53,457 nt of DNA. Source: DATDCY01 sp031406795 [NCBI: Candidatus Rokuibacteriota bacterium]. Its GTDB lineage: Bacteria; JAUVQV01. Each line of letters starts with the position of its first letter. Positions within the stretch are counted from its first letter, which is position 1. The translations under genes were made by a program, and so were the position numbers. Shown piece by piece: positions 1 to 53,457 of this stretch. The stretch lies in assembly GCA_031406795.1 (NCBI GenBank), contig JANOHV010000208.1:1-53457 (forward strand), written 5' to 3'. The notes under the pieces are model-generated. The model was given only the letters and a program-made list of their open reading frames with translations. It ran no database searches and was not told where the DNA came from.

Positions 1-1466
1 ACCGCCCGCTTGAAGGCCCAGGACTCGATCTTCTTGATCTGCTCGGCCATGGTCACCGACATCGGGACGGTGCGGCCGATGGCTGCCAGCGTGTCCTGAT
101 GGGAGAGCGGGCGGCGCTCGGAGAGGGCCTCGAAGGCGGCGGAGAGCACCGCCTGTTCAATCTCCGCGCCGGAGAAACCGCGGGTGGAGCTGGCCAGCAG
201 CGGGATGTTGAAGAGCGCCGGGTCGACCTGCTGGGCCGCGAGGTGGATGCGGAAGATCTCCTCGCGCGCCGCCGGGTCGGGCAGCCCCACGTAGAAGATC
301 TCGTCGAACCGTCCCTTGCGCAGGATTTCGGCGGGAAGCATCTCGATCGCGTTGGCGGTGGCGGCGACAAACACCGCCGCCGTCTTCTCCTGCATCCAGG
401 TCAGAAACGACCCGAGCACGCGCGAGGCCGGGCCGCCCTCGACCTTGAATCCCTGCGTCGAGATGCCCGCCTCGATCTCGTCGATCCAGAGTACGCAGGG
501 CGCCGCCGCCTCGGCGGTCCGGAACGCCTTGCGCAGGCTCGTCTCGGGGGTTCCGAACGTGCCGTCGTAGACCGCCGCCATGTCCAGGCGGATCAGCGGC
601 AGGTGCCAGTGGGCGGCGATGGCCTTGACGAAGAGCGACTTGCCGCAGCCAGCCACCCCCATCAGCAGCACGCCTTTCGGCATGCGCTTCCCGGTGGTGA
701 TCGCCTCCAGGCCGAAGGCCTTCTCGCGGCGGGTCATCCAGTGCTTGAGGTTCTCCATCCCCCCGACCTTCCCGGGGGTCGTGTCGTTCACCACGAACTC
801 CATGATGCTGCTGCGGCCGACGAGCTGGCGCTTGCTCTCGAAAAGCGCGTGAACGATCTCCTCGCCCCGCGACTCGTCGGAGAGCGCCAGGGCGCGGGCC
901 GCCCGCTCGATCTCGATGAGGTCCAGCCCCTGGGCCGCAACCACCAGTTTGCCAAGCAGATCCGGGTTCTCCGCGCACAGCCTTGACAGGCGCGCATCCC
1001 GCGCGAGCGCCTGCTCCAGAAAGACGTGTATTTCGCCGACGCCGGGGAGCCCCTGCTGCAGAACGGTCAGGTCCTCCCGCAGGGCCGGCGGGGTACGTTC
1101 ATCCTGCCCGAGCACCACGATCGTCCGGCCTTCCCTGCCCGTGGCGAACGTCTTGAGCTTGCGGACGAGAAAGGGGTTTTCGTGCCAGAAGGCGGCGAGG
1201 TCTTTCATCAGGAAGAGCGCCGGGCCGGGCTGGGCCAGCGCAAAATCGAGCGCGGCGAGCGGTTCAGCCGTTTTTGGGACCGCGGCGTCCCCGCGCAGGA
1301 AGCCGTCGATGCAGTTCCAGACGTAGAGCGCCGCCCCCGTTTTCGCCTCGGCCGCCGCCCGGGTGACAATCCCTTCCGTGTAACGTTCGTTTTCAGTGAG
1401 CACATAGATGAGCTGTGCCCCGGTTGCCATGGCCTGCACCAGGCTCGGCACATTCAATTCGTTCAC
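1..1466 (-). CDS. Ycf46-like AAA+ ATPase (C-terminus cut by window edge)
   Basis: The frame is open from a GTG at 1466, preceded by a GGGGAGG ribosome site, to the window edge, so about 488 residues are visible. The N-terminal half looks like the degenerate, ATPase-like region of Ycf46-type proteins and has no clear Walker A. The C-terminal half is a full AAA+ core: Walker A GVAGCGKS, Walker B ending in WIDEIE, and an arginine-rich second region of homology (LRKGRFDEIFYV). The family is cytosolic and poorly understood; cyanobacterial Ycf46 has been linked to photosynthesis control, which does not apply here. The next gene on the same strand starts 82 bp or more upstream. The function is not known; the family call is firm. 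Confidence 0.85.
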   Translation of the reverse strand, partial: MNELNVPSLVQAMATGAQLIYVLTENERYTEGIVTRAAAEAKTGAALYVWNCIDGFLRGDAAVPKTAEPLAALDFALAQPGPALFLMKDLAAFWHENPFLVRKLKTFATGREGRTIVVLGQDERTPPALREDLTVLQQGLPGVGEIHVFLEQALARDARLSRLCAENPDLLGKLVVAAQGLDLIEIERAARALALSDESRGEEIVHALFESKRQLVGRSSIMEFVVNDTTPGKVGGMENLKHWMTRREKAFGLEAITTGKRMPKGVLLMGVAGCGKSLFVKAIAAHWHLPLIRLDMAAVYDGTFGTPETSLRKAFRTAEAAAPCVLWIDEIEAGISTQGFKVEGGPASRVLGSFLTWMQEKTAAVFVAATANAIEMLPAEILRKGRFDEIFYVGLPDPAAREEIFRIHLAAQQVDPALFNIPLLASSTRGFSGAEIEQAVLSAAFEALSERRPLSHQDTLAAIGRTVPMSVTMAEQIKKIESWAFKRA

Positions 1467-1548
1467 GGCAAACCTCCCCGGCATGCGCACTGAATGATGA
1501 GGACCGCTGCATGGTACCCGAAAGAACGGTCCCCTCGATACCGGTGTG

Positions 1549-4500
1549 TCAATCGTCGTGCCGCGCCAGTTTCTCCAGATCCCAATCCACCCGCAACTCC
1601 ATCAGCAGGCCGTCGCGGCTCTTGTAGCGCAGCCAGCCCTGATCGAGGCCGTGCCGGAAGAGCTGCTCGGTGATGCGCACGTCGGCGCGGCAGTACTCCT
1701 CGACCAGATCCATCCGCCCCTCGCGGATCCAGGCCAGCGACTGCAGCCCGTCGGCGGTCTTCGTCGCCCCGAGCGTGTGCTCGGTCAGGTGCGCGAGCGA
1801 GAGGCGGAAACCGAGGCGGCGGCGCACGTCGGCGAGAATGTCGAAGACCGGCAGGTGCTCGAGGGTGCCGTCGTCGTAGGCCGAGAGCACCTTGAAGTCG
1901 AAGCCGATGATGTTGAAGCCGACGACGAGGTCGGCCTTGCGCAGGAAGGCGAACAGCTCCTCGGCCTGGTGCTCAAAGAAGGCGAGCGACTCGCCGGTGA
2001 CGCTGTCCGAGACCACCGCCACGGCCAGCCCCATCAGGTGGCTGTTGTGCCAGCCGCCGACCTGGTCGGCGCCGCGCAGCGTCTCGACGTCGAGCACCAT
2101 GATGCGCGGCGTGTTGTAGGTCAGCGGCGGTTCTTCGGCGGGGGCTTCGGCCTCCTCGGGCGCCTCGTCGGCGGTGTCTGCCGCCTCGCGCCACGCCTGC
2201 GCGTCGGGATGGTCCAGCAGCAGCTTGAGCACCGTGACCGCGGCCTCCTTGTCGAGGGGGACGTTGCCGTTCCCGCACTTGTTCGAGTAGATGCAGGCCG
2301 GGCAGCCGCACTCGCAGTCGCACGAGGCGATCAGCTCCAGCGTGCGCTCGAGCAGTTCGCCGATGCGCGCGAAGCTCGCCTCGGCCAGCCCGACGCCGCC
2401 AGCGTAGCCATCGTAGATGAAGACCGCGCCCTTGGCGACCTGGATGTGCAGCGGCGTGCTGATGCCGCCGACGTCGTCGCGCTCGCACAGCGCAAAGAGC
2501 GGGAACAGCGCGATCGCGGCGTGCTCCACCGCGTGAATGCCGCCCATGTAATTCAGCCCGCGGCGCCCGACGGCGCGCGGCACGAAGTCGTCGATCTCGA
2601 TCCAGAGTCCGACTGTCTCGAAGGAGGTCGGGGGGAGTTCCAGCTCGTGCACCGAGAGCCTTTCACCGCTGGAGACGCGCTTCTTCTCGTAGCCGACGGT
2701 GCGCTCGGTGACCTTGAGCTCGCCGAGGCGGCAGACGAAGTTCTTCACCAGCTTGCTGCGCCGCGTCGCGAGGATCTCGGTCTCCTTCTCGCGGTGGGGC
2801 AGCGTGTAGTAGTCCACGTCCACCGGGCGGGCGTAGAGGTTGTGCCGGTCCAGGTCCAGTCGGGTCACCTGGTACTGCGCGGCGCGGTGGAGGTAGATTG
2901 CGCCAGGGTGCCCCTCGGAGAAGGCGCGGTTGCCGTCGAGGCTGCCGATGACGCGCGGCTTGGCGCCCGGCGCCGGCGCCTCCTCGCCACTGCCGCGTCC
3001 GCGCCTGCCGCGCCCGGCCGGCGGCGAGAGCAGCGGCTCGCGCTCTTCCGGGGGGAGCAGCACGATGCGGCCGACGGGCAGTTCGTCAAGGTCGCCGCCC
3101 ACCACGCGCACGTCCGGCCTTGCCCCCGCCGTCAGCTCACCGGTCTCCTCGAAGATCGTGTACGACTCCCCGACCCCGCGGATGTTCACGTCGCGCTGCG
3201 GCGAGCGCTTCGAGCTGTGCCAGGCGTCCTCGCCGACGGCGCGCACGAGGTCGCCGGCGCGCTCGAGCAGGGCGATGGCGTCCGCGACGGGCGTGCTCGC
3301 GCCGCCCGCGTGCGACCCTGCCGAGGCGGGAGCGGCAGGGCGGGCGTGGGCGTGAAACGGAAACCAGGCGTCGTCCTTGCGCAGCGGCAGCTCGGCGGCC
3401 GCGCAGGCCAGATGCGCGGCGAGCACCGGGAGGTTCTCCGGATTGATCACCGCCGGCTCGAACCCCGACTCGAAGAAGACCCGCGGGTGCTTCATGAAGT
3501 ACTGGTCGAGGGCGTCCGGGCCGGCGAGCAGGATCACGAGCGACGCGCGGTCCTGCCGCCCGACGCGCCCGCCGCGCTGCCAGGTCGTCGTGATCGACCC
3601 GGGGTAGCCGACGAGAATGCAGACGTCCAGGCCGCCGATGTCGATGCCCATCTCGAGCGCCGACGTGCTGACCACCGCCTTGAGCGCGCCGGAGAAGAGC
3701 TTCTCCTCGATCTCGCGCCGCTCCTCGGGGAGGTAGCCGGAGCGGTACGCGCTGACGACCTTGCGCAGCTTCGCATCGCCGTGCACCGCCCAGGTGTAGA
3801 CCAGCTCGGTGTTCTTGCGCGACTTGGTGAAGACGATCGTCGCCAGGTCCTCGCGCACCGCCTCGCGCAGCAGCTTCGCGGCGAGCGTGGCCGGGGAGCG
3901 CCGCGAGGGATTGAGGAAGTAGAACGTGCGGCCGGCGTCGGGCGCGCCGTTGTCGTCGATCACCGCCGGTTCGCGCCCGGTGAGCCGCGCCGCCAGCTCT
4001 CCCGGGTTGGCGATGGTCGCCGAGCAGGCGATGATCTGCGGCCGGGCACCGTAGTGCTCCGCGACACGCAGCAGCCGCCGCAGCAGGTTGGCGACATGCG
4101 AGCCGAAGACCCCGCGGTAGGTGTGGACTTCGTCGAGGACGATGTACTTCAGATTCGTGAAGAAGGTCTCCCACTTCGGGTGAAACGCCAAAATGCCGAC
4201 GTGAAGCATGTCGGGGTTGGAGATCACGACATTCGGCGGCAGAGTGCGGATCTTCGCGCGGCGGTGCGCCGAGGTGTCGCCGTCATAGATCTCGGCGGTC
4301 ACCCGCTCCTCGAGACCGCACGCCGCGGCCAGTTCGCGGAACGCGCCCAGTTGGTCCTGCTCCAGCGCCTTGATCGGGAACAGGTAGAGCGCCCGCGCCT
4401 CGGGCACGGCGACGCAGCCGTCGAGCACCGGCAGGTTGTAGCAGAGCGTCTTGCCCGAGGCGGTCGGCGTGACGACGACGATGTCTTCGCCCGCAAGCGC

Positions 4501-4701
4501 GCGGCGCAGCGCCTCGGCCTGGTGGACCCAGGGCCGCTCGATCCCGAGCGCGGCGAGGCCCGATTGCAGCTCGGGGCGCAGATGCGAGGGGAAGGTGCCG
4601 AACCGCGCCTCGCGCCGCGGGATCTCCTCGCGGTGGGCGACCTCCCCGGCAAGGTCGGTGTGTCGGGCGACGCGCTCGAGAAAGCGGGCGATGCGGCTCA
4701 T
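1549..4701 (-). CDS. DEAD/DEAH helicase with DUF1998 Cys cluster fused to a DEDD exonuclease domain (MrfA-MrfB-like fusion)
   Basis: A 1050-residue protein. Residues 78-85 are Walker A (TPTASGKT), 190-193 DEVH, and 227-229 SAT, followed by a helicase C domain with a G-R-x-G-R-x-D-like motif. A cysteine cluster at about 794-809 (C794, 796, 798, 800, 803, 809) is typical of YprA/MrfA helicases. A Pro/Glu-rich linker (about 838-865) leads to an RNase H-like exonuclease: D871 and E873 (Exo I), D935 (Exo II, GFNIIGFD), Y1003 and D1007 (Exo III). In Bacillus subtilis the helicase MrfA and nuclease MrfB are separate proteins that repair mitomycin-type damage; here the two activities sit in one chain. 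The role in DNA repair is inferred from that homology. All catalytic residues look intact. Confidence 0.88.
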   Translation of the reverse strand: MSRIARFLERVARHTDLAGEVAHREEIPRREARFGTFPSHLRPELQSGLAALGIERPWVHQAEALRRALAGEDIVVVTPTASGKTLCYNLPVLDGCVAVPEARALYLFPIKALEQDQLGAFRELAAACGLEERVTAEIYDGDTSAHRRAKIRTLPPNVVISNPDMLHVGILAFHPKWETFFTNLKYIVLDEVHTYRGVFGSHVANLLRRLLRVAEHYGARPQIIACSATIANPGELAARLTGREPAVIDDNGAPDAGRTFYFLNPSRRSPATLAAKLLREAVREDLATIVFTKSRKNTELVYTWAVHGDAKLRKVVSAYRSGYLPEERREIEEKLFSGALKAVVSTSALEMGIDIGGLDVCILVGYPGSITTTWQRGGRVGRQDRASLVILLAGPDALDQYFMKHPRVFFESGFEPAVINPENLPVLAAHLACAAAELPLRKDDAWFPFHAHARPAAPASAGSHAGGASTPVADAIALLERAGDLVRAVGEDAWHSSKRSPQRDVNIRGVGESYTIFEETGELTAGARPDVRVVGGDLDELPVGRIVLLPPEEREPLLSPPAGRGRRGRGSGEEAPAPGAKPRVIGSLDGNRAFSEGHPGAIYLHRAAQYQVTRLDLDRHNLYARPVDVDYYTLPHREKETEILATRRSKLVKNFVCRLGELKVTERTVGYEKKRVSSGERLSVHELELPPTSFETVGLWIEIDDFVPRAVGRRGLNYMGGIHAVEHAAIALFPLFALCERDDVGGISTPLHIQVAKGAVFIYDGYAGGVGLAEASFARIGELLERTLELIASCDCECGCPACIYSNKCGNGNVPLDKEAAVTVLKLLLDHPDAQAWREAADTADEAPEEAEAPAEEPPLTYNTPRIMVLDVETLRGADQVGGWHNSHLMGLAVAVVSDSVTGESLAFFEHQAEELFAFLRKADLVVGFNIIGFDFKVLSAYDDGTLEHLPVFDILADVRRRLGFRLSLAHLTEHTLGATKTADGLQSLAWIREGRMDLVEEYCRADVRITEQLFRHGLDQGWLRYKSRDGLLMELRVDWDLEKLARHDD

Positions 4702-4729
4702 CGGCGCGGACCTTCGTTCCCACTGACGG

Positions 4730-5143
4730 TCATGGAATGAGCAGCTCCACGCCGAGAGTCGTCGCCGCCCGGCGCAGATCGCCGTGGAACGTCGCGAGCG
4801 GGAGGTGTTCCCGGAGGGCCAGGTCGAGGTAGGCGGCGTCGTAGACGCTCAGGCGGTGGTCCTGCGCAAGAACCCACAGCCGGGAAACCTCTGCCATGGA
4901 CACGGATTCGACGCGGATGTTTAGTTCAATAAGCAGTTCGAGAGCCTGCCGGACCTCGGGGCGCGTGATCCGCTTTCGCCGCTGGGCGGCAAGAAGCGCG
5001 TTTGCGACCTCCAGCGGCCAGATGGCGGGGGCGGAGCCCTTGGCGTTGCGCAGAAGGAGCAGAATGCGTCGCGCCTCGGTATTGTCTTCGTCTGCAAGCA
5101 GCCAGCCGAGGGACACCGAAGCGTCGAGTACAAATTGGTTCAA
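4730..5143 (-). CDS. vapC: PIN-domain toxin, VapC-like
   Basis: A 137-residue PIN-fold protein. The four acidic residues that hold the metal in PIN nucleases are all visible: D8 in VLDASV, the Glu in WPLEVANAL, the Asp in YDAAYLDLA and a last Asp in FHGDLRRA. VapC toxins are endoribonucleases that cut tRNA or rRNA. The start overlaps the stop of the upstream antitoxin gene by 4 bp (5140-5143), the normal toxin-antitoxin arrangement. The RNA target cannot be told from sequence. Confidence 0.9.
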   Translation of the reverse strand: MNQFVLDASVSLGWLLADEDNTEARRILLLLRNAKGSAPAIWPLEVANALLAAQRRKRITRPEVRQALELLIELNIRVESVSMAEVSRLWVLAQDHRLSVYDAAYLDLALREHLPLATFHGDLRRAATTLGVELLIP

Positions 5144-5385
5144 TACTTACGCCCTGCGCAGATCAGATCCTTTATCGACTCGGGTCCCGGCTTCGTCTTG
5201 CCGCGGATGCGCCCGAAGGCGGCCACCAGCTTGTCGAAGTCCGGCCGCCGTCGGTCGTCCGCAGGAACGAGCTTCGCCACCGGATGATCGTGCCTGGTGA
5301 TGACCACCGTCTCCCCCTGCTCAACGAGCTTCAGCAGGCGGGAAAGCTTCGTCTTGGCCTCAAACGCACCGACAACCCTGCTCAT
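5140..5385 (-). CDS. Phd/YefM-type antitoxin partner of the PIN toxin
   Basis: An 81-residue protein with a Phd/YefM-like N-terminus (SRVVGAFEAKTKLSRLL, then GETVVITRHDHPVAKLVP), which forms the DNA-binding dimer, and a basic, flexible C-terminus that would bind the toxin. An AGGAGG ribosome site lies 8 bp before the ATG. Its stop overlaps the toxin start, so the two are translationally coupled. Antitoxins of this class repress their own promoter; a palindrome suited to that lies just upstream (5399-5416). Confidence 0.88.
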   Translation of the reverse strand: MSRVVGAFEAKTKLSRLLKLVEQGETVVITRHDHPVAKLVPADDRRRPDFDKLVAAFGRIRGKTKPGPESIKDLICAGRKY

Positions 5386-5398
5386 AGTCTTCCCCTCC

Positions 5399-5416
5399 TG
5401 ACAAACAGGCCTGTCA
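5399..5416 (-). promoter_or_regulatory. Probable autoregulatory operator of the toxin-antitoxin pair
   Basis: The sequence contains the perfect 10-bp palindrome ACAGGCCTGT (5405-5414) inside a larger TGACA/TGTCA inverted repeat. It lies just upstream of the antitoxin ribosome site. On the minus strand a TATTAT -10-like hexamer lies about 10 bp farther upstream, so bound antitoxin would cover the start of transcription. No binding data; inferred from position and symmetry. Confidence 0.5.
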
Positions 5417-5440
5417 CAGACCAGATAATAGCACTATTCG

Positions 5441-6358
5441 TTGACCTTTTCTGATGCTATAAGTGGAATGATTCCAAGCGCTAGGGAAAGCGACAACTCC
5501 GGCGATGATATTCCGTTCATGAAGACACCAGACATGCATGGAAACGTCTTTGTGACTGACTCGGAGGCCCATCTGACCGAAAAAGGCGCGTACACCCAGC
5601 CTGGGAAGTCCATCCCTTCGAAGGACGTCGAGGCGATCTTCAAGAAGTTGCCGGAGAAGCGAGATACCGCGGACGTCACCGCGCTGCTGAAGGAGCTGCA
5701 CAAGATCGTCAATGAGGCGATACGGGCGCAGGCGCCGGGCGAGGACCATGCCGAGGGATTGAAGGTGGACCTGAGCCGGATCGATTTCGACAAGCTTCGG
5801 GACGAGTTCGCCGGGAAGGTGAAGCGCAAGCACGCCGCCGTGCAGGATATCCGCGAGCTCGTGGAGAAAAAACTGGCGCAGATGCTCGGCAACAACCCGA
5901 TGCGAATGGATTACTACAGGCGGTACCAGGGGATCGTCGCGGACTACAATCGCGAGAAGGACCGCGCGACGGTGGAGGAGACCTTCGCGAAGCTTGTGGA
6001 TCTGGCGAAGAGCCTGGACACCGAGCAGCGGCGCGCGGCGGAAGAAGGCCTGAGCGACGACGAGCTGGCCCTCTTCGACCTGCTCTTCCGGGAGAATATC
6101 AGCCAGGCGGACCGCGAGAAGCTGAAACAGGCGAGCAAATCGCTGCTTGCGTCGCTTCAGGAGCTCCTGAAAACGATGCGCGACTTTACGCAGAACACGG
6201 CGACCCAGGCGGAGGTGAAAGTTTTCATTCTCGACAACCTCTGGCAATCCCTGCCGCACCCGCCCTTCACGGACGAGGACACTGAGTTGCTTGCGGGGCG
6301 CGTGTACGACTACGTCTGGCAGAAGTCCGCGGGTGGGCACGGGGTGCAGGCAGCCTAG
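5441..6358 (+). pseudogene. hsdR: Orphan C-terminal remnant of a type I restriction enzyme R subunit (HsdR)
   Basis: An open frame of about 305 codons matches only the helical C-terminal region of HsdR, the part that contacts the methylase core. Recognisable stretches include KLPEKRDTADVTALLKELHK, DYYRRYQGIVADYNREKDRA and EVKVFILDNLWQSLPHPPFT. The nuclease and helicase motor domains (roughly the first two thirds of an HsdR) are absent. No hsdM or hsdS is present. The first 50 or so codons, before SKDVEAIF, do not look like HsdR and have no good ribosome site. Most likely a decayed remnant of a restriction system cut when the adjacent toxin-antitoxin pair arrived or the locus rearranged. A short expressed protein cannot be excluded. 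Confidence 0.8.
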
Positions 6359-6606
6359 TCCTGATCCCGCTCAACAACAGGAGCGAGACGGCTCGTCGGC
6401 GAGAAATATGGCGTCGGGATGCTGCTCCCTTCGTGGAAGGGCGCCTCCGGGCCCCTTCCGGATCGTCCCGCGTAAACAACGACCTTGAGCCCGCCCGGCG
6501 AAAATACCCGGCAACCATTTCCCCGGTCGGACGTACAATTGAGCAGGCAGGGGTTGGAAAAACCTGCTGCGCTGCTCAGGATTGTGCGGATGGGGTGATT
6601 GAAGTG

Positions 6607-7875
6607 ATGAACAGGTCCAGGCCGTTGTACCTCCCGTTTCTCGTGCTGTGCGCGACGATGCTCGCGGCTGCCTCCCTCGTGCGTGCCAGCACACCCGGCA
6701 TTCCCGTTTTGTCCGATCGGGTACCCTTGTCTCCGATCCCCTGCCCCCTGACCGGCGAAGAGCTTCGCCCCTCCGAAGTGCTCGCGGGCAAGGCGTCCCT
6801 GCTGTTCTTCACGGATCTGCGCACGGGCGTGCCCGGGGAACTGGCCCGCTTCCTGGCCGACCAGCAGACCCAATATGCCCCCTGGCTCTCCTGGATCGGC
6901 GTGCTCGTGGGGCCGGGCAGTACGGAGGATATCCGGAAGTTCAACGAGAAGTCGCCGCTGCGGTTCAGCGAATGCATGCACGACGAGAGCGGCTCCTGGA
7001 GAACGTCCTTCGGCCTGACATCGCTGCCGGCCGCCGTATTCGTGAATGAGGAGGGCTACGTCGTCCGGCGTCAGTACGGCTTTCGGGTGGAAGACGCGCC
7101 CGGAATCACCCGCGACATCGAGCGCCTGATCAGCGCCGGCAAGCTCGCCGGCAAGGCCGCCCACGACTTCAAGCTCCGGGAGGTCGGAACGGACGCCGAG
7201 CGGACGCTCGCCGACCTCGTGGACCGGGACTTCACCATTTTCCTCTCGCTGCGTTCCGATTGCACCTCGTGCCTCGAAGAACTCCAGGAGCTGAAAGTTT
7301 TCCGCGACCGCAACAAGGAGCAGGTTTCGCTTGTCGTCGTCTACCATGACCAGGTCGATGAGTCGCCCGTGGCGGTGGGGGCGGAGGGGCCGGGGGAGCG
7401 TCCCGACCACGAGTTGTGGGACCCGGGCCTGAGCTACGCGGAACGCAATGCCGTGAGCGGTGTCCCGTTCGTGCTTGTGACCGACCGACGGGGCTGGGTT
7501 GCCCTCGCGCGCGCGGGGTACTCCCCGAAATCCGCGCGGGAGATCACCGGTGAACTGAACCGGCTAGTCGGGAGCGAGCCGGCCCCCGCGTCCGAAGACG
7601 CATCCTTCGCGGAGTTCCGCCGCATCAGACAGGAAGCGCTGGATTTTCTTGACGCCGGCAAGGCCGGCATGGCGGCGCTCTTCCTGGAGCGCGCGGTCGA
7701 GCTCAATCCGGAGTTCTTTACGCTCCAGACTCTGCTCGCAGACGCCTATCTGCGGACCGGCCGGCGGCGCGAGGCGGTCCAGGCCTATACCCGCTACCTT
7801 CTCGCCGACCCGCTGGCCTGCGACCGGGAGAAGATCGAAAACCGCATCAAGGCGCTGGAGAAGCAGGCGCCCTAG
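6607..7875 (+). CDS. Exported protein with two thioredoxin-like domains and a C-terminal TPR
   Basis: Start ATG 6607 is chosen because it begins a signal peptide (MNRSRPLYLPFLVLCATML, then AAASLVRAS), giving 422 residues. Two thioredoxin-fold regions follow. The first (about 35-170) has no CxxC. The second (about 190-320) carries a CTSC-type motif in SDCTSCLEEL and a cis-Pro-like GVPFVLV. The last 80 residues form a tetratricopeptide-like pair (AALFLERAVELNPEF, then AVQAYTRYLLADP). It probably acts in the periplasm in redox or protein-partner binding. I cannot name it. It is convergent with argH, whose stop lies 27 bp away. Confidence 0.7.
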   Translation: MNRSRPLYLPFLVLCATMLAAASLVRASTPGIPVLSDRVPLSPIPCPLTGEELRPSEVLAGKASLLFFTDLRTGVPGELARFLADQQTQYAPWLSWIGVLVGPGSTEDIRKFNEKSPLRFSECMHDESGSWRTSFGLTSLPAAVFVNEEGYVVRRQYGFRVEDAPGITRDIERLISAGKLAGKAAHDFKLREVGTDAERTLADLVDRDFTIFLSLRSDCTSCLEELQELKVFRDRNKEQVSLVVVYHDQVDESPVAVGAEGPGERPDHELWDPGLSYAERNAVSGVPFVLVTDRRGWVALARAGYSPKSAREITGELNRLVGSEPAPASEDASFAEFRRIRQEALDFLDAGKAGMAALFLERAVELNPEFFTLQTLLADAYLRTGRRREAVQAYTRYLLADPLACDREKIENRIKALEKQAP

Positions 7876-7902
7876 CCCGCTCCGGCAGGGCCGTGGGGTT
7901 GT

Positions 7903-9300
7903 TCAGCGGTTGCGCTTGCGCGCCGCGAGCAGCGCCTTCTTGACTTCTGCCGGGGCCGTGCTGCCCGGGCCGCGCTTGAGTCGGACCGAGGCCTCCGCGG
8001 TCAGGATTTCCAGCACGTCGGGGCCGAATTTCGGCGAAAAAGTCCGGAAGTCAGCAAGCGTGAGATCGCCCAGGTCCATTCGGCGCTCGATGCAGTGCCG
8101 GACGATCCGGCCGACGACACCGTGCGCCTGCCGGAAGGGCAGGCCGGCGAGGGCGAGGTACTCCGCGAGGTCGGTGGCCGAGGAGAAACCGATGGACGCC
8201 GCGGCGGCGAGGCGCTCCGGACGGAACGAGAGGCTGCCGACGACGCCGGTCATCACTTCGAGCGAGCCGCGCAGGGTGTCGGCGGCGTCGAAGAGCGCCT
8301 CCTTGTCCTCCTGCAAGTCGCGGTTGTAGGCCAGCGGCAGCCCCTTGAGCAGGGTCAGCAGCGCCACCAGGTGGCCGGTGACCCGGCCGGTCTTGCCGCG
8401 CACCAGTTCGGCCATGTCGGGGTTCTTCTTCTGGGGCATCAGGCTCGAGCCGGTGCAGTATTCGTCGCCGATTTCCGCCCAGCCGAACGCCGGGTGCGAC
8501 CAGATGATCAACTCCTCGGCGAAGCGCGAGAGGTGCGTCATCGTCAGCGCGGCGCAGAAGGCGAATTCCGCGACGAAGTCCCGGTCCGAGACTGCGTCCA
8601 GGCTGTTGGCGGTGATCGCGGGCAGGCCCAGGTCGCGCGCCATCGCCCGGCGGTCCAGCGGGATGCAGGTGCCGGCGAGCGCGCCGCTGCCCGTGGTCAG
8701 CACGGCGGTGCGCCCGCGGGCGTCGCGCAGGCGGGCGGCGTCGCGCAGCAGCATCTCGGCGTAGGCCAGCAGGTGGTGCGCGAGCAGCACCGGCTGGGCA
8801 GGCTGGAAGTGCGTGTGCCCGGGAGCGATCTGCCCCGCGTGGCGTTCGGCGAGATCGATGAGCGCGCCGGTCAGTCCCTTGAGGCGCTCGAGGGTCGCGT
8901 CGATCTCGTCGCGCAGCCAGAGGCGCACGTCGAGCGCCACCTGGTCGTTACGGCTGCGGCCGGTGTGCAGTTTGTCGGCCGGCTCGCCGACCAGGTCGCG
9001 CAGGCGGTTCTCGACCCAGGAGTGGATGTCCTCCTCCCCGGTCGTGAAATCCGCCTTGCCGGCGGCCACGGCGGCCCGCAGCTTCTTCAGGCCGCCGGAG
9101 AGCGCCGTCAGCTCCTTCGCCGAGAGGATCCCGGCGCGGTTGAGCGCGCGGGCGTGCCCGGCGCTCCCGTCGATGTCGCCGAGCGCGAGACGCGAGTCGA
9201 AGTGCAGCGAGCGCGAGAACTCCTCGGCGGCTTTCGCCGGCGGGCGGGAGAAGCGCCCGCCCCACATCCGTTTCGCGGCTTCCGGTTTCTTCTTGGCCAT
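7903..9300 (-). CDS. argH: Argininosuccinate lyase
   Basis: A 465-residue protein with the fumarase/aspartase-superfamily signature (GSSLMPQKKNPD) whose serine is the catalytic base. It splits argininosuccinate into arginine and fumarate, the last step of arginine synthesis. Other family marks are HTGRSRNDQVALD and GHTHFQPAQPV. It lies 7 bp downstream of argG in the same direction, so the two are surely co-transcribed. The short basic N-terminus (AKKKPEAAKRMWGGRFSRPP) is normal. Length is usual for ArgH. Confidence 0.97.
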   Translation of the reverse strand: MAKKKPEAAKRMWGGRFSRPPAKAAEEFSRSLHFDSRLALGDIDGSAGHARALNRAGILSAKELTALSGGLKKLRAAVAAGKADFTTGEEDIHSWVENRLRDLVGEPADKLHTGRSRNDQVALDVRLWLRDEIDATLERLKGLTGALIDLAERHAGQIAPGHTHFQPAQPVLLAHHLLAYAEMLLRDAARLRDARGRTAVLTTGSGALAGTCIPLDRRAMARDLGLPAITANSLDAVSDRDFVAEFAFCAALTMTHLSRFAEELIIWSHPAFGWAEIGDEYCTGSSLMPQKKNPDMAELVRGKTGRVTGHLVALLTLLKGLPLAYNRDLQEDKEALFDAADTLRGSLEVMTGVVGSLSFRPERLAAAASIGFSSATDLAEYLALAGLPFRQAHGVVGRIVRHCIERRMDLGDLTLADFRTFSPKFGPDVLEILTAEASVRLKRGPGSTAPAEVKKALLAARKRNR

Positions 9301-9307
9301 CGCCCGG

Positions 9308-10525
9308 CTATTTTTTGCGGGCGCGCTGGGCCACGCGGCCCTGAATCTTCAGCGGCAGGCCCCAGAGTTTGGTGAACGCCTCGCCGGCCTTATGGTCGAA
9401 GGTGTCGCCCGCCTCGTAGGTCGCCAGGTTCTTGTCGTACAGCGAGAAGGGGGAGCGGCGCGCCAGCGGGCGGCAGGAGCCCTTGTAGAGCGAGAGACGC
9501 ACCTGGCCGGCGACGCGGCGCTGGGTCGTGGCCACGAAGGCGTCGAGCGCTTCGCGCAGCGGCGAGAACCACCAGCCGTTGTAGACGCACTCGGAGTATT
9601 TCGTAACGAGCGTCTGCTTGGCGTGCAGCAGTTCGCGGTCGAGCACCAGGGATTCGAGCTCCTGGTGGGCGGCGCGCAGGATCGTCGCGCCCGGGGCCTC
9701 GTAGATCTCGCGCGACTTGATGCCGACGAGACGGTTCTCCACGAGGTCGGTCACGCCGACGCCGTGCCTGCCGCCAAGCCGGTTGAGGGCGACGATCAGC
9801 GAGACGAGATCCTTCTTCTTCCCGTTGAGGGTCACGGGGACGCCGCATTCGAAACCGACCTCGATCTCCTCGGCCTTGTCCGGCGCCAGCCGCGGGATTG
9901 TCGTCAGCGTGAAGATGTCCTCCGGCGGCTCGACCCACGGGTCCTCGAGGACGCCGCACTCGATGCTGATGCCCCAGAGGTTCTTGTCGAGGCTGTAGGG
10001 CTTCTCCTTCGTGACCGGCACCGGGATGTCGTGCAGCGCGGCGTACTCGATCTCCTGGTCGCGGCTCGTGAACTCCCACTCGCGCACCGGCGCGACGATC
10101 TTCAAGTGCGGCGCCAGCGCCATCACCGAGACGTCGAAGCGCACCTGATCGTTGCCTTTGCCGGTGGAGCCGTGAGCCACGGCCTCGGCGCCCTCCTCCT
10201 CGGCGATCTCGACGAGATGCTTGGCGATCAGCGGCCGGCCGAGGGCGGTCGCCATCAGGTACTTGCCCTCGTAGATCGCCCCCGCCTGCAGCGCCGGCAC
10301 GACGTACTGCTCGGCGAACTCGCGGCGCAGGTCCCGGACGACGGCTTTCACCGCCCCGGTCTTGAGCGCCTTGGCTCGAATCGCATTGAGGTCCTCTTCC
10401 TGCCCCAGATCGGCGATGAAGGCCACGACGTCGTAGCCGTACTTCTCCCCGAGCCACTTGATGATGACCGAAGTATCGAGGCCCCCGGAGTACGCCAGTA
10501 CGATCTTCTTGGTCTTCTTCGCCAT
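9308..10525 (-). CDS. argG: Argininosuccinate synthase
   Basis: It joins citrulline and aspartate using ATP. The N-type ATP pyrophosphatase loop AYSGGLDTS is at residues 11-19, with the family motifs STGKGNDQVRF and GRHGVG. The ATG at 10525 (405 residues) is preferred over an in-frame ATG at 10534, because the AGAAGG ribosome site abuts the upstream ATG but lies 9-10 bp from this one. It sits between argF and argH, 34 bp after argF. Confidence 0.97.
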   Translation of the reverse strand: MAKKTKKIVLAYSGGLDTSVIIKWLGEKYGYDVVAFIADLGQEEDLNAIRAKALKTGAVKAVVRDLRREFAEQYVVPALQAGAIYEGKYLMATALGRPLIAKHLVEIAEEEGAEAVAHGSTGKGNDQVRFDVSVMALAPHLKIVAPVREWEFTSRDQEIEYAALHDIPVPVTKEKPYSLDKNLWGISIECGVLEDPWVEPPEDIFTLTTIPRLAPDKAEEIEVGFECGVPVTLNGKKKDLVSLIVALNRLGGRHGVGVTDLVENRLVGIKSREIYEAPGATILRAAHQELESLVLDRELLHAKQTLVTKYSECVYNGWWFSPLREALDAFVATTQRRVAGQVRLSLYKGSCRPLARRSPFSLYDKNLATYEAGDTFDHKAGEAFTKLWGLPLKIQGRVAQRARKK

Positions 10526-10559
10526 TGCCCCCATCCCTTCTGCGCCCTGATCCGGCCGC

Positions 10560-11492
10560 CTACCGTTGCTTTCGCGTCAACAGCCGCACCAGCAGCGCCT
10601 TTTGCGCGTGCAGCCGGTTCTCCGCCTGCTCGAAGACGAGGGACTGCGGCCCGTCGATCACTTCCGCCGCGATCTCTTCCCCGCGGTGCGCCGGCAGGCA
10701 GTGCAGCACGCTGGCGCCGGGTTTCGCGCGCGCCAGCAGCTTTGCGTCAATCTGGAAGCCGCGGAACGCCTTGAGTCGGCGTTTGGTCTCGCGCTCCTGT
10801 CCCATGCTGGTCCAGACATCCGTGTAGAGAAAATCGGCGCCCGCGACGGCGGCAACCGGATCGCGCACGACCCGCGGCGGCAGCCCGCGGCCCTTCCAGA
10901 GCCGCTGCGCTTCAGCGAGGACGCCCGGGTCGGGGTCGTAGCCTTCGGGGGCGGCGAGGACGAAATCGATGCCGAGCAGTCCGGAGGCGAGTATCCAGGA
11001 GTGCGCGACGTTGTTGCCGTCGCCGATGTAGGCTACTTTGATGCGCTCGAGCGTCCCGCGGACCTCGCGGATGGTCAGCAGATCGGCGAGGATCTGGCAG
11101 GGGTGCGAGAAATCGGAGAGGCCGTTGATGACCGGGATGGACGCGGCCGCGGACCAGGCCTCCAATTCCGCGTGCGCAAAGGTGCGGATGACGATGCCGT
11201 CGAGAAAGCGCGAGACCACCCGGGCGGTGTCCTCGAGCGTCTCGCTGCGGTTGAGCTGGATCTCGCCCGGGTTGAGCGGGAGACTCGAGCCGCCGAGCTG
11301 TGTCATGCCCACCTGAAAGGAGAGGCGGGTGCGCGTCGAGGGTTTGGTGAAGAGCAGGCCGAGCGTCCGGCCCTCGAGGCTGCGGTTGCGTTTTCCGGCC
11401 CGGTGCTCCTTCTTGAGCCGCGTGGCCTCGTCGATGAGGCGCCGGATCTCGGCGGCGCTCAAATCGAGGATGCTCAAAAAGTCCTTCTTCAT
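10560..11492 (-). CDS. argF: Ornithine carbamoyltransferase
   Basis: A 310-residue protein. The carbamoyl-phosphate motif STRTR occurs in FTKPSTRTRLSFQVG, and the ornithine-side motif HCLPAHRGEE carries the catalytic Cys. The latter identifies an ornithine rather than aspartate transcarbamoylase. It makes citrulline for argG, the next gene. First gene of a three-gene arginine operon (argF-argG-argH). No ArgR-type box was recognised upstream. Confidence 0.96.
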   Translation of the reverse strand: MKKDFLSILDLSAAEIRRLIDEATRLKKEHRAGKRNRSLEGRTLGLLFTKPSTRTRLSFQVGMTQLGGSSLPLNPGEIQLNRSETLEDTARVVSRFLDGIVIRTFAHAELEAWSAAASIPVINGLSDFSHPCQILADLLTIREVRGTLERIKVAYIGDGNNVAHSWILASGLLGIDFVLAAPEGYDPDPGVLAEAQRLWKGRGLPPRVVRDPVAAVAGADFLYTDVWTSMGQERETKRRLKAFRGFQIDAKLLARAKPGASVLHCLPAHRGEEIAAEVIDGPQSLVFEQAENRLHAQKALLVRLLTRKQR

Positions 11493-11531
11493 CGTATCGT
11501 GCCCATCCTTTCCTGAACCGTGGGAGAAGGA

Positions 11532-11560
11532 ACTATACTTTCCTTCCCGGCGCGGTGCAA
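11532..11560 (-). promoter_or_regulatory. Possible sigma70 promoter of argFGH
   Basis: On the minus strand TTGCAC (11560-11555) and TATAGT (11537-11532) are separated by 17 bp. The -10 is good (5/6) and the -35 poor (3/6). The start of transcription would fall near 11525, about 33 nt before the argF ATG. Confidence 0.4.
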
Positions 11561-11698
11561 GGGAGAGAAAGGGCGTCCCGCCCGGCGGCGGACCCGGCGC
11601 TCTTGAATTACGCCCGCGGATTGTGGGACAATATAAACAAAAGTGGGGCTCGCGCAGTACTCCAGGACTCTGAGATTGTCGTCGCGGAGGACATACGG

Positions 11699-12571
11699 AT
11701 GGAGAGGCGGATCCGTCTCCTGGTGTCCCTGACGGCTGGGGTCATGTCGGTTCTCGCCGGCTGTGCCCCGGTCAACCGCGGCTTGTCGCGCGACGCCGGA
11801 CAAGCGTGGGTGACGGATGCGGCGACGGGGATCGGCTTCTTCCTGATCCCCGGCGGGGAGTTCACGATGGGTTTGAGCGAGGGCTCGGCCAACGAGAAAC
11901 CGCCGCACAAGGTCAGAGTCAGCAGCTTCCTGATGGCGCGGACCGAGGTCACTATTGCCCAGTTCGCCAGGTTTGTGCAGGAGAGCGGCTACCGGACCGA
12001 TGCCGAGAGGGAAGGGTCGGCGCGGGTCTGGGACGGCGGCGACTGGGCGAACGCGCCGGGCGCCTCCTGGAAGAAGCCCGTCGAGACGTGCGGGGATGAC
12101 TGCCCGGTCAGCTATCTCTCCTGGAACGACGCGGCTGCGTTCTGCGCGTGGGCGAAGATGCGGTTACCGACCGATGCGGAGTGGGAGTACGCCGCGGGGG
12201 ACGGGGGAGAACATCGCTACTGGGCCGGGACCTCCCGCGATCGGGATCTCCACGAATACGCCTGGTTCCGGCCGAACTCGGGGAGACAACTGCACCCCGT
12301 GGGCCAAAAGAGGCCGAATGGCTTCGGCCTCTTCGACATGAGCGGCAACGTCGCGGAGTGGTGCAGCGACTGGTATGGACCGTACTACTATGACGAATCA
12401 CCCTACGAGAACCCGCGCGGGCCGTCGTCCGGCAGGTCACGAGCGCTGCGCGGGGGCACGGCGTACCACGATGCCACCCGGATCCGAATCACCTACCGCG
12501 GCATGCAGCGGCCCGACTTCGCGCACAGCGGCATCGGATTCCGGCCGGTGCGCGATCTCCCCGCCCCCTGA
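11699..12571 (+). CDS. SUMF1/formylglycine-generating-enzyme-like lipoprotein
   Basis: A 290-residue protein. Start ATG 11699 has GGAGG 8 bp before it and begins a lipoprotein signal with lipobox VLAGC. The mature part is a single FGE-sulfatase/PvdO-type domain: GGEFTMG near the start, KMRLPTDAEWEYAA, NGFGLFDMSGNVAEWCSDWY and a C-terminal GIGFRPVRD. This fold is shared by formylglycine-generating enzymes and many non-catalytic carbohydrate or cofactor binders. The paired active-site cysteines of true FGE are not evident, so I would not call it a sulfatase activator. Anchored in the outer membrane or facing the periplasm. Monocistronic and convergent with the haem cluster. Confidence 0.8.
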   Translation: MERRIRLLVSLTAGVMSVLAGCAPVNRGLSRDAGQAWVTDAATGIGFFLIPGGEFTMGLSEGSANEKPPHKVRVSSFLMARTEVTIAQFARFVQESGYRTDAEREGSARVWDGGDWANAPGASWKKPVETCGDDCPVSYLSWNDAAAFCAWAKMRLPTDAEWEYAAGDGGEHRYWAGTSRDRDLHEYAWFRPNSGRQLHPVGQKRPNGFGLFDMSGNVAEWCSDWYGPYYYDESPYENPRGPSSGRSRALRGGTAYHDATRIRITYRGMQRPDFAHSGIGFRPVRDLPAP

Positions 12572-12675
12572 CCGGCTGCGGAAACACCCCGTAATCCACG
12601 GAAATGGTGTTGTCGCGGCTCCCGTGGCGTCTGGCGTTGGCTCGAAGCGGTATGATCTCGCCGTCGGCGGCGGGC

Positions 12676-13887
12676 TCAGCCGGCTACGCGGGCGAATTCC
12701 TCGAATGAGCGCAGCACGCAGTCCTCGATCGCGAGTCCCTTGAAATAGTTCCCCGTCAGCGCGAGCCGGCGCCCGGCGAGCTGGCGGTCGAGTTCCGCGA
12801 CAATGCGGTCGTGGCCGAGGGCCGGGGCAGGGAGCAGGGTCTGTCGTGTCACGGGTTCTCCCAGTTCGGGTACGGGACAGCGCAGCACTTCGCTCATGCG
12901 CCGCAGCTGCTCCTCCCGGCTGTGCCCCGACTTGAAGTGGAACGTGAAGGCGCGATGGTTCGGGTCCGGAAAGGGGTCGCGCGTGACCGCCGAAAAGAAG
13001 ATGTCCCTGGCCGGGATCACGAACGCGGCCTCCGGCATCCAGCAGCGCGCGTGCGGCAGGACCACGCCCAGCGAGTCGACGCCCACCGTCTTCACCGGCC
13101 TCAGGGCCTGCGCCAGCGCGGGGAAGTCGCCGCGGAGCAGCGCGGCGGTCGCGTCGATGGGGGTCGCGATCGCCGCAATCGGCGCCTCGAAGCTCCGTCC
13201 ATCCGCGGTCGTGACGACAAAACCCGCCTCCGATGGCGCGACGCGAGTGCCCACGGCTCCGGTTGTCACCCGAAGGCCGGGAGTGCGCAGGGCTTCATCG
13301 CACACGGTCTGCAGGCCGCCTTCGAACCCGTAGCTGCGCGGGTACTCCTTGCGTCGCGGCCGTTTCTTGAAGAGGGAGCCGGGACCGTCGGCGGGAAAGC
13401 CGTCGGCGTCCTGGGATGGGACGGCCGCGAGGAAGGGCCTGAGGAAGCGTTCATAGTTCCCCCGCCCGAGCAGGCCGCTGTAATACTGGCCCATGGTGCG
13501 CCCCTTCTTGCCGCGCAGGATCGCGAAGGGGGCGCTCGTCACGATCTCGAGCCAGTTAAAGCGGCGCAGCAGGGCCGGGGGACTCAGCCATTCGTAGGCG
13601 CCGTCGCGCAAGTACCCGAACTGGGCGCGAGCGGGGCCCCGCTGCACGATCTTGGCGGCGGCGCCGCTGCCGGCGGCGATGTCGAGAAAACCGCCGTAGC
13701 TGTTGTAGGTGGTGTGCGCTCCCAGTTCGTGCCAGTAGCCATCGGCCGTGCGGTGCGAGTGCAGACAGCCGCCGCAGCGGTTGCCGCTCTCGAGGAGCAG
13801 CACGGATCGGCCGGCACGCGCCGCCTTCCACGCGAAGGCGATGCCGCTGATGCCGCCGCCGACGACGATGACCTCGGTCTTCTCCAT
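12676..13887 (-). CDS. hemY: FAD-dependent protoporphyrinogen/coproporphyrinogen oxidase-like (HemY family)
   Basis: A 403-residue flavoprotein of the amine-oxidase superfamily. The dinucleotide loop VVGGGISGIAFAWKAA is at residues 8-23, followed by an acidic residue ending beta-2 (LLLES) and GGCLHSHR. The C-terminus (LALTGNYFKGLAIEDCVLRS) is the FAD-contact region seen in HemY/PPOX proteins. In this family protoporphyrinogen or coproporphyrinogen is oxidised, usually with O2, though anaerobes use other acceptors. It lies downstream of hemH and hemE on the same strand, which supports a porphyrin role. A repeat-rich 280-bp gap separates it from hemH, so it may be a separate unit. Confidence 0.78.
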   Translation of the reverse strand: MEKTEVIVVGGGISGIAFAWKAARAGRSVLLLESGNRCGGCLHSHRTADGYWHELGAHTTYNSYGGFLDIAAGSGAAAKIVQRGPARAQFGYLRDGAYEWLSPPALLRRFNWLEIVTSAPFAILRGKKGRTMGQYYSGLLGRGNYERFLRPFLAAVPSQDADGFPADGPGSLFKKRPRRKEYPRSYGFEGGLQTVCDEALRTPGLRVTTGAVGTRVAPSEAGFVVTTADGRSFEAPIAAIATPIDATAALLRGDFPALAQALRPVKTVGVDSLGVVLPHARCWMPEAAFVIPARDIFFSAVTRDPFPDPNHRAFTFHFKSGHSREEQLRRMSEVLRCPVPELGEPVTRQTLLPAPALGHDRIVAELDRQLAGRRLALTGNYFKGLAIEDCVLRSFEEFARVAG

Positions 13888-13971
13888 TTGTGCGTGCTCC
13901 TCCCGCTCTTGATTTCCACCCCCTTGTAACGAGGGCTCGCGATCATGTCAATTGCCGAAATGCCTCTCAGT

Positions 13972-14126
13972 GTAGCCCTTCAGTGAACGGTGGCCCGATC
14001 AGTACCGTTCGCCCTGAGCCCGTCGAAGGGCGCTTGTGTGAAGACTTCCCGTTCGTGGTTCGACCGTTCGTCAAGCTCACGGCTCACCACGAACGGGAAA
14101 AGTTCCGCACTTCACTGAAGGGTTAC
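13972..14126. repeat. Composite palindromic intergenic element
   Basis: Outer arms GTAGCCCTTCAGTGAA (13972-13987) and its inverse at 14111-14126 differ at one base. Inside lies a perfect 13-bp inverted repeat, TTCCCGTTCGTGG (14046-14058) with CCACGAACGGGAA (14087-14099), and a smaller hairpin around CCCTGAGCCCGTCGAAGGG (about 14010-14030). The whole can fold into a branched stem. It fills the gap between the HemY-like gene and hemH. The inner sequences resemble a short palindrome family that is common in environmental genomes. Confidence 0.65.
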
Positions 14127-14168
14127 CTCTCAGCCGGTCCCTGAAAAGCCGGGCGTGGCAGGCGCCTT

Positions 14169-15146
14169 TCAGCCACCCGCCGCGTCGCGGGCGAGGGCGG
14201 CGAGCAGCGCGATGAAGTCCGGTGCGTCGTTGAAGGCCGGGGTGCGGCGAAAGTCCACGCCGGCGGCCCGCGCCTCCTCGGTGTAGACGACGTCGATTTC
14301 ATGGAGCGTCTCGATCTGGTCGGAGACGAAGCTCAGCGGCACCATCAGCACCTGTTTGCGGCCCTCGGCGGCAAGCGTGCGCAACGTATCGGCGACCTCC
14401 GGGGCGAGCCACTTCACGGGGCCGGAACGGCTCTGGAAGGCCAGCCGCCAGGGCCGCTCGCCGATCGCCGGGAGCAATCCCTCCACCGTGGCCTTGACCT
14501 GATCGAGGTACGGGTCGCCCTGCCGGATCAGCTTTTCGGGCAGGTTGTGCGCCGAGAAGAGCACGAAGGCGTCGCGGCCGCCGTCGGGAAACTGCGCGAG
14601 CGCGGCGGCGATCCGGTCGGCGTGGGCCTTGAGAAAGAGCGGGTGGCGGAAGAACTGGTCGACGCTCCGCATCTGGCAATTGAGCGGTCGCCGACGCAGC
14701 AGCCGATGCAATTCGCCGATGCTGCTGCCGCCGACCGCGCGCGAGTAGTGGGGGTAGAGCGAGAGCGCGACCAGCCGCGACGGGCGCAGCGCAGCGGCCT
14801 CCTCGAGCGCCTCTTCGGTAAACGGGTGCCAGTAGCGCATCGCGACGAGGACGCGCCAGCGCGGGCCCTCCCCGGCGTTCAGGCGCGTCTGAAGCGCCTG
14901 CGCCTGGCGCGCCGTGAGCTCGCCCTGCGGCGACTTGCCGCCGAGCAGGCGGTAGCGGGGGAGGACTTTGGCGGCGCGCTTCGCCGCGATCCTTCGCGCG
15001 ACGAATCCCCGCACAAAGCCGGGAAGCGGCAAGGGGAGGATTTCGGGGTCCAGGAAGAGATTGGTCAGGAACGGCGCGATGGCGGCCTCGGAGTCCGGCC
15101 CCCCCATGTTCATCAGCAGGACAACATTCGGGCCGGGTCCGGTCAT
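14169..15146 (-). CDS. hemH: Ferrochelatase
   Basis: It inserts Fe2+ into the porphyrin ring. With ATG 15146 (AAGG 7 bp upstream; a second ATG at 15149 is equally possible) the protein has 325 residues. It starts as ferrochelatases do, NVVLLMNMGGPDS, and holds the metal-site histidine in LFSAHNLPEKLI and the C-terminal SFVSDQIETLHEID stretch with the conserved Glu. Downstream of hemE with a repeat between. The frame stays open upstream through a dispersed palindrome (15160-15186), which should not be taken as coding. Confidence 0.93.
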   Translation of the reverse strand: MTGPGPNVVLLMNMGGPDSEAAIAPFLTNLFLDPEILPLPLPGFVRGFVARRIAAKRAAKVLPRYRLLGGKSPQGELTARQAQALQTRLNAGEGPRWRVLVAMRYWHPFTEEALEEAAALRPSRLVALSLYPHYSRAVGGSSIGELHRLLRRRPLNCQMRSVDQFFRHPLFLKAHADRIAAALAQFPDGGRDAFVLFSAHNLPEKLIRQGDPYLDQVKATVEGLLPAIGERPWRLAFQSRSGPVKWLAPEVADTLRTLAAEGRKQVLMVPLSFVSDQIETLHEIDVVYTEEARAAGVDFRRTPAFNDAPDFIALLAALARDAAGG

Positions 15147-15159
15147 CATGCGACCTTTC

Positions 15160-15186
15160 GTAGGGGCGGGGTTGACCCCCGCCCGG
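15160..15186. repeat. Dispersed palindrome, family B (GGGGCGGGGTTGA type)
   Basis: An inverted repeat (GGGGCGGGGTTGACCCCCGCCC) that also occurs as a tandem set at 50559-50679. It sits directly before the hemH ribosome site, in the hemE-hemH gap. Confidence 0.75.
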
Positions 15187-15237
15187 AAGGACGGTTGCGC
15201 ACGGGAGGGGACCAATCCCAGCCTGTGCGCCGGTCAG

Positions 15238-15267
15238 GTTCGGGAGGGGATGAACCCCTCCCCTACA
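15238..15267. repeat. Dispersed palindrome, family A, overlapping the hemE stop
   Basis: GGTTCGGGAGGGGATGAACC and the following CCTCCCCTAC form a strong hairpin. Near-identical copies lie at 50469-50502 and, inverted, at 36909-36943. The hemE stop codon (TAG, 15265-15263 on the minus strand) is inside the repeat. Confidence 0.75.
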
Positions 15268-16315
15268 CCTTGTACTTGTGGACCTCGTCCACCAGGATCT
15301 GCGCGGCCGCCACCGAGCACTGCGGCAGGATGCCGTGGCCGAGGTTGAAGATGTGGCCGGGCAGCTTGGCGTTCGCCGTGAGCACCTCGCGCACCCGGGC
15401 GCGCAGTTCGCGCTCGGGGAGAAAGAGCGAGCAGGGGTCGAGGTTGCCCTGGACCGCGACCTTCCGGCCGAGCCGCTTGCGCGCCACGTCGATGTCGACG
15501 CGCCAGTCCAGACCGACGACGTCCGCGCCGGTGTCGCGCACCTGCTCGAGCACGCCGCCGCCGTCGTAGACGAAGTGGATGACCGGCACGCCGGTCTTCT
15601 TCAGCCGCTTGATGATCCGCGCCGACCACGGGGCGGCGAGCGTCCGGTAGTCGCGCGGGGAGAGCGCCCCGGCCCAGGAGTCGAAGAGTTGCACGGCCTC
15701 GGCACCCGCCTCGACCTGCGCGAGCAGGTACTTCTCGACTGTGGCGGTGATCTTCTGCATCAGGGTACGGTAGAGCGCCGGCTCCTGAAACATCATCTGT
15801 TTGATCCCGACGTAGCTCTTCGAACCGCCGCCTTCGACCATGTAGGAAGCCAGCGTCCAGGGCGCGCCCGAAAATCCGATGAGCGGGACCTTCCCGGCCA
15901 GCCCCCGGCGGATCATCCGCACCGCCTCCACTACGAACGGCATCGTCTCGTGGGGGTCCGGCACGACGAGGCGCGCCACGTCGCGGGCGGTGCGCACCGG
16001 CTTCGCGAGGACCGGCCCCTTGGCCTCGGTGAACTCCACGGGCACGCCCATGGCCTCCACCGGGATCAGGATGTCGGAGAAGAGGATCGCCGCGTCCACG
16101 CCGAGCTGTTCGACGGGCAGCAGCGTGACCTGCGTCGAGAGCTCGGGCTGCTTGCAGAGCTCCATGAACGTGTACTTCTTGCGCATCGCGCGGTACTCCG
16201 GCTGGTAGCGCCCGGCCTGGCGCATGATCCAGACCGGGGTGCGCCGGACCTTGTTACCGCGGCAGGCCTCGAGAAAGTCGTGGGTTGCAGGTCGCGCTTC
16301 GGTGCGTTTCGTCAT
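15263..16315 (-). CDS. hemE: Uroporphyrinogen decarboxylase
   Basis: A 350-residue enzyme converting uroporphyrinogen III to coproporphyrinogen III. Family marks: [17 protein letters not shown] near the N-terminus, the catalytic Asp region [14 protein letters not shown], and [19 protein letters not shown] 16315 overlaps the stop of the upstream radical SAM gene (ATGA), showing translational coupling. The stop codon is supplied by a dispersed palindrome. An in-frame extension upstream of 16315 has no family similarity and is not used. Confidence 0.95.
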
Positions 16316-17391
16316 GACGTGCAGCTGCTCCTCATCATCCTGATCGGGGTATAGGTGCAGAACGGTTCCTCGTCCAGATAATCGCCGGTCACGGCGTAGG
16401 CGCGGGCGCGGCAGCCGCCGCAGACGTTGAGGTACTCGCACTGGCCGCACTTGCCCTTGTAGCCCTTGAAGTTGCGCAGCTCGAGAAAGAGCGGCGATTT
16501 CTCCCAGATTTCGCGGAACGGAGTCTTCTTGACGTTGCCGGCCGAGACCGGGAAGTAGGAGCAGGGCTTGACCTCGCCGAAAGCGTCGATCAGGCAGATG
16601 CTCTGGGCGGCGATGCAGCCCTTGCCGCCGCCGGTGGAGAAGGTCAGCGAGCGGCGCTCGAACTTGACCCCCTCGGCCTTGGCCATCTGCGGCACGACCC
16701 GGTAGTAGTGCGGCGCGCAGGTCGGGCGCACGAGGAGTTCATGCTCGTTCTTCTCCATCTCGTAGTGCCACTTGAGGATCTCCTCGTAGTCCTCCTTGGA
16801 GATCAACTCGCCCATGATGTCCTCGCCGCGCCCGGTGGGAACGATCATGAACAGGTACCAGGCGGTGGCGCCGAGGCTCTTGGCCAGGCGCATCACGTTC
16901 GCGATGTCCCCCTGGTTGCGCTTCGTGAACGAGGAGTTGATCAGGAACGGGATGCCGTGCTTCTTCAGGAGCGCCGCGCCGCGCAGCGTGCCGTCGAAGG
17001 CGCCGGGCATCGAGCGGAAGTCGTCGTGGATCGCCGCCGTCGAGCCGTCCAGCGAGAGCGAGACCATGCGCAGCTGGGCGTCCTTCATCTTCTCGCAGAC
17101 GGCGTCGGTGATCAGCGTGCCGTTGGTCGCCATGCACATGCGCAGCCCGAGCGCGGTGCCGCGCCGGGCGATGTCGAAGACGTCCGGGCGCAGCAGCGGC
17201 TCGCCGCCGGAGAGCACGAGCACCGGCTTGGAGAGCTCCGCGATCTGGTCGAGCAGCGCGAAGGCCTCGGCCGTCGTGAAGTCCCCCTGCGCGGAGGTCA
17301 GCTCCGAGGAACAGCGGCAGTGGACGCAGCGCAGGTTGCAGCGCTGGGTCGTCTCCCAGGCGATCCACTTGGGCAGGAACGGTTCGACCAT
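16312..17391 (-). CDS. Radical SAM/SPASM protein, AhbC/AhbD/NirJ-like
   Basis: A 359-residue protein from ATG 17391. The radical SAM cluster cysteines are C18, C22 and C25 (CNLRCVHC). SSGG-like [12 protein letters not shown] follows, and a C-terminal auxiliary-cluster region has Cys-rich [19 protein letters not shown] and [13 protein letters not shown]. This layout, with [10 protein letters not shown] before the C-terminal cluster, is that of NirJ and the alternative-haem enzymes AhbC and AhbD, which trim side chains of siroheme-derived tetrapyrroles. Coupled to hemE by a 4-bp overlap, which supports a tetrapyrrole role. Which reaction it does cannot be settled from sequence. Confidence 0.8.
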
Positions 17392-17487
17392 GCTCTTCGC
17401 GGTCCTTTCTTGGCGGGTCCGGTCGCCGTCGACGAAAACCCCCGCCATCCCGTGCGGCGGGAGCGGCGGGGGGGCGCGAACCCGGAA

Positions 17488-17712
17488 CTACTTCTTTTTC
17501 TTCGGGGCGGCCTTCCTGGCGGCCGGCTTCTTCGCCGCGGCGATCTTTTTCGGGGCGGCCTTCACGGTCTTCTTGGCGGCCGGCTTCTTCGCGGTCTTCG
17601 CGACGAGCTCGGCGCCGCATTCGTAGCACTCGATCACGGCATCTCCCTGATCGGACACCAGCACCATGGTGCCGCAGGGTCTGCAGGCCAGCGTTTCCCT
17701 CTTCTTCGCCAT
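17488..17712 (-). CDS. Small zinc-ribbon protein with Ala/Lys-rich tail
   Basis: A 74-residue protein from ATG 17712 (GGGAGGG 6 bp upstream). The first 38 residues hold two CxxC knuckles (CRPC and CYEC) 17-18 residues apart, like a zinc ribbon or rubredoxin-type knuckle. The rest is almost only Ala, Lys and Pro (KKPAAKK, KAAPKK), like histone H1 tails, and suggests nucleic acid binding. It precedes the radical SAM-hemE pair by about 96 bp on the same strand. Function unknown. Confidence 0.75.
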   Translation of the reverse strand: MAKKRETLACRPCGTMVLVSDQGDAVIECYECGAELVAKTAKKPAAKKTVKAAPKKIAAAKKPAARKAAPKKKK

Positions 17713-17744
17713 CGTCGTCCCTCCCTGGATCGTTGGTTGCGGAA

Positions 17745-17774
17745 ATAGTAGGCTATCTGCCCGCCTCAATGCAA
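17745..17774 (-). promoter_or_regulatory. Possible sigma70 promoter of the zinc-ribbon/haem gene group
   Basis: Minus-strand TTGCAT (17774-17769), 18 bp, then TACTAT (17750-17745), ending 33 bp before the ATG. Both boxes are imperfect. Its position between divergent transcription territory of the TPR gene and this gene is plausible. Confidence 0.35.
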
Positions 17775-17782
17775 GGGATCGC

Positions 17783-19870
17783 CTACGGAGATTCCATCGC
17801 GGCGATGCGCTGCTCGGCAAACGGCACCCAGAAAGCGCGGTTGCGGTCGCGGCGCACGGCGTCAAGGAACTGGCGCCACGCGACGGCGGCTTTTCGCTTG
17901 TCGGTCGGTTCGAAGTTGGTCGCAAGCGCGTGCCAGGCCAGCGGCACGCTCGGGTCGACGAGGGTGGTCTTCCGGATCGTGTCCTCGGTCATGGACCCGT
18001 AGCCGCGCTGGTTGTAGATCTGGCCGAGCCAGGTGTAGACTTCGGGGTGCAGTTCCGCGGAGCTGAGCGCCTTGAGGTACTCGGTCAGGGCCTTCTCGGG
18101 GCGCCCCATCGATTCGAAGAGAATGCCGAGGTTGATGTGCGCGAGCGTGAAGTCGCGGCGCAGCTGCAGCGCGCGCAGATAGTTCACGAGCGCCAGTTGC
18201 CCGCCCCGCTGAAGCTGGTGGAGCAATGCCAGGTTGTACGCGAGCAGGGCGCCCGCCGCCGAGTCGTCCCGTGCTGCGGAGAGCGTCGCCAGCGCCTCCG
18301 CGGGCTGCCCGCGCAGCAGCTGGACCAGGCCGAAATTGTTTCGCGCCGGGGTGTGCCCCGGGTCGAGGTCGAGGACGCGCTGGAGCGTCTGGGCCGCCTC
18401 CGCAAGCCGGCCGGCCTGCAGTTGGAGCGTGCCGAGATTGTAGAGCGCGGCGCGCTGGGGGGCGCCGGCGTCCATCGCCAGCTTGATCCGCCCGGCGGCC
18501 TCCGGGTAGGCACCCCGCGCCCCGTTGACGATCGCCAGATTCATCAGCGCCTCGGTGTTCGCGGGCTCCACGGCGATGGCCCGCTCGAGTTCCTTGCGCG
18601 CGCCCTCGATGTTGCCCTCCTCCCAGAGCAGCACCGCGAGGTTGATCGAGGCCGGGACTGTGCGCGGATCGGCGATTCTCGCCTCCTCGAAGCGCACCCG
18701 CGCGGCGGCGGGGTCCGCGGCGAGGTAGGCGTTCACCCCGCGCGCGGTGAGCACGAGGGGGTCCTCGGGTTTGGCCTTCGCGGCCCGTTCGATCGCCGCC
18801 TCGCTCGCCTGCGGATCACCGAGGCGGCGGTGCAGCGCGGCGAGGGCGATGAAGCCCTCGGTGAAGTTCTCGTCGATGACCGTGGATTGCAGGAACTCGG
18901 TGAGCGCCTCCTCCTGCTGGCCCTGGAGGGAGTAGGCGACGCCGAGTCCCCAGTGGTAGCGCGCCGATTTCGGGCTGAGTTCGACTGCGTTTCTGAGGTG
19001 CCCGAGCGCCTTGTCGAGGAGGTTGCTGCGCGCGTACAGCGATCCGAGCTGGAAGTAGGCGTCCGCGTTGTTGGGGTCGATCTTCAGCGCCGTGAGCATG
19101 AACGCTTCGGTCTGTGCGAGGTTCTCCTGCGGGTTGCGCGTCCCGAATGTCGGTTCGAGCCGGGAGACCTGGAAATCCGGCGGACTCGGCAGCGGCGGGC
19201 GCAGCGCCCGCGGAAAGCGCAGCTCGAGAGCCTCGCCGGCGGCCTCCGCGACCAGCATCGCGATGGTGATGACCTGGTTCGTCTTGCCGGTGTACGAGAA
19301 GCGGAGGGGCTCGCTTCCCCCCGCGATGTCGCGATAGAGTTCCGCGCGGACCCGCAGCGAACCCGCCTGCTCTTCGGCGCTGCAGGCAAGGACGGCGCCG
19401 ACGCCCGCGTCGGCCAGCATTTTGGCGGCCTCCGGCGCGGGCGGAGCCTCGGGTTGACCCCAGGCGGCGGACACCCGCGCGGCGTCATCCCGCGCGAGCG
19501 GGTCCCAGCCGGTCTGAGCGGCGATGAGCAGGCCGACCAGCACGTGCGGTCCATCCGCCAGCCAGTCGTACTGCGGCGATGTCACGGTGATTCGCCACGG
19601 CAGAACGGCGATGCGCCCCGCGGCGGCGGCCGGCTCCACCGTGACAAGGAGCAGGCCGAGTGCGACAAGGATGCCGAGTGCCTGAGAGAGCGGATTGCGG
19701 AATGCGCTTTTCGGAAGAACAGGCTGGGCAAAGGGGTGGCGCGAAGGGGAGGTCTCCAGCGGGTGAGCGAAGCGAGGTCGATGGAGGTCCGCAGCGACCA
19801 CCCCGGCGGCGGGGTGGCAGGCAGGACCCCGAAGCCCGCACGGGAACGAACGGCTTCTTGAAGAAAGCAC
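17783..19870 (-). CDS. Large TPR-repeat protein at the end of the tol-pal cluster
   Basis: Up to 695 residues, using GTG 19870. A hydrophobic signal-like segment (LGILVALGLLLVTVEPAAAA) appears only at about residue 65, and the region before it is encoded partly by a dispersed repeat (19730-19830). The true start is therefore unclear and the natural N-terminus may have been altered. After a short beta-rich domain (about 85-230), at least a dozen tetratricopeptide repeats fill the rest (for example NADAYFQLGSLYARSNLLDK and HTPARNNFGLVQLLRGQPAE). Probably a periplasmic scaffold. It follows the LysM lipoprotein gene by 3 bp, so it is likely the last gene of the tol operon. Confidence 0.75.
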   Translation of the reverse strand: MLSSRSRSFPCGLRGPACHPAAGVVAADLHRPRFAHPLETSPSRHPFAQPVLPKSAFRNPLSQALGILVALGLLLVTVEPAAAAGRIAVLPWRITVTSPQYDWLADGPHVLVGLLIAAQTGWDPLARDDAARVSAAWGQPEAPPAPEAAKMLADAGVGAVLACSAEEQAGSLRVRAELYRDIAGGSEPLRFSYTGKTNQVITIAMLVAEAAGEALELRFPRALRPPLPSPPDFQVSRLEPTFGTRNPQENLAQTEAFMLTALKIDPNNADAYFQLGSLYARSNLLDKALGHLRNAVELSPKSARYHWGLGVAYSLQGQQEEALTEFLQSTVIDENFTEGFIALAALHRRLGDPQASEAAIERAAKAKPEDPLVLTARGVNAYLAADPAAARVRFEEARIADPRTVPASINLAVLLWEEGNIEGARKELERAIAVEPANTEALMNLAIVNGARGAYPEAAGRIKLAMDAGAPQRAALYNLGTLQLQAGRLAEAAQTLQRVLDLDPGHTPARNNFGLVQLLRGQPAEALATLSAARDDSAAGALLAYNLALLHQLQRGGQLALVNYLRALQLRRDFTLAHINLGILFESMGRPEKALTEYLKALSSAELHPEVYTWLGQIYNQRGYGSMTEDTIRKTTLVDPSVPLAWHALATNFEPTDKRKAAVAWRQFLDAVRRDRNRAFWVPFAEQRIAAMESP
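19730..19830. repeat. Dispersed repeat family C, copy 1 (inside the 5' end of the TPR frame)
   Basis: It shares AAGGGGTGGCGCGAAGGGGA, then GGTCTCCA, a variable middle, TGGAGGTCCGCAGCGAC and AGGACCCCG with a second copy at 42460-42545 inside the dsrN-like gene. The middle part (about 22 bp) differs between copies. Confidence 0.75.
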
Positions 19871-19873
19871 TTT

Positions 19874-20785
19874 TCAAGGTTCCGGAATCGCGAGCTTCTG
19901 TCCCTCGCGAATGCTGTTGGCGTCGGTGATCTGGTTCTTCTCCATCAGGGCCTGCACCCCGACCCCGTAGCGCGCGGCGATCATGGTCAAAGTCTCCCCG
20001 GCCCGGACGCTGTGCTGCCCGCCGCGAGCGGGTGCGGCCTTGCGGAGCGATTCCTGCCGTTTGACCAGGTCCTGGATCTGGCCCTGCGCTGCGGCCAAGC
20101 GCTGCGCGATCTGCTTCATCGGGTCGTGCAACTCTTCCAGCCCCTGCCGGGTTGCCGCCGACTCCTGGCGAACGGCGTCGAACTCGCCGCGGACCGCGGC
20201 GATCGAATGCATGAGTTGCTGGTTCTCCTGCCCGACTTCCTCGACCACGACTTTGAGTTGGCTCTGGAACTGCTCCTGCATCTTGGCGATCCGCTCCTCC
20301 TGCTTCTTCTCGAAGGCGCTCATCGCGACGAGATTGTCGTTGATCGCCTGGAAGCCCTTCTGCAGGTCCTTCTGCAGGCCGTCGATACGCGCGCCCAGAC
20401 GGGAGAGCTGCTCCGCCGCGGCCTGGGCGCTTTCGCGCTGGAGCTTGTCGCGGGCGTCCAACTCCTCCTGGGTACGCTCGCTCAGGCGCTGAACCTGGAG
20501 CCCGACCGCCTTGGTCTGCCGGGCGCTCTCCTCGAGCAGGCGCTCCAGGCGGTTCTCGTCCTCGCGCAGCTCGCGGATCTGCTCGTAGACGCCGGCCTGA
20601 CGCGCCTGGAGGCTCGACTCCATCTGCTGGACGTTGGTCTGAAGACTTTCGACATCCTGTCGGGCGGTCCGGTCGGCCGCCGCGCAGCCGTGCAGGATCG
20701 CGAGCGCCGCGCTGCACAAAACCGGCCCCACGCGGCGCGCGAGGCGCGCCGGTCGGCCGGGGGAGACTGCCCTCGAGAGGGGCAT
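19874..20785 (-). CDS. LysM-domain coiled-coil lipoprotein at the YbgF/CpoB position
   Basis: A 303-residue protein from ATG 20785. A lipoprotein signal ends in ILHGC. Then comes a long coiled coil (about 40-235) rich in Gln, Glu and Arg, of the kind seen in the N-terminus of YbgF/CpoB. A C-terminal LysM domain (about 258-302: HSVRAGETLTMIAARYGVGV) binds peptidoglycan. It follows pal by 17 bp, where many proteobacteria carry ybgF, so it probably takes that role, linking outer-membrane constriction with the wall. It lacks the TPRs of CpoB; the TPR protein encoded next might supply them. Confidence 0.82.
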   Translation of the reverse strand: MPLSRAVSPGRPARLARRVGPVLCSAALAILHGCAAADRTARQDVESLQTNVQQMESSLQARQAGVYEQIRELREDENRLERLLEESARQTKAVGLQVQRLSERTQEELDARDKLQRESAQAAAEQLSRLGARIDGLQKDLQKGFQAINDNLVAMSAFEKKQEERIAKMQEQFQSQLKVVVEEVGQENQQLMHSIAAVRGEFDAVRQESAATRQGLEELHDPMKQIAQRLAAAQGQIQDLVKRQESLRKAAPARGGQHSVRAGETLTMIAARYGVGVQALMEKNQITDANSIREGQKLAIPEP

Positions 20786-20802
20786 GAGGAAGCGCCCGGG
20801 CG

Positions 20803-21444
20803 CTACTGCGCGGAAACCTTGAACTCGGAGCGCCGGTTCTTCGACCAGGCGGCTTCGTCGCTTCCGGACACCGCCGGCTTCTCCTCGCCGTAGCTGATCG
20901 TGTGGACACGGTCGGAGGGAACGCCGAGAGCGACCAGGTAACGCCGCACCGCGAGAGCCCGCCGCTCGCCCAGAGCGAGGTTGTACTCGTCGGTGCCGCG
21001 CTCGTCGCAGTGGCCTTCGACGAGCAGTTGCGTCTGGCTCTTCTTGCCCATCCACTTCGCGATGTTTTCGAGCACCGGCTGGTATTCGGGCCGGATGTTC
21101 GACTTGTTGTACTCGAAGAAGATCGGCTTGAGCACAACCCGGTCCTCGGGGGTCGGTTCGAAGAACTCGATCGCCGGGCTCTCCTTGATCGGGATGTCCT
21201 CGCCGCGGCTGGCCAGCAACTGCGCGGTGCGCTGCTCGTCGGTCTGCCGGTCCGTCGGCTGCTTCGCGCCGGAGTCGCCGCCGGGCACGGTCGCGGGTGT
21301 GGGCCGCGTGACGCCGACCAGTTCGTTCACCCGCGGCTGCGGAGCAGTCCCCGGCTTGACGACCTTTTTCGGGCAACCGAGAAGCAGCGCGCTCACTGCC
21401 GGAACCACGAGAATCGCGAAAAACAACCCCGGTCCACGTTTCAT
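20803..21444 (-). CDS. pal: Peptidoglycan-associated lipoprotein Pal
   Basis: A 213-residue protein with lipobox LLLGC and a C-terminal OmpA-like domain (about 105-213). It shows FEYNKSNIRPEYQPVLENIA, GHCDERGTDEYNLALGERRA and SYGEEKP, including the conserved Asp and Arg that bind meso-diaminopimelate. GGGAGGTG lies 7 bp before ATG 21444. Outer-membrane anchor of the Tol-Pal system; it interacts with TolB, encoded upstream. Confidence 0.95.
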   Translation of the reverse strand: MKRGPGLFFAILVVPAVSALLLGCPKKVVKPGTAPQPRVNELVGVTRPTPATVPGGDSGAKQPTDRQTDEQRTAQLLASRGEDIPIKESPAIEFFEPTPEDRVVLKPIFFEYNKSNIRPEYQPVLENIAKWMGKKSQTQLLVEGHCDERGTDEYNLALGERRALAVRRYLVALGVPSDRVHTISYGEEKPAVSGSDEAAWSKNRRSEFKVSAQ

Positions 21445-21554
21445 GCCAGCACCTCCCTGATCGACTGATCGGAAAAAGCCCCTGTGTCTGCGGCCATCAC
21501 GCTCGGCCACCAGCATAACCGGCCGCCGGAAAAAAGCAAGAGCGCCCGGGGCCG

Positions 21555-22931
21555 CTACGGGGACCAGGCCGGGGAGGTGAAGTTGCCCTTCTCGCGGGAA
21601 ACCCGGAAGCGCTCGCCGGCCAGCGTGTCGACGATGACCAGGCGGTAGGCGCTGCCGCGCCCCTCGCTGTAAACGATGTGCCTCCCATTCGGCGCGAACG
21701 CGGGGTTCTCCTTGTGCTCCGCGTCGAACGTCAGCTGCTCCTGGTTGCCCGTGGCGGGGTCGAGGAGGACAAGTTGGAAGGTGCCTTCGATGAGCGCGGT
21801 GAAAACGATGCGGTCCCCGCGCGGGGACCAATCCGGTGAGGTCGCGTAATTGCCCATGAACGACACCCGCCGCATCCGCCCGCCGTTCGCGCCGAGCAGG
21901 TGGACCTGGGGGCCGCCTCCCTGGTCGGAGACCAGGGCGATCTGAGCCCCGTCGGGGGACCAGACGGGTGAGGTCTCCACGGCCGGCGTGAACGTCAGCC
22001 GTTTGAGCTCCGAGCCGTCGACGGCCATGCGGTAGACTTCGGGGTTGCCGTCGCGGCTCAGCACGAGGAGCAGTTGCCGGCCGTCCGGGGAAATCGCCGG
22101 CGAGGCGTTCAAGCCCGGGAAGAACGCCAGGCTGCGGACTTGTCCGGTCGTCACGTTCTGGGCCACGATCTCCGGGCGCCCCTGTCGATAGGTGACATAG
22201 GCCACCCGCGTGCCGTCGGGAAACCAGGCGGGGTGCAGGGCGAGCACGCCGTCGGCCGACAGCGGCCGCTGGTTGCGTCCGTCGTAGTCCATGATCACGA
22301 CGCGCTTCGGGCTGGTGCCGTGCGACCAGGTCGCCGCGATGCGTGTCAGGGCGAGGCCCGGCCCGCCGGTGAGCGCCCGCACCACCGCGTCCGAGAGCCG
22401 GTGCGCCAGGCGCGGCGCTTCGGACAGAACGTCGGATTCCTCTCGTGCGAGCAGCTGGACCCGCGCACCGACGTCGAACAATGTGGCGCGCAGGTTCAGC
22501 CGGCCGCCCTGGCGCACGGCATCGACGCGCAGCAGGAGCTCCGCGCCGAACGCTCCCCACGCTGCGGGGTCGATCGGGGCGGCCCCCCGGTCCTTCTCGG
22601 CCTGAGCCAGCTGCGGCCCGCCGAGCGGCAGGAGGCGAAAATGGCCGGCGACGAGCAGGTCGTTTTCAAGGGTTTGGCGCAGGCTCAGCTCGTCGGGACC
22701 CTCCTGCGCCGCCAGCGGCGGCAGCGCGATGACGATCTTTCTGTCCGCGGCTTTCGAGACGTCGAGCCAGACCTCGGCCCCCCGCGCCGGCGCCGCCATG
22801 AGCGACACGAGCGCGCACAAGGCAGCCGCTGCGCAGATCCGACGGGAAAGCAGCCCGCGCGCGGACAGGCGGTTCCGCAGGTATTTTTTCAGCGATCGGC
22901 TACTTGAGGTTCTGGAAGCGGATGACGACAT
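21555..22931 (-). CDS. tolB: TolB periplasmic beta-propeller
   Basis: About 458 residues. A signal sequence (ICAAAALCALVSLMAAPARG) starts near residue 32. An N-terminal domain is followed by a six-bladed propeller with TolB/WD40-like repeats (SPDGRQLLLVLSRDGNPEVY, WSPRGDRIVFTALIEG, FAPNGRHIVYSEGRG). The ATG at 22931 overlaps the end of tolA; a start nearer the signal peptide is possible, but no better start codon is seen. Binds Pal in the periplasm. Confidence 0.93.
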   Translation of the reverse strand: MSSSASRTSSSRSLKKYLRNRLSARGLLSRRICAAAALCALVSLMAAPARGAEVWLDVSKAADRKIVIALPPLAAQEGPDELSLRQTLENDLLVAGHFRLLPLGGPQLAQAEKDRGAAPIDPAAWGAFGAELLLRVDAVRQGGRLNLRATLFDVGARVQLLAREESDVLSEAPRLAHRLSDAVVRALTGGPGLALTRIAATWSHGTSPKRVVIMDYDGRNQRPLSADGVLALHPAWFPDGTRVAYVTYRQGRPEIVAQNVTTGQVRSLAFFPGLNASPAISPDGRQLLLVLSRDGNPEVYRMAVDGSELKRLTFTPAVETSPVWSPDGAQIALVSDQGGGPQVHLLGANGGRMRRVSFMGNYATSPDWSPRGDRIVFTALIEGTFQLVLLDPATGNQEQLTFDAEHKENPAFAPNGRHIVYSEGRGSAYRLVIVDTLAGERFRVSREKGNFTSPAWSP

Positions 22932-23724
22932 CGAGACTCTCCTCAGCGTATTGTTCGGGAAGTGGTGCCACCTGGCCCAGGCCCTGGAGAGCCGCCAGCG
23001 CAGACTTGTCGAAGCGGGCGGAGCCCGAACTCTCTTTCAGCGCGATGTCGCTGATTCTCCCGGCACGATCGATGTGGAAGGACACCAGGGCGGCCGGGGG
23101 GCGGCCGCTGTGGAAGAACTCGCTGGGAGGGGACCAGCGGGCGAAGATCTTCTCCTTGAGCACCGCGAGGTACCAGGTGTGCGGGAAGTACCCGACCGGC
23201 GAGATCGTCGCCGGTGTCGCCGCCGGGGCTCCCGGCGCGGGACGGTCGGGGCTCGGCGCGACGGCGACAGGTTCCGGCACCGGCAGATTCGCCACCGGGG
23301 GGGGGGCGATCTCCGTGCGGCGGCTCTCTGCGGGGGCGGCCGAGGCCAACCTGCGCGCCAGACGCTCGCTCAGGGCGGGGCGCGTCTCGGCCGGCGGCGT
23401 CGCGGACCGGGGCGGCGGTGCCGCCGGTTCCCGCACCGGAATCACGACGCGAGGCACCGCCACAGGTGCGGCTGCTGCGGCTGGTGCGGCGGGAGATTCC
23501 TCGGCCCGGATTTCGGTGGCTGGCGGTGCGGCGCGCGGAATTCCGGGGTTGACCGGAGCGGCGGCTCTCGGCCGGGGGACCGCTGCGGGCTCGAGATAGG
23601 TCACCAGTCGCACCGGACGGGCAATCTGCGGGATCGTCAGGGGTTGCCGGGTTGCCGAGAGCAGCAGGAACGAGATGATGAACGCCGCGTGCGCCGCGAG
23701 CGACCACGAGAGGGCGCGTCCCAC
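22900..23724 (-). CDS. tolA: TolA/TonB-like periplasm-spanning protein
   Basis: 274 residues: a short cytoplasmic start, one membrane helix (about 8-25), a Pro/Ala-rich stretch (about 40-180) that would span the periplasm, and a C-terminal TonB/TolA-type domain (about 190-274: GRISDIALKESSGSARFDKS, SLDVVIRFQNL). Placed between tolR and tolB, so it fills the TolA role although the C-terminal domain is TonB-like. Gap to tolR is 3 bp. Confidence 0.88.
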   Translation of the reverse strand: MGRALSWSLAAHAAFIISFLLLSATRQPLTIPQIARPVRLVTYLEPAAVPRPRAAAPVNPGIPRAAPPATEIRAEESPAAPAAAAAPVAVPRVVIPVREPAAPPPRSATPPAETRPALSERLARRLASAAPAESRRTEIAPPPVANLPVPEPVAVAPSPDRPAPGAPAATPATISPVGYFPHTWYLAVLKEKIFARWSPPSEFFHSGRPPAALVSFHIDRAGRISDIALKESSGSARFDKSALAALQGLGQVAPLPEQYAEESLDVVIRFQNLK

Positions 23725-23727
23725 CGC

Positions 23728-24147
23728 TCACCCTCCCGGGCTGCGGGTGGCGAGCCCGATGTTGGTCAGCCCGCTCCCCCGGACCAGGTCGAGGACGCGG
23801 ATCAGTTCGCCGTAGGGAATGCCGGCGTCGCCGCGCAGGACCACCGGCGTCTCGGGGTTCGCCCGCGCGGCCTCGGTCAGCCGCGCCCGCAGCTGCGCCT
23901 CGGTGACCTGCTGATTGTTGAAGAACAGCGACCCCGCCTTCGCGAGGCTCACCAGAACCGGTTTGGTCGCGACCATCTTGTAGGGCTTGGCGACCGGCAG
24001 CTGCACGTCGATACCGTGCTCGAGGGTCGGGGAGACGAGCATGAAGATGATCAGCGTGACCAGCAGCACGTCGACGAGCGCGGTGACGTTCATGGTCGTG
24101 TTCGGCTCGAAGCCGAAGGCGCGACGTTTGCTCTGATAGAAGGCCAT
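23728..24147 (-). CDS. tolR: TolR/ExbD biopolymer transport protein
   Basis: 139 residues with one N-terminal membrane helix (about 21-40) carrying the essential Asp in VTALVDVLLVTLIIFML, and a periplasmic domain. Forms the proton channel with TolQ. Gene order tolQ-tolR-tolA-tolB-pal is canonical. Confidence 0.95.
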   Translation of the reverse strand: MAFYQSKRRAFGFEPNTTMNVTALVDVLLVTLIIFMLVSPTLEHGIDVQLPVAKPYKMVATKPVLVSLAKAGSLFFNNQQVTEAQLRARLTEAARANPETPVVLRGDAGIPYGELIRVLDLVRGSGLTNIGLATRSPGG

Positions 24148-24163
24148 GTCCGGCGCCGCGCCG

Positions 24164-24880
24164 CTACGGGCGGTCCTCGCGGACGTAATCGCGTTCCACC
24201 AGGGCGAGAAAATCGGCGAGAAACGTGTCGGCCTCGCCGGCGAGCTCGCGAATGCGCGCGCCGATGATGTTATAGCCGAGCAGAGCAGGGATGGCCACGA
24301 CGAGGCCGAAGGCCGTCGCGATCAGCGCCTCGGAGATGCCGGACCCGACGGCGGTGACGCCGGTGGCCCCCTGGCTGCCCATGGCCTGGAACGCCTCGAG
24401 AATTCCCCAGACCGTGCCGAGCAGGCCGAGGAAGGGGGCGGCGCTGATGGTCGTCGCGAGGATGATCAGCAGGTGTTCGAGATCGAGGAAGTACTTGTCT
24501 TCGACGGCCGTGACCGTGCGGGCCAGCGTCGCGAACTGGTGCGGCCCGATGCGGGTGCGCGCCGGCGCCCCCGACAGGCCCGGCTCGCGTCCGAGGAAGG
24601 CCTGCAGTTCCTCGCACCCGCGGGAGAACACGGCGACCAGGGGCGACTCGAGCCGCGCCTTTGCGCCGCCGATCTGCCGATAGAGCCCCGGGATGTCCCG
24701 GCGGCTCTTCCGGTAGAGATCGAGGAAGCTGCGGGTGGCCGAGGCGTTGCGGTGCAGCAGCAGGCCCTTGCGGATCATGATCGCCCAGGCGACGACCGAG
24801 AGGAGAAACAGCAGCAGATAGATCGCCTTGGCCACGATGCTGGCGGAGGCGAAATGGTGCAACCAGAAATGCATGTCCAT
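24164..24880 (-). CDS. tolQ: TolQ/ExbB proton channel protein
   Basis: 238 residues with three membrane helices (about 15-38, 138-160 and 172-195). The conserved ExbB stretch with APFLGLLGTVWGILEAF and a second helix pair facing the TolR Asp are clear. First gene of the tol cluster, divergent from nth. The ribosome site (GGGAGGA) is rather far from the first ATG (about 13 bp); a second in-frame ATG two codons on may be used. Confidence 0.95.
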   Translation of the reverse strand: MDMHFWLHHFASASIVAKAIYLLLFLLSVVAWAIMIRKGLLLHRNASATRSFLDLYRKSRRDIPGLYRQIGGAKARLESPLVAVFSRGCEELQAFLGREPGLSGAPARTRIGPHQFATLARTVTAVEDKYFLDLEHLLIILATTISAAPFLGLLGTVWGILEAFQAMGSQGATGVTAVGSGISEALIATAFGLVVAIPALLGYNIIGARIRELAGEADTFLADFLALVERDYVREDRP

Positions 24881-24910
24881 CGGCGTTCGCGTCCTCCCGT
24901 TGTTCGCGGT

Positions 24911-24941
24911 AGTATAGCCGAATGGACGCCCGAACCGTCAA
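24911..24941 (-). promoter_or_regulatory. Possible tolQ promoter
   Basis: Minus-strand TTGACG and TATACT with 19 bp between, 30 bp upstream of the tolQ ATG. Both boxes are good but the spacer is 2 bp longer than ideal. Confidence 0.35.
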
Positions 24942-25052
24942 CGCCTGCGCCCACAGCGCTTGTGCCTTGCCTCAATCTTCACGCTGCTCTGGAATGCTTC
25001 TCGCAAGATCCCCCATGAGCTTGCACGCGGATTTTGGTGTGGGGGACCCCTG

Positions 25053-25724
25053 ATGGTGCAGACGAGCCGCGGCGCGGCGGCCGGACGCGTGACGCGAATC
25101 CTCGCGCTGCTCGAGCGTCACTACCCCGACGCCCGCTGCACCCTGACGTATTCCACGCCGCTGGAGCTGCTGGTGGCCACCATCCTCTCGGCGCAGTGCA
25201 CGGACGAGCGCGTGAACAAGGTCACGCCGGCCCTGTTCGCCAGGTATGGGAGCGCCGCTGCTTACGCCGCCGCCGATCCCGCGGTATTCGCGCAGGAGAT
25301 CCGTTCAACCGGCTTCTTCAGGAGCAAGGCGGCGAACATCATCGCCGCGGCAGGCAGGATGGTCGCCCGGCACGGAGGCGAGGTGCCCGGCACCCTCGAG
25401 GAGCTCACGGCGCTCCCCGGCGTCGGCAGGAAGACCGCGAACGTCGTCCTCGGGAATGCCTTCGGCATCCCCGGGATCGTGGTGGACACCCACGTCGGAC
25501 GGGTTGCCGGGCGGCTCGGGCTCACCGAAGCGTTCGACCCGGTGAAAATCGAGTTCGACCTCATGGCGCTCATTCCCCGCGCGCGCTGGGTAAAGTTCTC
25601 CCACCAGCTCATCGCGCACGGTCGGGCGCTCTGCCGGGCTCCGCGGCCGCTCTGCGCGGCGTGCTTCCTCGACGCCCCGCTGTGCCCCGGTCGGATCGCG
25701 CCGCGGCTTGCCCCCGCTCCCTGA
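25053..25724 (+). CDS. nth: Endonuclease III (DNA glycosylase/AP lyase)
   Basis: A 223-residue base-excision repair enzyme for oxidised pyrimidines. The helix-hairpin-helix LPGVGRKTANVVL holds the catalytic Lys, and VDTHVGRVAGRLG holds the catalytic Asp. A C-terminal [4Fe-4S] loop has four Cys with spacing C-x6-C-x2-C-x6-C; the last gap is one longer than the usual x5. ATG 25053 is chosen because the in-frame sequence before it does not look like Nth. Confidence 0.95.
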   Translation: MVQTSRGAAAGRVTRILALLERHYPDARCTLTYSTPLELLVATILSAQCTDERVNKVTPALFARYGSAAAYAAADPAVFAQEIRSTGFFRSKAANIIAAAGRMVARHGGEVPGTLEELTALPGVGRKTANVVLGNAFGIPGIVVDTHVGRVAGRLGLTEAFDPVKIEFDLMALIPRARWVKFSHQLIAHGRALCRAPRPLCAACFLDAPLCPGRIAPRLAPAP

Positions 25725-25822
25725 AAAGATGTATTCTCTTTCCGCTGCGGTCGCCCCCGGGATCCCACCCGGAGCGCCAGGAAGCCGCAGCCGACCGATT
25801 GCGATGCGGAAGGAGGTTCTCG

Positions 25823-26791
25823 CTGGAAATTATTGGCCAGAGTTCGGGGATCCGCCGCGTGAAGGAGCTGGTTTCCAAGGTGGCGCCGTCCGGCCACACC
25901 GTGCTCGTTCAGGGCGAGAGCGGCGTGGGCAAGGAACTGGTGGCGCGCTCGATCCACCAGTCCAGCCCCCGCCGTGACCGTCCGTACGTCGTGGTCGATT
26001 GCGGGATGCTCAACGAGAATCTGCTGCAGAACGAGCTGTTCGGCCATCAGAAGGGCGCCTTCACCGGCGCGACCGCGCTCAAGCATGGTCTCTTCGAGGT
26101 CGCCGACACCGGGACGCTCTTTCTCGACGAGATCGGCGAGGTCAGCCCGGTGCTGCAGGCGAAATTGCTGCGCGTGCTCGAAACCGGCAGTTTTCGGCGC
26201 CTCGGCAGCACGGTGGACCTGAAAGTGGACGTGCGGCTGGTGGCCGCGACCAACCGCGACCTGCTGCAGATGAGCCGCGAGGGCACCTTCCGGGAGGATC
26301 TCTTCTACCGTCTCAATGTCTTCCCCGTGCTCGTTCCGCCGCTGCGCGAGAGGCGCGACGACATCCCGCTGCTGGCGCGGCACTTCCTGCGACGGGCGAA
26401 CCACCCGGGGGGCGAGAAGAAGCTTGCACCCGAGGCGCTGGAGCTGCTCAAGTCGTACGCGTGGCCGGGGAACATCCGCGAACTGCAGAACATGATCGAA
26501 AGCGCGGTGATCATTGCGGAGACCGCGGAGATTCAGGCGCGGGATCTCCCCGTGGTCGTGCGGGGACAGGACCCGCAGGCCGGGTTCGACCTGTCCGAAA
26601 ACATGTCTCTCGAGGAGTTGGAGCGGCGCTACATCGGTCTGCTGCTCGAGCGCCTCGGCGGTCATCGCGCCAAGGTGGCCAAGGTGCTCCAGATCAGTGA
26701 ACGCAACCTGTACCGGAAGCTCCGCGCCTATGAACTCGCCGACGCCAGCGTCGGCAGCCGGCGGCGCGCCCCGGTGGCCGGCACCCACTGA
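25823..26791 (+). CDS. Sigma54-dependent activator lacking an N-terminal sensor domain
   Basis: 322 residues that begin directly with the AAA+ core: Walker A GESGVGKE (31-38), the sigma54-contact loop GAFTGA (78-83), Walker B LFLDE (99-103) and the sensor and arginine-finger region (FREDLFYRLNVFPVLVPPLR). The C-terminus is a Fis-type helix-turn-helix (AKVAKVLQISERNLYRKLRA). No receiver or GAF domain precedes it, as in PspF. An AGGAGG at 25811-25816 lies 6 bp before an in-frame CTG (25823), so initiation on CTG is likely. An in-frame TTG at 25799 or GTG at 25859 are the alternatives. Only 98 bp separate it from nth. Its stop codon overlaps the first of the palindromes that I infer to be its binding sites. 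Best candidate regulator of the dsr genes. Confidence 0.9.
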   Translation: MEIIGQSSGIRRVKELVSKVAPSGHTVLVQGESGVGKELVARSIHQSSPRRDRPYVVVDCGMLNENLLQNELFGHQKGAFTGATALKHGLFEVADTGTLFLDEIGEVSPVLQAKLLRVLETGSFRRLGSTVDLKVDVRLVAATNRDLLQMSREGTFREDLFYRLNVFPVLVPPLRERRDDIPLLARHFLRRANHPGGEKKLAPEALELLKSYAWPGNIRELQNMIESAVIIAETAEIQARDLPVVVRGQDPQAGFDLSENMSLEELERRYIGLLLERLGGHRAKVAKVLQISERNLYRKLRAYELADASVGSRRRAPVAGTH

Positions 26792-26802
26792 CACCCCGTC
26801 AG
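26788..26802. promoter_or_regulatory. Upstream activator site 1 (CTGAC-N5-GTCAG)
   Basis: CTGACACCCCGTCAG, a perfect 5+5 palindrome with a 5-bp spacer. It overlaps the stop codon of the activator gene and lies about 138 bp from the -24 GG of the first sigma54 promoter. Inferred binding site of the Fis-type helix-turn-helix. Confidence 0.65.
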
Positions 26803-26810
26803 AGCGCCGA

Positions 26811-26825
26811 CTGACATCATGTCAG
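26811..26825. promoter_or_regulatory. Upstream activator site 2 (CTGAC-N5-GTCAG)
   Basis: CTGACATCATGTCAG, 23 bp (two helical turns) centre to centre from site 1 and about 115 bp from the -24 element, the usual enhancer distance for sigma54 activators. Same half-sites as site 1 and the site at 27400-27414. Confidence 0.7.
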
Positions 26826-26931
26826 GGCGCCGGGGCCCCGGCGCGCCGGGACCCTCCTGCGTCTCCCGTCCCCCGCCGGAATCCCCGCTGAAGTCCGCAT
26901 TATTGGCGACGTCGCACCGCGCTGTTGCTGT

Positions 26932-26947
26932 TGGTACAAGTTTTGCT
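26932..26947 (+). promoter_or_regulatory. Sigma54 promoter of the receiver-like gene
   Basis: TGGTACAAGTTTTGCT: GG (26933-26934) and GC (26945-26946) with exactly 10 bp between and a T-rich -12 flank. Transcription would start near 26958, a few bases before the AAGGAGG ribosome site of the next gene. Confidence 0.75.
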
Positions 26948-26975
26948 TTCTTCTTGCGCGCAAGGAGGAAGGTAC

Positions 26976-27365
26976 GTGCCGATCCCGAAAGTGCTGGTCT
27001 TTTCGCGCAAACCGCCGGAGGAGGGGGGGCTGAGCGCCATCCTCGCCGAGGAAGGCTTCCAGGTCGAGTGGACCGACAGCGGGCCATCGGCGATCTGTGA
27101 GGCGCTTTCGGGCAACCTCGCGGCCTGCATTATTTTCGTGAGCCGCAACGCCGAGCGCGAAGTCGATTACATCCCCTGCCTGAACCGGGTCGATCCGAAA
27201 CTGCCGATCATCGTCATCAGCGAGCACGATTCGGTGGAGCTTCAGCGCAAAGTGCGCCGCCACCGCGTCTTCTACTACCTGCTGCTTCCCCTCGACCGGG
27301 AGGAAATCAGCGCGGTGCTGCGCAATGCCGTGCGCACGCCGGTGAAGAAACGCAAGCGCTCCTGA
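26976..27365 (+). CDS. Receiver-like protein without phosphorylation residues
   Basis: 129 residues from GTG 26976 (AAGGAGG 7 bp upstream). The pattern of alternating strands and helices is that of a response-regulator receiver: KVLVFS, ACIIFVS, PIIVIS and VFYYLLLPLDREEI at the places of beta-1, beta-3, beta-4 and beta-5. The acidic pair is replaced (FS), the phospho-accepting Asp is Ser (S56) or Val, and the invariant Lys of the KP motif is Leu. It ends in a basic tail (KKRKRS). It lies between the sigma54 activator and the dsr genes under its own sigma54 promoter. I infer a regulatory role by protein contact, perhaps with the sensor-less activator. No named family recognised. Confidence 0.75.
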   Translation: MPIPKVLVFSRKPPEEGGLSAILAEEGFQVEWTDSGPSAICEALSGNLAACIIFVSRNAEREVDYIPCLNRVDPKLPIIVISEHDSVELQRKVRRHRVFYYLLLPLDREEISAVLRNAVRTPVKKRKRS

Positions 27366-27378
27366 AGCCCCCGGCTCC

Positions 27379-27393
27379 TGCCATGCTGTCATC
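27379..27393. promoter_or_regulatory. Upstream activator site 3 (degenerate)
   Basis: CTGCCATGCTGTCAT matches the CTGAC-N5-GTCAG pattern at 8 of 10 half-site positions. It lies 21 bp centre to centre from the perfect site at 27400-27414, mirroring the paired layout at 26788-26825. Confidence 0.4.
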
Positions 27394-27399
27394 AGCGCC

Positions 27400-27414
27400 T
27401 GACAATTCGTCAGC
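27400..27414. promoter_or_regulatory. Upstream activator site 4 (CTGAC-N5-GTCAG)
   Basis: CTGACAATTCGTCAG, a perfect 5+5 palindrome, about 101 bp upstream of the -24 GG of the second sigma54 promoter. Confidence 0.7.
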
Positions 27415-27506
27415 GCCGACGCATCGTGAATGTGAGTGCAGTCACGAGGTGCGGGCACTCTCTGCAAAACCATGGCCTTAGCGCGGTTTTCGACTTTCCC
27501 GGCTGC

Positions 27507-27522
27507 TGGTATGTTTCTTGCT
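27507..27522 (+). promoter_or_regulatory. Sigma54 promoter of the RsbRD-dsrMKJOP operon
   Basis: TGGTATGTTTCTTGCT: GG (27508-27509), 10 bp, GC (27520-27521), followed by a T-run. Nearly the same -12 context as the first promoter. Transcription would start near 27533, about 20 bp upstream of the next ATG. Confidence 0.78.
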
Positions 27523-27553
27523 TTTTATTAGAGAGCGATTTGGAGGGGAGAGC

Positions 27554-28033
27554 ATGGGACTGAGCGAGGCGCTGGCTGCGAAGCGGGAAGCGGTTCTGGA
27601 GCGGTGGTTCCAGGCCGTGCTCGCCACCTACCCCGAGGACACGGCGCGCTTTCTCGCGGGCGGCTCCGATCCCTTCGCCAACCCCGTCGGCCACACGGTC
27701 CGCGAGGGGCTCGGTCGGCTCTACGACCGTTTCGCCGCCGAAGTGCCGGTTGCCGAGCTCTCCGCCGCGATCGACGGAATCGTGAGGATCCGGGCGGTGC
27801 AGGAGTTCACCCCGTCGGCGGCCGTCAGCTTCGTCTACACCCTCAGGGGAATTCTCCGCGACGAGCTGACGGACGCTGCGCTCGATCGTCCGGCGCTGAC
27901 CGCGCTGGAAAACGGCGTCGATCGTCTGGCGCTCGTCGCCTTCGACGTGTACATGCAGTGCCGCGAGAAAATCTTCGAGATCCGGGTGCGCGAGATCAAG
28001 GAGTCGCAACTCCTGGCCGCGCGCCTCGGGTGA
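27554..28033 (+). CDS. RsbRD N-terminal domain protein
   Basis: 159 residues, all helical, ATG 27554 with GGAGGGGAG upstream. The start (GLSEALAAKREAVLERWFQA) and the middle (TPSAAVSFVYTLRGILRDEL) match the RsbRD N-terminal domain, a globin-like fold found in sensor parts of stressosome proteins. Here the domain stands alone, with no STAS or kinase part. In several sulfate reducers a protein of this type is encoded just before dsrM. A sensory or assembly role in the Dsr complex is inference. First structural gene behind the second sigma54 promoter. Confidence 0.8.
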   Translation: MGLSEALAAKREAVLERWFQAVLATYPEDTARFLAGGSDPFANPVGHTVREGLGRLYDRFAAEVPVAELSAAIDGIVRIRAVQEFTPSAAVSFVYTLRGILRDELTDAALDRPALTALENGVDRLALVAFDVYMQCREKIFEIRVREIKESQLLAARLG

Positions 28034-28082
28034 TGAAGCGTACCGGGCAGTTTCCCAGGGGCCAAAAGCGGGGGGAGGGCGA

Positions 28083-29081
28083 ATGAAGCTACTGAGTGCT
28101 CTGGCAGCCGTGGTGATCCTCACGGCAATCGGGCTCGCGGGGGGTAGTTCCGGTGGGCTGCAGCCACTGTTCGGCATCTGGATCCCGTACCTCGCGGTTG
28201 CCATGTTCATCGGCGGCACCGTCATGGCGGTGATCCGCTGGGGACGGTCGCCGGTCCCGTTCCGCATCCCGACGACCTGCGGGCAGCAGCGGGCGCTGCC
28301 GTGGATCCCGAACGACTCGCTGGACAACCCGCATACGACGGGCGCGGTCCTCAAGCGGATGTTCCTCGAAGTCTTCCTGTTCCGCTCGCTCTTCCGCAAC
28401 ACCCGGATGAAGCTGCAGAACGGTAACCTGGTCTACGGATCGACGAAGTGGCTCTGGCTCGGCGCTCTGGCTTTCCATTACGCGTTCTTCACGATCCTGA
28501 TCCGCCACCTGCGTTTCTTCCTCGAGCCGGTCCCCGCGCTTATCGCCGCGATGGACAAGGCGGACGGCTTCTTCCAGGTCGGCCTGCCCTCGATGTACCA
28601 GACTGACGCCGTGATCCTCGCGGCCCTCGGCTTCCTGCTCGCGCGCCGGCTGCTCGAGCCGCAGGTGCGCTACATCAGCTTCGCTTCCGACTTTTTCCCG
28701 CTGCTGTTGATCGGCGCGATCGCGGTCACCGGCGTGCTGATGCGCTACTTCGTGCGGGTCGACGTCACGGCCATCAAACAGCTCGCGATGAGCCTGGCCA
28801 CCTTCTCGCCGGCCGTCCCCGCCGGGGTCGGCGCGCTCTTCTTCGCGCACCTGTTCCTGATCTGCGCGCTGCTCGCGTACTTCCCCTTCTCGAAGCTGCT
28901 GCACGCACCGGGGGTGTTCATGAGCCCGACGCGCAACCTCGCGAACAACAGCCGCGAGGTGCGCCACATCAACCCCTGGAATCCCGATGTCAAGGTGCAC
29001 ACCTACGAGGAGTGGGAGGAGGAGTTCCACGTGCCGATGAAGAAGGCCGGCTTCCCCCTCGAGAAGGAATACAAGGAGTAG
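28083..29081 (+). CDS. dsrM: DsrM, membrane cytochrome b subunit of DsrMKJOP
   Basis: 332 residues with about five to six membrane helices and a NarI-like core with His residues on helices for haem b (FHYAFFTILIRHLRF). It takes electrons from menaquinol and passes them to DsrK on the cytoplasmic side. A short cytoplasmic C-terminus (EEWEEEFHVPMKKAGF) is family-like. 3 bp separate it from dsrK. Confidence 0.95.
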   Translation: MKLLSALAAVVILTAIGLAGGSSGGLQPLFGIWIPYLAVAMFIGGTVMAVIRWGRSPVPFRIPTTCGQQRALPWIPNDSLDNPHTTGAVLKRMFLEVFLFRSLFRNTRMKLQNGNLVYGSTKWLWLGALAFHYAFFTILIRHLRFFLEPVPALIAAMDKADGFFQVGLPSMYQTDAVILAALGFLLARRLLEPQVRYISFASDFFPLLLIGAIAVTGVLMRYFVRVDVTAIKQLAMSLATFSPAVPAGVGALFFAHLFLICALLAYFPFSKLLHAPGVFMSPTRNLANNSREVRHINPWNPDVKVHTYEEWEEEFHVPMKKAGFPLEKEYKE

Positions 29082-29084
29082 ACG

Positions 29085-30689
29085 ATGGCGACGCCGAAAC
29101 CGCAGGAACTCGTCAATACCGTCAAGAGCCAGCCCCCGGCGACGGAGTGGATGGACACGCCGCTGGACTTCCGGCCCGGCACTTTCTGCTATTCCGGTAA
29201 GGAGAAGTTCGTCGAGTACCTCGGCTTCCCCTTTCCGCGCGAGTGGCGGGCGCAGGAGGCCGACTGGAAGCTGCCGCCGAACTGGAAGGAGATCATCCTC
29301 GAGGGGATCCGCGAGCGGCTGCTGAAGTTCCGCTCCTTCCACCTGTTCATGGATATCTGCGTGCGCTGCGGCGCCTGCGCCGACAAATGCCACTTCTTCA
29401 TCGGCTCCGGCGACCCGAAGAACATGCCGGTGCTGCGCGCCGAGCTGATGCGCTCGATCTACCGGCGCGAGTTCACGAAGGCCGGCAAGATCTTCGGCAA
29501 GATGGCCGGCGCGCGCGAGTTGACCCCCGAGGTCATCAAGGAGTGGTACCAGTACTTCTACCAGTGCACCGAGTGCCGGCGCTGCTCGGTGTACTGTCCC
29601 TACGGCATCGACACCGCCGAGGTCACGATGATGGGGCGTGAGTTGATGCACCTGATCGGCGTGAACATCAACTGGATTCTCGAGCCCGCCGCGAACTGCT
29701 TCCGGGTCGGCAACCACCTCGGCATCACGCCGCACGCGTTCAAGGGCAGCATCGAAGGCCTCGTCGACGACGTCGAGAGCGCGACCGGGATCCGCGTCAA
29801 CCCGACCTTCAACCGCAAGGGCGCCGAGATCCTCTTCGTGACCCCGTCGGCCGATGCGTTCGCCGCGCCGGCGATCTTCACGCTGATGGGCTACCTGCTG
29901 CTCTTCCACCAGATGGGGATCGACTACACGTTCTCGGCGTACAACTCCGAAGGCGGCAACTTCGGGCTCTTCACGTCGAACGAGATGATGAAGCGGCTCA
30001 ACGCCAAGATGTACGCCGAGTCCAAGCGCCTCGGCGTCAAGTGGATCCTCGGCGGCGAGTGCGGCCACATGTGGCGCGTGGTTCACCAGTACATGGACAC
30101 GATGAACGGCCCGGCGAACCACCTCGAGGTGCCCAAGTCGCCGGTCACCGGGACTGTTTTCGAGCACGCCAAGTCGACGAAGATGGTGCACATCTGCGAG
30201 TTCACCGCGGACCTGATCCACAACAACAAGCTCAAGCTCGACCCGAGCCGCAACGACAAGTACCAGGTCACGTTCCACGACTCCTGCAACACTGCGCGCG
30301 GGATGGGGATGATGGAGGAGCCGCGCTACATCATCAACAGTGTGATGAACCCCGCCAACTTCCACGAGATGCCCGAGAACACGATCCGCGAACAGACCTA
30401 CTGCTGCGGTTCCGGATCGGGATTGAACACCGACGAACTGATGGAGATGCGCATGCGCGGCGGCTTCCCCCGCGCGAATGCCCTCAAGTCCGTCGTCGAC
30501 AAGCACGGCGTGAACCTGATGGCCACGATCTGCGCGATCGACAAGGCGACGCTCTCGTCGCTGGTGGACTACTGGAACCCCGGGGTCGAGATCGGCGGCG
30601 TGCACGAGTTGCTCGGCAACGCGCTGATCCTGGACGGCGAACCGGAACGCACGCAGAATCTGCGCGGCGAGCCGCTCAAGGAGGAGTAG
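29085..30689 (+). CDS. dsrK: DsrK, HdrD-like iron-sulfur subunit of DsrMKJOP
   Basis: 534 residues. Two ferredoxin-type [4Fe-4S] motifs (CVRCGACADKC at about 88-98 and CTECRRCSVYC at about 161-171) are followed by Cys-rich CCG-like domains (FHDSCNTARGMG and TYCCGSGSGLN). The latter forms the special cubane of heterodisulfide reductases. In the family it is the likely site of DsrC trisulfide reduction. Located in the cytoplasm, bound to DsrM. Confidence 0.96.
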   Translation: MATPKPQELVNTVKSQPPATEWMDTPLDFRPGTFCYSGKEKFVEYLGFPFPREWRAQEADWKLPPNWKEIILEGIRERLLKFRSFHLFMDICVRCGACADKCHFFIGSGDPKNMPVLRAELMRSIYRREFTKAGKIFGKMAGARELTPEVIKEWYQYFYQCTECRRCSVYCPYGIDTAEVTMMGRELMHLIGVNINWILEPAANCFRVGNHLGITPHAFKGSIEGLVDDVESATGIRVNPTFNRKGAEILFVTPSADAFAAPAIFTLMGYLLLFHQMGIDYTFSAYNSEGGNFGLFTSNEMMKRLNAKMYAESKRLGVKWILGGECGHMWRVVHQYMDTMNGPANHLEVPKSPVTGTVFEHAKSTKMVHICEFTADLIHNNKLKLDPSRNDKYQVTFHDSCNTARGMGMMEEPRYIINSVMNPANFHEMPENTIREQTYCCGSGSGLNTDELMEMRMRGGFPRANALKSVVDKHGVNLMATICAIDKATLSSLVDYWNPGVEIGGVHELLGNALILDGEPERTQNLRGEPLKEE

Positions 30690-30692
30690 ACG

Positions 30693-31082
30693 ATGATCTA
30701 CGACAAGGGCAAGATCTTCGCCGGCCTGGCGATCTTCGTCGGCCTGGTCGCGTCGCCGTTCTGGTACAACCCGGTCTTCGGCACGGGGTCTGCCGCGCCG
30801 CCGGAAGTTCAACTGCCGGCGGCGCCCGCGAAATGCGTGCTGCCGCGCGACGAGATGCGGGCCTCGCACATGCAGGTCATCTACGACTGGCGCGAGAAGG
30901 TGGTGCGCGACGGGGCGCGGACGTACCCGCACCCGGACGGTGAGGACCGCCCGATGAGCCTCTCGAACACCTGTCTCGGCTGTCACGAGGGCAAGAAGAA
31001 GTTCTGCGACACCTGTCACGAATACCTCGCGGTCCAGCCGTTCTGCTGGGACTGCCACTTCGACCCGAAGGAGCATGTCTAA
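30693..31082 (+). CDS. dsrJ: DsrJ, triheme cytochrome c
   Basis: 129 residues with an uncleaved N-terminal hydrophobic anchor (about 8-25) and three CxxCH haem sites (CLGCH, CDTCH, CWDCH). Periplasmic electron carrier of the Dsr membrane complex. Its stop shares a base with the dsrO start. Confidence 0.95.
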   Translation: MIYDKGKIFAGLAIFVGLVASPFWYNPVFGTGSAAPPEVQLPAAPAKCVLPRDEMRASHMQVIYDWREKVVRDGARTYPHPDGEDRPMSLSNTCLGCHEGKKKFCDTCHEYLAVQPFCWDCHFDPKEHV

Positions 31083-31888
31083 TGGGCACGGATGAGGGGA
31101 AGGGGATGGACAGACGGGGATTCCTCAAGCTCGCGGGGCTCGGCGCCCTCGGGGCCGCCGGTCTGCCTGCCGGCTGGAGCCTGCTGCAGCCCGGCGAGGC
31201 GCTGGCGTCGGCCCCGGCGGCCGCGCGCGGCGGCAAACGCTGGGCGATGGTCGTCGACATGCGCAAGGGTTGCCCGGATGACTGCCGCAAGTGCACCACC
31301 GCCTGCCACCAGGAACACAACGTCCCGTCGTTCGCCGACGAGACCGATCCCAAGCGGCATGAGATCAAGTGGATCTGGAAGACGGCGTACCACAGCGCGT
31401 TTCCCGGCAACGAACAGCAGTTCGCCCGCGAAGACCTCGAGCACAAGGAGACCGTGGTCCTGTGCAATCACTGCGAGCACCCGCCCTGCGTGAAGGTCTG
31501 CCCGACCCAGGCGACCTACCAGCGGCCCGACGGGATCGTGATGATGGATTTCCACCGCTGCATCGGCTGCCGCTTCTGCATGGCCGGCTGCCCCTATGGC
31601 GCGCGCAGCTTCAACTGGCGCAATCCGCGCGCCGGCCTGCCCGCGAAGGTGCCGAACCCGGCGTACCCGACGCGGATGATGGGCGTCGTCGAGAAGTGCA
31701 CGTTCTGCTCCGAGCGGCTGGACAAGAACCTGCAGCCGGCCTGCGTCGAAGCCTGCACCGAGAAGCTCCTGGCTTTCGGCGACCTGCAGGATGCGGCCGC
31801 GCCGGTGCGCGCGCTGCTCAAGGAGCACTTCACCATCCGTCGCAAGCCGAACCTGGGGACGCAGCCCCAGGTTTACTTCATCATCTAG
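31082..31888 (+). CDS. dsrO: DsrO, Tat-exported ferredoxin-type subunit
   Basis: 268 residues with a twin-arginine signal (MDRRGFLKLAGLGALG) and four [4Fe-4S] ligand sets in the NrfC/DmsB style (CRKCTTACH, CNHCEHPPCVKVC, CIGCRFCMAGC, CTFCSERLD). AAGGAG lies 8 bp before ATG 31082, supporting this start over an ATG eight codons on. Faces the periplasm with DsrJ and DsrP. Confidence 0.95.
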   Translation: MGTDEGKGMDRRGFLKLAGLGALGAAGLPAGWSLLQPGEALASAPAAARGGKRWAMVVDMRKGCPDDCRKCTTACHQEHNVPSFADETDPKRHEIKWIWKTAYHSAFPGNEQQFAREDLEHKETVVLCNHCEHPPCVKVCPTQATYQRPDGIVMMDFHRCIGCRFCMAGCPYGARSFNWRNPRAGLPAKVPNPAYPTRMMGVVEKCTFCSERLDKNLQPACVEACTEKLLAFGDLQDAAAPVRALLKEHFTIRRKPNLGTQPQVYFII

Positions 31889-31901
31889 GAGGAGGCGGGC
31901 C

Positions 31902-33059
31902 ATGCTGGAAAAAGCGCTCACGGGTAGCACACGGTACCGCGCTTGGGTCGGCGGCCTCCTGCTGGTGATCCTGGTCGGCGTCGCCTGTTACGTCATGCAG
32001 TTCAACGAGGGACTGGGCATCACGGGCATGAGCCGGGATGTCACCTGGGGTTTCTACATCGCCCAGTTCACGTTCCTCGTCGGCGTCGCCGCCTCCGCGG
32101 TGATGCTCGTCATCCCCTACTACCTGCACCACTACAAGGCCTTCGGCAAAATCACGATCCTCGGGGAGTTCCTGGCGATCGGCGCGGTGACGATGTGCCT
32201 GCTTTTCATCCTCGCCGACCTCGGGCAGCCGATGCGCGCGATGAACGTGATCCTGCACCCGACGCCCGGCTCGATCCTGTTCTGGGACATGATCGTCCTC
32301 AACGGCTACCTGTTCCTGAACGTGCTGATCGGCTGGACGACGCTGACCGCCGAGAAGAAGGGGATCCCGTCGCCGAAGTGGATCAAGCCGTTCATCTACC
32401 TCTCCGTGCCCTGGGCGGTTTCGATCCACACCGTCACGGCCTTCCTCTACGCGGGCCTCCCCGGCCGCGGTTTCTGGCTGACGGCCGTCCTGGCGCCGCG
32501 ATTCCTGACCTCGGCGTTCGCCGCCGGCCCCGCGCTGCTGATCCTGCTCGCGATGCTGGTGCGCAAGCTCTCGAAATTCGACCCGGGCCGGGAGCAGATC
32601 CAGACCCTCGCGAAGATCGTGGCCTATGCGCTGCCGCTGAATCTCTTCCTGCTCGGCTGCGAGGTCTTCACGGTCTTCTACAGCAACATCCCCGACCACA
32701 AGCTGCATTTTCAGTACCTCTACTTCGGGCTGGACGGGCATAATGCCCTGGTGCCCTGGATGTGGAGTTCGGTCGCCCTCGGGCTTGCGGCGGCCGTGCT
32801 GCTGGTGAATCCCGGGACGCGGCGCAACGAGACGATCCTGGCCTGGGCCTGCGGTATGACGTTCGTGGCCACCTGGATCGACAAGGGCCTCGGCATGATC
32901 TCGGGCGGGTTCGTCCCGAACCCCCTCGAAGAGATCACCGAGTACTGGCCGACGCTGCCGGAGGGGCTCATCGCCCTCGGCATCTGGGCGATCGGCGCGC
33001 TGATCGTCACCGTGCTCTACAGGGTGGCGATCTCGGTGCGAGAGCAGGAGGCGGCGTAA
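31902..33059 (+). CDS. dsrP: DsrP, NrfD-family integral membrane subunit
   Basis: 385 residues with about ten membrane helices. NrfD/PsrC family traits are clear. It probably exchanges electrons between the quinone pool and DsrO/DsrJ. ATG 31902 has GGAGGAGG upstream and follows dsrO by 13 bp. Confidence 0.95.
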   Translation: MLEKALTGSTRYRAWVGGLLLVILVGVACYVMQFNEGLGITGMSRDVTWGFYIAQFTFLVGVAASAVMLVIPYYLHHYKAFGKITILGEFLAIGAVTMCLLFILADLGQPMRAMNVILHPTPGSILFWDMIVLNGYLFLNVLIGWTTLTAEKKGIPSPKWIKPFIYLSVPWAVSIHTVTAFLYAGLPGRGFWLTAVLAPRFLTSAFAAGPALLILLAMLVRKLSKFDPGREQIQTLAKIVAYALPLNLFLLGCEVFTVFYSNIPDHKLHFQYLYFGLDGHNALVPWMWSSVALGLAAAVLLVNPGTRRNETILAWACGMTFVATWIDKGLGMISGGFVPNPLEEITEYWPTLPEGLIALGIWAIGALIVTVLYRVAISVREQEAA

Positions 33060-33166
33060 CGCGGGCGGCAGCAGGCAACCGCGGGCCCCATTCGCCGGAC
33101 GGCGGCGGCTGCGGCCCGCTTCACACGGAAGCACACGGGCAAACAACCCAAGAGGAGGAAGACGGC

Positions 33167-33502
33167 ATGGCGCACATCGAAGTGAACGGCAAGCAGATCG
33201 AGGTCGACGAGGACGGCTACATTCAGCGGCTCGAGGACTGGACCGAAGACGTCGCCAAGTACATCGCGAACGTCGAGCAGGTCGAGTTGACCCCCGAGCA
33301 CTGGGAGATCATCAACTTCCTGCGCAGCTACTACCAGGAGTACAAGATCGCGCCGATGATCCGGATCCTGACCAAGGAAATCGCCAAGAAGATGGGACCG
33401 GAGAAGGGCAACACCAAGTACCTGTACTCGCTGTTCCCCGCCGGCCCGGCCAAGCAGGCCTGCAAGATCGCCGGTCTGGCCAAGCCCGCCGGCTGCGTGT
33501 AG
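33167..33502 (+). CDS. dsrC: DsrC, sulfur carrier of dissimilatory sulfite reduction
   Basis: 111 residues; ATG 33167 with AGAGGAGGAAG upstream. Both redox cysteines of genuine DsrC are present in the flexible C-terminal arm: Cys99 and the penultimate Cys110, eleven apart. DsrC accepts the sulfite sulfur from DsrAB as a trisulfide, which DsrMKJOP reduces. A 107-bp GC-rich gap follows dsrP, so it may also have its own transcript; no promoter was recognised there. Confidence 0.97.
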   Translation: MAHIEVNGKQIEVDEDGYIQRLEDWTEDVAKYIANVEQVELTPEHWEIINFLRSYYQEYKIAPMIRILTKEIAKKMGPEKGNTKYLYSLFPAGPAKQACKIAGLAKPAGCV

Positions 33503-33528
33503 GGCGCGATCGCGGTGTTGGGGCTCCC

Positions 33529-34164
33529 GTGTCGACGTTGCGTCGCTCGGTTCGTGGCCACCTCGAGAGCGGGGATTACGCCCCGGTCCTCTCGCTGGTC
33601 GTTGCCGACCGGGGTGTCGTGCGCGCGCTGGTCTCCCTGCTCTGCGATCCCGACGAGCTGCTGCGGTGGCGGGCGGTGAGCGCTCTCGGCCAGCTGGCCG
33701 GGGCGCACCCGGATCTGGCGCAGCCGCTCGTGGCGCGGCTGTACTGGAGCCTCAACGACGAGTCCGGGGGCATCGGCTGGATGTCGGCGCCGGCCCTCGG
33801 CGAGATCGGCCGCTTCGCGCCGCAGTTGCTCAGCAAGTGCGTCCGGCCCCTCGTCCGCTACCTCGACGAGCCGTTCCTGCTCGCCGGGTCGCTCTGGGCG
33901 ATCGGCCGGCTCGCGCCGGCGTACCCGGCGGAGACGCGGGAGGTTGTCCCCGAGGTTGCGCTTTGCTGCGCCTCGGCCGACCCGGCGGTGCGGGCCAGCG
34001 CGGCCTTCGCCCTCGGCGCGGTCGGGGACGGCCGGGCGCGCATCGCGCTCACGGGTCTTGCCGACGACCAAAGCCCGGCGCGGCTCTACGAGGAGGGACA
34101 GTTGGTGACCAAGCAGGTGCGGGAATGGGCCGGGGAAGCGCTCTCCCGGCTGCGGGCGGCGTAG
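33529..34164 (+). CDS. HEAT-repeat protein between dsrC and dsrA
   Basis: 211 residues from a GTG at 33529 made of alpha-helical HEAT/PBS-lyase-like repeats (ELLRWRAVSALGQLAGAHPD, PAVRASAAFALGAVGDGRA). No catalytic motif and no signal peptide, so a cytoplasmic scaffold or assembly factor. It lies 26 bp after dsrC and about 70 bp before dsrA on the same strand. A role in DsrC or DsrAB maturation or interaction is inference from position. Confidence 0.75.
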   Translation: MSTLRRSVRGHLESGDYAPVLSLVVADRGVVRALVSLLCDPDELLRWRAVSALGQLAGAHPDLAQPLVARLYWSLNDESGGIGWMSAPALGEIGRFAPQLLSKCVRPLVRYLDEPFLLAGSLWAIGRLAPAYPAETREVVPEVALCCASADPAVRASAAFALGAVGDGRARIALTGLADDQSPARLYEEGQLVTKQVREWAGEALSRLRAA

Positions 34165-34189
34165 ACTCCGCGCCAACGAACCACACACT

Positions 34190-34209
34190 CCCCGCCGCTG
34201 GTGGCGGGG
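34190..34209. other. Hairpin in the dsrA leader
   Basis: CCCCGCC (34190-34196), a 6-nt loop and GGCGGGG (34203-34209) form a 7-bp GC stem 24 bp before the dsrA ATG. It has no U-tract, so it is more likely an mRNA processing or stabilising stem than a terminator. Confidence 0.4.
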
Positions 34210-34233
34210 CGATCTGAAAGGGAGGATGTACAG

Positions 34234-35427
34234 ATGGCGGATCACGTTCACAAGTACAAGACCCCGATGCTCGACGAGCTCGAGAAGGGGCCGTGGCCGA
34301 GCTTCGTGAAGGAGATCAAGCGGGCGGCCGCAAAGAGACCGATGGCCGAAGGTCTTCTCGGGCAGCTCGAGCGGTCTTACAAGGACAAGCAGACCTACTG
34401 GAAGCACGGCGGTCTCGTCGGCATCCAGGGTTACGGCGCCGGCATCATCGGCCGCTACTCGGCCCTCGGGACGGAGTTCCCCGAGGTTGCCGCCTTCCAC
34501 ACGGTGCGTATCAACCAGCCCGCCGGCTGGTTCTACACCTCGAAGGCCCTGCGCACGCTGTGCGACATCTGGGACAAGCACGGCTCGGGTCTGCTCAACG
34601 TGCACGGCTCCACCGGCGACTTCGTGCTGCTCGGAACGACATCGGAGAAGCTCGAGGATTGCTTCACGGACTACTCGAACGCGGGCTGGGACCTCGGCGG
34701 GTCTTCCTCCGACATGCGGACCCCCTCCTGCTGCAACGGCATGGCGCGCTGCGAGTTCGCCTGCTTCGACACGATGGCGCTCTGCCACGACCTGACCATG
34801 ACCTACCAGGACGAGCTGCATCGTCCGGCCTTCCCGTACAAATTCAAGATCAAGATCGCCGGCTGCCCGAACGACTGCGTGGCGTCGATCGCCCGCTCCG
34901 ACCTCTCCATCATGGGCACCTGGAAAGACGAGATCCGTATCGACCAGGCCGAGTGCCAGGCCTACATCAAGGCCGGGATGGACATCGTCGCCGAGATCAC
35001 CGGGATGTGTCCGACCGCCTGCATGACGTGGGACGGCAAGACGATGAAGATCAACAACCACGAGTGCAACCGCTGCATGCACTGCATCAACTTCATGCCC
35101 AAGGCCCTGCGCCACGGCAAGGAGACGGGTGCCACGATCCTCGTCGGCGGCAAGGCCCCGATCCTCGAGGGCGCGCAGTTGGCATCCGTGGTCGTGCCCT
35201 TCATGCCGATGAAGGCGCCCTTCTCGGAGATCAAGGAGTTCATTCAGAAGCTCTGGGACGTCTGGGGCGAGAACGGCAACAACCGCGAGCGCATCGGCGA
35301 GTTCATGCTCCGCGTCGGGGTCGGCAACTTCATGGAGTCCATCGGCGAGGCGCCGAACCCGAACATGGTCATGCACCCCCGCGAGAACCCCTACATCTTC
35401 TACGAAGAGTACTTCGAGGAAGAGTAG
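34234..35427 (+). CDS. dsrA: Dissimilatory sulfite reductase alpha subunit
   Basis: 397 residues from ATG 34234 (GGGAGGATG upstream). Cysteine sets for the siroheme-coupled [4Fe-4S] cluster are [12 protein letters not shown] and GCPNDC. A ferredoxin domain is inserted near [12 protein letters not shown] with a second Cys set NRCMHC. It reduces sulfite to the DsrC-bound trisulfide or sulfide in the cytoplasm. The closeness of dsrD points to the reductive direction. Confidence 0.97.
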
Positions 35428-35490
35428 CTTCCGGCGCTTGTTGCGGAAATCAAACCAACGACGGCCTAACGGCAGGAGGATACAGAAAAC

Positions 35491-36567
35491 ATGGCAGCTG
35501 CCAAGCGTGAGACGGACATCGGCCCGCCCCACTATGAACAGTTTCTGCACCCGGTCATCAAGAAGAACTACGGCACCTGGAAGTACCACGAGACCCTCAA
35601 GCCCGGCGTGATGGTCCACGTGGCCGAGAGCGGCGACAAGATCTTCACCGTGCGCGCCGCCTCGCCCCGCCTCGTGAGCACCGACTTCATCCGCGACCTG
35701 GCGTCCCTCGCGGACAAGCACTGCGAAGGGCACCTGCGCTTCACGAGCCGCAACAACTGCGAGTTCATGACCGGCGAGCAGAAGAACATCGACCCGCTGA
35801 TCGCGGACCTCGCCAAGCTCGGGATCCCGGTCGGGGGCCTGAACAACTCGATCTCGAACATCGTCCACACCCAGGGCTGGGTCCACTGCCACACCCCGGC
35901 GACGGATGCCTCCGGCGTCGTCAAGGTGCTCATGGACGACCTGATCGACTACTTCACGCACGAGAAGCTCCCCGCGAAGCTGCGCGTCGCGCTCGCCTGC
36001 TGCCTGAACATGTGCGGCGCGGTGCACTGCTCCGACATCGCGGTCCTCGGCATCCACCGGCGGCCGCCGAAGGTCAACAACGCCCGCGTCACCGATCTCT
36101 GCGAGATCCCGACGACGGTCTCGTCCTGCCCGACGGCGGCCATCCGCCCTGCGATGGTCGACGGCAAGCAGACCGTGACGGTCGACGAGTCGCGCTGCAT
36201 GTACTGCGGCAACTGCTACACCTCCTGCCCGGCGATGCCGCTCGCGAACCCGATCAACGACGGTGTCTCGATCTGGGTCGGCGGCAAGGTCTCCAACGCC
36301 CGCAGCATGCCGATGTTCTCGAAGCTGGCGATCCCCTACCTCCCGAACAACCCGCCGCGCTGGCCCGAGGTCACCGACGCCGTGCGCAAGCTGGTCGAGG
36401 TCTACGCCAAGCACGCCATCAAGCACGAGCGTTTCGGCGAGTGGGCGAACCGGATCGGCTGGCCGCGGTTCTTCGAGCTCACCGGTCTGGAGTTCACCAA
36501 GTACCACATCGACGACTACAAGCTGGCGCAGAAGACCCTGCGCTCCACCGCGCAGATCAAGTTCTAG
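35491..36567 (+). CDS. dsrB: Dissimilatory sulfite reductase beta subunit
   Basis: 358 residues. The siroheme/[4Fe-4S] Cys pair sets lie in [11 protein letters not shown], and a ferredoxin motif is [12 protein letters not shown]. The catalytic siroheme is held by DsrB in characterised enzymes. AGGAGG lies 13-14 bp before ATG 35491; 63 bp after dsrA. Confidence 0.97.
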
Positions 36568-36585
36568 GCGAAGGAGACGACGACA

Positions 36586-36831
36586 ATGGCCGTTCCCCAC
36601 GCAGACCTGGCAGAGGGCATCTTCAAGATGGTCGAGGCCGACGCGGGCAAGATGCGCTACAAGCCGCGTGACCTGGAGAAGGGCATGACCAAGAAGTTCG
36701 GCGAGGGCTCGTTCTCGAAGGAAGAGTTCAAGGCCGCGCTCAAGGACCTGATGGACAACGGGCGCCTGATCTACGGGTACTACGGCGGCGTTTCGGTGGA
36801 GTTGCCGCATCAGGAAGGCTCCGCGAAGTAG
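36586..36831 (+). CDS. dsrD: DsrD, winged-helix activator of sulfite reductase
   Basis: 81 residues with the DsrD winged-helix fold pattern (KYK-like MRYKPRDLEKGMTKKFGEG, FKAALKDLMDNGRLIYGYYG). DsrD is largely confined to organisms that reduce sulfite and raises DsrAB activity. It follows dsrB by 18 bp. Confidence 0.95.
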   Translation: MAVPHADLAEGIFKMVEADAGKMRYKPRDLEKGMTKKFGEGSFSKEEFKAALKDLMDNGRLIYGYYGGVSVELPHQEGSAK

Positions 36832-36858
36832 TCTTTCCGGCAGCAGACGGCAAGACAC

Positions 36859-36904
36859 CCGGCGGGCGGGCGGGCTTCCCCCGTTTCGTCCGCCGGTTTA
36901 CGTT
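36859..36904 (+). terminator. Weak terminator-like stem after dsrD
   Basis: CCGGCGG (36859-36865) pairs with CCGCCGG (36890-36896) around a G/C-rich loop and is followed by TTTACGTT. The T-tract is short, so read-through to dsrL is likely. Confidence 0.35.
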
Positions 36905-36908
36905 GCAG

Positions 36909-36943
36909 GGTTCGTAGGAGAGGGGTTCAGCCCCTCCCGCAAC
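36909..36943. repeat. Dispersed palindrome, family A (inverted copy)
   Basis: GGTTCGTAGGAGAGGGGTTC followed by AGCCCCTCCCGCAAC, the inverse of the copies at 15238-15267 and 50469-50502 with a few changes. It lies in the dsrD-dsrL gap. Confidence 0.65.
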
Positions 36944-36992
36944 AGCCGGGCCATGATGAGCGGCCTACCAGAATGAGAAGGAGCACGGCACT

Positions 36993-38684
36993 ATGGCGGA
37001 GATGAAAGTCGTCAAGAAGGTCATGAAGCTCGGCGGCCGCGGCGCGGCCGGCGGCAAGAACGAAGATACCGGGCTGCGGCCGTACTATGTCGAGAAGCTC
37101 CCGCCGTGCACCTTCATGTGCCCGAGCGCGGAGGACATCCGCGGGTACCTGACGTTTATCGCACAGGCGGAAAAGTACGGTCGGAGCGCCTCCGATTCCT
37201 TCACCGAGGGCTGGCACATCATCACGAACCGCAATCCCTTCCCGGCGACGATGGGCCGCATTTGCCCGCACCCCTGCGAAGGCGCCTGCAACCGCGGCAA
37301 GCTCGATACGCCGGTGGCGATCAACAACATGGAGCGCTGGGTCGGTGACTGGGGCATCAAGCACCAGCTGCGCGCCCGCAAGATCTCCGACGAGAAGCGG
37401 CCGGAGAAGGTCGCGGTCGTCGGCGGCGGACCCGCCGGACTCTCCGCCGCCTACCAGCTGGCGCGCCGCTGCTACGCGGTGACGGTGTTCGAGGGAGCCG
37501 TGAAGGCCGGCGGCATGCTGCGCTACGGCATCCCGAGCTACCGCCTCCCGGATGAAGTGCTCGACGCCGAGATTCAGGCGATCCTCGACCTGGGCGTCGA
37601 ACTGCGCACCGGCGTGCAGATCGGCCGCGACATTGCGATGGAGGACCTGCGGCGCGACTTCCAGGTCGTGTACCTGGCGATCGGCGCGCAGAAAGGCGTC
37701 AACCTCGGCCTCCCTGGCGAGGACGCGCCGAACTGCTTCTCCGGCGTCGACTTCCTGCAGCGCGTCCGGATCGGCGAGAACATCGACGTCGGCGACAAGG
37801 TCATCGTCATCGGCGGCGGCAACACGGCGATCGACGCCGCGCGCACCTCGCGCCGGCTCGGCGCGCACGTGACGCTGCTGTATCGGCGCACCCGCAAGGA
37901 AATGCCGGCGATCGAGCACGAGATCACCGAGGCCGAACACGAGGGCGTGGTGTACGAGTTCCTGTCGGCGCCGCAGGAAATTGTCGTCAAGGACGGCCGC
38001 GCCGTCGCGGTGAAGTGCCTGCGCATGGAGCTCTGCGAGCCCGATGCCAGCGGCCGGCGCCGTCCGGTCCCGGTGCCGGGGTCGGATTACGAGGTCCCCT
38101 GCACCGCGGTGATCGCTGGCATCAGCCAGACCCCGGTCTGGACCGGCATCGAGGAGTTCCGCGGGGAGAAGGGCTGGATCGACGTCAACGAGGTCCACGA
38201 GACGTCGGTCCCGGGCGTGTTCGCCGGCGGGGATGTCACCGTGGGTCTGGGCATCGCGACCCAGGCGATCGGGCTTGGCCGCCAGGCCGCGGAGGTCATC
38301 GACCGGAAGTTCCAGAACCTCAACGCCCCCGAGCCCGACACGCGCAAAATCATCCGCGCCGACCAGATCATCGGCCTGCAGCTCAACGAGAAGAAGCCGC
38401 GGATAGAACGCCGCCAGATCCCGGTGGCCGAGCGTCTGATGGACTTCCGGGAGTGCGACACGACCTACGAGGAGTCCGAGGCGGTCACCGAGAGCAAGCG
38501 CTGCCTCTCCTGCGGGCTGTGCTGCGACTGCGACAACTGTTTCATGTACTGCCAGGCAAAGGCGATCGAGCGGCTCGACAAGAGCCTGCCGATCGGCCAG
38601 CACTACAAGGCGATTTTCGAGAAGTGCATCGGCTGCAAGAAGTGCGCGGAAGCGTGCCTCTGCGGCTACATCGACATCCGCTAG
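36993..38684 (+). CDS. dsrL: DsrL-like iron-sulfur flavoprotein (GltD family with C-terminal ferredoxin domain)
   Basis: 563 residues from ATG 36993 (AGAAGGAG upstream). The N-terminal Cys set CPHPCEGACNRG binds a [4Fe-4S] cluster as in GltD. The FAD loop is VVGGGPAGLSAAYQLA and the NAD(P)H loop VIGGGNTAIDAA. The C-terminus adds two ferredoxin-type sets (CLSCGLCCDCDNC and CIGCKKCAEAC). Purple sulfur bacterial DsrL links NAD(H) with DsrAB; related DsrL-2 forms occur in some sulfur or sulfate reducers. Position after dsrABD supports a DsrAB electron partner. A general NADPH:ferredoxin-type GltD homologue is the alternative. Confidence 0.82.
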   Translation: MAEMKVVKKVMKLGGRGAAGGKNEDTGLRPYYVEKLPPCTFMCPSAEDIRGYLTFIAQAEKYGRSASDSFTEGWHIITNRNPFPATMGRICPHPCEGACNRGKLDTPVAINNMERWVGDWGIKHQLRARKISDEKRPEKVAVVGGGPAGLSAAYQLARRCYAVTVFEGAVKAGGMLRYGIPSYRLPDEVLDAEIQAILDLGVELRTGVQIGRDIAMEDLRRDFQVVYLAIGAQKGVNLGLPGEDAPNCFSGVDFLQRVRIGENIDVGDKVIVIGGGNTAIDAARTSRRLGAHVTLLYRRTRKEMPAIEHEITEAEHEGVVYEFLSAPQEIVVKDGRAVAVKCLRMELCEPDASGRRRPVPVPGSDYEVPCTAVIAGISQTPVWTGIEEFRGEKGWIDVNEVHETSVPGVFAGGDVTVGLGIATQAIGLGRQAAEVIDRKFQNLNAPEPDTRKIIRADQIIGLQLNEKKPRIERRQIPVAERLMDFRECDTTYEESEAVTESKRCLSCGLCCDCDNCFMYCQAKAIERLDKSLPIGQHYKAIFEKCIGCKKCAEACLCGYIDIR

Positions 38685-38702
38685 TACCACCTCAAGCACG
38701 AC

Positions 38703-38740
38703 ACGGCGGGGGGCCTGCGGGCCTCCCGCCGTATTTATTT
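38703..38740 (+). terminator. Rho-independent terminator at the end of the dsr locus
   Basis: ACGGCGGGGGGCC pairs with GGCCTCCCGCCGT (13 bp with a G-T wobble) around a short loop, then ATTTATTT. It lies 19 bp after the dsrL stop and closes the dsr transcript. Confidence 0.8.
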
Positions 38741-38761
38741 CGGGAAGAATCGTTCCAGGGT

Positions 38762-38955
38762 GCGAGGCGGTGGGGGATCCCCTTCGGTCGTGCGTCTGCG
38801 CCGCCGGCCCGGAGCCGTGCCCGGTGCTCGCGGACTCGTAACTCGCCTTCGGCTCAAACAACGAGCCCGCGTCCCTGCGGGACCGTCCCGGTCACGGCTC
38901 CGGGCTGATCGGCGGCTCCGCGCATCTTCCCTCAGTGGATCCCCAACCGCCTCGT
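38762..38955. repeat. Long fold-back (about 190 bp) element
   Basis: The ends CGAGGCGGTGGGGGATCC (38763-38780) and GGATCCCCAACCGCCTCG (38937-38954) pair over 18 bp with one wobble. Inside, CCCGGAGCCGTG (38808-38819) pairs perfectly with CACGGCTCCGGG (38893-38904), and CGGACTCGT/ACGAGCCCG sit near the tip. The stem is interrupted but spans the whole element. No protein is likely here: the frames are only the translation of the palindrome. It fills most of the 38741-38970 gap. Confidence 0.7.
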
Positions 38956-38970
38956 CGATGCATGGTACGA

Positions 38971-39239
38971 AGAGGCTGATCAAAAGGGTCCAGGTGCAAG
39001 GCAGCTCCCCGAAGCTGCGACTGAGGCGGGCTGGTGCCCGCCGCAGGGAGCCGCGAGGAGGGCAACGCCGCAGATGGGCCGTTTTCAGCGGCCGTCACGG
39101 TAGCGGAGAGGCTGATCAAAAGGGTCCAGGTGCAAGGCAGCCCCCCGAAGCTGCGACTGAGGCGGGCTGGTGCCCGCCTCAGGGAGCCGCGAGGAGGGCA
39201 ACGCAGCAGATGGGCCCTTTTCAGCGGCCGTCACGGTAT
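38971..39239. repeat. Two tandem units of a 136-bp repeat (family D)
   Basis: Unit 1 (38971-39106) and unit 2 (39107-39239) both read AGAGGCTGATCAAAAGGGTC, then CAGGTGCAAGGC, GGCGGGCTGGTGCCCGCC, GAGGAGGGCAACGC and end TTTTCAGCGGCCGTCACGGT. AAAAGGGTCC at the left and GGGCCCTTTT at the right are near-inverted ends. A third full and a fourth partial copy lie at 44066-44232. The end of unit 2 holds the stop codon of the minus-strand gene that follows. Similar units are, as far as I recall, common between genes of Geobacter-like bacteria. Confidence 0.85.
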
Positions 39240-40099
39240 ACGAGCCAGTCGCCGTTGGCGATGCGCGGATGGCGGTCGGTGCCCGCCCAGAGATAGGTCC
39301 ACGCGAGCTGATCGGCTGCCTCCGCGGTCGTCACCTTGATCAGCGCGCGCCGGAACAGCGCGCGCGCGGCCTCGAAACCCTCGAAGCCTTCCACGCCGTC
39401 GAGGTGCGTCAAGGCCAGGGGTACATCGCGCAGGCCGACCAGTTCGCCGTGAACGACCCCGTCGGTGCCAGCAAGCATCCCGGGGAACGCGCCGCAATCG
39501 AGAATGACGCCTCTTGCTGTGGCCGGGAGGGCGCTTGCGGCGCCGCCGCAGCGCTCGAACTCGCCGTGCCGGCTGCCGCCGCGCAGCAGCGTGCCGTAGA
39601 CGAAGAGCCCGGTCACGAGAAATGGCGCGTGTTCGCCGCGCGCCGCGGCCCGGAGCATGCGGTCGTCGTGACCGAAGGCGGCGAGGCCCGCGGCGACGAT
39701 GTCGACGTACGCCGCCGCCGGTTCGACCGGTGCCGGCTGGCGGTATTCGGGAGTGACCTCGTACGCCCGCGCCATGACCTCCCGCCCGTCGGCGAGGAGC
39801 ACCCGCTTCTCGACCTGGTGGTAAATCAGCGGCACACCCTCCTTGAGGTCGAGCGTCCGCATGTCCTCCTCGGTCACCTCGAAGAGCGCGCCGGTCACGA
39901 TCCTGCCGACACCCGGCCGCAGATCGAGAACGCCCCCCTTGCGCGACGAGGAGGTGCAGTCGAACACCAGTTCGTGATCCGGCAGGTACGCCGCCACGCC
40001 GGCTCGCACCATCAGCGCGGGGGGGCGCCCCAGCCGCTGGCACCAGAGCTCGAGATCCCTGAGGTTCAGATTCGACCCGTACGCGAAGCACCGATCCAT
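39221..40099 (-). CDS. Double gamma-glutamylcyclotransferase-like (GGCT/AIG2) protein
   Basis: 292 residues with two GGCT-fold domains in tandem. Domain 1 (1 to about 140) starts FAYGSNL and has a candidate catalytic Glu at E87 in LDLKEG. Domain 2 (about 165-292) starts FVYGTLL and has E237 in LDGVEG. The YGS/YGT loop and Glu are the active-site marks of gamma-glutamyl or gamma-glutamylamine cyclotransferases, which release pyroglutamate. The substrate is unknown. The final codons and stop lie inside a family D repeat. Divergent from sirC; no evident functional tie to the dsr genes. Confidence 0.82.
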   Translation of the reverse strand: MDRCFAYGSNLNLRDLELWCQRLGRPPALMVRAGVAAYLPDHELVFDCTSSSRKGGVLDLRPGVGRIVTGALFEVTEEDMRTLDLKEGVPLIYHQVEKRVLLADGREVMARAYEVTPEYRQPAPVEPAAAYVDIVAAGLAAFGHDDRMLRAAARGEHAPFLVTGLFVYGTLLRGGSRHGEFERCGGAASALPATARGVILDCGAFPGMLAGTDGVVHGELVGLRDVPLALTHLDGVEGFEGFEAARALFRRALIKVTTAEAADQLAWTYLWAGTDRHPRIANGDWLVYRDGR

Positions 40100-40230
40100 T
40101 GCATCCCTCCCCGGATTACTAGTCCGCCGCTAGCATACCAAGAATCACTCCCGGCGCGAACCAGCGAAGTGAGGCGACGCAGGACGCGGACATCGTGCGG
40201 CGTCGGGCGGCATTGCGGTACAATAAGAAG

Positions 40231-40920
40231 ATGGGATACTACCCCTTATTCATGGACCTGGCCGGCAGACCCTGTCTTGTCGTGGGGGCCGGCGCGGTTG
40301 CGGCGCGCAAGGCTCGCTCGCTGCTCGATTGCGGTGCGCTGGTGACCGTCGTCGGCGTCCAGCCGGCGGCGGCGTTCCGGGCGCTCGAGCGGCGGGGGCT
40401 TACGCTGCGGCAGCGGCGCTTTCGCGCGAGCGATGTCGGATCCCAGGCGCTGGTCATCGCGGCAACCGACGATCGCGCCGTGAACGCCGCGGTGTCGGCG
40501 GCGGCGCGGCGCAAGGGAATCCCCGTGAACGCGGTCGACGACCCCGGGAATTGCACCTTTATCGTCCCGGCGGTTGTGACGCGCGGTGATCTGACGGTGG
40601 CGATCTCGACGGGTGGAAAGAGCCCTGCCGCCGCGCGGCTCGTGAAGGAGCGGATCGGGGAGTTGCTCGGGGAGGAATACGCCGCGCTCGTTCGTCTGCT
40701 CGGTGCGCACCGCGGGAAGATGAAGGAGGCGGTCGCGGGGCAGGGGTCGCGCGCCCGCTCCTGGAAGCGGATGCTCGATGAAGGTGTGCTGGAATCCCTG
40801 CGTTGCGGCGACAAGGCCGGCGCGGCGGGCACGGTCCGCCGCTGCCTCGACGAGGCTGCCTCCGGCACCAGCACGGCAGGACCGGGAAAAGCGACAACAA
40901 CCGAGGCTTCACGGAGGTAA
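40231..40920 (+). CDS. sirC: Precorrin-2 dehydrogenase (siroheme synthesis)
   Basis: 229 residues. The NAD loop GRPCLVVGAGAVAARKA begins at about residue 11, and the family marks CTFIVPAVVTRGDLTVAIST (about 108-127) and GGKSPAAARLVKERI follow. It oxidises precorrin-2 to sirohydrochlorin; Met8/CysG-N types can also insert iron. ATG 40231 fits the usual SirC start. First gene of sirC-cobA-dsrN, 3 bp before cobA. Confidence 0.92.
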   Translation: MGYYPLFMDLAGRPCLVVGAGAVAARKARSLLDCGALVTVVGVQPAAAFRALERRGLTLRQRRFRASDVGSQALVIAATDDRAVNAAVSAAARRKGIPVNAVDDPGNCTFIVPAVVTRGDLTVAISTGGKSPAAARLVKERIGELLGEEYAALVRLLGAHRGKMKEAVAGQGSRARSWKRMLDEGVLESLRCGDKAGAAGTVRRCLDEAASGTSTAGPGKATTTEASRR

Positions 40921-40923
40921 GGC

Positions 40924-41712
40924 ATGTCCAAAGGCAAGGTCTATATCGTCGGCGCGGGACCCGGTGACCCGGGGCTGCTGACGCTGCGTGCCGTCGAGTT
41001 GCTGCGCACGGCGGATGTCATCTTCTACGACTACCTGTGCGGCGAAGGCTTCATGGCTTACCGCAACCCGGCGGCCGAGTGCATTTACATCGGCAAGCGC
41101 GGACACCGCCACCACACGCCTCAGGAGCAGATCAACCGCATGCTCGTCGAGGCCAACCGCGCCGGCAAGCAGGTCGTGCGGCTGAAGGGCGGCGACCCCT
41201 TTGTCTTCGGACGCGGCGGCGAGGAGGCGGAATTTCTCGCCGACCACGGCATTGCCTTCGAGGTCGTGCCGGGCGTGACCTCGGCGGTGGCAGCCCCCGC
41301 GTATGCGGGCATCCCGGTGACCCACCGCACCTACGCCGCCTCGGTTGCCTTCGTCACGGGGCATCGCAAGGCCGAGGGGGGGGAGGAGGAGATTCCGGTG
41401 CCGACTGCGGACACGCTGGTCTACCTGATGGGGGTGACCCACATCAGGGGGATCGGCGAGAAGCTCCTCGCGGCCGGCCGCGATCCGGCGACCCCCGCGG
41501 CGGTCGTGCAGTGGGGAACCCGGCCGACGCAGCGCACCGTGACCGGGACCATCGCGACGATCGCCGATGTCGTCGAGCGCGAGCACATCCACCCGCCGGC
41601 CGTGCTCGTCGTCGGCGAGGTCGTGCGGCTGCGCGAGAAGCTCAACTGGTTCGAGAGCGGGCGGGACGCCGACGCCGCGGCGCTGGGGGTGCGCTGGGAG
41701 GCCGACGAGTGA
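40924..41712 (+). CDS. cobA: Uroporphyrinogen-III C-methyltransferase
   Basis: 262 residues. The SAM-dependent methylase signature [20 protein letters not shown] lies at the start, then [20 protein letters not shown] and [20 protein letters not shown]. It makes precorrin-2 from uroporphyrinogen III, the branch to siroheme. An AGG site precedes ATG 40924; the stop overlaps the next gene by 4 bp. A stand-alone SUMT rather than the CysG fusion. Confidence 0.96.
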
Positions 41713-43235
41713 CGCTGCCGCGGCTGCTGGTTGCGGCGCCATCGCGCGGATCCGGCAAGAGCACGGTCGCGATCGGCATCGCGGCGGCGCTGCGCGCCCG
41801 CGGGCGGACGGTTCAGGCGTTCAAGAAAGGCCCCGACTTCATCGACCCGATGTGGCTCTCCGCCGCCTCGGGGCGCCGCTGCCGGAACCTGGATTTCTTC
41901 ATGATGGGACGCGACCGGATCGCGGCCGCGTTTCCGAAGCGGGCCGCGGGCGCCGACCTCGCGCTGGTTGAAGCGAATCACGGACTCCACGACGGCCTCG
42001 ACCCGCAGGGCGCGGACAGCGGCGCGGCGCTGGCCCGCCTGCTCGGCCTGCCCGTGCTGCTCGTGGTGAGCGCCCAGCGCCTGGGCCGTGGCGTAGCGCC
42101 GCTGGTTCAGGGGCAGACGGCCTTCGACCCCGAGGTCAATGTGGCCGGGGTCATCCTCAACCGTGTACGCGGCGCGCGGCATGAGGGAAAACTGCGCGAC
42201 GCCGTGGAGCGCTACTGCCGGGTCGAGGTGCTCGGCGTGCTCCCTGACCTTCCGGAACTGGAGATCGCCGAGCGTCACCTCGGTCTGATACCTCTGGCGG
42301 AAGCACCCGATCTCGCGCCGCTGGTCGGGCGCATCGGCGCGGCGGTGACACGTTACCTCGATCTGGACCGCATCGAGGCAATCGCCCGAACCGCACCGTC
42401 ACTCCAGGTCGCCTTGCTTATGCATGAGAAATCGGCGTTTGTAGGACACGGGAGCGGCGAAGGGGTGGCGCGAAGGGGAGGTCTCCATGGCGCGGACCGG
42501 AGGGAGCGCAATGGAGGTCCGCAGCGACAGGACCCCGCAGCCGGGAACGGTCCCTCCGGACAATCAGATCGCTTCAGTGATCCTGGATCGCACGCCCGGG
42601 TCCGCATCGGCATCGCGATGGACCGCGCCTTCACGTTCTACTACCCCGAAAACCTCGAGGCGCTGATCGCCGCCGGCGCCGAGCTGGTCCCGTTCTCGCC
42701 GCTCGAGGACCCGCGCCTGCCGCCCGTCGGCGGGCTGTACATCGGCGGCGGCTTCCCGGAGGTTTTCATGGAGCGGCTCGAGGCTAACGTGACGATGCGC
42801 GAGGACGTCCGCCGCGCGATCGCCGCCGGCGTCCCCGCCTGGGCGGAGTGTGGCGGCCTGATGTACCTCTCGCAGCGGATCTCCTGGCGCGGCCGCAGCG
42901 CCGCGATGGCCGGCGCGTTCGACTGCTCGGTGGAGATGGAGGACCGGCCGGCGGGCCACGGGTACGTCCTGCTCGAAGAGACGGAGAATGGCAGCTGGCC
43001 GCACGCCGGGCGGCAGCTGCGGGGGCACGAATTCCACCACTCGCGGCTCGCGGGCCTGAGCGGCGGGGAAACCTACGCCTATCGCACGCTGCGCGGCAAC
43101 GGGGTCGTCAAGGGCTTCGACGGCCTGGTCCGGGGCGCGTGCGTGGCAGGGTACACGCACCTGCACGCGGATGGCGCGCCATGGTGGGCAGCCGATTTCG
43201 TGGCGGTGGTCCGCCGGAGCGGACGCTCGACCTAG
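41709..43235 (+). CDS. dsrN: CbiA/DsrN-type glutamine-dependent tetrapyrrole amidase with an inserted repeat in the linker
   Basis: 508 residues from GTG 41709 (GTGA overlap with cobA). The N-terminal dethiobiotin-synthetase-like ATP domain (1 to about 245) has the P-loop [11 protein letters not shown]. The C-terminal class I glutaminase domain (about 297-508) has the nucleophile C381 in [10 protein letters not shown] and the His of GYTHLHADG. CbiA amidates cobyrinate; DsrN, a close relative, amidates siroheme for DsrAB. Placement directly after siroheme genes near dsrAB favours DsrN. Residues about 251-280 are encoded by a dispersed repeat that keeps the frame and lies between the domains. 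Confidence 0.82.
42460..42545. repeat. Dispersed repeat family C, copy 2 (in frame inside the dsrN-like gene)
   Basis: AAGGGGTGGCGCGAAGGGGA, then GGTCTCCA, a divergent 22-bp middle, TGGAGGTCCGCAGCGAC and AGGACCCCG, matching 19730-19830. It adds about 30 Arg/Gly-rich residues ([19 protein letters not shown]) to the linker. Confidence 0.8.
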
Positions 43236-43284
43236 CGCGCGGGGGCGGCGGGCCGGGCAGCGGTCTGCGGAAGGGCGGTGCGGG

Positions 43285-43506
43285 TTACTGCGGGCCGGGA
43301 GCGCCCGTAGCTGTGCGCACCAGGCTTTCGATGCGAGCGTGGAATTCCGGGTCGCGCAGCGGCGGGACCCCTCTGACGACCTCCAGCACCTTCAGATCCG
43401 GCCCGATGAGGACGCTCGTCGGGAGCTGGCGGATCGCCTTGCCCCCGAAGTCGCTCAGACTCACGCTCTTCCGGGCGGTGTCGGCGAGGGTGAAGTTCGG
43501 AGCCAC
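43285..43506 (-). pseudogene. TlpA/thioredoxin-like remnant lacking the active site
   Basis: About 73 codons. The start (APNFTLADTARKSVSLSDFG) is the beta-1 and lead region of a TlpA-type thioredoxin, and the end (LPTSVLIGPDLKVLEVVRG) is the cis-Pro strand and last helix. The central part with the CxxC motif and helix 1, about 70 residues, is missing at GGKA|IRQ. No signal peptide. An in-frame internal deletion is the simplest reading, and the product should not be an active oxidoreductase. Confidence 0.7.
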
Positions 43507-43556
43507 CGGAGCCGTGCCGATCGAGCGGATGAGCAGTTTGCTACGCCGGTCGTCCC

Positions 43557-44024
43557 CTATTTCTTGAAGAGCCGTTCGAGTGCGGCGCGCGCCTCATCCG
43601 CGGGCCGCGAGGAGGGAGCCCGCGGAACGGCGGCAGCCGGGGCATTCGAGGCCTGACCCAACTCCTTGACGACGATCGTGCGCCCGGTGAAGAGCAGGCA
43701 GCGGTTGGCCGCGGCCTTCTTGCCGATGCGCTCCTTGATCGTCTGGGTGCACTGGAAACGCGCGGCGGAGTCGAAGTGCTTGCAGTTGCGGCAGGTGTGC
43801 AGGTCCGCGTTGCACTTGGGGCAGAGGCTGTCCATCTGGATGTCGAAAGCAGTCGAGAGATCCTGCCCGCACTCGGCGCAACGCACGGTTTCCTTGTAGG
43901 CGGTGATGACGGGCACACGTTTGCCCTCCGGGGAAAACCCCTGGGAGGACCGGGAGGGACGTTGCTCACTCTCCTGGTAGCCGCGCTGGTTGTATCTGCG
44001 ATCGTCGGGCATGGAATTGCTCAC
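43557..44024 (-). CDS. Zinc-ribbon protein of unknown function
   Basis: 155 residues. After a polar N-terminus come three Cys pairs (CAEC, CPKC and CRNC with a later QC), spaced as in double zinc ribbons. The C-terminus ends in an Ala/Pro-rich linker and a short amphipathic helix (ADEARAALERLFKK). No signal peptide. The TlpA-like remnant begins near its stop. The family is not recognised beyond the metal site. Confidence 0.72.
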   Translation of the reverse strand: MSNSMPDDRRYNQRGYQESEQRPSRSSQGFSPEGKRVPVITAYKETVRCAECGQDLSTAFDIQMDSLCPKCNADLHTCRNCKHFDSAARFQCTQTIKERIGKKAAANRCLLFTGRTIVVKELGQASNAPAAAVPRAPSSRPADEARAALERLFKK

Positions 44025-44065
44025 ACTCTATACCCTCGCCGGCGCTGACGCAAGGCCTTACTCAT

Positions 44066-44232
44066 ACGGGCCCTTTTCAGCGAGAAAGTGCACGGTAGCG
44101 GAGATGCTGAGTCAAAAGGGTCCAGGTGCAAGGCGCCCCACGATCGGCGCATGAGGCGGGCTGGTGCCCGCCGCAGTAAGCCGGGAGGAGGGCAACGCCG
44201 CAGATGGGCCCTTTTCAGCGGCCGTCACGGTT
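44066..44232. repeat. Family D repeat, one partial and one full unit, abutting phoU
   Basis: The partial end unit (44066-44096, GGGCCCTTTTCAGCG then CACGGTA) is followed by a full unit (44101-44232) with GTCAAAAGGGTCCAGGTGCA, then AGGCG, and the closing GGGCCCTTTTCAGCGGCCGT, then CACGGT. It ends on the phoU stop codon. See the tandem pair at 38971-39239. Confidence 0.82.
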
Positions 44233-44941
44233 AATCGGCGATTGACGTGTGGCGGATGTCCTTGCCTTTGACCATGAAGATCACCATCTCCGCGATGTTC
44301 GTCGCGTGGTCTGCCATGCGCTCCAGCGACTTGCCGATGAAGAGCAGGCGCGTGGCCCGCGAAATCGTCTTCGGGTCCTCGATCATGAAACTCAGCAACT
44401 CGCGGAAGACCTGCACGTTGAGCTGGTCGACGCTGTCGTCGCGCCTCGTCACCTCCGCCGCCAGCGCCGCGTCGCCGTGCAGGAAGGCTTCGAGCGCGTC
44501 GACGATCATCCCCTCGGCGGCCTCGGCCATCTTCGGCAGGTCGAGATAGGGCTTGAGCTGCGGCTCCTCGTTGAGTTCGAGCGTGCGTTCGGCGATGTTC
44601 ACGCACAGATCGCCGATGCGCTCCAGGTCGGTCGAGACCTTGAGCGCGAGCGTGATGAAGCGCAGGTCGCTCGCCGCCGGCTGGCGCAGCGCGATGATGT
44701 TGAGCGAGAGCTCGTCGATCGCCACCTCCTGACGGTTGATCTCGTGGTCGTAGTCGATCATCCGCTTCGCGGCCGCCGAGTCGCGCTCGACGAGGGCGCG
44801 CATCGTCTCCTTGATCATGCCGACCAGATTGCTGCCCATGGCGAGGATGCGCTCGCGCAGCCGCTCCAGATCCTGGTCGTAGCGTCTGCTGATGTGAACC
44901 GTCTCGCCGGGGTGTCCCGGCTGTCCCGCTGGCGTTTCCAT
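44231..44941 (-). CDS. phoU: Phosphate transport regulator PhoU
   Basis: 236 residues of two PhoU three-helix bundles, each with an acidic metal-binding motif (DYDHEINRQEVAID and DHATNIAEMVIFMV). PhoU restrains Pst-driven uptake and Pho signalling at high phosphate. Last gene of the pst operon, 24 bp after pstB2. No phoR or phoB is in the window. Confidence 0.95.
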   Translation of the reverse strand: METPAGQPGHPGETVHISRRYDQDLERLRERILAMGSNLVGMIKETMRALVERDSAAAKRMIDYDHEINRQEVAIDELSLNIIALRQPAASDLRFITLALKVSTDLERIGDLCVNIAERTLELNEEPQLKPYLDLPKMAEAAEGMIVDALEAFLHGDAALAAEVTRRDDSVDQLNVQVFRELLSFMIEDPKTISRATRLLFIGKSLERMADHATNIAEMVIFMVKGKDIRHTSIAD

Positions 44942-44965
44942 GCTGCCTCTCCTTCCGGGGCGCCC

Positions 44966-45730
44966 CTAGCCGAAGCGGCCGGTGACGTAATCCTCGGTCC
45001 GCTTCTCGGCGGGGTTGGTGAACAGCGTCGGCGTGCGGTTGTATTCCACGAGCTGGCCGAGGTAGAAAAAGCCGCACTCGTCCGAGATCCGCGCCGCCTG
45101 CTGCATGTTGTGGGTCACGATGACGATCGTGTAGTTCTCCTTGAGTTCGAGCATCAGCTCCTCGACGCGCATCGTCGAGACCGGGTCGAGCGCCGAGCAG
45201 GGCTCGTCCATCAGCAGCACCTCGGGCTCCACCGCCACCAGGCGCGCGATGCACAGCCGCTGCTGCTGCTCGGTCGGGAGTTCGAGCGCGGGCCGGCGCA
45301 GCTTGTCCTTGAGCGGCTCCCAGAGGTTGACCGCGCGCAGGCTCTTCTCGACCGCCGCCTCGAGCACGTCGCGCCGGCTCTCCCCGTGCACCCGCGGCCC
45401 GTAGGTCACGTTGTCGTTGATCGAGAGCGGGAAGGGGTTCGGGCGCTGAAAGACCATGCCGACGCGCTTGCGCAGCAGCGCCAGACTCTGCCCGGGCCGG
45501 TAGATGTCCTCGCCGTCGAGCAGCACCGTGCCCTCGACGCGCGCGCTCTCGACCAGGTCGATCATCCGGTCGAGGGTCTTGAGCAGCGTCGTCTTGCCGC
45601 AGCCGGAGGGGCCGATGAAGGCCGTGATCCGGTTCGCCGGGATGGTCAGGTTCACGTCCTGCAGGGCGTGGAACGCGCCGTAGTAGAGATTCAGCGCGCG
45701 CACGTCGATCTTGCCTTCGCCGGCCATCAC
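44966..45730 (-). CDS. pstB2: Phosphate ABC transporter ATPase PstB2 (degenerate signature motif)
   Basis: 254 residues. Walker A GPSGCGKT (40-47), Q-loop Q95, Walker B with D175 and E176, and H-loop H207 (VTHN) are intact. The signature motif LSGGQ is replaced by LPTEQ (151-155), so the residues that touch the gamma-phosphate across the dimer are lost. ATG 45730 overlaps the stop of pstB1 by 4 bp. Alone it should be a poor ATPase; paired with PstB1 it would give one complete site. Confidence 0.93.
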   Translation of the reverse strand: MMAGEGKIDVRALNLYYGAFHALQDVNLTIPANRITAFIGPSGCGKTTLLKTLDRMIDLVESARVEGTVLLDGEDIYRPGQSLALLRKRVGMVFQRPNPFPLSINDNVTYGPRVHGESRRDVLEAAVEKSLRAVNLWEPLKDKLRRPALELPTEQQQRLCIARLVAVEPEVLLMDEPCSALDPVSTMRVEELMLELKENYTIVIVTHNMQQAARISDECGFFYLGQLVEYNRTPTLFTNPAEKRTEDYVTGRFG

Positions 45731-46512
45731 CCGAACCTCCCGGAGATGTAGTCGTCGGTGCGCCGGTCCCGGGGGACGGTGAAGATCTGCTGCGCGGCGC
45801 CGTGCTCGACCAGCTCACCCATCAGGAAGTAGGCCACCTCGTCCGAGACGCGCGCGGCCTGCTTGGTGTTGTTGGTCACCAGCACGATCGTGTAGCGCTC
45901 CTTGAGTTCGGAGAGCGCCTCCTCGATCTTGAGCGTCGAAATCGGGTCGAGACCGGAGCAGGGCTCGTCGAGCAGGATCACCTCGGGGTCCAGCGCGATC
46001 GTGCGGGCGATGCACAGGCGCTGCTGCTGCCCCCCCGAGAGGCGCAGCGCCGAGGTCTCGAGCCGGTCCTTGACCTCGTCCCAGAGGATCGCGGCCTTGA
46101 GCGAGGACTCCACGAGCTCGTCCAGGCGCGAGCGCTCGCGCACGCCGTGCAGCCGCGGGCCGTAGGCGATGTTGTCGTAGATGCTGCGCGGCAACGGCAC
46201 CGGGGTGTCGAAGACCATGCCGACGCGCCGGCGCAGGTGCGGCGGTTCGACCGCCGGCCCGTGGATGTCCTCGCCGTCGAGCAGGATCCGCCCGGTGTGT
46301 CGCGTGCCGTGCACGAAGTCCGACATGCGGTTCAGGCAGCGCAGCAGCGTGCTCTTGCCGCTGGAGGAGGGGCCGACGATGCCGAGGATGCTGTTGCGGG
46401 CGATCGCCAGCGTGATGTCGCGCAGCGCCGCGTGCCCCCCGGGGTAGAAGTAGCTGAACGCCTCGATGCTGACCTTCGTCCCGGCGTCGGGCGCGGACGC
46501 GGGGGCGCTCAC
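45727..46512 (-). CDS. pstB1: Phosphate ABC transporter ATPase PstB1 (degenerate Q- and H-loops)
   Basis: 261 residues from GTG 46512, overlapping pstA by 4 bp. Walker A GPSSSGKS (47-54), LSGGQ (158-162) and Walker B with D182 and E183 are intact. The Q-loop Gln is Asp (D102 in VFDTPVPLP) and the H-loop His is Asn (N214 in VTNN). These losses are the complement of those in PstB2. An in-frame stretch upstream of 46512 belongs to an antisense frame of pstA and is not used. Confidence 0.93.
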   Translation of the reverse strand: MSAPASAPDAGTKVSIEAFSYFYPGGHAALRDITLAIARNSILGIVGPSSSGKSTLLRCLNRMSDFVHGTRHTGRILLDGEDIHGPAVEPPHLRRRVGMVFDTPVPLPRSIYDNIAYGPRLHGVRERSRLDELVESSLKAAILWDEVKDRLETSALRLSGGQQQRLCIARTIALDPEVILLDEPCSGLDPISTLKIEEALSELKERYTIVLVTNNTKQAARVSDEVAYFLMGELVEHGAAQQIFTVPRDRRTDDYISGRFG

Positions 46513-47351
46513 GAAAACCTCCGCATCATCCGGTGCATCAGACCGTAGGCCGTGACGTTGATCGCGAGGATCGAGATCATCAGCACCGCCGCCGTGCCGT
46601 AGGCCATTTCGGCGGAGATCCCCTCGCGGGCCAGGATGTAGAAGTGCACGCCGAGCGTGCGCCCGGAGTCCAGCACGGTTGTCGGGGGCATCAGGCTCGA
46701 GCCCGCGGTGAAGATCACGGCGGCGGTCTCGCCGATGCAGCGCCCGATGCTGAGCATGATCCCGGTGACGATCCCCGGCAGCGCCCCGGGGAGCACGACG
46801 AGGGTCACCGTCTGCCAGCGCGTGCCGCCGAGCGAGTAGCTGACCTCGCGCTGGGCGTGCGGCACCGCGAGGATCGCCTCCTCGCTGGTGCGGATGATCG
46901 TCGGCAGCACCATGATCGCCATCGTCAGGCCGCCGGAGATGATCGACCAGCCCAGGTGCAGGTAGAGCACGAAGGTCACGAACCCGAAGAGCCCGAGGAT
47001 GATCGAGGGGACGCCGGCGAGGCACTCCGCCGCGAAGCGGATGATGCGCGTCAGGCGCCCCTCGCGTGTGTATTCGGTCAGATAGATCGCCGTGCCGACG
47101 CCGAGCGGCGTGGCGATCGCGAGCGCCACGGCCGAGAGGAAGATCGTGCTGACGATGAAGGGGAAAATGCCGCCGGAGCGGCCCATGTCGATCGCGTGCC
47201 CGCTGAAAAACTCCCAGCTGAAGACCGGCACCCCTTTGAGCAGCAGGTAGGTGATGATGAAGATCAGGATCGAGAGCGTGAGCGCCGTCACGAGGATCAG
47301 CAGCGCCTTGATGATTTGCTGCGCGAAGTCCGGGTGGATCAGCCGTTTCAT
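46509..47351 (-). CDS. pstA: Phosphate ABC transporter permease PstA
   Basis: 280 residues with about six membrane helices and the BPD-type inner-membrane loop before GGTRWQTVTLVVLPGALPGI. Overlaps pstC (47348-47351) and pstB1 (46509-46512) by 4 bp each. Confidence 0.95.
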   Translation of the reverse strand: MKRLIHPDFAQQIIKALLILVTALTLSILIFIITYLLLKGVPVFSWEFFSGHAIDMGRSGGIFPFIVSTIFLSAVALAIATPLGVGTAIYLTEYTREGRLTRIIRFAAECLAGVPSIILGLFGFVTFVLYLHLGWSIISGGLTMAIMVLPTIIRTSEEAILAVPHAQREVSYSLGGTRWQTVTLVVLPGALPGIVTGIMLSIGRCIGETAAVIFTAGSSLMPPTTVLDSGRTLGVHFYILAREGISAEMAYGTAAVLMISILAINVTAYGLMHRMMRRFS

Positions 47352-48205
47352 CGCGCGCGCCGCCGTGAGGTCGCCGTGGCGGCGAGGTTCAGGATCATGA
47401 TCATCACGAAGAGGATGACCCCGGTCGCGAAGAGGGCCTTCTGGTGCTTGCCCGAGGCGTAGCCGAGTTCCAGCGCGATGTTGGAGGTCAGCGTCCGGAT
47501 CGGGGCGAGCGGGGAGTCGGGCAGATCGAGAGCGTTGCCGGTAACCATGATCACGGCCATCGTCTCCCCGATCGCGCGTCCCATGCCGAGGATCACCGCG
47601 GTGACGATCCCGGAGCGGGCCGCCGGGATGACCACGTGAGTCACCGTCTGCGCCGTGGTCGCCCCGAGCGCGAGCGAACCCTCGCGGTACGAGCGCGGCA
47701 CCGCCTCCAGCGCGTCGATCGAGATGCTGATCACCGTCGGCAGGATCATGATGCCGAGGATGAGCGCCCCGGCAAGCAGCGAGAGCCCCGGGCCGCCGAG
47801 ATAGATGCGGATCAGCGGCACGAGAAAGACCACGCCGAGAAAGCCGTAGACGACCGACGGGATGCCGGCGAGCAGTTCGATCGCGGGCTTGAGGATCCTG
47901 CGCACGCGCGGCTTGGAAAATTCGACGAGGAAGATGGCGCAGGAGAGCCCGAGCGGGACGCCGAGCGCCAGCGCCCCGCCGGTGGCGAGGAGCGAGCCGA
48001 CGATCATCGGCAGCAGCCCGAACTTTCCCTTCGTCGGCGCCCAGTCGAGCGCCCCGAGCATCTTGCCCGGGCCGACCTCGATGATGAATGGCAGCCCCTC
48101 CTTGAAGATGAAGAAGGTGATGATGAACAGGATGGCGATCGAGGAGACGGCGATGAGGGTGAGCGCCAGTTCGATGGCGCTCTCGCCGCGGCGCTTCAGG
48201 TTCAC
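47348..48205 (-). CDS. pstC: Phosphate ABC transporter permease PstC
   Basis: 285 residues with about six membrane helices. The coupling loop is EGSLALGATTAQTVTHVVIP. A glycine-rich N-terminal domain of PstC is present. Its start overlaps the pstS stop by 4 bp. Confidence 0.95.
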   Translation of the reverse strand: MNLKRRGESAIELALTLIAVSSIAILFIITFFIFKEGLPFIIEVGPGKMLGALDWAPTKGKFGLLPMIVGSLLATGGALALGVPLGLSCAIFLVEFSKPRVRRILKPAIELLAGIPSVVYGFLGVVFLVPLIRIYLGGPGLSLLAGALILGIMILPTVISISIDALEAVPRSYREGSLALGATTAQTVTHVVIPAARSGIVTAVILGMGRAIGETMAVIMVTGNALDLPDSPLAPIRTLTSNIALELGYASGKHQKALFATGVILFVMIMILNLAATATSRRRAR

Positions 48206-49050
48206 GGCTGCACCACGGGGATCAGGCCCTCGAGGCCGAGCAGGCGCTGGCCGTCCGCGCCGAGCACGTAGTCGATGAAGGCTCGCGCGGGCCCGGCGGG
48301 CTCTTCGCGGGAGAGGAAGAGGAAGGGCCGGACGACCGCGTAGCGCTTGGCGAGGATCGTGTCGTAGGTCGGCAGCACATCGTCGACCGCGACGGCGCGC
48401 ACCCGCCGGTCGACCAGGCCGAGCGAGATGTACCCGAGCGCGTCGGGGTCGCTCGCGACGATCTCGCGCACCGCGCCGTTGGAGTCCTGCACCAGCGCCC
48501 GGGGCGCGATTTCCCTCTTCCCCATCACCATCTCCTCGAAGGCGCCGCGGGTGCCCGAGCCCTCCTCGCGGCTGACGAAGTGGATAGGCCGGTCAGGTCC
48601 GCCCACCGCGCTCCACCGGGGGATCTCGCCGGCGAAAATTGCGGCGATCTGCCCCCTCGTGAGGCCGGCGACGGGGTTGGCGGCATTGACGATGATCGCG
48701 ATGCCGTCGAGGGCGATGGTGACCTGGTGGAGCGCCTCCTCGCTGCCTTTCAGATGGCGCGAGGACATGCCGATCTGGGCCGCGCCGGTCTCGGCCGCGC
48801 GGACGCCCGCGGTGGAGCCCCCGCCCTGGACGTTGATCGCGAGGCCGGGGTGCGCCGCCATGTAAGTTTCGGCGAGTTTCTCGGCGAAAGGCTGCACCGA
48901 GGTCGAGCCGGCGACCGTAAGCGTCGATCCGTCGCCCCCCGCCGGGCGACACCCCGGCGTGACGAGCAAGAATGCAATGAAAACAAGAGGGAAGAGGCTT
49001 CCCGTTCCGCGAATCTTTCTCGCAGGGCGGCTGTCAGGATTCACGATCAT
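48202..49050 (-). CDS. pstS: Phosphate-binding lipoprotein PstS
   Basis: 282 residues from ATG 49050. A hydrophobic signal with lipobox-like TPGC, then the PBP domain with the phosphate-site loop VAGSTSVQPF and RHLKGSEEAL, REEGSGTRGAF. No ribosome site precedes the ATG. The inferred -10 lies so close that the mRNA would be leaderless or nearly so. First gene of pstS-pstC-pstA-pstB1-pstB2-phoU, all coupled by 4-bp overlaps to pstB2. Confidence 0.93.
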   Translation of the reverse strand: MIVNPDSRPARKIRGTGSLFPLVFIAFLLVTPGCRPAGGDGSTLTVAGSTSVQPFAEKLAETYMAAHPGLAINVQGGGSTAGVRAAETGAAQIGMSSRHLKGSEEALHQVTIALDGIAIIVNAANPVAGLTRGQIAAIFAGEIPRWSAVGGPDRPIHFVSREEGSGTRGAFEEMVMGKREIAPRALVQDSNGAVREIVASDPDALGYISLGLVDRRVRAVAVDDVLPTYDTILAKRYAVVRPFLFLSREEPAGPARAFIDYVLGADGQRLLGLEGLIPVVQP

Positions 49051-49062
49051 GAGACGGCAGGG

Positions 49063-49091
49063 ATGGTAGCATCGAGTGAGGGCGATGTCAA
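49063..49091 (-). promoter_or_regulatory. Sigma70-type promoter of the pst operon
   Basis: Minus-strand TTGACA (49091-49086), 17 bp, TACCAT (49068-49063). The start of transcription is predicted around 49056, six bases before the pstS ATG. No clear Pho box (CTGTCAT repeats) is visible, only a single TGACAT within the -35. Confidence 0.55.
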
Positions 49092-49204
49092 AATTGGCGC
49101 CGGAGCGGCAGGCGGTCGAACGGGCGTTTCGCCGCGGTTTGGATCGGGAACTTGACACCGTCCGGCTGCGTGGGGGATGATCGGCGTGACCGCGCTCAGA
49201 ACCT

Positions 49205-50458
49205 ATGGAAGACAAAACAGGCATCTACGTCGTCGGGCTGGTCGTCTGCCTCGCGCTCTCGGCGTTCTTCAACGCCGCGGAGACCTCCCTGGTTTCGCTC
49301 GGCAAGGTGCGGCTGCGCCGACTCAAGGAGCGGCACCCGCGCGTGGGGGCCGTGGTCGAGCGGTTGACCGACAACCCCGACCGGCTGCTCAGCACGCTGC
49401 TCATCGGCAACAACCTCGCCAACACCGCGGCATCAGCGGCGGGAACCGCGCTCGCGATCGAATTCGTCCCAGGGCATCCGGTGCTGGCCGCCACGGCGGC
49501 GGTCACCGTCATCCTGCTGCTGTTCGCCGAGATCACGCCGAAGGTACTCGCGGCGAGCTTCGCCGAGCCGGTCGCCCTCGCGGTCGCGCGGCCGCTCGAT
49601 CTCATCGCGCGCGTCGCCATGCCGCTGATCAAGGTCCTCTCTCTGCCGCCCCGTGCGCTGCTCTGGCTGCTCGGGGGGGGGGCGCAGCAGCATGACGAGA
49701 CGATCTCCGAGGACATCAAGACGATGGCGATGCTCGGGCGCGAGGAGGGGAGCCTCGGCCAGGACGAACAGGAGATGATCCATAGCCTCGTCGAGTTCGG
49801 GGCGCTCAATGCGGGCCAGATTATGGTCTCGCGAGTCGACATTCTGAGTCTCGACCTGGACCTGCCGCGGGAGGCGGAGATCGACCTGGTGATCGAGAGC
49901 GGCCACTCGCGCATCCCGGTCTACCGCGGGTCGAAGGATCACATCAACGGCGTGCTGCAAGCGCGGGACTTTCTGGTGGCCTGGCGGCGCGGGGAGGCGG
50001 ACGGGATCGAGCGGTTCGTGCGGCCGCCGTTCTTCATCCCCGAGTCGATGCTGGTCAGCACGTTGTTCCGCGAATTCCGCACGCGCAACGAGCGGATGGC
50101 GGTCGTGGTCGACGAGTACGGCGGCACGGCGGGGATCGTCACGCTCGAGGACGTGCTCGGGGAGATCGTCGGGGAGATCGTCGACGAGGACCGCGACGTG
50201 GCGCTGCTCGCGCCGCGGCGCGACGGGTCGGTCACGGTCAGCGGCCAGATCGCGCTGGATGACCTGAACGCCAAAGCCAACCTGGCGCTGCCGGACGAGG
50301 AGTTCCAGACGCTCAGCGGGTTGCTGGTGAACCATCTTGGGCGGGTGCCTTACCCGGGCGAGGAGATCGCGCTGCCGGGGGTGGTCTTCCAGGTGCTCGA
50401 CGCCGATCAGCGCCGCATCTACCGCCTGGCAATGAAAAAGCAGGCCCCGTCGAGCTGA
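49205..50458 (+). CDS. CorC/HlyC-family CNNM membrane protein with CBS pair
   Basis: 417 residues: an N-terminal DUF21/CNNM membrane domain (about 1-180, with FFNAAETSLVSLGKVRLRRL and NNLANTAAS), two CBS domains (about 200-320, VVVDEYGGTAGIVTLEDVLG) and a CorC_HlyC domain at the C-terminus. Members act in Mg2+/Co2+ export or tolerance. The ATG has no ribosome site. Divergent from pstS. Confidence 0.88.
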   Translation: MEDKTGIYVVGLVVCLALSAFFNAAETSLVSLGKVRLRRLKERHPRVGAVVERLTDNPDRLLSTLLIGNNLANTAASAAGTALAIEFVPGHPVLAATAAVTVILLLFAEITPKVLAASFAEPVALAVARPLDLIARVAMPLIKVLSLPPRALLWLLGGGAQQHDETISEDIKTMAMLGREEGSLGQDEQEMIHSLVEFGALNAGQIMVSRVDILSLDLDLPREAEIDLVIESGHSRIPVYRGSKDHINGVLQARDFLVAWRRGEADGIERFVRPPFFIPESMLVSTLFREFRTRNERMAVVVDEYGGTAGIVTLEDVLGEIVGEIVDEDRDVALLAPRRDGSVTVSGQIALDDLNAKANLALPDEEFQTLSGLLVNHLGRVPYPGEEIALPGVVFQVLDADQRRIYRLAMKKQAPSS

Positions 50459-50468
50459 GCGGTTGTGC

Positions 50469-50502
50469 GGTTCGGGAGGGGGTGAACCCCTCCCCTACAA
50501 CC
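50469..50502. repeat. Dispersed palindrome, family A
   Basis: GGTTCGGGAGGGGGTGAACC followed by CCTCCCCTACAAC, nearly the same as 15238-15267. It lies ten bases after the CNNM gene stop. Confidence 0.75.
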
Positions 50503-50558
50503 GAGGACGGTGGTGGGCGGTTGACGGGTTATTCCCCCGCGTGGTGACGGTGGCGCCT

Positions 50559-50679
50559 TAGGGGCGAGGTTGATCCCCGCCCAAACGTTCGCACGTCAAC
50601 ATCGTAAGGGCGGGGTTGATCCTCACCCAAACGTTCGCACGTCAACATCGTAGGGGCGGGGTTGATCCCCGCCCGGCAG
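50559..50679. repeat. Tandem array of family B hairpins, 46-bp period
   Basis: Units at 50559-50604, 50605-50650 and a truncated 50651-50679. Each has the GGGGCGGGGTTGATCCCCGC-type palindrome and, in the first two, an AAACGTTCGCACGTCAACAT spacer that is identical in both copies. Too few and too alike in the spacer to be a CRISPR. It fills the 250-bp gap before the kinase gene. Confidence 0.8.
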
Positions 50680-50708
50680 GGAACGGGATAGTGTGATGCC
50701 ATGCGGCG

Positions 50709-52313
50709 TCACAGCGGATAGGCGCGCTCGGCGATCTTTGCCAGACAGTGCTCGATCGGCCGCGTCGTGTCCACACGCTCGGCCTCGGGCCAGGGATCGA
50801 ACGTGCGCCGCATCGACCGATAGACTTCCCAGCCGGCGTCGGAGGGCCCCGCGTAGCCGGGCAGTGAGCGGGATTTCAGCCGCTCGCGTGCGACTTTCAC
50901 GGGGCAGCCGCACTCCACGGCGACCAGCACTCCTCCCACGGCCCGCGCCAGCCCCGCGGCGCGCCGGCGGTCCGCCGCCCGGCCGAAGGTCGCATCGAGC
51001 ACGACGCTGTGCCCGGCGCGCAGCTGCCGTTCGGCCTGAACGAATAGCTCGCGATAGGTCAAATCGGTCATGCCGGCGGCGTAGATCCCGGCGCCGACCG
51101 CCGCGGGGCGCCGCTCCCCCGGGTCGGCTCCGGCCAGGCCCTTGCGCAACAGATCCGAGGCGATGCAGTCGGCGCCGATGCGCCCGGCCAGCGCGTGGGC
51201 GATCGTGCTCTTGCCGCTGCCCGGCAGGCCGCCGACGATGATCAGCCGCGGCCGCGCGTCGCGTCGAGCCAGCTCGCGCGCGAGGCGGAAATAGCTCCTC
51301 GCGCGGCGCGCGGCCGTCCGCTTGTGCGCCGCCGGTATGCCCGGGTCGGCGAGCCGGAAGCTCTCGACCTTCTCGCGCACGACCGCGCGGTAGCAGGCGT
51401 AGAACGGGACGAGCAGCCGCACCTCCCAGTCGCCGGTGCGGCGCAGGTACTCGTCCATCAGGGCCGTCGCCAGGTCCGGGCGCCGGTGGTGGAGCAGGTC
51501 CATGTACAGAAAGGCGATGTCGGCGGCCACGTCGCACTGGCGCAGACGATCGGAGAACTCGATGCAGTCGTAGATCCGCACCCGCGAGCGCTCGATGCTG
51601 ACGTGCTCGGCGTGCAGGTCGCCGTGCCCGTCGCGGATGCGCCCCTCGCGTGTCCGCTTCTCCAGCAGCGCGCGCCGGCGCTCGAGGAAGTCGTGGTTGT
51701 AGTCCCAGACCAGCAGGTAGTCCCCGCCGCTCACGGTTCTTTCAAGGAAGGGGAGTGTCTCCCGGAAGTTCTCCCGCAGGTTCTCGGCGAGCACCGCGAC
51801 CCGCCGCCAGCGCGGCGCCGCCGGCGCCGCTCGCGCGTGAAACGCGGCGATCCGCCGCGCGACCCGGCGCAGATCGGCGGCATCCGCCGCGCCCCGGGCC
51901 AGCAGTGACGTGAGCAGACGCGCTTGCGGCAGCAGGCGCATGACGACCGCGTAGTCGACGATTTGGCCGGGCGGGGTCAGGGAGAATCCTCCTCGTCCGG
52001 GGACAGATTTCAAATCTGTACCCTTTGCGTAGACGGGGACAGTTCCCAGGTACAACCCCGGCGCCAGCCGGCGATTCAACGTGATCTCCCGGCGGCAGGC
52101 CTGCGCGCGCTTGCGCAGCGTCGAGAAGTCGAGAAAGCCGAAGTTCACTGGTTTCTTGACCTTGTAGACCCGGTCCCCTGCGATGAAGACCCACGAGACG
52201 TGCGTCTGCACCAACCGCACGCGGCCGGGCCGGCGCGGATAAAACTCCGGCCGGAGCATCGCGCGCACAAGGGGCTGCGGCTGTTCGGGTCGGGTCTGCG
52301 GTGCGCTGACCAT
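50709..52313 (-). CDS. Aminoglycoside-phosphotransferase-like/P-loop kinase fusion
   Basis: 534 residues; ATG 52313 with GGAGGG 4-5 bp upstream. The N-terminal half (1 to about 345) is an APH/choline-kinase-like fold with the catalytic loop GHGDLHAEHV and the metal Asp in DVAADIAFLYMDL. The C-terminal half (about 360-534) is a P-loop kinase with GGLPGSGKST and a lid-like arginine region. Such fusions are widespread and their substrate is unknown. Residues about 98-110 (KGTDLKSVPG) are encoded by a dispersed palindrome inserted in frame. Confidence 0.85.
   Translation of the reverse strand: MVSAPQTRPEQPQPLVRAMLRPEFYPRRPGRVRLVQTHVSWVFIAGDRVYKVKKPVNFGFLDFSTLRKRAQACRREITLNRRLAPGLYLGTVPVYAKGTDLKSVPGRGGFSLTPPGQIVDYAVVMRLLPQARLLTSLLARGAADAADLRRVARRIAAFHARAAPAAPRWRRVAVLAENLRENFRETLPFLERTVSGGDYLLVWDYNHDFLERRRALLEKRTREGRIRDGHGDLHAEHVSIERSRVRIYDCIEFSDRLRQCDVAADIAFLYMDLLHHRRPDLATALMDEYLRRTGDWEVRLLVPFYACYRAVVREKVESFRLADPGIPAAHKRTAARRARSYFRLARELARRDARPRLIIVGGLPGSGKSTIAHALAGRIGADCIASDLLRKGLAGADPGERRPAAVGAGIYAAGMTDLTYRELFVQAERQLRAGHSVVLDATFGRAADRRRAAGLARAVGGVLVAVECGCPVKVARERLKSRSLPGYAGPSDAGWEVYRSMRRTFDPWPEAERVDTTRPIEHCLAKIAERAYPL
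51999..52047. repeat. In-frame palindromic insert in the kinase-fusion gene
   Basis: GGGGACAGATTTCAAATCTG then TACCC (51999-52023) holds the perfect ACAGATTT-C-AAATCTGT palindrome (52003-52019). GGGGACAGTTCCC follows at 52035-52047. I recall both as small repeats common in environmental bacterial genomes. They keep the reading frame. Confidence 0.72.
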
Positions 52314-52406
52314 GTACCCTCCGTTGACGCCTGTATGATACATTCTACCCCAGCACGGGGGATTTCTCCCCCCCAGAGCACTGCAGTCGTGTGGAGGATG
52401 CGCCCG

Positions 52407-52574
52407 ATGACGCTCGTCAAGAAATCCCAGCCGAAGGAGCGGCCGTGCCTCATCTGCGGCAAGCCCTCGTTCCAGACGATCTGCCCGAGCTGCCAGGCGC
52501 GCATCCAGGGAGAGGCGATCGAGAAGAAGACCGTAATCGAGAAGAAGGGGCGGACGGAGCAGGGACGGCAGTAA
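52407..52574 (+). CDS. Small zinc-ribbon protein
   Basis: 55 residues from ATG 52407 with GGAGG 9 bp upstream. Two CxxC knuckles (CLIC and CPSC) 10 residues apart, then a charged helix rich in Lys and Glu (EAIEKKTVIEKKGRTEQ). Small proteins of this type are common in deltaproteobacteria; the function is unknown. Divergent from the kinase-fusion gene. Confidence 0.72.
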   Translation: MTLVKKSQPKERPCLICGKPSFQTICPSCQARIQGEAIEKKTVIEKKGRTEQGRQ

Positions 52575-52769
52575 GGCGTGCGCCGCGCGTCGGCGGGGTC
52601 GCCGTCCGGACGATCTCGCAACCCTCCTGCCCGACATCAGGTATATAAATGTGAAGTTGTTGAGTTTTCTTCAGCGCCGGGGTGCTGAGAAACGGCGGAA
52701 GCGCGGTGGAGTTTGGACTTCGAATGGATGGAAGTACTCGATGACGGACGTCTGGGCCTGCCCGCCCGC

Positions 52770-53279
52770 ATGATTCCGGGCAGAGGGCCCGGCGATCAGG
52801 CAGGGGCCACCCTTGTGGAGATCGGGGTCGTCCTCGCGGTGCTGGGGGTGCTCTTGTCCCTGGGCCTGCCTTCCCTGAAGGGGTGGAAGGAGTCGATGGA
52901 CTTGCGGAACGCGGCAGCCGAAGTATCGGACGTCATGCTCGCGTCGAGGACGAAAGCCATCGTCGAACGGCGGACGTACACCGTGAGCGCGGATGAGACC
53001 GCGGACACCCTCGCCGTCGCACCTGCCGGACGGACCGACCATTTGCCGGGCTCCGTCGATCTCTACATCGACAACAGCGATCCCGACTGTCTTTCGCTGT
53101 CCTCCCGGAACATCGATTTCCGGCCGAACAGCACGGCCGACGCCGTCGGATTCGAGGCCGTCTACCTCAGGAGCAAGAGCGCAAGGGTTCAGGTGCGCTA
53201 CCGGATCAAAGTCCTCGGCGCGGCGGCCAAGGTCAGCGTGGAGCGGTGGTTGGGGGGAGCATGGGTCGGCGCGTACTGA
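52770..53279 (+). CDS. Type IV pseudopilin, GspH/FimT-like
   Basis: 169 residues if started at ATG 52770. The prepilin peptidase site reads QAG|ATLVEI with the conserved Glu at +5, followed by a 20-residue hydrophobic helix (VVLAVLGVLLSLGLPSL). The GspH/FimT pattern of a hydrophobic helix followed by VMLASRTKAIVER fits a minor pseudopilin. No ribosome site before 52770; TTG 52713 or ATG 52728 are in-frame alternatives. Its stop overlaps the next gene, the usual order in pilin clusters. Confidence 0.75.
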   Translation: MIPGRGPGDQAGATLVEIGVVLAVLGVLLSLGLPSLKGWKESMDLRNAAAEVSDVMLASRTKAIVERRTYTVSADETADTLAVAPAGRTDHLPGSVDLYIDNSDPDCLSLSSRNIDFRPNSTADAVGFEAVYLRSKSARVQVRYRIKVLGAAAKVSVERWLGGAWVGAY

Positions 53280-53457
53280 GGTCGCGGGGTCTCCCGGGCG
53301 AGTCACAGCGCGGGTTCACCATGATCGAGATCATGATCGCGATGGTGATCACGATCACGGTGATGCTGGCCAACTTCTACCTGTTCGACATCTCCCGGAA
53401 GAACCTCGCCCGGAGCCGGGCCCTGACCGCCGCGACGAACCTGGCCACGAACAAGCT
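53261..53457 (+). CDS. Pseudopilin (PilV/PilW-like), N-terminus only
   Basis: 65 residues are visible before the window ends. The leader MGRRVLRSRGLPGESQRG ends at G|FTMIEIMIA, a typical type III signal with Glu at +5, then a hydrophobic helix. GGGGGGAG lies just before ATG 53261, which overlaps the GspH/FimT-like stop by 19 bp. Second gene of a minor pilin operon. Confidence 0.82.
   Translation, partial: MGRRVLRSRGLPGESQRGFTMIEIMIAMVITITVMLANFYLFDISRKNLARSRALTAATNLATNK

What the first reader, a model, noticed from the sequence alone, without database searches (positions are those of the whole stretch)
26786..27522. A two-promoter sigma54 control module with matching enhancer palindromes ahead of the dsr genes
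Two promoters with perfect GG-N10-GC spacing (26932-26947 and 27507-27522) share an almost identical TGGTA...TTGCT context. Each is preceded, about 101-138 bp upstream, by a pair of CTGAC-N5-GTCAG sites: 26788 and 26811, 23 bp apart, then a degenerate 27379 and a perfect 27400, 21 bp apart. The activator gene lies directly upstream and overlaps the first site. Sequence motifs and distances are seen; that the activator binds them is inference. It would put sulfite respiration under one dedicated enhancer-binding protein.
Basis: partly seen in the sequence, partly recalled or inferred. Interest (0 to 1): 0.85.

Follow-up and report, generated by a model that had tools for sequence, protein, structure and literature searches.

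The report
Sigma54 switch ahead of sulfite-respiration genes
The DNA in front of this bacterium's sulfite-respiration genes carries what look like two matching enhancer-dependent promoters beside their likely activator gene, and other sulfite reducers show the same design with a different recognition sequence, which points to a little-described way of switching this ancient respiration on.

Summary
Three perfect CTGAC-N5-GTCAG sites (26788, 26811, 27399) and the window's only two perfect TGG-N8-TTGCW boxes (26932, 27507) form two enhancer-promoter units; no such unit arose in 400 shuffles. The activator (25823-26791) is an AAA+/Fis-type enhancer-binding protein (EBP) core without sensor domain. 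Unit one precedes a degenerate receiver gene, unit two RsbRD_N-dsrMKJOP-C-HEAT-dsrAB-D-L.

CTGAC pairs were not seen ahead of dsr in the relatives examined. Two results support the reading. An EBP of the sister group (G497) shows the same order: EBP, TGACATTTTGTCA 6 bp behind its stop codon, -24/-12 box, stand-alone receiver, but no dsr. In one Acidobacteriota class another palindrome, GTTAC-N6-GTAAC, before a -24/-12 box marks dsrAB, dsrM and sat: 13 of 14 dsrA-positive against 3 of 66 dsrA-negative genomes (p=2e-11, uncorrected for kinship), an EBP gene next upstream in four genomes. Two Tectomicrobia/Chloroflexi-labelled loci show a similar layout.

Most likely a neighbouring EBP switches dsr on through sigma54: a known principle, apparently new for dsr in the papers I could search. 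Binding, transcript starts and signal are untested.

The parts
25823..26791 (+). sigma54 activator (bacterial enhancer-binding protein): Sigma54_activat + AAA lid + Fis-type HTH, no N-terminal sensor domain; probable CTG start after AAGGAGG
   Evidence: PF00158 224.8 bits, PF25601, PF02954 41.2 bits; sequence with GESGVGKE, GAFTGA, GTLFLDEIGE; the start codon is inferred
26788..26802 (.). upstream site 1 of promoter P1, CTGACACCCCGTCAG, overlaps the activator's stop codon
26811..26825 (.). upstream site 2 of P1, CTGACATCATGTCAG
26932..26947 (+). promoter P1, -24/-12 box TGGTACAAGTTTTGCT
26976..27365 (+). stand-alone degenerate receiver-domain protein (129 aa, GTG start)
   Evidence: FleQ-type PF06490 23.9 bits, cutoff 22; Response_reg 23.9, below its cutoff 30.2; single-sequence model pLDDT 70, receiver matches in PDB
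27378..27392 (.). degenerate upstream site 1 of P2 (2 mismatches)
27399..27413 (.). upstream site 2 of P2, CTGACAATTCGTCAG
27507..27522 (+). promoter P2, -24/-12 box TGGTATGTTTCTTGCT
27554..28033 (+). RsbRD_N-domain protein, first gene of the dsr run
   Evidence: PF14361 70.6 bits; found just upstream of dsrM in 30 of the 32 related loci
28083..38684 (+). dsrM, dsrK, dsrJ, dsrO, dsrP (31902-33059), dsrC (33167-33502), HEAT protein, dsrA, dsrB, dsrD, dsrL-type oxidoreductase
   Evidence: dsr gene names rest on order and sequence character and are partly recalled; gaps -1 to 161 bp
38685..38740 (+). strong hairpin followed by T-rich DNA, possible end of the transcript
   Evidence: fold; limits approximate

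Best explanation
Two sigma54-dependent promoters are switched by the neighbouring EBP, which binds paired CTGAC-N5-GTCAG sites about two helical turns apart, centred 127-163 bp before the expected starts (near 26958 and 27533). P1, just behind the EBP gene, makes the small degenerate receiver protein and may read on into dsr. P2 makes the RsbRD_N-dsrMKJOP-dsrC-HEAT-dsrAB-dsrD-dsrL transcript. Because the EBP lacks the N-terminal receiver that the EBPs of its sister group carry, its activity is probably set by a partner in trans, and the receiver protein behind P1 is the obvious candidate. Shown: sites, spacing, gene order, domains, the parallel module in G497, and the dsr-linked sigma54-type pattern in one Acidobacteriota class. 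Inferred: binding, promoter activity, the role of the receiver protein and the signal.
For: Unit structure in 0 of 400 shuffles. EBP core complete. The EBP's supported sister group (98/97) is L064 plus L067. L067 (G497) has EBP, TGACATTTTGTCA 6 bp behind its TGA stop, TGGCATATCGCTTGCG 88 bp further, then a stand-alone receiver alike to the window's (39% over 49 aa, E 1e-10 for that single comparison), and nearly the same recognition helix (ISLRNLYRKL against ISERNLYRKL). Other lineage: GTTAC-N6-GTAAC, 75-105 bp, TGG-N8-TTGC in 21 of 119 genomes of the class of G014, reversed-pattern control 0. In the 30 of 37 places for which loci were given, the first gene is dsrA in 10, RsbRD_N-dsrM in 3, a Cons_hypoth698-type permease in 5, DsrK-like in 3, cytidylate-kinase-like in 3, sat in 2, rhodanese in 2, a porin-like protein in 1, and in 1 a peptidase-like gene divergent from sat that shares its palindrome (one member each of permease, rhodanese, kinase and sat was checked with Pfam, the others by likeness). 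13 of 14 dsrA-positive and 3 of 66 dsrA-negative genomes carry the pattern. An EBP gene is next upstream of the palindrome, 15 to 374 bp away, in G914, G943, G951 and G903.
Against: No CTGAC pair ahead of dsr in the relatives examined. L064, the other member of the sister group, has no such palindrome in its locus. The window's EBP is less like the dsr-linked Acidobacteriota EBPs (42-44%) than like EBPs with no dsr link in view (up to 54-56%), so the systems look separately recruited. TGACA-N4-GTCA before a -24/-12 box is rare but mostly unrelated: 8 of 326 genomes, reversed control 1, and only G497 had an EBP beside it. Similar palindromes can belong to other proteins (L048 and L050 lie beside other genes). 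Of the 15 Acidobacteriota loci fetched at length, only 4 show an EBP gene. No IHF-like site lies between sites and boxes. No binding, transcript or expression data; rpoN could not be looked for.
Confidence: 0.78

Rival explanations
1. The promoters are sigma54-dependent but the CTGAC palindromes belong to another regulator (for example a TetR-type repressor), and the EBP acts without them or on other genes.
For: TGACA-type palindromes elsewhere lie beside a gene that reads like a TetR regulator (L048, by eye) or other genes; of 8 genomes with TGACA-N4-GTCA plus a -24/-12 box among 326, only G497 had an EBP beside it.
Against: Both pairs stand at enhancer distance before the window's only two perfect -24/-12 boxes, not over them; the EBP gene overlaps the first site; one of two sister EBPs shows the same arrangement; no other DNA-binding gene was seen between or beside the units.
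Confidence: 0.1
2. The EBP controls only the receiver protein (a local loop, as in G497), while dsr is mainly expressed from an unrecognised housekeeping promoter; P2 matters little.
For: In G497 the same module lies ahead of genes that are not dsr. In the phylum sample of G015, 0 of 30 RsbRD_N loci have a box within 70 bp of the gene (L111 has one at -264, and L101 and L106 hold less than 450 bp of upstream DNA), so dsr does not need sigma54 in general.
Against: P2 has its own palindrome pair and a perfect box 47 bp before the RsbRD_N start codon, close to the position in five Acidobacteriota genomes (51-62 bp by approximate starts).
Confidence: 0.08
3. The palindromes act as RNA hairpins (transcription end or attenuation behind the EBP and receiver genes) rather than as DNA sites.
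For: The stretch 26780-26860 folds strongly (-38.4 kcal/mol), and the sites lie on or shortly behind stop codons.
Against: About half of that energy belongs to a separate GC-rich repeat (26826-26860 alone: -19.7 kcal/mol); the arms are five bases and no T-run follows; the letters, not only the pairing, are kept between three copies, and the same place in G497 holds the same core.
Confidence: 0.04

Closest known systems
Bacterial enhancer-binding proteins of the NtrC type with sigma54 promoters (general system, recalled)
   Same: AAA+ core with GAFTGA, Fis-type HTH, paired upstream palindromes, -24/-12 boxes
   Different: No N-terminal regulatory domain in the EBP; a separate degenerate receiver gene sits behind the first promoter; the target is dsr
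G497 module (unnamed): sensor kinase, EBP, TGACA palindrome, -24/-12 box, stand-alone receiver
   Same: Gene order, palindrome core shortly behind the EBP stop codon, receiver gene behind the box
   Different: EBP keeps its receiver domain and a kinase-like gene lies upstream (both by eye); downstream genes are not dsr; one palindrome instead of two pairs
Dsr-linked sigma54-type pattern of one Acidobacteriota class (GTTAC-N6-GTAAC), found here
   Same: -24/-12 boxes with a palindrome ahead of dsrAB and RsbRD_N-dsrM, EBP gene next upstream in four genomes
   Different: Other palindrome, usually one perfect copy; the EBPs tested have a PAS domain (L153, L156) and read GAFTDA; those in the tree form their own clade
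Sigma54 regulome of Desulfovibrio vulgaris (PMC4641369; passages and one section seen)
   Same: EBPs next to sigma54 operons, some for electron transport (DVU3142 and ohc)
   Different: The terms dsr and sulfite do not occur in its main text; the flagellar motif yGTCA-N6-TGACr has its half-sites the other way round

Membership tests
sigma54 activator (bacterial enhancer-binding protein) | Sigma54-interaction AAA+ domain | tested here: met
   PF00158, 224.8 bits against cutoff 20.2
sigma54 activator (bacterial enhancer-binding protein) | GAFTGA loop, Walker A and B | tested here: met
   GAFTGA, GESGVGKE, GTLFLDEIGE read in the sequence; motifs recalled
sigma54 activator (bacterial enhancer-binding protein) | Fis-type HTH at the C-terminus | tested here: met
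   PF02954 41.2 bits
sigma54 activator (bacterial enhancer-binding protein) | activates open-complex formation at sigma54 promoters | not testable with these tools
   needs an experiment
NtrC-type response regulator | N-terminal receiver domain fused to the AAA+ core | tested here: not met
   AAA+ match starts at residue 3; a receiver is encoded separately
response regulator receiver (the 129-aa protein) | receiver fold | tested here: met
   PF06490 above cutoff; Foldseek matches to many receivers, TM about 0.6-0.7, on a model of pLDDT 70 (a few matches are to other Rossmann-like proteins)
response regulator receiver (the 129-aa protein) | phospho-accepting aspartate and acidic pair | tested here: inconclusive
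   by eye the usual positions read SR and V/S instead of DD and D (sequence); PF00072 below its cutoff
sigma54 promoter | TGG-N8-TTGCW with GG and GC ten bases apart | tested here: met
   two perfect sites; activity not tested
conserved dsr operator | same palindrome ahead of dsr in relatives | tested here: not met
   no CTGAC pair ahead of dsr in the loci; another palindrome in one class

The most novel reading that the evidence does not exclude
Outside the classical sulfate reducers, switching Dsr respiration on through sigma54 and a neighbouring Fis-type activator is a recurring solution reached more than once with different activators and operators, and in this window the activator has been split so that a small degenerate receiver, made from its own target promoter, sets its activity in trans as a feedback.
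Probability: 0.35. Interest if true: 0.78.

Novelty: new variant of a known kind. Interest (0 to 1): 0.62.

Why it matters
How Dsr-based respiration is switched on is poorly known. If right, two operators (CTGAC-N5-GTCAG and GTTAC-N6-GTAAC with a -24/-12 box) let one predict from a genome alone when an uncultured sulfite or sulfate reducer of these lineages treats the pathway as inducible, and which further genes (sat, a Cons_hypoth698-type permease, a rhodanese, a DsrK-like protein) it counts as part of it. It also gives a direct test of whether such lineages run the pathway as an on-demand respiration.

Tried and rejected
Whole genome of the window: not held, so rpoN, further CTGAC sites and a signal kinase could not be sought. 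Taxonomy of the window: ArgG is 36-57% alike to the genomes that matched (15 of 18 at E 1e-40, 45 of 60 at E 1e-120), and DsrAB stands alone on a long branch; no phylum can be named. A paired TGAC-N5-GTCA search in the phylum of G007 matched 23 of 282 genomes; I scanned 20 of those places and read three: none near dsr; L048 and L050 lie beside other genes; L053 has an EBP with a pair around its own start; L060 has a partial EBP about 1.1 kb from its pair and a box on the wrong side of it. Receiver protein as query: only generic receivers, in 6 of 18 genomes; the receiver of G497 has no match in the other 34 genomes of its order. EBP as query at E 1e-95: 6 of 297 genomes, none next to dsr in the loci held. 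The phylum of G006 holds a single genome. First promoter pattern was one base too long; corrected. A first scan of L069-L091 read one strand only; repeated with loci turned the right way. Rows left out of the EBP tree: repeats of the same genes (L150, L128, L129), the short L038, and sequences with stops in the aligned stretch (among them L063 and L155). Hairpin reading of the palindromes: weighed and put last.

Papers: searches are search listings only; PMC4641369 passages and one section, PMC10564751 passages (sigma, regulat, promoter, enhancer 0 times in the main text), PMC12316311 passages (dsr 0), PMC3333781 passages (dsr 0). From these I found no report of sigma54 control of dsrAB or dsrMKJOP; the library lacks most subscription papers.

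Full report
WHAT IS THERE. The window (GC 67%) holds, on the + strand, an EBP gene (25823-26791), a 129-aa receiver-like gene (26976-27365), an RsbRD_N gene (27554-28033) and a dsr run from dsrM (28083) to a dsrL-type gene (ends 38684) followed by a strong hairpin. The two long gaps before the run, 184 and 188 bp, each hold one enhancer-promoter unit; gaps from dsrM onward are -1 to 161 bp.

CHANCE. Perfect palindromes: 3 seen, 0.065 expected, at most 2 in any of 400 shuffles. Two perfect boxes are unremarkable by count, but a perfect palindrome 50-200 bp before a perfect box is seen twice and in none of 400 shuffles. The fourth, degenerate palindrome is weak evidence: the 2-mismatch motif is not enriched in the window.

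RELATIVES. Query dsrM gave 32 loci in species genomes. RsbRD_N lies just upstream of dsrM in 30 of 32; the two misses are L027 (no hit) and L031 (locus starts inside dsrM). No receiver hit and no nearby EBP was seen in them, except a distant EBP (32%) further along in L014; some loci hold only 3-5 kb upstream. I then looked at 84 RsbRD_N loci (five genomes appear twice: L005/L069, L001/L071, L018/L073, L006/L092, L019/L094). A TGG-N8-TTGC box 51-62 bp before the approximate RsbRD_N start stood in 6 rows, five genomes (L013, L018=L073, L077, L088, L089), and exactly those rows had GTTAC-N6-GTAAC about 100 bp further up. Of 30 loci from the phylum sample of G015 (L093-L122; 114 of 247 genomes matched, the rest were not fetched) none had a box within 70 bp or that palindrome; L111 has a box at -264, and L101 and L106 hold less than 450 bp of upstream DNA.

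A DSR-LINKED PATTERN IN ONE CLASS. Searching 119 genomes of the class of G014 (the record of L018, which lies in it, is titled Thermoanaerobaculia; the tool itself names no class) for GTTAC-N6-GTAAC, 75-105 bp, TGG-N8-TTGC gave 21 genomes and 37 places, reversed control none. First genes in the 30 loci held: dsrA 10, RsbRD_N-dsrM 3, permease 5, DsrK-like 3, cytidylate-kinase-like 3, sat 2 (G892, G941), rhodanese 2, porin-like 1, and a peptidase-like gene divergent from sat 1 (dsr genes by tblastn, one example each of permease, kinase, rhodanese and sat by Pfam, the rest by eye). I tested 80 of these 119 genomes for DsrA: 13 of 14 positives carry the pattern (miss: G913), 3 of 66 negatives do (G941 before sat, G945 and G964 before the kinase-like gene); p = 2.4e-11, not corrected for kinship between genomes. 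For 33 further genomes, dsr status came from the RsbRD_N search or from L013: 5 of 5 against 0 of 28, but four of those five helped define the pattern, so this part is not independent. Six pattern-negative genomes were not tested. In G914, G943, G951 and G903 an EBP gene is the next gene upstream of the palindrome (15, 28, 82 and 374 bp away), ahead of dsrAB or of the permease-dsrAB run; PAS domain and HTH were tested for two of them. In the other 11 of 15 loci fetched at length no EBP gene was found.

A THIRD CASE. L006 (Tectomicrobia record) and L012 (Chloroflexi record) have a short gene for a protein with only a Fis-type HTH (Pfam for L006, by eye for L012), a pair of GTTACC-N4-GGTAAC palindromes at its 3' end (one of the two degenerate in L012), then TGGCAAAGTCCTTGCT, then a dsrL-like gene and dsrAB. 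Among the window and 86 loci scanned blindly, only the window and L006 show a repeated perfect palindrome pair before such a box.

WHOSE OPERATOR IS CTGAC. The EBP tree (17 rows; about half of its forks are open) puts the window's EBP with L064 and L067 (98/97) and three Acidobacteriota dsr EBPs in their own clade (100/100). L067 (G497) has TGACATTTTGTCA 6 bp behind the EBP stop codon, TGGCATATCGCTTGCG 88 bp further, and a stand-alone receiver gene, with a kinase-like gene upstream. L064 lacks the palindrome. A search for TGACA-N4-GTCA plus box in 326 genomes gave 8 genomes, reversed control 1, and only G497 with an EBP beside it. So the operator and the layout go with this EBP branch in one of two kin, and the link to dsr is particular to the window.

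MECHANISM. Best reading: the EBP binds the paired sites, loops to the holoenzyme at P1 and P2, and turns on the receiver protein and the dsr transcript. The EBP lacks the receiver domain seen by eye in its sister EBPs; the separate receiver is degenerate (by eye, no phospho-acceptor; Pfam, sequence; model pLDDT 70; receiver-like matches). That it sets EBP activity in trans is a proposal, not a result. The general mechanism of sigma54 activation is established knowledge, recalled.

NOVELTY. Searches of open papers and passages of four papers showed no sigma54 control of dsr. The kind of system is known; the target and the split arrangement look new.

Noticed in passing
L153:2181-3572, L154:6744-8132, L155:5719-7146, L156:6002-7363: The sigma54-contact loop reads GAFTDA instead of GAFTGA in all four EBPs beside dsr genes of the Acidobacteriota class.
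   Followed up: partly
L006:2619-2897 and L012:1682-2017: Short proteins with only a Fis-type HTH and no AAA+ domain, encoded directly before paired palindromes and a -24/-12 box ahead of a dsrL-like gene and dsrAB (Pfam for L006 only).
   Followed up: partly
window 27554-28033 and 30 of 32 dsrM loci: An RsbRD_N-domain protein is an almost constant first gene before dsrM across phyla; the term rsbrd occurs 0 times in the papers listed.
   Followed up: partly
L133, L134, L136: A cytidylate-kinase-like protein gene stands behind GTTAC-N6-GTAAC plus a -24/-12 box in three genomes, two of them without dsrA, so the Acidobacteriota operator is not strictly limited to dsr.
   Followed up: partly
L053:2492-2526: An EBP gene with a TGACA palindrome pair around its own start, suggesting autoregulation.
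   Followed up: no
window as a whole: ArgG and DsrAB are far from the genomes sampled, so the host may belong to a poorly sampled lineage.
   Followed up: partly
window 14169-17448: An AhbD-like radical SAM gene (heme b synthase model, 455 bits against cutoff 500) lies beside hemE and near hemH, genes of two different heme routes (routes recalled).
   Followed up: no
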